Shown: positions 1 through 23,342 of the stretch, one piece after another
Layout: every line of letters begins with the position of its first letter
Position numbering within the stretch: position 1 is the stretch's first letter
IMG/VR virus record: IMGVR_UViG_3300029267_001052
Location: 1-23,342 of that record
Reading direction: 5' to 3' (one strand)
Length of the DNA: 23,342 bases
DNA from: a virus
Notes under the pieces: model-generated
Told to the model about the DNA's origin: nothing
Database searches by the model: none
The model's input: only the letters and a program-made list of their open reading frames with translations
Position numbers and translations under genes: made by a program

Positions 1-111
1 TTTGTTAAACTGATGCAAGTCGGCGGTGAAGGCGGCATCAAATTGAAAGGCAAGTACAGGACGTTTGGCCCAATTTTGGAGAGGTTAGGAGGTGAAGGCG
101 GCATCAAATGA
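1..111 (+). CDS. C-terminal end of an unknown protein (5' partial)
   Basis: Frame 1 is open from the first base to a TGA at 109-111 and encodes 36 residues; its start lies outside the window. The peptide holds the sequence GGEGGIK twice, once near the middle and once as the very last residues, encoded by an 18-base direct repeat. The stop overlaps the ATG of the next gene (ATGA), which supports translational coupling and a real coding frame. The fragment is too short to assign a family, and no function can be given. Confidence 0.6.
   Translation, partial: FVKLMQVGGEGGIKLKGKYRTFGPILERLGGEGGIK
25..42 (+). repeat. 18-bp direct repeat, copy 1 (pairs with 91-108)
   Basis: The 18 bases at 25-42 recur exactly at 91-108, 66 bases later and in the same reading frame. 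Each copy encodes GGEGGIK. The second copy also supplies the AGGAGG-like ribosome binding region before the ATG at 108, so the repeat serves both as coding sequence and as the leader of the next gene. Confidence 0.8.
91..108 (+). repeat. 18-bp direct repeat, copy 2 (pairs with 25-42)
   Basis: This is an exact second copy of 25-42. It encodes the last residues of the upstream protein and ends on the first base of the next start codon. Confidence 0.8.
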
Positions 112-317
112 ACTATTGCAAAATCTGCGGAACACCGCTGAAAAAAAGGAAGTTTTGTCCCGGCGATTGTGCGAGACTCGCACAATTCGCCAAACGAATG
201 AGGAGAACGATACGTGATTGCGATTCAACCAACGACGACATGTTCCACGATGGCATACAAAATGCAATTGCTCGAAGCAAGAAAACTTCGGGGCAAGAGC
301 GGAGTCAAGGCGTTTGA
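108..317 (+). CDS. small zinc-ribbon protein
   Basis: A 69-residue protein with two cysteine pairs near the N-terminus (C4, C7 and C17, C21). The spacing fits a small zinc knuckle of the kind found in many phage proteins of unknown role. It is followed by a basic stretch (KRMRRTIR) and a polar tail. The ATG overlaps the upstream stop by four bases and is preceded by AGGAGG at a long spacing. The last third overlaps the next gene in another frame by about 100 bases, which is more than usual, so the true end product or the next start may differ. Nucleic-acid binding is likely from the zinc knuckle and basic charge, but this is inference. Confidence 0.55.
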   Translation: MNYCKICGTPLKKRKFCPGDCARLAQFAKRMRRTIRDCDSTNDDMFHDGIQNAIARSKKTSGQERSQGV

Positions 318-786
318 CCGCGCCAAAATACTTTGTGCCGTTTTCGATGATGATGAGTTCCGGGCAGAGTGTGGCAACCTCGACGACTTCCGCGCAGCGG
401 CATTGCTGGATGAATACGTGGATGACCTCGCCGTCGGATTCCTCGATCTGCGGGCCATGTACAAATACTATCCACGTCGATCCAGTTGGCGAGAAGGCCG
501 TCTCGGAAAAATGCTGCGCGAAATGCTGCGGGCCAATGAAACCGTTATTCCGGCAGCGCGGCCGCCCCGCGTGGCAACAGCCGAAACTCGGAAACAACTA
601 ACGCAACAACTCGAAGAGGCGCGGCGGGAAAAGGCACGCCTCAAGCAAACAAAAGAAGACGAACTGATTGCATTCCGCCAGACAAAAGAAACGGAGCTGG
701 CCCAATTGCGCAGTCAGATTATGAAGCTGAAAGCCGAAAATAATCGGCTTCGACAACTCGTCATCGACCTCGGAGGCACGCCCTAG
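214..786 (+). CDS. coiled-coil protein of unknown function
   Basis: A 190-residue protein. The GTG start has AGGAG eight bases upstream; a later in-frame ATG at 250 lacks a clear binding site. Residues about 30-110 are a mixed charged globular region. Residues about 118-185 form a long heptad-like coiled coil rich in E, K, Q and R, ending in leucine-spaced segments (LRSQIMKLKAENNRLRQLV). No catalytic motif is seen. It lies upstream of the recombination genes, so it could be a structural or DNA-associated partner, but I do not recognise the family. Confidence 0.7.
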   Translation: MIAIQPTTTCSTMAYKMQLLEARKLRGKSGVKAFDRAKILCAVFDDDEFRAECGNLDDFRAAALLDEYVDDLAVGFLDLRAMYKYYPRRSSWREGRLGKMLREMLRANETVIPAARPPRVATAETRKQLTQQLEEARREKARLKQTKEDELIAFRQTKETELAQLRSQIMKLKAENNRLRQLVIDLGGTP

Positions 787-834
787 TAAAGCTACCAATC
801 GTACACAAAACGTGGACAGAAAGGAGTCACTCAA

Positions 835-1227
835 ATGCCAAGCGGCCAAGAGGGGGAACACGACACGACCGCCACGATCCCACTCGCGGCGTTGTCGCCT
901 GAAACCATCCAACGCACGGGCCGTGCATGTCGCGGTGAATCGTTGGGCTTCGGTGGGTTCACTTGCAGGTGCTTCGCCACACAGCGGGACGAGGATTTAC
1001 GGACGAACGGCGAAGTCGTCATGGCCAAAGCATTCGAGTCGCTACGGCCGGACTGTGAGAGGCTAATGGACGTGGCCAACGCCGTAGACGCCATCGACGT
1101 ACCGGCTGGCGTGGCGACGGAGGCCGCTGCCAAAGTCGATGATATCCTGTTCGATGCATACCAACGGATCATGGACGTTGTCCAAGACATTTGCGGGTGC
1201 AAGAAAAGCGAGGCTGGCCGACAATAG
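835..1227 (+). CDS. hypothetical protein
   Basis: A 130-residue protein with a strong AAGGAG at 821-826, eight bases before the ATG. The first 50 residues are polar and contain a CRC pair; the rest looks helical and acidic (about residues 62-120), ending with CGCKK. No known domain is recognised. An internal ATG at 1021 would give only the helical half, but its binding site is poorer. It stands alone between the coiled-coil protein and the nuclease gene, with short gaps on each side. Confidence 0.6.
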   Translation: MPSGQEGEHDTTATIPLAALSPETIQRTGRACRGESLGFGGFTCRCFATQRDEDLRTNGEVVMAKAFESLRPDCERLMDVANAVDAIDVPAGVATEAAAKVDDILFDAYQRIMDVVQDICGCKKSEAGRQ

Positions 1228-1358
1228 TCTCGCCGAAAATCGAGATGCTCCCAGCAAACATATGTGGCGACGCGCAGAAAAATCACATGGCACTTTGCCG
1301 GAAGTACGCTCGGGAGAGCGAGTCACACAACCTACGGGGAGCAACGGTTGGCGAGTAG
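1197..1358 (+). CDS. possible small ORF (53 aa)
   Basis: An open frame from a GTG at 1197 to a TAG at 1356-1358 overlaps the end of the previous gene by 31 bases. It covers most of the otherwise empty 195 bases before the nuclease gene. The peptide has two cysteines and a charged helical middle (CRKYARESE). No good ribosome binding site is seen; an ATG at 1245 is an alternative start. A second frame (from 1139 to a stop at 1424-1426) is also open here and I cannot exclude it. Nothing identifies a function. Confidence 0.25.
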   Translation: MQEKRGWPTIVSPKIEMLPANICGDAQKNHMALCRKYARESESHNLRGATVGE

Positions 1359-1422
1359 TTGCGACAAAAGCCATCCGGCTGAGTTGGCCGGACTCCCCAA
1401 CTGAACAGGAAGGAACGATTAC

Positions 1423-2520
1423 GTGAACCAATTATCACCACCTGCCACCGCAGCGATTGCCGCAATCAATGCCCAAACGCAGGGTGTCGATGACGACAGG
1501 ACTCAGTTGGTTGCCGCCAAGTGTCGTGCCCTGGTGGTGGGATACAACGCACGCTGGCGCGATCAAAGCTATAAACCCCTGGCGGTGGAGCAGTTCGTTC
1601 AGGCTGATCTTGTCAATCCCGACACCAATTCCATAAGTCGTACATTTCGAATAGCTGGGAAGGAAGACGTGATTGTCACGGATGGCAGTCGCCGATTGCT
1701 TATGGACGCAAAAACATGCAGCCAAGACATATCCGACCCTAATGCCCCATATTGGCAACAGTTGGCTATCGAAGCACAACCGACACACTACATGCTGATT
1801 GATTGGCTTAGCGGCCTGAAATGTGACGGCGCGGTTTGGGATGTTTTGCGCAAGCCAACCATAGCTCCCAAAAAACTCACGAAAGCCGATCGTGCGCGGG
1901 TATGTGCGGAGCGATCCTACTGCGATACGGCAATGTCCGAAGACACCCTGGCCGCCGTGCCGGTCAACGACCGTGAAACCCTGGAAATGTACGAAGCTCG
2001 GCTTGTCAAAGATTGCACAACGATCCGTCCTGATTGGTACTTTCAACGACGGTTTCTCGTGCGGCTGGACGCGAACATCCTGGAATATGCCAGGGAATTG
2101 TGGCAGCATTCTCAAGATATTTTGGCAACGCGGGCCATCATGCGAAAACATTCAAAAAACGGAGATACTCGCCTTCCGGTGCGCAATTCCGGAGCCTGTA
2201 TGTTGTATGGGTCGCCGTGCGTTTTCCTGGGGTTGTGTTCAGATTACGACCAACCAAATTCCGACCGGTGGCAGCGCAAGCCGACCGTTCATTCCGAACT
2301 ACCGGCCCTGGATGGGGATGGCCGCGACGTGTTGACGAACAGCCGCATTCGTTGTTTCCAAACATGCCGACGAAAGCACTACTACCAGTACGAATTGGGC
2401 ATCGAACGTCAAGATGCCGAAGAACGCGAAGCACTCTTTTTTGGGAGCCTCTGGCATACGGCCTTAGAGGCATGGTGGAACGCACAGCGAAAGGAAACCA
2501 ATTGTGGCTGCACCAACTAA
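1423..2520 (+). CDS. Cas4/RecB-like PD-(D/E)XK nuclease with apparently permuted domain order
   Basis: A 365-residue protein with a GTG start preceded by AGGAAGG. Motifs of the RecB/Cas4-type exonuclease fold are present but in unusual order. Residues 52-125 hold the catalytic core: E56-x-F, GKED (D82), the MDAKT signature (D95, K97) and QPTHY (Q119, Y123). Cysteines C259, C266 and C272 look like an Fe-S set. The segment that normally opens these proteins comes last: SRIRCFQTCRRKHYYQYELG at 307-326, then FGSLWHTALEAWW with the G341-xxx-H345 motif. C315 would be the fourth Fe-S cysteine. The neighbours, an AAA ATPase and an SSB-like protein, fit a phage recombination set that resects DNA ends. 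The protein may be a functional circular permutant or a rearranged gene. Confidence 0.82.
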   Translation: MNQLSPPATAAIAAINAQTQGVDDDRTQLVAAKCRALVVGYNARWRDQSYKPLAVEQFVQADLVNPDTNSISRTFRIAGKEDVIVTDGSRRLLMDAKTCSQDISDPNAPYWQQLAIEAQPTHYMLIDWLSGLKCDGAVWDVLRKPTIAPKKLTKADRARVCAERSYCDTAMSEDTLAAVPVNDRETLEMYEARLVKDCTTIRPDWYFQRRFLVRLDANILEYARELWQHSQDILATRAIMRKHSKNGDTRLPVRNSGACMLYGSPCVFLGLCSDYDQPNSDRWQRKPTVHSELPALDGDGRDVLTNSRIRCFQTCRRKHYYQYELGIERQDAEEREALFFGSLWHTALEAWWNAQRKETNCGCTN

Positions 2521-3397
2521 CACCCGGCAAGTTGCCGGCGAAACTGCGATGGTAGCGGGATCAACAAGTCGCCGCTTTTCCATGGCCGACATTACCAAGT
2601 CCGGCAACGGTCTGCCAAACCGTTATGTCATCCACGGCGTGGAGGGCATCGGCAAAACATCTCTGCCCGCCTATGCACCGTCGCCGATCTTTATTGAGAC
2701 TCGCGGCGAGACAGGATTGGAGACCCTCATCGACGCCAATCGCCTTCCCGCACTACCGCACTTTCCGGCAGTTGAAACATGGATGGAACTATTAGGCATC
2801 ATTCAGATGCTTACGGATGATCCGCACGACTATCGCACCCTGGTCATTGACACGCTCAATGGCGCTGAAAAGCTGTGCCACGAGGAAGTGTGTCGTCGGG
2901 ACTTCAAAAACGACTGGACTGATTCGGGATTCATGGGCTATATGCGCGGCTTTGAAGTGGCCTGTGCGGATTGGTTGGATTTGATTCAACGCCTCGACGC
3001 ATTGCGCGAAAGGCGCAAGATGGCGATCGTTTGTCTTTGTCACACTTGTGTCAAGCCGTTCAAAAATCCCGAGGGGCCCGACTACGACCGATGGCAGCCT
3101 GATATGCACCACAAAACGTGGGGCCTCACCAACAAGTGGTCCGACGCCATTTTGTTCATGAACTACGAAACCTTTACGTCGAAGGATGACAAAAAGAAAT
3201 GCAAGGCCACTGGCGGCCAAACGCGCATCATGTACACCGAGCGTTGTGCGGCCTACGACGCCAAAAACCGCATGGGGCTTCCGTCGGATATTGTCCTTGG
3301 CAACAGCGGCCAAGAGGCGTGGAACGCTTTCTCGTCGGCGCTGAAAACAGCCAAACAAACCAACCAACCAACATCGAATGGAAAGGAAGGTGTCTAA
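2504..3397 (+). CDS. Sak4-like AAA ATPase (RecA-fold, AAA_24 type)
   Basis: A 297-residue protein. Walker A is at residues 45-52 (GVEGIGKT) and a Walker B-like strand is RTLVID (D116). Later signatures are CLCHTCVKPF, RWQPDMHHKTWGL and a basic AKNRMGLP stretch, all typical of the phage AAA_24 ATPases related to Sak4 single-strand annealing proteins. The GTG at 2504 has AAAGGA eight bases upstream and overlaps the nuclease gene by 17 bases. An internal ATG at 2581, matching the place where homologues usually begin, has no good binding site. With the nuclease before it and the SSB-like gene after it, it likely promotes ssDNA annealing or strand exchange in phage recombination. Confidence 0.82.
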   Translation: MAAPTNTRQVAGETAMVAGSTSRRFSMADITKSGNGLPNRYVIHGVEGIGKTSLPAYAPSPIFIETRGETGLETLIDANRLPALPHFPAVETWMELLGIIQMLTDDPHDYRTLVIDTLNGAEKLCHEEVCRRDFKNDWTDSGFMGYMRGFEVACADWLDLIQRLDALRERRKMAIVCLCHTCVKPFKNPEGPDYDRWQPDMHHKTWGLTNKWSDAILFMNYETFTSKDDKKKCKATGGQTRIMYTERCAAYDAKNRMGLPSDIVLGNSGQEAWNAFSSALKTAKQTNQPTSNGKEGV

Positions 3398-4020
3398 TGG
3401 CACGACCGTATTACGCTCCCGGCCGATACTGGGGGAAAATTGTTCACCAAGCACTCAGCGAATCTTCCAACGGCAATCCGCAAGTCATCATTACTTTCGA
3501 GGTAATTGGCGCGGTGAATCCCGACGATCCTGATGGCGATCTGTTGCCGTGCGGCCAACGCAATGAACGATCTGTATTTCAAACCATTACCGACAAAACT
3601 GTGGAATGGGTGACCGACAATCTCCGCAAACTTGGATTTACGAGCAATTCATTTGCCGACATCGACCTCGATAGTACCAATTGTTGCGATTTACGTAACC
3701 GTGAAGCGCCATTTTGGTGCGACCACGAGGCGCATTATAAGACCGGCGATCCGGTGGAACGCTGGAAAGTCGCGTCGGATGGCAACGGCCTGCAAGTGAA
3801 GCCACTGGCCCCGAAGGGCGTTCGGCAGCTTGACGCAATGTTCGGCAAATACCTCAAACAAAAACCGGTGGAACCCTCGGAAACCGAGGCGTTTGCGGCT
3901 CGCGTAACAGCACCTGTCGCCAAGACAACCCCCGAGGATATTAGCAAACTCAACGAGAAGTTTGATAAGGCAATGGATGCTGATAAATCATCCTCGAAAG
4001 AAGACGATATTCCTTGGTAG
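3397..4020 (+). CDS. single-stranded DNA-binding-like protein with SSB-type tail
   Basis: A 207-residue protein. The ATG at 3397 shares its first base with the upstream TAA stop (TAATG) and is preceded by GGAAGG. The body (about 1-150) is beta-rich with cysteines (C52, C96, C97, C108) and resembles phage DUF669-type ssDNA-binding proteins. Residues about 155-195 form a polar linker. The last residues, KEDDIPW, closely match the acidic partner-binding tip of bacterial SSB (DDIPF), with Trp replacing Phe. Position directly after the nuclease and Sak4-like ATPase supports an ssDNA-binding role in phage recombination and replication. The tail is seen directly; the fold is inferred. Confidence 0.72.
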   Translation: MARPYYAPGRYWGKIVHQALSESSNGNPQVIITFEVIGAVNPDDPDGDLLPCGQRNERSVFQTITDKTVEWVTDNLRKLGFTSNSFADIDLDSTNCCDLRNREAPFWCDHEAHYKTGDPVERWKVASDGNGLQVKPLAPKGVRQLDAMFGKYLKQKPVEPSETEAFAARVTAPVAKTTPEDISKLNEKFDKAMDADKSSSKEDDIPW

Positions 4021-4055
4021 TTTAGCCAGATGGATCGACACAGGAATCTTTTGGC

Positions 4056-4283
4056 ATGGACACGGATTTACGCCAACTGAAGCGCCAGAACGCGCCGGTC
4101 GAGGCCGTCACCAAGGAGCTTGCGAAGCGACGGTTGACGGTCTCGGGCGCGTGCTGGCTGCTGAAACACCGCTTCGACGCCGAGGATATTTTTCGTGCAT
4201 TCTGCGTGCTGCTAGATCATGAAGAAATCAAGTGGACCGGCGCGCGAACGCGGACAGGCGATCAGGTCTGGAGGGCGGCGTAA
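4056..4283 (+). CDS. small hypothetical protein
   Basis: A 75-residue basic, largely helical protein. The ATG has AGGAA about ten bases upstream. The next gene starts directly after its TAA stop, so the two are probably co-translated. I see no recognised domain; the pattern VTKELAKRRLTVSGACWLL suggests a small helix-turn-helix-like bundle, but this is weak. It sits between the SSB-like protein and a helix-hairpin-helix protein. Confidence 0.5.
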   Translation: MDTDLRQLKRQNAPVEAVTKELAKRRLTVSGACWLLKHRFDAEDIFRAFCVLLDHEEIKWTGARTRTGDQVWRAA

Positions 4284-4838
4284 ATGTTTCTTAACAGAGA
4301 GAACTTATCGAGAGAGTGCTTATCTTGGGGGTGGTCCTGCAAGGATACTAAGGAGAGGAACGAGTGTATACGCAAGGCAATTAATGGGAATGGTTTCGGC
4401 GATGCCGATACTGGTTCGCTTGCTCGCATTGCCAACGCATTAGAGGAAATTGTAACGCTGCTAGACCCCAAGGGACGCGCTGAGCGGATGCGCCAACAGC
4501 AGGAAGAGAAGGAAGAGGAGGTAAGACAAGAACACTGTCAAATCCGCGATAGTAATAATTGGAGAAGGATTCGTCCCTTCCTGGATAGGTATCTCGATAA
4601 GTTGCAGCCACGACTGGACTTATTGGTCAGTAAAGGCGAGTCCGCATTGGCCAGAAGGATCGAGTTGGCAGTACGCAGAACGACAGGCGAATTCACTAGA
4701 TTTCCTACTGGCTGGTCGGGAAGGCGTCTAAATAAGATTCTGCGTGGCGACCCAATGATGCTGCACGAAATTAGACTCCATGGAATAGGCCCAGTTTCAT
4801 TAGCAAAGTGGGCAAAGGCCGAAGGGAGGGCGGCATAG
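4284..4838 (+). CDS. hypothetical protein with C-terminal HhH/alpha-CTD-like motif
   Basis: A 184-residue protein whose ATG follows the previous stop with no gap; GGAGGG lies about eight bases before it. Residues about 65-85 are a charged coiled coil (QQQEEKEEEVRQEH). The C-terminus, about 160-180, reads LHEIRLHGIGPVSLAKWAK, which resembles the helix-hairpin-helix of bacterial RNA polymerase alpha CTD or similar DNA-binding modules. The base composition of the 5' half looks more AT-rich than the flanking genes, a hint of separate acquisition. Possible roles are DNA binding or transcription modulation; the exact function is unknown. Confidence 0.6.
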   Translation: MFLNRENLSRECLSWGWSCKDTKERNECIRKAINGNGFGDADTGSLARIANALEEIVTLLDPKGRAERMRQQQEEKEEEVRQEHCQIRDSNNWRRIRPFLDRYLDKLQPRLDLLVSKGESALARRIELAVRRTTGEFTRFPTGWSGRRLNKILRGDPMMLHEIRLHGIGPVSLAKWAKAEGRAA

Positions 4839-5611
4839 TGTGGCGGATTCGAGATTGGAATGAACTGTTTGAGAACAGTCGTACCCGCGCATACGACCGG
4901 CTGGGCTGGGTTCCAATCCCAAACAAACACGATGGCGACGGGTACACGCAACTCGTCGATCACGAGCACGGAGCATCCCACTACGGAGTGTGGTGCCTGC
5001 TCGTGCAGGTGGCGTCAAAGTGCAAGCCGCGTGGCACTTTGATTCGAGACGGAGGCGTGCCGCACGATGCGGAATCCCTCTCTCGGCTCACGCGGATCGG
5101 TGCCCATGTTTTCCGGGAAGCCATACCCCGATTTCTCGAAATCCGGTGGCTCGAAGACGTGGATGATAGCGACCTGTCAGGCGGCTGTCAGGCAACTAGC
5201 CAAGAACGGAACGGAACGGAACGGAACGGAAAAGAAAAGAATTCCCGTCCGTCCGGTGTTCCGGTCGGAATTTTAGAAGAGGGCTGGGATTCGGAAAACT
5301 GGACGGTCGCCATGCGGATGCACGTTGACGCGGTTAACAAACTCTGGCCGAAGCGGAATTGGGAGCGAGCGCCCATGAAGCCGGAGGACCGGTGCATGCT
5401 GCTGAAGCTGGCGTATCTGGCGGTGACAAGGCTGTCTCAGGATTGGTGGCATACCGCCCTGGACGAAACGTTGCGCGGAAGCCCACGGAAGCCAATCGGG
5501 TTGTTCAAGACGCTGTTGTGGAAAAAACCACGAGTGGAAGGCTTGGACCTGAACGCCATGCTCGATGCAGTGCGGGTACCGGAAAAACCAGCAACAAAGG
5601 CTCAGGCATGA
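4838..5611 (+). CDS. phage replication-initiator-like protein
   Basis: A 257-residue protein starting at a GTG that shares one base with the upstream TAG stop; GGGAGGG lies seven bases before it. A longer start at 4808 would overlap the previous gene and has no better site. Residues 1-110 (WRIRDWNELFENS, VPIPNKHDGDGY, then a helical region ending REAIPRFLEIRWLE) look like the winged-helix N-terminus of phage replication proteins of the O/DnaD type. A low-complexity linker (about 121-135) is encoded by five tandem AACGG units. The C-terminal half, about 150-250, is helical with an aromatic block and could contact a helicase or loader. It overlaps the HNH gene by ATGA. Function is inferred from architecture and position. 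Confidence 0.65.
   Translation: MWRIRDWNELFENSRTRAYDRLGWVPIPNKHDGDGYTQLVDHEHGASHYGVWCLLVQVASKCKPRGTLIRDGGVPHDAESLSRLTRIGAHVFREAIPRFLEIRWLEDVDDSDLSGGCQATSQERNGTERNGKEKNSRPSGVPVGILEEGWDSENWTVAMRMHVDAVNKLWPKRNWERAPMKPEDRCMLLKLAYLAVTRLSQDWWHTALDETLRGSPRKPIGLFKTLLWKKPRVEGLDLNAMLDAVRVPEKPATKAQA
5205..5229 (+). repeat. (AACGG)5 microsatellite inside the replication gene
   Basis: Five exact AACGG units run from 5205 to 5229 and encode the NGTER-type linker. The unit length is not a multiple of three, so gain or loss of one unit would shift the frame, whereas three units add or remove five residues in frame. Confidence 0.85.
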
Positions 5612-6018
5612 TATTCCGAAAAGCCAACCCGATCACCGACCAGGAAGTCCGCGAGCGCTGGCGAAGCGAAGGCGACCACGGTGACCGCTGCCAGGTGTGT
5701 CACAGGCCGTGGGCTCGGGCGGGGTGGCGCGGGATGTGGGTCCACCACATCATCCACGGCGCGAACGGGCGAAGCGACGAGTCTTGCAATTTCCTTTTCG
5801 TTTGCGGTCGGTGCCACGACATGATCCACGACGGCTGCTACCGCGACGAACAGACGAAGGAGTTACAGCCGCACATAACGCTCGGCATGGTGCTCTGGAT
5901 CAAGTCGCACACATCGGAGTGGGACGCGGATCGGCTGGCGGCGTTGCATCACCGGCGATTGCCGGACTTGGAGATACTGGCCCCGTACTATTTGGAGGAG
6001 CGAACGCGATGGCTGTGA
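5608..6018 (+). CDS. HNH endonuclease
   Basis: A 136-residue protein. The ATG overlaps the upstream TGA (ATGA); longer upstream readings of the frame lie inside the replication gene. The zinc-bound HNH fold is clear: C28-x2-C31, the catalytic H46-H47-I-I, N61, C66-x2-C69-H70 and H74. The C-terminal third is a helical extension. HNH nucleases are common in phages as packaging cofactors, homing enzymes or recombination nucleases. Here it lies between replication and methyltransferase genes, far from any visible terminase, so a DNA-processing role is more likely than packaging. The last ten bases overlap the next gene. Confidence 0.85.
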   Translation: MIFRKANPITDQEVRERWRSEGDHGDRCQVCHRPWARAGWRGMWVHHIIHGANGRSDESCNFLFVCGRCHDMIHDGCYRDEQTKELQPHITLGMVLWIKSHTSEWDADRLAALHHRRLPDLEILAPYYLEERTRWL

Positions 6019-6035
6019 CCTGTTATCGCTGCAAC
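6002..6035 (+). repeat. methyltransferase 5' repeat, copy 1
   Basis: The 34 bases at 6002-6035 are identical to 6777-6810. They include seven bases upstream of the start codon and the first 27 coding bases (the MAVTCYRCN end). After one mismatch a further 17 bases also match. Confidence 0.85.
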
Positions 6036-6773
6036 CGCTGGCCGTGCGAGTGCAAGGATGGGATTGCGCTGATCCACGGCGACTGCCGCGACGTGCTGCC
6101 GTTGCTGGAGCCGGGGAGCGTGGATTTGGTGCTGACGGACCCCATGTACGGCATTTCGATGCCGGGAGTTGCACACAATCACGCTGACAGCAGAGGGACA
6201 AGGCGGTTTGATTTCTTTCCGGGCGACACACCCGAACACGCGGGCGCACTGGCACTTGATATTTGCGATCCACGGTGGCGGGGCTTCAGTATGACTGCGA
6301 GCTTCTATGTTTGGTGCGGTCACGAGCAATTCGGCCCGCTAGTCGAACAGTTTACGGGTGCGGGCCTCCGAACTAGATTCCTCGTTTGGGCCAAGAAGTG
6401 CCCGGCACACGCACCGCCCGGAAGCGGCTGGCCAAGTGGCGCGGAACTGTGCGTGTTTGCATATCCGCGAAAGGGTCGAACCTGGACGCATCACGGGAAG
6501 GATACACCGAAAAGCAATGTGCTGGTGTCTGATTCATTCCGCCACGGGCAACCGGGAAAACTTGACCACCCCACGCAGAAGCCAATAGCCGTGATTGAGC
6601 CATTAGTGCGAGCGTCATCCCGCCCCAGAGACACCGTTTTCGACCCCTTCGCCGGCAGCGGCACGACCGGCCGTGTCTGCAAGGACTTGGGCCGCAAGTG
6701 CATCATGGTCGAGATTGAAGAGAAATACTGCGAGATAGCCGCGAACCGGCTGCGGCAGGAAGTGCTGTTTTGA
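6009..6773 (+). CDS. DNA adenine-N6/cytosine-N4 methyltransferase, beta-type, DPMY variant
   Basis: A 254-residue protein; ATG preceded by GGAGG. It opens with a compact cysteine cluster (C5, C8, C13, C15) and IHGDC. Motif IV is TDPMYG at 43-48, where Met replaces the usual second Pro of DPPY. The HPTQKP motif and the SAM-binding DPFAGSGTTG come near the C-terminus, so the order (IV first, I last) is that of beta-class amino-methyltransferases. No cognate restriction gene is seen, so it is probably an orphan enzyme that protects phage DNA or alters regulation. Its first and last segments are nearly identical in DNA to those of the next gene, while the core is unrelated. The DPMY change may affect activity or base preference. 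Confidence 0.88.
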   Translation: MAVTCYRCNRWPCECKDGIALIHGDCRDVLPLLEPGSVDLVLTDPMYGISMPGVAHNHADSRGTRRFDFFPGDTPEHAGALALDICDPRWRGFSMTASFYVWCGHEQFGPLVEQFTGAGLRTRFLVWAKKCPAHAPPGSGWPSGAELCVFAYPRKGRTWTHHGKDTPKSNVLVSDSFRHGQPGKLDHPTQKPIAVIEPLVRASSRPRDTVFDPFAGSGTTGRVCKDLGRKCIMVEIEEKYCEIAANRLRQEVLF

Positions 6774-6786
6774 AAGGAACGCGATG
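6720..6786 (+). repeat. 67-bp methyltransferase 3' repeat, copy 1
   Basis: A perfect 67-base repeat of 7939-8005. It spans the last coding codons of methyltransferase 1, its stop, the AAAGGA ribosome binding site and the ATG of the next gene. Confidence 0.9.
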
Positions 6787-6810
6787 GCTGTGACCTGTTA
6801 TCGCTGCAAC
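6777..6810 (+). repeat. methyltransferase 5' repeat, copy 2
   Basis: Identical to 6002-6035. It forms the leader and N-terminal codons of methyltransferase 2 and partly overlaps the 67-bp repeat at 6720-6786. Confidence 0.85.
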
Positions 6811-7992
6811 TGCTGGCCGTGCGAGTGCCGCGACGGCATTGCGCTGATCCACGGCGACTGCGTGGAGGTGATGGCCGCGTTGGAGGCCGAGAGCATTACG
6901 GCCGTCGTGACCGACCCGCCGTATGGTTTGGGGTTTATGGGGAAGGGATGGGACCACGGGATTCCTGGCGTACCGTTTTGGAAGGCCGTCCTACGAGTCG
7001 CCAAGCCCGGCTGCCACATGCTGGCATTCGGAGGCACGCGCACCCACCACCGTCTCATGTGTGCGATTGAAGACGCCGGGTGGGATGTGAGGGATTGTCT
7101 CGGTTGGATTTACGGCTCGGGCTTTCCAAAAACGTTAAACGTGTCAAAAGCTATCGACAAGGCGGCGGGAGCAGAGAGGATTCGCGGAAATCGCAAGGTA
7201 TTTGCGGACGGAACAAAAGCACGGAACAGCAAGCAGCGTGCGGAAGGATGGCAACGTCCGTTTATGGAAGACGGCAACTGGCAGGGGCAGTACGAAACCG
7301 CCCCCGCGACCGAGGCCGCAAAGCAATGGGACGGCTGGGGTACGTCATTGAAACCGGCCTGGGAGCCCGTCGTCCTTTCTCGCAAGCCGCTATCCGGCAC
7401 GGTCGCCGCGAACTGTACGGAGTATGGGGCAGGGGCGTTGTGGGTGGATGGGTGTCGGATTGAAGGGCACAATCCATCTATTGATCTTCGAAAATCTGCC
7501 GCAAAATCTGGTAAGGCTGGAATGGATATGCACAGTTCCAATCGTGTTAAATGTGGACTGCCAGCTTTTAGTAAAGACTTGGCTCAATATGTCGAAGGTC
7601 ACGATGGGGAAAAATTAGGCCGCTGGCCCGCGAACCTAATCCACGACGGCAGTGAGGAAGTGGTCAGGGTGTTTACGGTCGGGAAGGCCGATAAGGATTT
7701 CACGGCTAACTCCGGTTCCGCCGCCCGCTTTTTCTATTGCGCGAAGGCCAGCAATGGCGAACGCGGCAATGGTAACAGCCACCCCACGGTCAAACCGCTC
7801 GGCCTGATGTCCTACCTGTGCAAGCTCCTATCACAACCGGGCCACAAGGGCACGCTCTTGGACCCGTTTGCCGGTAGCGGCTCGACACTCATTGCCGGGT
7901 GCCGGTGGTTCGAGCGAGTCATCGGTATCGAACAGAATGAGAAATACTGCGAGATAGCCGCGAACCGGCTGCGGCAGGAAGTGCTGTTTTGA
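6784..7992 (+). CDS. DNA N4/N6 methyltransferase, beta-type, with long target-recognition insert
   Basis: A 402-residue protein with AAAGGA before the ATG. The N-terminal cysteine cluster matches that of the previous enzyme. Motif IV is canonical, TDPPYG at 43-48. A long insert (about residues 110-310) separates it from SHPTVKP and DPFAGSGST, giving the beta-class order. About residues 227-277 are encoded by a visibly more AT-rich stretch, suggesting a replaced target-recognition segment. The last 17 residues or so are identical to those of methyltransferase 1. It is likely a second orphan modification enzyme with another target. Phage methyltransferases of this kind usually defend against host restriction; the target cannot be read from sequence. 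Confidence 0.9.
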   Translation: MAVTCYRCNCWPCECRDGIALIHGDCVEVMAALEAESITAVVTDPPYGLGFMGKGWDHGIPGVPFWKAVLRVAKPGCHMLAFGGTRTHHRLMCAIEDAGWDVRDCLGWIYGSGFPKTLNVSKAIDKAAGAERIRGNRKVFADGTKARNSKQRAEGWQRPFMEDGNWQGQYETAPATEAAKQWDGWGTSLKPAWEPVVLSRKPLSGTVAANCTEYGAGALWVDGCRIEGHNPSIDLRKSAAKSGKAGMDMHSSNRVKCGLPAFSKDLAQYVEGHDGEKLGRWPANLIHDGSEEVVRVFTVGKADKDFTANSGSAARFFYCAKASNGERGNGNSHPTVKPLGLMSYLCKLLSQPGHKGTLLDPFAGSGSTLIAGCRWFERVIGIEQNEKYCEIAANRLRQEVLF

Positions 7993-8005
7993 AAGGAACG
8001 CGATG
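7939..8005 (+). repeat. 67-bp methyltransferase 3' repeat, copy 2
   Basis: A perfect copy of 6720-6786. It ends with the ATG of the Trp/Ala-repeat gene, so that gene's translation start is supplied by the repeat. Confidence 0.9.
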
Positions 8006-8614
8006 CCAATGATTAACCGAATCACGATCGACGATATTCTGTCGTGGGGGCCGTGCTCGGATTGCAGCAGGGAGTACCTCGGCAAACTCTACGGGCGAAA
8101 AAAATACACAACGCTACTGACGATACTCAGCGATGAGCGTGTGTCGCCAGCGGATCGTGTCTGGGTCGCCCTGAACTGCACACTCATTCCGCGTCGGGAA
8201 TTATTGCTGTTCGAGTGTGATACGGCAACGCGAGCATTATGCACGTTGCGCGAATCAGGGAGCGAACCAGATCAACGATCGTGGGATGCAGTGCGAGTGA
8301 TGCGGCGCTATGTGGATGGCCGTGCGACGACCGAAGAAATGAAGGAGGCGGCGCGGGCGGCGTGGGCGGCGGCGTGGGATACGGAGGCGAAGTGGGAGGC
8401 GTGGGCGGCGTGGGCGGCGGCGTGGGAGGCGTGGGCGGCGGCGTGGGTGCCGGCGCAGGCGTCGGCGCGGGCGGCGGCATGTGAGGCGGAGGCGACGTGG
8501 GCGTCGGCGCGGGCGGCGGCATGTGAGGCGGAGGCGCCGGTTTTGCGAGCTGAAGAGCTTCGCACGCAATTGGCTGATCTGCGGCGGATCGTGAAAAAAT
8601 TGGGAGGGAAATGA
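8003..8614 (+). CDS. Trp/Ala-rich repeat protein
   Basis: A 203-residue protein beginning at the ATG provided by the 67-bp repeat with its AAAGGA site. Residues 1-110 are a normal globular region with two early cysteines (C18, C21). From about 113 to 180 the protein becomes highly repetitive and Ala/Trp-rich (EAWAAWAAAWEAWAAAW, then a 14-residue unit ASARAAACEAEA duplicated). The last 25 residues are a leucine-rich coiled coil. The GC-rich DNA of the repeat produces long spurious open frames on the other strand. The helical Ala/Trp pattern could insert into or lie on membranes or form a bundle. Function unknown. Confidence 0.75.
   Translation: MPMINRITIDDILSWGPCSDCSREYLGKLYGRKKYTTLLTILSDERVSPADRVWVALNCTLIPRRELLLFECDTATRALCTLRESGSEPDQRSWDAVRVMRRYVDGRATTEEMKEAARAAWAAAWDTEAKWEAWAAWAAAWEAWAAAWVPAQASARAAACEAEATWASARAAACEAEAPVLRAEELRTQLADLRRIVKKLGGK
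8459..8536 (+). repeat. tandem 36-base identical units spaced 42 bases apart
   Basis: The 36 bases at 8459-8494 recur exactly at 8501-8536. They encode the duplicated ASARAAACEAEA unit of the Trp/Ala-rich protein and indicate recent duplication within the gene. Confidence 0.85.
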
Positions 8615-9018
8615 TGGCGTTGCCGAAAGGGCTTATCACCGGCAGGACGGCGCGGTTGCCCGGCGACCTGAAAGTCAGGCCGAAAGCGGCAAAACAGGAG
8701 CCGAGCAAATTGGAGGAGGGATTCGCTAACCTCTGGCGGGTGCATTGTGCGGATTTGCCCCAGCCCGTGCGCGAATATCGCTTTCACGAAACACGTCGGT
8801 GGCGGTTCGACTTTGCGTGGCCATCGCAAAAGGTGGCGGTGGAAATGGAGGGCATGGGTGGCGGGCGGCACCAACGCCGCGCGGGATTTATCGGCGACAC
8901 CGAAAAATACAACGCGGCAATTATGTGTGGTTGGTGGGTGCTGCGATTCACGGGAGACGATTTGAAAAAGCGGCCTCTGCAAATGATCGAGCAAGTCGCC
9001 GCGATGGTGAGGGAATGA
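8611..9018 (+). CDS. Vsr/DUF559-like PD-(D/E)XK endonuclease
   Basis: A 135-residue protein. Two adjacent in-frame ATGs (8611, 8614) overlap the upstream TGA, and GGAGGG precedes them. The core matches the Vsr/DUF559 type: E36 in the first helix, RFDFAWP (D67), VAVEMEG (E78, E80), then GRH (H87), [10 protein letters not shown] (K99, N101) and GWWVLRFT. These small enzymes in phages act as nicking or junction-resolving nucleases. It is placed near recombination and modification genes. Whether it is a mismatch nickase or a resolvase cannot be told from sequence alone. Confidence 0.82.
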
Positions 9019-9037
9019 AACCACAGGAGGAGAAACC

Positions 9038-9916
9038 ATGAACGACAGACGCTACGTCGACGACCAGCGCGCGGCCGAGTGGGCGGAGCGACTCACCGAC
9101 CAGCGCAAGCCAAGCAAGGCCACGGCGAGGAGGTGGGTGACGCTGCTGCTGGAGGATCGGGCGAAGGATCGAGCCGAGATCGAGCGGCTGCGGGGCGTAG
9201 CTAACATTCTGGCAGACGTGAGGGAAGGAGAAATGAGCCAGGCAACTAAAATTGAATGGTGCGGTGCGCCTTGGCCAATTCCCAACGTCTGGCTCGGCGT
9301 TTCTATCGAAAACCAACGGACCGCCGACGAACGGATACCGTGGCTGCTGAGATGCCCGGCGGCCGTGCGTTTCGTTTCGGCGGAGCCGTTGCTGGGGCCG
9401 TTGGATTTGCGGCCGTATCTCGGGCACGTTCACGCTGACGCCATTGGCGCGCCGCAACTACCGAGCGGCTACGCGCCACCGCTGAACGATCAGCCATGGT
9501 ATCGGGGCCTCGACTGGGTCATCGTCGGCGGTGAGTCCGGCCCCGGCGCTCGTCCCATGCACCCGGATTGGGCATGTTCGATCCGCGACCAATGCCAAGC
9601 GGCGGGTGTGCCGTTCTTTTTTAAGCAATGGGGCGAGTGGCAGCCAGCAAAACGCGAAGCCACCGCTGCCACCAATATGCCGTTTGGGCCGCGTGATTTT
9701 CACGGATTGGGCTGCGTTGACAAATCGAATTGGCAAGGCACGTTCGCCGTCTGGTGCGAAGGTCCGCGAGAACATGAATGGGGCTGGGCTTATGTCGGAA
9801 ATCCCAACGCACGCCCTGATTGGCACCATCAGGTGATGGCGGGCGTCGGCAAGAATGCTGCCGGCCGTTTGCTCGACGGCCTCGAGTGGAACGAAATGCC
9901 GGAGGTGATGAAATGA
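9038..9916 (+). CDS. DUF5131 (Gp37/Gp68-type) protein lacking the radical-SAM half, fused to a short N-terminal helical segment
   Basis: A 292-residue reading frame with GGAGG before the ATG. Residues 1-65 are a helical, charged segment. At M66 (position 9233, its own GGAG nearby) the typical DUF5131 start TKIEWC begins, but it jumps at once to [15 protein letters not shown]. Complete family members carry more than a hundred residues between these points, including the CxxxCxxC iron-sulfur motif; here that part is absent. The rest is well kept: [33 protein letters not shown] and [10 protein letters not shown]. The product therefore cannot do radical-SAM chemistry. It may be a deletion remnant or a binding-only version. 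Translation could begin at 9038 or 9233. Confidence 0.75.
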
Positions 9917-10110
9917 TCGACTGGAACGATGGCATGGCCGACACATTACGGCAGATGGCAGATCGGCGAGGCGCGGACGACGGCGAGTTTTCTCTGCTCA
10001 ATGTTGCGCTCGCGGCGGCGGCCGAGATCGAGCGGCTGCGGGCTGAAAACGAACGACTCATCGACATATTGAAACGCAAAGCCGCCGAGGCGGCAGGAGG
10101 TGAAAAGTGA
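9913..10110 (+). CDS. small coiled-coil protein
   Basis: A 65-residue protein whose ATG overlaps the upstream TGA (ATGA), with GGAGG a few bases before. Residues about 30-60 form a short coiled coil ([19 protein letters not shown]). An EIERLRG-like segment also occurs in the N-terminal extension of the preceding frame, so the two may share ancestry. No function is recognised. Confidence 0.6.
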
Positions 10111-10421
10111 AAATACTCCGGTGGGTTTTCTGGCATATCGTCTATGCTGTGCGTCCGCGACCAAAGGAAGTGGAAGCATATCTCGCTTGCATGAATCGCC
10201 TTCGCTCGCCGTGGTGGAGGTTTAAGCCTTCGGTCTATCATAATCCAGACGGCAAGATGTGGCATGTTTACCTCGACAACGAATCGACATACACCGTGCC
10301 GCACCGCTGTTTTCGAGTTGACTTGCATGTCGGGGAGAAATCGGGCCGAATCGTGGGGTTGGACATTTGGGACGAGTCGCTAATCCAAGCAGCCGCTGAG
10401 GCGGCAGGAGGGACGACATGA
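10107..10421 (+). CDS. hypothetical protein
   Basis: A 104-residue protein starting at a GTG that overlaps the upstream stop (GTGA), with AGGAGG close by. The N-terminus (ILRWVFWHIVYAV) is hydrophobic but short; the rest is mixed alpha/beta with a pattern of aromatic residues. It ends AAAEAAGGTT, similar to the AAEAAGGEK end of the preceding small protein, and in both cases the DNA for this tail carries the next gene's ribosome binding site. The family is not recognised. Confidence 0.6.
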   Translation: MKILRWVFWHIVYAVRPRPKEVEAYLACMNRLRSPWWRFKPSVYHNPDGKMWHVYLDNESTYTVPHRCFRVDLHVGEKSGRIVGLDIWDESLIQAAAEAAGGTT

Positions 10422-11317
10422 AACTACAAAGGCGAGTCAAAAAGCTGTTGGCAAAATACGACCACCCAGCCGTACTAACTGATCCGATCCTTGATGGATT
10501 TATCGACGCCTACGAAGTGTTCGACAATATCGCCGAAACTAAGGCCTATATCGATGCGGCCAATGCTGCCGGGCGGTTGCCGAAGTTGGTTATCGCGGCT
10601 GATGCTGCCGGATGGTTGCCGAAGTTGGTTGACGCTGCCGACGCTACCAGGCGGCTACGGGCGTTGGTTGACGCTGCAGACAACGTAGGGCGGTTGCGTG
10701 CGTTGGTTATTGAGGCCAACGCTGCCGGACTGTTGCAGGAGTTGGTTGGCGCAGCCGACGATGATCAGATGCGCAAAATATGTGACGCCGCTGGTGTAGT
10801 GTGCTTTTCCCGAAAGGAGTGCTGCAAAATGTTCGGAATCCTATCACCGCAAACGGTCTCGATGCGCTGGATGTTGCGGCGCGATCTGCCCGAGGTGATG
10901 GCCATCGAGGCCGAGAGTTTTGGCTATCCGTGGACCGAGGCTGAGTTGTTGCAGATTTTGCAACAACGCAACTGCCTCGGGCTAGTCGCGGAAATCGGCC
11001 GTCGCGTGGCTGGATTTGTGGTCTACGAGATGGCCGCCGACCATATCTACATCCACAATCTCGCGGTTGCCATGTCGCGGCGCGGCCAGGGTGCTGGAAC
11101 CGCTTTGATCGGCGAGACCATCAAAAAGCTCGGCGCGCGCCGCCGAATCGTCGCGTGCGCCAGCGAGTACAACCTAGAGGCACAGCTTTTCTTTCGTGCC
11201 GTAGGGTTTCGGGCGACCGAGATTCTGCGGAACTATTACGACGGTAGGTACGATGCCTATCAGTTCACTTATGGAGATCGGATATGGGACGCAAGAAAGC
11301 CAGTATCAACAATCTGA
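10418..11317 (+). CDS. 13-residue-repeat domain fused to a RimI-like GNAT acetyltransferase
   Basis: A 299-residue frame; ATG overlaps the previous stop, with GGAGG upstream. Residues 47-111 are five 13-residue helical repeats of the form AAxAAGRLPKLVx. A cysteine-containing linker follows. From about 145 the protein is a GNAT domain: LPEVMAIEAESFGYPWTEAE, then NLAVAMSRRGQGAGTALI (acetyl-CoA loop) and LFFRAVGFRAT, close to RimI-type N-acetyltransferases. An in-frame ATG at 10829 has AAAGGAG nine bases upstream, so a free GNAT protein is probably also made. The target is unknown; RimI modifies a ribosomal protein, but phage relatives may modify others. Confidence 0.78.
   Translation: MKLQRRVKKLLAKYDHPAVLTDPILDGFIDAYEVFDNIAETKAYIDAANAAGRLPKLVIAADAAGWLPKLVDAADATRRLRALVDAADNVGRLRALVIEANAAGLLQELVGAADDDQMRKICDAAGVVCFSRKECCKMFGILSPQTVSMRWMLRRDLPEVMAIEAESFGYPWTEAELLQILQQRNCLGLVAEIGRRVAGFVVYEMAADHIYIHNLAVAMSRRGQGAGTALIGETIKKLGARRRIVACASEYNLEAQLFFRAVGFRATEILRNYYDGRYDAYQFTYGDRIWDARKPVSTI
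10556..10750 (+). repeat. five tandem 39-base (13-residue) coding repeats
   Basis: The DNA encodes five successive 13-residue units: AANAAGRLPKLVI, AADAAGWLPKLVD, AADATRRLRALVD, AADNVGRLRALVI and EANAAGLLQELVG. The units diverge at the DNA level but keep exact period and the Leu/Val positions, which points to a helical solenoid or amphipathic stack. Confidence 0.85.
10829..11317 (+). CDS. possible separately initiated GNAT product
   Basis: This nested in-frame start lies inside the repeat-GNAT frame. Its ATG has AAAGGAG with nine-base spacing, a better site than many starts in the window, and the resulting 162-residue protein is a complete GNAT domain of usual size. It may be made alongside the longer fusion. 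No promoter is visible, so the evidence is the ribosome binding site and domain boundary only. Confidence 0.4.
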   Translation: MFGILSPQTVSMRWMLRRDLPEVMAIEAESFGYPWTEAELLQILQQRNCLGLVAEIGRRVAGFVVYEMAADHIYIHNLAVAMSRRGQGAGTALIGETIKKLGARRRIVACASEYNLEAQLFFRAVGFRATEILRNYYDGRYDAYQFTYGDRIWDARKPVSTI

Positions 11318-12129
11318 TTGTCATTTCTGACTTGCATTGCGGCTGTCGCATGGGCCTCTGCCCGCCGCAAGGGATGAAGCTCGACGATGGCGGGCGCGTG
11401 ACGCCGAGCAAACTGCAAGACACTGTGTGGCGTTGGTGGGAAGAGTTCTGGAATGTTTGGATACCCGACGTGACGCACGGTGAGCCCTACACCGTGGTGC
11501 TCAATGGCGATGCAGTGGATGGTGTCCATCACAACTCGACAACCCAAATGAGCCAGAATATCGAGGATCAAGTCGAGATGACTTATGAGATTTTGCGGCC
11601 AGTGGTGGAGGCGTGCGAGGGACGCTACTACCATTTGCGAGGTACGGAGGCTCACGTTGGGAAGAGCGGCGTGGACGAGGAACGACTCGCCAAACGACTC
11701 GGCGCAATTCCCGATGAAGCTGGCAAGCACGCACGCTGGGAAATGTGGATTCGTGTTGGGCGTGGCCTCGTGAACATCATGCACCATATCGGCACGGCGG
11801 GCAGTATGGCTTACGAAACGAGCGCGGTTCAGAAGGAACTGGAACAGGCAATCGTCGAGGCCGGACGGTGGAACAACGAAATCCCCGATATTGTGGTGCG
11901 TAGCCATCGGCATAGAAATGTCGAGGTGCGGAGCCAGTCGTATAAGGGCTGGGCCGTGGCATTCACGACGCCCGGCTGGCAACTCAAGACACCGTTTGTT
12001 TTTCGCGTGGCGGGTGCGCGACAATCGCAACCGCAGATCGGCGGATCATTGATCCGCTGCGGAGACCAAGACGTTTTTACGCGGCATTTCTTGAAAAACA
12101 TTGCACGCCCAAAAATCGAGGTGGCATGA
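11284..12129 (+). CDS. calcineurin-like metallophosphoesterase
   Basis: A 281-residue protein with GGAG before the ATG; it overlaps the GNAT gene by 34 bases. The dimetal site is visible: D16-x-H18 (SDLHCG), GDAVDG (D76, D79), a changed GTEAH in place of the usual GNHD/E (E122, H124), MHHIG (H167, H168), and SHRH (H208, H210). These phage enzymes are annotated as phosphodiesterases or nucleases; the exact substrate is unknown. The Asn normally found in GNH is a Thr here, which may alter catalysis. The stop overlaps the next start (ATGA). Confidence 0.82.
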   Translation: MGRKKASINNLIVISDLHCGCRMGLCPPQGMKLDDGGRVTPSKLQDTVWRWWEEFWNVWIPDVTHGEPYTVVLNGDAVDGVHHNSTTQMSQNIEDQVEMTYEILRPVVEACEGRYYHLRGTEAHVGKSGVDEERLAKRLGAIPDEAGKHARWEMWIRVGRGLVNIMHHIGTAGSMAYETSAVQKELEQAIVEAGRWNNEIPDIVVRSHRHRNVEVRSQSYKGWAVAFTTPGWQLKTPFVFRVAGARQSQPQIGGSLIRCGDQDVFTRHFLKNIARPKIEVA

Positions 12130-12389
12130 TGGCGAAAAATAGCATTGCATACGAAGACTGGCGCGCCGAAATTGATCGGCTCTATCCGGACCAGACCAAT
12201 GAAGGGATGACGGCGGCAGAAATTGCCGAAGCAAGCAACCGCAGCGAATCCACTATCAGGCGCATGTTGCGGCAGGGAGTGGCATCGGGGAAGTATGTGC
12301 AAGGCGTCACACGTCGCCCTCGGGCAGATGGTGGTATGATGCCGGTGACCGTGTATTCGATCGTCCAACCGAAAGGAAAGAAAAAGTGA
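12126..12389 (+). CDS. winged-helix/HTH DNA-binding protein
   Basis: An 87-residue protein with two ATGs in tandem at the overlap with the previous stop. Residues about 25-50 (GMTAAEIAEASNRSESTIRRML) are a classical helix-turn-helix, followed by a basic wing-like segment (VTRRPRADGGMMPVTVYSI). The GC-rich surroundings have no evident operator. It may be a small phage transcription factor. Confidence 0.65.
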   Translation: MMAKNSIAYEDWRAEIDRLYPDQTNEGMTAAEIAEASNRSESTIRRMLRQGVASGKYVQGVTRRPRADGGMMPVTVYSIVQPKGKKK

Positions 12390-12463
12390 ACACCCGTGCC
12401 GATGCAGTCGTTTACCTGAGTGGGCCGATAACGCTCGGCAAACTCAACGAAGGGAGGTGGTAG
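12386..12463 (+). pseudogene. 25-residue ORF resembling the start of a DUF4406/nucleoside deoxyribosyltransferase-like protein
   Basis: A GTG overlapping the upstream stop (GTGA), with GGAAAG before it, opens a 25-codon frame ending at a TAG at 12461-12463. Its VVYLSGPITLGKLNE segment looks like the first strand and loop of DUF4406 or deoxyribosyltransferase-like proteins (YISGPIT...N), but the frame stops immediately. The final codons carry the GGGAGG site for the next gene. It is probably a remnant kept for coupling, or chance. Confidence 0.4.
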
Positions 12464-12464
12464 C

Positions 12465-12854
12465 GTGGAACGCCCAACCATTTGCATCGACCTCGATGGC
12501 GTCCTAGCGTCCTGGAAACATGGGACGTTCGACGCGATCGGCCCGCCGGTCCCCGGCGCAATAGATTTTACGCAACGATTGATCGAATCATATCGCATCA
12601 TCATTCATACGTGCCGATGCACAGAGGAGTTGTATTCCGCAGACCGCGCCCAACTTCGCCTGGAAATCGATATGTGGCTGTCCGCCCACGGCTTCGCGTA
12701 TGACTCGATCTGGATCGGACAAGGGAAGCCGCTTGCCATAGCGTACATCGACGACCGCGCCGTCGTGTGTCGCCCAGAGCACAACGACATTGCGTTCCAG
12801 AAGGTGGAATCTAAGCTGCTGTCACTCGTCGAGCAGGAAGGCGGTGCAACGTGA
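12465..12854 (+). CDS. HAD-superfamily phosphatase
   Basis: A 129-residue protein; GTG preceded by GGGAGG. The nucleophile motif is DLDGVLA (D9, D11), a Thr follows strand two (IIIHTCR), K88 is the conserved lysine and YIDDRAV (D96, D97) is the metal-binding motif. Size and motifs fit small HAD hydrolases of phages, often nucleotidase-like. Its neighbours (deoxyribosyltransferase-like remnant and DUF6378) suggest nucleotide metabolism, but the substrate is not known. Confidence 0.8.
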   Translation: MERPTICIDLDGVLASWKHGTFDAIGPPVPGAIDFTQRLIESYRIIIHTCRCTEELYSADRAQLRLEIDMWLSAHGFAYDSIWIGQGKPLAIAYIDDRAVVCRPEHNDIAFQKVESKLLSLVEQEGGAT

Positions 12855-13135
12855 ATGTACTTCAGGAAGCCGATCAACTGACGGCCGGGGACCGCCAGCG
12901 AGACTATGACCACCCACTGCCGAACCACACGCGGATCGCCGCGCTGTGGAACGCCTATCTCGGCATCCGACGCGAGCCCTCGGGGCCCGTCTCGGCCGAG
13001 GACGTGGCCACGATGATGATTCTGCTGAAAGTGGCACGCGACGTTTTCACGCCGAAATACGACAATCTCGTTGATATTTGCGGGTATGCGCGGTGCCTCG
13101 AGCGAATGCGGGAAGGACGGGAATCGTGCTCGTAA
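12851..13135 (+). CDS. DUF6378-family protein (MazG-like all-alpha)
   Basis: A 94-residue protein; GTG overlaps the upstream stop (GTGA). The sequence shows EADQLTAGDRQRDYDHPLPN, then IAALWNAYLG, DVATMMILLKVARD and DNLVDICGYA, which match the phage DUF6378 family. The alpha-helical pattern with D/E residues (SAEDV, DNLVDICGY) is reminiscent of all-alpha NTP pyrophosphohydrolases such as MazG, but activity is inferred. Pairing with the HAD gene supports nucleotide-pool functions. Confidence 0.75.
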   Translation: MNVLQEADQLTAGDRQRDYDHPLPNHTRIAALWNAYLGIRREPSGPVSAEDVATMMILLKVARDVFTPKYDNLVDICGYARCLERMREGRESCS

Positions 13136-13407
13136 CGGTCAACGGCAAGCGCTGGCAAATGCAGTTTGGCCGCACACCCACCGGCTGGTATGGATTCTGT
13201 GATACGCCCAATCAGCCGAAAAAGCGGATTATCTTGCGGCCGTCGCTTCGCAAAAACCCACAACTACTGCTCGATACGACGATCCATGAGATGTTGCACG
13301 CGGGCGGGCCTATTCTCGATGAGGATTTTGTGGACACGATGGCAACCGACATCGCACGAGCGCTCATCAAAATAGGCTGGCGGCTCCCGTCGGGGCCCAA
13401 TTTGTAA
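13126..13407 (+). CDS. small HExxH putative zinc metallopeptidase
   Basis: A 93-residue protein starting at a GTG with GGAAGGA upstream, overlapping the DUF6378 gene by ten bases. A longer reading from 13078 has no binding site. The motif TIHEMLHA (H54, E55, H58) is the zinc signature of gluzincin/SprT-like peptidases. N-terminal beta-strands precede it and DFVDTMATDIARALIKIGW follows, with D/E residues as possible third ligand. Such small phage proteins are common but their substrate is unknown. Confidence 0.72.
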   Translation: MLVTVNGKRWQMQFGRTPTGWYGFCDTPNQPKKRIILRPSLRKNPQLLLDTTIHEMLHAGGPILDEDFVDTMATDIARALIKIGWRLPSGPNL

Positions 13408-13451
13408 GTAAAATCACTCGCCACGGATGGCTCATCTCACGAGGGCGCGGC

Positions 13452-13808
13452 ATGAGGCCGCGCGAGACCATGCTATCAGTCGAGACGCAGCGAACAATTA
13501 TTTCCCTTCTCCACACCACCGACTATAGCCGTCGGGAAATCGCACAAATCGCGGGCGTTAGCCGATCGACGGTCGGAATTCTCAAGTGTCGTGGCGTGGT
13601 CATCGAGCCGCGCAGGCCAACCAGCAGTCGGCGTGTTGTGGAATACGCCGAGTTCGGCCGCAAGAATCCCAGGGCACGTTGTCCGCGCTGCGGCGTGGAG
13701 GTGGAGATGCCGTGTCTCGCCTGTTACGTGCGTCGGCTGAAATCCGAGACATGGTTACAACGGACGATTCGAGAACGCAATGAGAGGGGTGGCCGAAAAT
13801 CAGAGTAG
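13452..13808 (+). CDS. HTH plus zinc-ribbon DNA-binding protein
   Basis: A 118-residue protein. Residues about 25-46 (YSRREIAQIAGVSRSTVGIL) form a helix-turn-helix of the recombinase/sigma-like type; C77, C80, C88 and C91 form a zinc ribbon; a basic tail follows. The ATG at 13452 has GAGGG nearby; an ATG at 13470 is an alternative start. It is likely a sequence-specific DNA-binding regulator and sits at the end of the accessory cluster. Confidence 0.7.
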   Translation: MRPRETMLSVETQRTIISLLHTTDYSRREIAQIAGVSRSTVGILKCRGVVIEPRRPTSSRRVVEYAEFGRKNPRARCPRCGVEVEMPCLACYVRRLKSETWLQRTIRERNERGGRKSE

Positions 13809-13841
13809 CTTTTTTTCAAAAAAACTATCCAATAGCAAATT

Positions 13842-14090
13842 ATGCGAAAGGCCGACGCGAAACCACCGAGAATCTGCCGGGTCTGCGGCGAGGAGATCAC
13901 GGGCAGGCGGTGCGCGCATTGCGAACGGATTCGGCTGCGAGACGACACCCGAAAAGCCGTCTACGGGAATCCGTACATGACGGAAGCTCCTGTCAACGGG
14001 CGGCGCAGAAAAAGCACCGACGACGACCGGACGTATGACGACCGGCTGCGCGAGGGGTTTCGGCTCATTTCACGCGGGGGTGACTGCTAG
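13842..14090 (+). CDS. small zinc-ribbon protein
   Basis: An 82-residue protein with C12-x2-C15 and C24-x2-C27, then a charged tail (RRRKSTDDDRTYDDRLRE). No Shine-Dalgarno sequence is seen before the ATG; instead an AT-rich stretch with seven T and seven A (13810-13824) lies upstream, one of the few such stretches here. It may be expressed from its own promoter there. It resembles the first zinc-ribbon protein of the window in type only. Confidence 0.6.
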   Translation: MRKADAKPPRICRVCGEEITGRRCAHCERIRLRDDTRKAVYGNPYMTEAPVNGRRRKSTDDDRTYDDRLREGFRLISRGGDC

Positions 14091-14092
14091 CC

Positions 14093-14761
14093 ATGCTTTC
14101 AACGCTGATCGGAAAAGCCGGAATTACGTTGGCGCTGGTAACCGTGTGCTTGGTCGCGCTGGCCATCGTGGCTCGCAACTGGTCGTGCCGAAAGCCACGT
14201 GAACCTCGACCACCGAGAATTATCACTGCTGGCCCCTACGATGTGGTTGACTCGCCGACTGGCGCGAGTCTGGTAGTTGCAGCCGGACGCCGAGGACGGA
14301 CCCGCACCATTATTCTCGCCGGAGTCGCCGTCCCGGCGTCCGGGGCATTTGCTCAGGTCTCTGCCGATCATCTGCGAGGCATGGCGGGAGGCTCGATCAC
14401 CGTCCAATACGAGCGGCATGGGCTGCTTCGCGGAGAGGCTCCTGGAGATTTTTTGGCATGGTTCGAGGAGCACGCTCCTGGTTGTGAGATTTGCTCAATA
14501 CCACCGACCCCCAAAGAGCCCGAGCCGCAATTCTGCGAGGAGGCGCAATCGAGGCTGGAATCATTATTGGTAGACGAGCCCCTAGAGGCTCGTGGCCCCC
14601 TCACAGGTCTTGTGTTCGGTGCCAGTGGGATCAATCTGAATCTCGCTCAGATTGCGGGTGGTTATGCCAAAATCACGGCAGGCTACGATGCCCCCAAGGA
14701 ATGGCGAGAGGCGGAAGCTGAGGCGAAGAAACAAAAACTTGGTGTCTGGGGAGGGAAATAA
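14093..14761 (+). CDS. membrane-anchored nuclease-fold (SNase-like) protein, degenerate
   Basis: A 222-residue protein. Residues about 8-28 are a transmembrane or signal-anchor segment. From about 45 onward the pattern resembles staphylococcal-nuclease-like OB folds: IILAGVAVPASG at the place of the usual IDAPE, GSITVQY, then LTGLVFGASGINLNLAQIAGGYAKI and the C-terminal EAEAKKQKLGVWG helix. The Asp and Glu of the catalytic loop are absent, so it is probably not active as a nuclease. A binding role at the membrane is likely. It is the first gene of the membrane-protein cluster. Confidence 0.55.
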   Translation: MLSTLIGKAGITLALVTVCLVALAIVARNWSCRKPREPRPPRIITAGPYDVVDSPTGASLVVAAGRRGRTRTIILAGVAVPASGAFAQVSADHLRGMAGGSITVQYERHGLLRGEAPGDFLAWFEEHAPGCEICSIPPTPKEPEPQFCEEAQSRLESLLVDEPLEARGPLTGLVFGASGINLNLAQIAGGYAKITAGYDAPKEWREAEAEAKKQKLGVWGGK

Positions 14762-14764
14762 ATC

Positions 14765-15349
14765 ATGTTGCCTGAGTGGATTGTTATCGGCGGGGTTTTG
14801 TTTTGGGGTATTCTGGCAGTTTTGTCTTTTGTGGCCATGATTTCCATTCATAACCGATGCGAAGGATTTGCATTGACTGCATTGGGATTGTTTGCCGTTG
14901 TCTGTATTCTGTTTGGCGACCTCTACCCGTGGGCAATCGCAAATGCTTCCGTGCTGATTTGGTGTGCCGTCGCGTATCCGCTGATTGGTGTGGCCTGGAG
15001 CTTTCCTCGATGGTTTTTGTTTCTCGATAGGGTTAAGTCAGAATACAAATCGCAGCTTGCCGAGTTTGGCAAACTGAGCAAGGACAAATGGGGAGAGTGG
15101 GGACGAGTCGTTGTCTGTAGTTGGTCATTGTATGATGCTGGTTTGCAATTCGATGCAGAAACAGGCAAGCTGACGCCACCACCATTCCATAGCAACAAGG
15201 AACGGATTTTTGGATGGATGTTGCTCTGGCCGTGGTCGATGCTGGACGCTCTTCTTGGTGAGCTGGTCTTTCGCGTTCTTCGGTGGGTGCGCGATTCGCT
15301 GCAGCGGTTTTATCAAGCGATCTCTGACAAGATGTTCTCGGAAATCTAG
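14765..15349 (+). CDS. multi-pass membrane protein
   Basis: A 194-residue protein with three likely membrane segments at about residues 5-27, 36-55 and 60-80, then a soluble region, and an amphipathic or re-entrant segment near 150-170 (RIFGWMLLWPWSMLDALLG). No enzyme motif is seen. Its position inside a run of small membrane proteins suggests a holin-like or envelope role, but the family is not recognised. Confidence 0.65.
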   Translation: MLPEWIVIGGVLFWGILAVLSFVAMISIHNRCEGFALTALGLFAVVCILFGDLYPWAIANASVLIWCAVAYPLIGVAWSFPRWFLFLDRVKSEYKSQLAEFGKLSKDKWGEWGRVVVCSWSLYDAGLQFDAETGKLTPPPFHSNKERIFGWMLLWPWSMLDALLGELVFRVLRWVRDSLQRFYQAISDKMFSEI

Positions 15350-15356
15350 TGGCGGG

Positions 15357-15578
15357 ATGAACAAAATGCTTAATTTACGAATCGTTTGCACGACGGTCTG
15401 CTTCGCGTGTATCGCTGCCGGGGTGGTGCTTGGGTTGTTTGCGATTTGGGGCGGCATTGATGAAGCCGTGGCGTTAAAGGGTGTCCTGTCGGTACTGCTG
15501 GTCTTCGTAGCATCATACGGTGTGCCGTATGTCAATGACATCATGCATCCGGTAACCAACAAAAATTGGGAGGACTGA
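15357..15578 (+). CDS. small two-helix membrane protein
   Basis: A 73-residue protein with two hydrophobic helices (about 7-30 and 37-58) and a short polar tail. The ATG at 15357 has a weak GGCGGG site just upstream; an ATG at 15366 is also possible. Size and topology resemble class II holins or superinfection-type membrane peptides, but this rests on topology only. Confidence 0.6.
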   Translation: MNKMLNLRIVCTTVCFACIAAGVVLGLFAIWGGIDEAVALKGVLSVLLVFVASYGVPYVNDIMHPVTNKNWED

Positions 15579-15581
15579 AAA

Positions 15582-15890
15582 ATGTCTTTTGCTTCATGGG
15601 CTATGATAATCGGCTTTGCGATTTTGGTTGGCCTTGTAGCTGGCCGATTCAAGAGTGCCTGGGAGTGGATTGTGGGGGCGTGGGCATTCATTTCTCGAAA
15701 GAAGGTGCCGACGACAACCAATTCCTTCGTCCTGGATTGGATCGACCACAGCGAGTCGGCGGCTGCCCAAGCCTTGTTGCGATTGGTGCGGAGCAACTTT
15801 CGGCAACGGGGTGATGCGGACGGAGTAAAACAGTGTACTGCGCTAATTGTTGCGGCTGCGGAATGGGACGATGACGAGCCCGAGGAGTAG
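15582..15890 (+). CDS. small membrane-anchored protein
   Basis: A 102-residue protein with one N-terminal membrane segment (about 5-24) and an acidic cytosolic tail ending DDDEPEE. GGAGG lies before the ATG. It is closely packed between two other short membrane proteins. Function unknown. Confidence 0.65.
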   Translation: MSFASWAMIIGFAILVGLVAGRFKSAWEWIVGAWAFISRKKVPTTTNSFVLDWIDHSESAAAQALLRLVRSNFRQRGDADGVKQCTALIVAAAEWDDDEPEE

Positions 15891-15893
15891 ATC

Positions 15894-16292
15894 ATGGAGA
15901 CGATTCGCAGGTATGCGTTGTGCGTTGCCATTGGCCTTATCCTTGGCGGTGCGGCCGTCGAGTACGGGCCGATGGCGCTACGGCTGCTGCCCGGCTCCGA
16001 TTGGGGAACGCCGGTCGATGCGATGATCGTCTACGAGTCGGGATTTGACACGGTACCAACGCGAGAGTTCACGAAGATGATTACGCACGCTCCACGAGAT
16101 TGTGGCGTTAGGGTCATCGACAAAGACACGCTCGGAAAAGGTAAGCAGCCATCGGCAGAATTGCAACCATACCTCGATGCCGCGAAGGGCCATGACCTGC
16201 CCGTGCTGGTGTCGCATTGGGCCAGCGGATTGTATTCGGCGAAACCCTGCCCTGAGACGCTTGAAGGCCTGAAAGCGGAGGTTGGGAAATGA
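15894..16292 (+). CDS. hypothetical membrane-anchored protein, thioredoxin-like region
   Basis: A 132-residue protein with an N-terminal hydrophobic segment (about 6-24). The rest reads MIVYESGFDTVPTREFTKM, then GVRVIDKDT and LPVLVSHWASG, which resembles a thioredoxin fold in strand order but has no CxxC. GAGGAG precedes the ATG, and its stop overlaps the protease start. It may be a partner of that protease, which is inferred from coupling only. Confidence 0.55.
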   Translation: METIRRYALCVAIGLILGGAAVEYGPMALRLLPGSDWGTPVDAMIVYESGFDTVPTREFTKMITHAPRDCGVRVIDKDTLGKGKQPSAELQPYLDAAKGHDLPVLVSHWASGLYSAKPCPETLEGLKAEVGK

Positions 16293-17068
16293 GCATCCAC
16301 ATTACCGATTCCAATTTTCGCGAGGTTGTTCAGCGGTCGCAAGAGGCTGGATTCACGGTTGGTGCATTGCCACGTCGGTCGAAAGTTGGCGGTCTGGCAT
16401 GCGCTCCCGTGTTCGCGGAGCGTGTGCCGTTGCTGCCTGAAAGCCAGTGGAAAAGCCGGATTCGTGAAGCCGAAGCCGACGGTGTGTATATCGGTCAGCG
16501 GTGGCAGAGCGACCCAAACGCGGACTACCAAAACGGATTCGGCTACTGTTGGGCCTATTCACTGTCGCAAGCCACGATGGCCTGTCGTGCTGCGATGGGC
16601 CAGCCGTTCGTGCAACTCTCGCCCGAATCTCTCGCCGAATGCGTCGGCTACCGCAATCGCGGCTACTACCTCGACGATGCGTTGGCGTATGCGTCTCAGC
16701 ACGGTATCGCCTCTCGGTTGTTTGTACCGCAACACAAAATCAGCAAGGCGCAATGGTCTCAGCAGTACCTCGACGATCGGAAAAACTACATCCCGACGGA
16801 GTGGTATGACCTCGACGGCAAAGACGTGTGGGCGGCAACGGTCACGGCGCTCATCATGGGGTTCGGCTGCTACGTCGGCTACGACTGGTGGGGACATGCG
16901 GTGTGGCTGGATCGATTGCGAATTGGCAGCAACGGCAAGATCGAGGTTCACACGCCCAACAGTCACGGCCCTGGCAATGATGCATGGATTAGCGGTAGTC
17001 GTGCGATCCCCTCGATGGGTTCGTTTGTTTTGCGGAACGTCACTTTTTCAACTGGAGGGAGAGCTTAA
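16289..17068 (+). CDS. papain-like (C1-type) cysteine peptidase
   Basis: A 259-residue protein; ATG overlaps the upstream TGA (ATGA), and GGAGG precedes it. The catalytic set is visible: Q81 and C87 in QNGFGYCWAYS, H203 in WWGHAVW, and N224 in TPNSHGPG. Residues 1-70 could act as a propeptide-like region. There is no signal peptide, so export would need another route (membrane pores made by neighbours). No muramidase, amidase or transglycosylase is seen in the window. I infer a possible role in cutting envelope or virion protein; processing of a phage structural protein is the alternative. Confidence 0.8.
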   Translation: MSIHITDSNFREVVQRSQEAGFTVGALPRRSKVGGLACAPVFAERVPLLPESQWKSRIREAEADGVYIGQRWQSDPNADYQNGFGYCWAYSLSQATMACRAAMGQPFVQLSPESLAECVGYRNRGYYLDDALAYASQHGIASRLFVPQHKISKAQWSQQYLDDRKNYIPTEWYDLDGKDVWAATVTALIMGFGCYVGYDWWGHAVWLDRLRIGSNGKIEVHTPNSHGPGNDAWISGSRAIPSMGSFVLRNVTFSTGGRA

Positions 17069-17454
17069 TGAGAGGTCTGCTTTTGATTTTGTGCGTAGCG
17101 TTGTTGGTGGTTGGCACTGACAACCTCGTCACAAAGGTTTCGGCGGTGGCGCCACAAGAGGAGGCAACGCTTGCTCCGCCTGTGATTGAAATTGGGGCAC
17201 CGCCGTCTTCGGCCGCTATCACGGTGGCCGATTGCGCGACGTGCCCCAACCAAGGCACGTGTCCTTACATTGTGAGTCAGACGGTGGATCAATCTCAAGA
17301 CGAAGTGCAAGCAACTAACGAATCTTGCGAGGCACGGCCCGGAGGTCCGCTGCGTCGGATTGCCCAAGCGAGGCCTGTACGGGCGGTGATTCGCGCGAAA
17401 CCGGCACGGCGGGTACTCAGAGGTATCGGCCGGATTGTGTGTCGGCGGCGATGA
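17068..17454 (+). CDS. secreted or membrane-anchored small protein with basic tail
   Basis: A 128-residue protein. The N-terminus is hydrophobic with a following polar segment, like a signal peptide (about 1-25, possible cleavage near VSA). A cysteine-bearing middle (CATCPNQGTC) could bind metal or form disulfides. The C-terminal 40 residues are very basic (RRIAQARPVRAVIRAKPARR). The stop-start TAATG overlap couples it to the peptidase. A spanin-like or envelope-binding role is possible but not shown. Confidence 0.65.
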   Translation: MRGLLLILCVALLVVGTDNLVTKVSAVAPQEEATLAPPVIEIGAPPSSAAITVADCATCPNQGTCPYIVSQTVDQSQDEVQATNESCEARPGGPLRRIAQARPVRAVIRAKPARRVLRGIGRIVCRRR

Positions 17455-17467
17455 CAGGAAGCCTCCC

Positions 17468-17500
17468 GGCCGGCCAGTGGTTTGTAGCCGCTGGCCGGCC
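17468..17500 (+). terminator. strong GC-rich hairpin, terminator-like or structural
   Basis: A perfect 10-bp inverted repeat (17468-17477 with 17491-17500) extends inward by three more pairs with one G-U, leaving a seven-base loop. No run of T follows, so it is not a standard intrinsic terminator. It lies between the secreted protein gene and a tiny membrane-protein gene. Confidence 0.5.
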
Positions 17501-17516
17501 AACTCTTATTGGAGTC

Positions 17517-17633
17517 ATGGCCATGAGTATCTTCGCAAAAGTCGTGGCATTTTTTGGGATTTTCATTGTCGCCGTAATCGTTCGTCTGACTGTTGAATGG
17601 TGCTATGGCATTTTCGCGGGTAGAAAATTATGA
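17517..17633 (+). CDS. 38-residue membrane peptide
   Basis: The peptide has an N-terminal ATG with GGAG six bases before it (an ATG at 17523 is a second candidate). Residues about 6-26 form one hydrophobic helix, followed by a short basic end. The stop overlaps the next start (ATGA). It is longer upstream only as a shadow frame. Similar minimal membrane peptides act as holins or spanin partners, but the role is not proved. Confidence 0.6.
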   Translation: MAMSIFAKVVAFFGIFIVAVIVRLTVEWCYGIFAGRKL

Positions 17634-18097
17634 ACATTATCTCGCAGGTTTCACCGAATCTAAGTTCACCGGATAGCTGGTCTACGTTTTTTTCGACAGT
17701 TGGTATTCCGGCTGGCTTGCTCGTTCTGTTTGTCGTTGGCGTGGCTTTTTTCCTGTACAAGGGTATGTCGTGGACGATTGGCAAAGACGGCTGGGTGACG
17801 AAAAATGCCAAGGAAGTGAATGATGCTAGAGTCGCAACCATGTCCAATCTAGATAACGCAGTCACAGAAGTTAAATCGGTGTTGGTAGGCCAGCAAGCAG
17901 CAGTGGGACAGCAACTCGTCCATTGTAAAGAAGTGCATAAGCCTGGGGGTCCGGCTAACGTGAACGATCTGCGAAGCGCAGGGCATAGTGCTGCTGATGC
18001 ACTGTTGACAATTGGACAGGCTGTGAACGCAGAAGACATCAAGGAGCATGTGGCGGCAATCCATAAGAGTCTGCGCACAAAATTGGGAGCTGATTAA
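17630..18097 (+). CDS. single-pass membrane protein with helical cytosolic domain
   Basis: A 155-residue protein with one membrane segment at about residues 25-44, flanked by a polar N-terminus; the remainder is helical and hydrophilic (EVNDARVATMSNLDNAVTEV). The ATG overlaps the upstream stop. No motif is recognised. It is placed within the candidate lysis cluster. Confidence 0.65.
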   Translation: MNIISQVSPNLSSPDSWSTFFSTVGIPAGLLVLFVVGVAFFLYKGMSWTIGKDGWVTKNAKEVNDARVATMSNLDNAVTEVKSVLVGQQAAVGQQLVHCKEVHKPGGPANVNDLRSAGHSAADALLTIGQAVNAEDIKEHVAAIHKSLRTKLGAD

Positions 18098-18111
18098 TAG
18101 CGGAGGCGATA

Positions 18112-18327
18112 ATGGGTGAAATCTTACTGATACTCATCTGTCTGATAGTTGGATTTGTGGCTGGTTGGTGCGCAACCTGCCTCGTCATCAATAGCGTGCT
18201 GCAATCGTACCGAGGCGAATGGTCGGAAAAATTAAAAGCCATTAGCAGGCACGCAAGGGCAATGCGAGCGGAGAGGGATGAGTTGAAAGCGAGGGTGGAA
18301 TGCACGCAATCAGGGCGAGGGGAGTGA
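18112..18327 (+). CDS. i-spanin-like membrane protein (tentative)
   Basis: A 71-residue protein with an N-terminal membrane helix (about 3-23) and a charged helical tail (SEKLKAISRHARAMRAERDELKAR). GGAGG precedes the ATG. This topology is that of inner-membrane spanin subunits, but also of many other small phage proteins. The gene closes the membrane-protein run. Confidence 0.55.
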   Translation: MGEILLILICLIVGFVAGWCATCLVINSVLQSYRGEWSEKLKAISRHARAMRAERDELKARVECTQSGRGE

Positions 18328-18449
18328 AAGCGGACGCGCCTTCATCGTGGGTGGAGGAGCGCCAGAAAAACCGACTGGAGCAGCATTGTGCCAAACACGA
18401 TCCGGAAGTTCCGCCGGGATATGAACGGTATGCTGGATGGGAGACGTAG
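18324..18449 (+). CDS. small hypothetical protein (41 aa)
   Basis: A GTG overlapping the upstream TGA (GTGA), with GAGGGGA directly before it, opens a 41-codon frame to a TAG at 18447-18449. The peptide is charged (ERQKNRLEQHCAKHDPE) and looks coding because its stop lies just before the next start. No family is recognised. Confidence 0.55.
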   Translation: MKADAPSSWVEERQKNRLEQHCAKHDPEVPPGYERYAGWET

Positions 18450-18451
18450 CC

Positions 18452-18646
18452 ATGGCCGAGGAATTGAACATGGTCGAACGGGACTTATTGGCTGGGCTGG
18501 GTGTATTTTTGGATGACTTGAAAATGGAAGCTGAGCGGAAGTCGCAGAGGATGTCCGAGGAAGATCGCCAGCTTGACGAACGACTGTGCCAGGCACTGGA
18601 TGCAGTGGAGAATCGCGTAAGGCGGAAAAACCAAATGCGAGAATAG
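18452..18646 (+). CDS. small helical hypothetical protein
   Basis: A 64-residue acidic, helical protein. The ATG at 18452 has GGGAG about eight bases upstream and is preferred to the longer start at 18437, which would overlap the previous gene. Position before the fibre genes suggests a chaperone or structural helper, but that is a guess. Confidence 0.55.
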   Translation: MAEELNMVERDLLAGLGVFLDDLKMEAERKSQRMSEEDRQLDERLCQALDAVENRVRRKNQMRE

Positions 18647-18651
18647 ACGCT

Positions 18652-19533
18652 ATGGCAGTAATCACAGCAGCAGGCAACGGCAATTGGTCAGTCGGTGGAA
18701 CCTGGAACGGCGGGGTTGCTCCTAGCACTGGCGACACTGCCGACGCAAACGGCTTTAGCATCACTCTGGACCAGGATGTAACATGCGATTTGCTAAGAAA
18801 CAACGCCTCCACGGGTGGGGCATTCGTCGTACCAGCAGCTACGACGCGAGTCATTAACGCCTCGCTGCAATCGAACAAGGCCAGCGTGATGATGTACGTC
18901 GGTGTGGGCCAGACACTGACCGTCAACGTGCCAGAGGGCGGCAACATTTCGCAAGAGAACGCCTCCACTGGTCGGCCAATTTACATGACAGGCGGGACGC
19001 TCAATATCAATGGCGACCTGACGCCAAGCACCTATAATTGGCCGATCGAATTGCATAACTCTGGGGCCGTCTGCAATTTCACGGGCGACATCCTCAGCGG
19101 GAGCGGGACAAGGGCATTCTACAACTATCAAGGCACTTTGAATGTCATCACTGACGAATGCATTGTGAACGGCGATTACATTTTGAACTGTCTAACGTTA
19201 GGAACATCTGCACTGAACATCACAGGTAAAGTACGGACAACGGGGAGCGCCGGACGGATATACACGTACCGTGGTACCACTTCTTGGAAGGACCAAGTCG
19301 TGTCAATCGGCGAGGACGAAGAGTTGCATTTGTATTGCAGCGATACCGGGACGCTTGATATTTCCGGACTGAAAATCCTGAATCGCGGAAACTTGGTGAT
19401 AAATACGCCCGGCACACTGACCATTGACAGTGGTACCCGTATTTACAACATGACGCCCAAAGCCCAGTGCTCGATAATTGGTGTGGCGAGCGACCCAGGG
19501 CTCCGCGTTGTAGCTGCGTATCAAGCTGCTTGA
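18652..19533 (+). CDS. fibre/tailspike-like beta-helix protein
   Basis: A 293-residue protein; the ATG at 18652 is the sensible start because upstream codons lie inside the previous gene. It opens GNGNWSVGGTWNGGVAPSTGDTA, a G8/autotransporter-like opening, and continues as repeated short beta-strand rungs rich in N, G, T, S. This is typical of right-handed beta-helix proteins of phage fibres. It is followed closely by the large fibre gene. Probably a virion appendage that binds or degrades surface glycans. Confidence 0.7.
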   Translation: MAVITAAGNGNWSVGGTWNGGVAPSTGDTADANGFSITLDQDVTCDLLRNNASTGGAFVVPAATTRVINASLQSNKASVMMYVGVGQTLTVNVPEGGNISQENASTGRPIYMTGGTLNINGDLTPSTYNWPIELHNSGAVCNFTGDILSGSGTRAFYNYQGTLNVITDECIVNGDYILNCLTLGTSALNITGKVRTTGSAGRIYTYRGTTSWKDQVVSIGEDEELHLYCSDTGTLDISGLKILNRGNLVINTPGTLTIDSGTRIYNMTPKAQCSIIGVASDPGLRVVAAYQAA

Positions 19534-19546
19534 AAGAGGAATAAGC

Positions 19547-22342
19547 ATGGCGATTGAGACACAAAACGGCGACTATGACCTCACGTCGGCCGTGACGATC
19601 TACAGTAAGGTTGCCGACGCTGCTACGGCAGGGCAATGGGTGTTGGACCTGGAAATTGGCGACGGATCGAAGAATCTCAATACTGCCGAGAGTGTTTTGG
19701 AATATGCCGTTACCGGAGCCAGCCAGACTTATCCGACGGTCTCGGTGGTGAAAGAATCCGGCACCCTTCGCGCCGGAAAAACACTCGGACCGTACAGCAT
19801 CGCCGACGGCGAGACACTTAGCGTAACGCTCGCATCGACGAATGCCAGTGATACGGATGTGGATGCAACGGTGACGCCTCGTAGATTGGCGGCGGATGTA
19901 ACGGCGATTAGTGGTGACAGCACAGCGGCAAATAATTTGGAAGCGGCTTACGATGGCACCGGCTACAGTTTCCAGAACCAGCAGATATCGAGGGAAGCCT
20001 ACGGCGTAAGCGGTACGGTTTGGCATGTCAAATATGACGCGAGTGAGACGATGGGCAACGATGGGTTGTCGTGGGAAACGGCCAAGAAAACGGCCGGAGC
20101 AGGTGTTAAGACGGTTATCGAAGCAGCATCAGCGGGCGACTTAGTGCTAATCGGGGCGGGAACATTCACGATTGGTAATGCTGTAATAAATACTCCCGAT
20201 GGTGTTTCAATCGAAGGTGCTGGCAAAGATGCAACTAGAATAACTTCGACTGCGGAAAATGCTGCGATTGTGCAACCACCTTCCGGTGCCATTATACGGA
20301 GCCTCACGATCGAAGGTCTTAATGACAACGGCACGTACCAGATGCCTTTGGGGTCTATAGAGAGCGCCGGACAGTCCGCCTTTACAAACTCTAGGGCGGA
20401 AAACATTCGGTTGATTGCGGATGCAGATGGTCTGTATGTAAATCATTCCGGTGTTTGCAGTTTAGTTTTATATAATTGCGAAGTAGAAACAAAGTTTGAT
20501 TGTGTTTATTTACAGGGAAACGCATCGCACACATTGTTTATGGATCAAGTTACCTTGCGATCCGATGGGCCATCGAGTATCGCCTCTAGTTCAGGGCGCG
20601 CTATTATGTCGATTGGTAGTATCATAAACGGAGTGAATTGCAATCTGTGGGCAAAAAACGCGGATCAATCTTCTTACGGCATTTTTGCAACCGGAGGAAC
20701 AATCACGTTGCGTGGCGGAAGTATTTATGGAGAAGACTATGTAGCCTACAACAATGTTGGCGCGACGATAACATTGATGGGTGTCGAGTACGACCGCACC
20801 AAACTGTATGGCGCAGTGTCTGATAACGCTAGAATCAAAACAGGCACCGACGGTTATGCTCAGTCGGACGTGAAGGAAGTTAAGGGCGTCGATGCCGACA
20901 CGGCAATTTCTAGCCGCGTCAATGCCAGCCAAATCGGCTTGGACTGGGCCGACGGTGGACGGCTGGACGCGATTCTCGATAGCCGATCCTCAAGCAGCGA
21001 AGTTCTTGCCATCCAGAACAACACCCGAGTGCGTGTAATCATTCCTGCAATGATCGAGCGACCGGACTCGGACAGCACAACGTATCGGCTCGATCTGTAC
21101 ATCTACGACGAAGCAGGCAATATGGAGTCGCCTGATTCGACGCCGACCATTACGGCCGCCAATCAAGCGGGGACGGACAGAAGTGCGAATCTCGGATCGG
21201 TCACGGAACAGGCGACCGGCCATTATTCCGTCACGTATGCCGTTGCATCCGATCACGCCATCGAACAAGTACGGTTCGAGTGGAGCATTGTCGAGGGTGG
21301 CGTTACGCGATTGCACGGCGGCTTGGCGCAGGTCGTCGATACAACGGCGGTTGACTTCACGGCAGCGGATCGGACGAAGCTGGAGGCGGTGCATACCAAG
21401 TTGCCATCACGCGATTATCTGGCTGGCTCGGCCGCTGCAACGGGCGAAACGCAAACGGACGCGGCTGCGGCACTCACGGCTTACGATCCGCCGACCAATA
21501 CGGAGATGGAAGCCCGGACGAAGCTGGCAGCGGAGTATGCAGATAAGACGACGCTTGACACAATAGCAGGCGACGTAGCGAACATCGACGGCGAAGCTAT
21601 GCCGGGGACACCGCCAACAGCAGAACAAAACGCCTCACAAGTACGAACGGAGTTGACGACAGAATTGTCGCGGCTCGATGCGACCATATCAAGTCGCCAT
21701 GCATCAGGCGCCGCCGTGGCGAAGTCGCCTGCTACGTTGGATTGGGATGGCGACGTGACGAACAAGCCAACCATTGGCACAAGCACGCTCACTACGAGTG
21801 ACATCCCGACGGCAAACGCCATTGCGTCGGCCGTGTGGGCCGCTACCACGCGAACGCTTACGAGTTTCGGCTCATTGGTCTCCTTAATATGGGCTGCCGC
21901 CTCACGGACGCTTACAGGCAGCTCATCGACGCACGTTGTGGCTGCTGCTGAAGGAGATGTTCCCGCTTACACCGCCATCACGGCCGGCAACACCGCAACC
22001 TACTACGGCCGCCTAAAGGATTCGAGCGGCGACGACATTACACAAGCAGGCGTATCGAGCATAGCCTACACGATCTATCCGATCAATCCAGATGACCCCA
22101 AGAACTACCTCAGAGAGACGCCAGTGACGGGGCATTCTGCCATAGACCTGACGGTGGCCGATGTGGTGTGGGATACGGTCCAGATAGATAGCGCGGCAAC
22201 GAATTACAATTTCCGCCATGCGCCAGTGATTACGACCAACGCCGCCTTCCCGACCGTCGGCGTGACGTATGTTGTCCGCTACACAATCGCGAGGGCTATC
22301 GGGCAACCGATCTATCGGCAACATCGGGTAAAGGTAACATAA
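19547..22342 (+). CDS. large tail fibre/tailspike protein with pectate-lyase-like beta-helix
   Basis: A 931-residue protein with GAGG upstream of the ATG. Residues about 1-150 form a beta-sandwich-like N-terminal part ending in the phage-type linker GDSTAANNLEAAYDGTGY. Residues about 158-430 form the right-handed beta-helix (pectin-lyase-like: GDLVLIGAGTFTIG, GVSIEGAGKDATRI), whose DNA is visibly more AT-rich. Residues about 430-620 contain beta domains, about 640-800 a helical or linker region with repeated AVWAATTRTLTSFG-type segments, and the C-terminus another beta domain. The product is a probable receptor-binding protein that recognises or cleaves host surface polysaccharide. Local composition suggests a swapped beta-helix module. 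Confidence 0.8.
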   Translation: MAIETQNGDYDLTSAVTIYSKVADAATAGQWVLDLEIGDGSKNLNTAESVLEYAVTGASQTYPTVSVVKESGTLRAGKTLGPYSIADGETLSVTLASTNASDTDVDATVTPRRLAADVTAISGDSTAANNLEAAYDGTGYSFQNQQISREAYGVSGTVWHVKYDASETMGNDGLSWETAKKTAGAGVKTVIEAASAGDLVLIGAGTFTIGNAVINTPDGVSIEGAGKDATRITSTAENAAIVQPPSGAIIRSLTIEGLNDNGTYQMPLGSIESAGQSAFTNSRAENIRLIADADGLYVNHSGVCSLVLYNCEVETKFDCVYLQGNASHTLFMDQVTLRSDGPSSIASSSGRAIMSIGSIINGVNCNLWAKNADQSSYGIFATGGTITLRGGSIYGEDYVAYNNVGATITLMGVEYDRTKLYGAVSDNARIKTGTDGYAQSDVKEVKGVDADTAISSRVNASQIGLDWADGGRLDAILDSRSSSSEVLAIQNNTRVRVIIPAMIERPDSDSTTYRLDLYIYDEAGNMESPDSTPTITAANQAGTDRSANLGSVTEQATGHYSVTYAVASDHAIEQVRFEWSIVEGGVTRLHGGLAQVVDTTAVDFTAADRTKLEAVHTKLPSRDYLAGSAAATGETQTDAAAALTAYDPPTNTEMEARTKLAAEYADKTTLDTIAGDVANIDGEAMPGTPPTAEQNASQVRTELTTELSRLDATISSRHASGAAVAKSPATLDWDGDVTNKPTIGTSTLTTSDIPTANAIASAVWAATTRTLTSFGSLVSLIWAAASRTLTGSSSTHVVAAAEGDVPAYTAITAGNTATYYGRLKDSSGDDITQAGVSSIAYTIYPINPDDPKNYLRETPVTGHSAIDLTVADVVWDTVQIDSAATNYNFRHAPVITTNAAFPTVGVTYVVRYTIARAIGQPIYRQHRVKVT

Positions 22343-22393
22343 CACCCCCCCGGTCGTAGGTTCTGTCTAGCGAAAATAGGCAAGGTAGGGCTG

Positions 22394-22433
22394 AGGGAAC
22401 TACCGGGGTAGCTAACTCCCTTTCTTTCTTTTA
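22394..22433 (+). terminator. intrinsic-terminator-like hairpin before the ParB-PAPS gene
   Basis: After the fibre gene, AGGGA (22394-22398) pairs with TCCCT (22417-22421) around an inner CTAC/GTAG stem, followed by a T-rich run to about 22433. The 97-base space between genes is otherwise empty. It likely ends the long transcript across the fibre genes. Confidence 0.55.
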
Positions 22434-22439
22434 CGAACC

Positions 22440-23342
22440 ATGAAAATACGAGACCGAATCAAAGAACTTCGTCGAGTCCGTGCAGGCGACCTATCGCCCA
22501 ATCCGAGAAACTGGCGTACGCACCCACAGGGGCAGGTGGATGCTTTGCGTGGCGTGATAGCCGAGGTCGGGTACGCCGACGCCCTGCTTGCACGTGAGCT
22601 ACCCGACGGCACGCTTGAGCTAATCGACGGGCACGCCCGGCAGTCGCTCGACCCGGACCAAGAAGTGCCCGTACTAGTATTGGACCTTGACCAGGACGAG
22701 GCACTTAAGCTGATGACGGTGCTCGATCCGCTGGCCGCGATGGCGGAGGCCAACGAGTCAGCGCTGGAAACGTTACTGGCGGAGATCGACACGGATAGCG
22801 AGGCCGTGCAAGCGATGCTGGATGAGATGGCGAAGGACAACGGGATTGACCTTGGCGGCGAAGAGGAGCCGGTTGACGCGGAGCCACCGGCAATCCGGGG
22901 AGGAGGAATAGAGGATTTGGCACCGACGGCAGAAGAATCGGCGATACTTTCGGGGCGCAAGATTTTGGTAGAGTTTTCCGGCGGCAAAGACAGTTCTGCT
23001 GCCGCTTGTTGGTGCCGCGAATACTTACCAGCCGCCGACACTACGCTGCTGTTCGTGGATATGGGGGCAGATTTTACCGGGTTCATGCTTTTCTTGCACG
23101 AATTTGCAGAATGGATCGGCATTCGACTCAGAGTGCTACGATCAAAGAGAAACATGGTCGATTTGTTTTTGTCGAAAAAGGAGTGGCCCCATTTTATGCA
23201 TTCCTATTGTCACGACCAATTGCATGGGGCTTTGGATGAGTGTGTTCGGGAATACAACGCGGAAGATATTGTAGTAGTGCGGGGAGGCCGGCGAGAGGAA
23301 AAGGCCGCGAGTGGCCGAACAAACAAGACGCGGTGGCTGGAG
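22440..23342 (+). CDS. ParB/Srx-domain protein fused to a PAPS reductase-like PP-loop domain (3' partial)
   Basis: The frame is open from the ATG at 22440 to the window end, 301 codons, so the gene continues outside. No Shine-Dalgarno is visible upstream; the leader is pyrimidine-rich. Residues 1-90 are a ParB-N/sulfiredoxin-type domain (VRAGDLSPNPRNWRTHPQGQ, LIDGHARQ with D63-G-H65, VPVLVLDL). Residues about 95-165 are an acidic linker. Residues about 173-301 hold SGGKDSSAA (180-188), the PP-loop ATP pyrophosphatase motif of the PAPS reductase/DndC type, then LLFVDMGAD. ParB and PAPS-reductase proteins also pair as separate IbrB and IbrA. Possible roles are DNA modification, nucleic-acid sulfur chemistry or regulation. 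Its place after the fibre genes, where terminase genes often follow, is notable. Confidence 0.72.
   Translation, partial: MKIRDRIKELRRVRAGDLSPNPRNWRTHPQGQVDALRGVIAEVGYADALLARELPDGTLELIDGHARQSLDPDQEVPVLVLDLDQDEALKLMTVLDPLAAMAEANESALETLLAEIDTDSEAVQAMLDEMAKDNGIDLGGEEEPVDAEPPAIRGGGIEDLAPTAEESAILSGRKILVEFSGGKDSSAAACWCREYLPAADTTLLFVDMGADFTGFMLFLHEFAEWIGIRLRVLRSKRNMVDLFLSKKEWPHFMHSYCHDQLHGALDECVREYNAEDIVVVRGGRREEKAASGRTNKTRWLE

Follow-up and report, generated by a model that had tools for sequence, protein, structure and literature searches.

A circularly permuted Cas4/AddB-type PD-(D/E)XK nuclease encoded beside Sak4 in a clade of phages

Introduction

The stretch of DNA analysed here (the window; 23,342 nucleotides of the IMG/VR virus record IMGVR_UViG_3300029267_001052) carries at positions 1423-2520 an open reading frame in which the parts of a Cas4/RecB-like nuclease stand in an unexpected order: the catalytic core and a cysteine cluster lead, and the segment with which such enzymes ordinarily begin comes last. 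Is this a real protein whose chain has been rotated and, if so, how did it arise, how widely is it found and what might it do? An earlier note, made from the letters alone, had read the ORF as a circular permutant. Here we report that its product is indeed a circularly permuted form of a Cas4/AddB/RecB-type PD-(D/E)XK nuclease, and that it is very probably a phage recombination exonuclease, active by prediction, whose gene was permuted in an ancestor.

Results

Family motifs and profile matches in rotated order

The gene and its product can be laid out as follows, with counts that refer to an alignment of 60 permuted sequences:

1407..1414, plus strand: Shine-Dalgarno-like AGGAAGGA, 8 nt before the GTG start, read directly from the sequence
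1423..2520, plus strand: circularly permuted Cas4/AddB-type PD-(D/E)XK nuclease, 365 aa, start GTG, stop TAA
1507..2256, plus strand: ancestral C-terminal part, now leading (residues 29-278), matching PHROG 1218 positions 94-303 and the AdnA nuclease (Z 9.5)
1657..1668, plus strand: GKED, residues 79-82, with the first catalytic Asp, D82 (58/58 rows with a residue there)
1705..1716, plus strand: DAKT, residues 95-98, the D/E-x-K catalytic motif (K97 in 58/58)
1777..1791, plus strand: QxxxY, residues 119-123, a RecB-family motif (60/60 rows)
2197..2238, plus strand: C259, C266 and C272, predicted ancestral C-terminal Fe-S cysteines (each 60/60)
2287..2301, plus strand: VHSEL, residues 289-293, relic of the ancestral C-terminus, equivalent to the C-terminal VHPEL of linear relatives
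2302..2328, plus strand: linker PALDGDGRD from the old C-terminus to the old N-terminus, at the same position across permutants
2329..2346, plus strand: VLTNSR, residues 303-308, relic of the ancestral N-terminus, where the PF12705 match starts and linear relatives have their N-terminus
2365..2367, plus strand: C315, predicted ancestral N-terminal Fe-S cysteine (60/60; 43 residues past C272)
2443..2457, plus strand: GSLWH, residues 341-345, the GxxxH motif of RecB/Cas4 nucleases (H345 in 60/60)

Residues 29-278 thus hold the second helical segment, the catalytic core and the three-cysteine cluster, while CRRKHYY (residues 315-321) and GSLWH follow in the same frame. In the 60 permuted rows the four cysteines never vary, nor do Q119, Y123 and H345; G79, D82 and K97 stand in each of the 58 rows that extend to them, and residue 95 is D or E wherever a row has a residue there. 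The earlier note had put the core (GKED, DAKT, QxxxY) at residues 79-123, the cysteines at 259-272 and the N-terminal-type segment with GSLWH late in the chain, all in one frame, and each of these placements holds. Its description of the first cysteine segment as CxxxxC is right as to the segment and wrong as to the spacing, which is C311-x3-C315; of these two cysteines, C315 is conserved throughout (60/60) and C311 in only 32/60.

By score the protein belongs to PF12705 (47.1 bits; cut-off 22), and the PD-(D/E)XK residues D82, D/E95, K97, Q119, Y123 and H345 are kept in 58-60 of the 60 permuted rows. The usual order of this family, with GxxxH before the core, is not found: residues 305-356, which match PF12705 positions 3-54, come after the core, and for this reason we class the protein as a permuted PF12705 variant. 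Four conserved cysteines that form an Fe-S staple define the Cas4/AddB Fe-S nucleases (PMC3466216, PMC5704561). All four are present in each of the 60 permuted rows (C259, C266, C272 and C315), but instead of one N-terminal and three C-terminal to the core, the three come first and the fourth lies 43 residues later.

As the earlier note had proposed, the two halves were compared with profiles separately, and each matched its own part of PHROG 1218 with the order swapped. The first 291 aa match positions 94-303 (E 4.6e-13), and the last 74 aa match positions 6-62 (E 1.5e-12) as well as PF12705 positions 3-54 (E 2.5e-9). When the sequence is rotated back, a single unbroken PHROG 1218 match runs from 8 to 303, at 102 bits against 94 unrotated. 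Judged by these profile matches, the rotated order far exceeds chance.

The joint and the new ends

Linear relatives start near M...LITNSR and finish with VHPEL... soon after the three-cysteine cluster. In the permutants, a linker of about 10 residues leads from the VHSEL tail straight into the old start, VLTNSR; in other words, the two ends of linear relatives, the C-terminal VHPEL and the N-terminal GDGRD-LITNSR, now meet within the chain, and because both ends remain there the joint of the permutation can be read. The GDGRD of the linker resembles the N-terminal extension of one linear relative, L154 (ESKGDGRDLITNSR). The new ends sit where linear proteins pass from the GxxxH helix to the next helix, as in the linear relative L130 (GLEAWWRGAGDQRLDAALGALEG...GYHVRW), a stretch that varies in linear proteins from 24 to 49 residues (over positions 51-93 of the linear relative L152). 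The suggestion that the start of the ORF continues its own end is borne out by L130, whose sequence GLEAWWRGAGDQRLDAALGALEGEADPFELAKAQVLLTGYHVRW reads uninterrupted across the permutant's new termini. The predicted proximity of C272 and C315 is also found: they are separated by 43 residues in the window protein and by 36-51 across the permutants, whereas in the ancestral order they belong to opposite ends of the chain.

Spread and origin of the permutation

Among the fetched loci, profiles for the core and for the N-terminal half, applied separately, sorted the non-identical ORFs into 72 rotated, 70 ordinary and 2 undecided, linear-order homologous ORFs thus numbering at least 70. The rotated ORFs occur in viral contigs, in two planctomycete genomes and in the cultured Tunturiibacter phages Tunturi_1 and Tunturi_2, whose homologues are 48-50% identical to the window protein and colinear with it. 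An alignment-based scan gave 63 related viral loci, down to 32% identity; of two scans of genome contigs, the first gave none and the second one planctomycete MAG contig; a permutant is also present in another planctomycete genome. The earlier note had expected a permutant in a phage recombination module to be unusual: the rotated order is confirmed in that setting, but the protein is no single oddity and belongs to a large clade, and same-order homologues are found in many related phages, isolates included. A diverged permutant is present in IMGVR_UViG_2823558774_000002 (L074), a contig that, to judge by its number, may come from an isolate or a single genome and may point to a host. A Cys-rich, zinc-ribbon-like insert (CxxC...CxxC-like) lies between the core and the Cys cluster of one permuted protein (L062, 5989-7257), and such inserts are also seen in the linear L157, L168, L170 and L183.

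In trees, the permutants form one large clade (59 rows, SH-aLRT 98) and a small group, L133/L146/L184. A single permutation event would suffice to account for both, and is the simpler reading of these sequences. That the permutation arose more than once, L133/L146/L184 being an independent permutant nested among linear enzymes, we hold to be unlikely: free trees do place the three among linear enzymes, which requires two changes, and their cores favour the linear profile (243 against 176 bits for L133), but one clade withstands the AU test (p 0.31 on 54 rows, p 0.37 for the core alone, p 0.73 in a further test), with 125 rows the one-clade tree lies 23 log units above the free quick tree, and the two permutant groups are alike in cut site and linker.

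A single origin most likely proceeded, we infer, through a tandem duplication whose outer halves were then lost. Permutation has two standard routes, of which this is one (PMC3320104), and fused old termini, as found in the permutant, are exactly what it leaves. No duplicated or split intermediates were present among the fetched loci. Fission and re-fusion is a possible alternative route.

Predicted structure

The AlphaFold2 model of the window protein, built with 59 permuted relatives, is a single compact nuclease fold (pLDDT 95.9, pTM 0.91), in agreement with the permuted-nuclease reading of the 365-aa product; that of the linear L152, built with 46 linear relatives, reaches pLDDT 93.6 and pTM 0.89. 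Their secondary-structure elements correspond, with the order rotated: the linear model runs H15-23, H25-33, E36-38, H42-60 and then H63-80, H84-108 and the core, and in the permutant H6-19, H25-45 and the core lead while H306-314, H316-325, E327-329 and H336-361 trail. Against AdnA the linear model aligns over its whole length, residues 1..336 on 781..1039 (Z 16.5, rmsd 4.3, 240 aligned), and among solved structures it also aligns with ACE1, AddB and others; the permuted model aligns with the same AdnA chain only over 5..275 on 840..1039 (Z 9.5, rmsd 3.2, 181 aligned), a partial alignment that we attribute to the permutation, since a sequential aligner is expected to behave in this way with a permutant. 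Solved structures sought by sequence similarity gave only two chance antibody matches. The viral model A0A6J5NSY1 aligns to the permuted model over 357 columns (TM 0.78), so that at least one permutant, named PD-(D/E)XK nuclease, is already in public databases.

Could the rotated chain work only as a domain-swapped dimer or oligomer, with residues 303-361 completing a neighbour's core and the rotation being an adaptation to the oligomer? Sequence order alone suits intramolecular and swapped packing equally, and several relatives have long, variable C-terminal tails; but the single-chain model is confident throughout, and the short C272-C315 spacing (36-51 residues) suits local formation of the cluster, and we consider such an obligate swap very unlikely.

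Genomic setting and predicted function

Two genes follow the nuclease:

2504..3397, plus strand: Sak4-like (AAA_24, RecA-fold) single-strand annealing protein (PF13479, 1.2e-34; PHROG 124, 2.2e-36)
3397..4020, plus strand: SSB-like protein with an acidic DDIPW tail, 33% identical to the annotated Tunturi_2 SSB

The window Sak4 is 44% identical to that of Tunturi_2. A Sak4 gene lies close downstream of 68/72 permuted and 57/70 linear nuclease genes, and an SSB gene comes after Sak4 in the window, Tunturi_1 and Tunturi_2, which gives the layout of a nuclease-Sak4-SSB module, with the nuclease upstream of Sak4. Among about 20 window ORFs scanned with Pfam and PHROGs, in a record that may be a fragment, there were 0 Cas1/Cas2 matches, and the neighbours of the nuclease are Sak4 and SSB. 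In phage HK620, Sak4 anneals single strands and is stimulated by the cognate SSB (PMC5928155), and Cas4 proteins are Fe-S exonucleases (5'-3') with a four-cysteine staple (PMC3466216). On the strength of these precedents, of family and of neighbourhood, the permutant likely resects DNA ends and would thereby provide the single strands for annealing by Sak4 with SSB.

The activity itself is predicted from sequence, and RecC is described as containing an inactivated nuclease-like domain (PMC1185551); a permutant that folds but has lost catalysis, and instead assists Sak4 structurally or in loading, might be imagined along these lines. The conservation of D82, D/E95, K97, Q119, Y123 and H345 across the permutants would be unexpected for inactivated versions, and makes such a loss highly improbable.

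Elsewhere in the window, two adjacent N6/N4 DNA methyltransferase genes (5697-6773 and 6784-7992) look like tandem paralogues: they have in common one stretch of 85 bp at 93% identity and another of 71 bp at 98.6%, and the two proteins have the same end, KYCEIAANRLRQEVLF; a 53-bp stretch at 5803-5855, single here, occurs twice in tandem in a near-identical virus (L001, 7898-8003). A DUF5131 phage protein is encoded at 9038-9916 (PF07505, 1.7e-51), near a GNAT acetyltransferase gene (10418-11317). In the region 11284-22342, which includes a 931-aa ORF (19547-22342), Pfam and PHROG matches are almost absent among the ORFs scanned, and 14093-14761 gives a marginal SNase match.

Assembly and selection

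Two further IMG/VR contigs, under different dataset names, carry the gene with a 100% identical protein, and over long stretches their DNA agrees with the window at 99.3% and 99.97% identity. Because independent assemblies and cultured phages show the same order, misassembly is ruled out, and with it the junction that the earlier note had considered. Between related permutants dN/dS is 0.05-0.20, the changes being mostly silent; on this ground, and on that of the invariant motifs, we rejected a pseudogene reading. The natural null hypothesis, an assembly artefact or a decayed gene accidentally fused with part of another nuclease, found no support and has next to no chance of being right, given the rotated gene in two further contigs, isolate phages and dozens of diverged relatives, the purifying selection on the permutants, and a neighbourhood with no leftover second N- or C-half.

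Discussion

Taken together, these results describe what is very probably an ancestrally permuted recombination exonuclease. The old C-terminus, just past the three-cysteine cluster, is joined to the old N-terminus through a linker of about 10 residues, and new termini have opened in the loop between the GxxxH-bearing helix and the next. The catalytic and predicted Fe-S residues are all kept, the same fold is predicted to close, and the gene retains the ancestral slot before Sak4. The Fe-S staple, which would already tie the old termini to each other, may be why the permutation was tolerated, and the permutant would resect DNA ends and hand single strands to Sak4 and SSB in phage recombination or replication. 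The permutation could also have been adaptive, altering maturation of the nuclease or its docking on the co-encoded Sak4/SSB, since the staple, which had spanned the chain, was made local (C259-C315, 57 residues) and the free ends were moved to another loop; we think this rather unlikely but, if true, it would explain retention by a whole phage clade.

Natural permutants that can be read at both old ends, and that have plentiful unpermuted relatives in the same slot, are uncommon, and a recombination enzyme held by a predicted Fe-S staple offers a direct test of how permutations spread and of what the staple is for. There is also a practical side: profile annotation may split or truncate such phage nucleases, because their ancestral N-terminal motifs sit C-terminally. 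In the literature searched we found no permuted Cas4/RecB-type or phage PD-(D/E)XK nuclease; an earlier mention is possible in the superfamily review doi 10.1093/nar/gks382.

The permutant can be set beside four known groups. (i) Circularly permuted DNA methyltransferases (PMC3320104, PMC1829167) are, like the window nuclease, natural permutations of a DNA-acting enzyme; their fold differs, and duplication intermediates are documented for them, in contrast to the nuclease loci fetched here, where the joint adjoins a predicted Fe-S staple. (ii) The nuclease domains of AdnA and AddB and the Argonaute-associated Cas4 ACE1 (PDB 9np6, 4cei, 9iac) have the PD-(D/E)XK fold in common with the permutant and are among the best solved matches for permuted and linear models alike, but they are linear in order and, unlike the permutant, Adn/Add are fused to helicases and ACE1 is associated with Argonaute. 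(iii) Tunturi_1 gp59 and Tunturi_2 gp56 are the colinear permuted homologues described above, followed by Sak4 and SSB; their records are annotated "exonuclease" only, without mention of permutation. (iv) The linear Cas4-like phage exonucleases (PF12705/PHROG 1218), such as the "Cas4 family exonuclease" of Yersinia phage vB_YenM_P744 (L123) and those of metagenome viruses L124-L132, have the motifs, cysteines and helical elements of the permutant and mostly the same slot upstream of Sak4; their chain runs from LTxSR to VHPEL, ends that the window protein has joined to each other, its own termini lying past the GxxxH helix. With respect to its known family, the permutant is thus the same in fold, predicted chemistry and operon slot, and it is the topology of the chain that has been altered, clade-wide.
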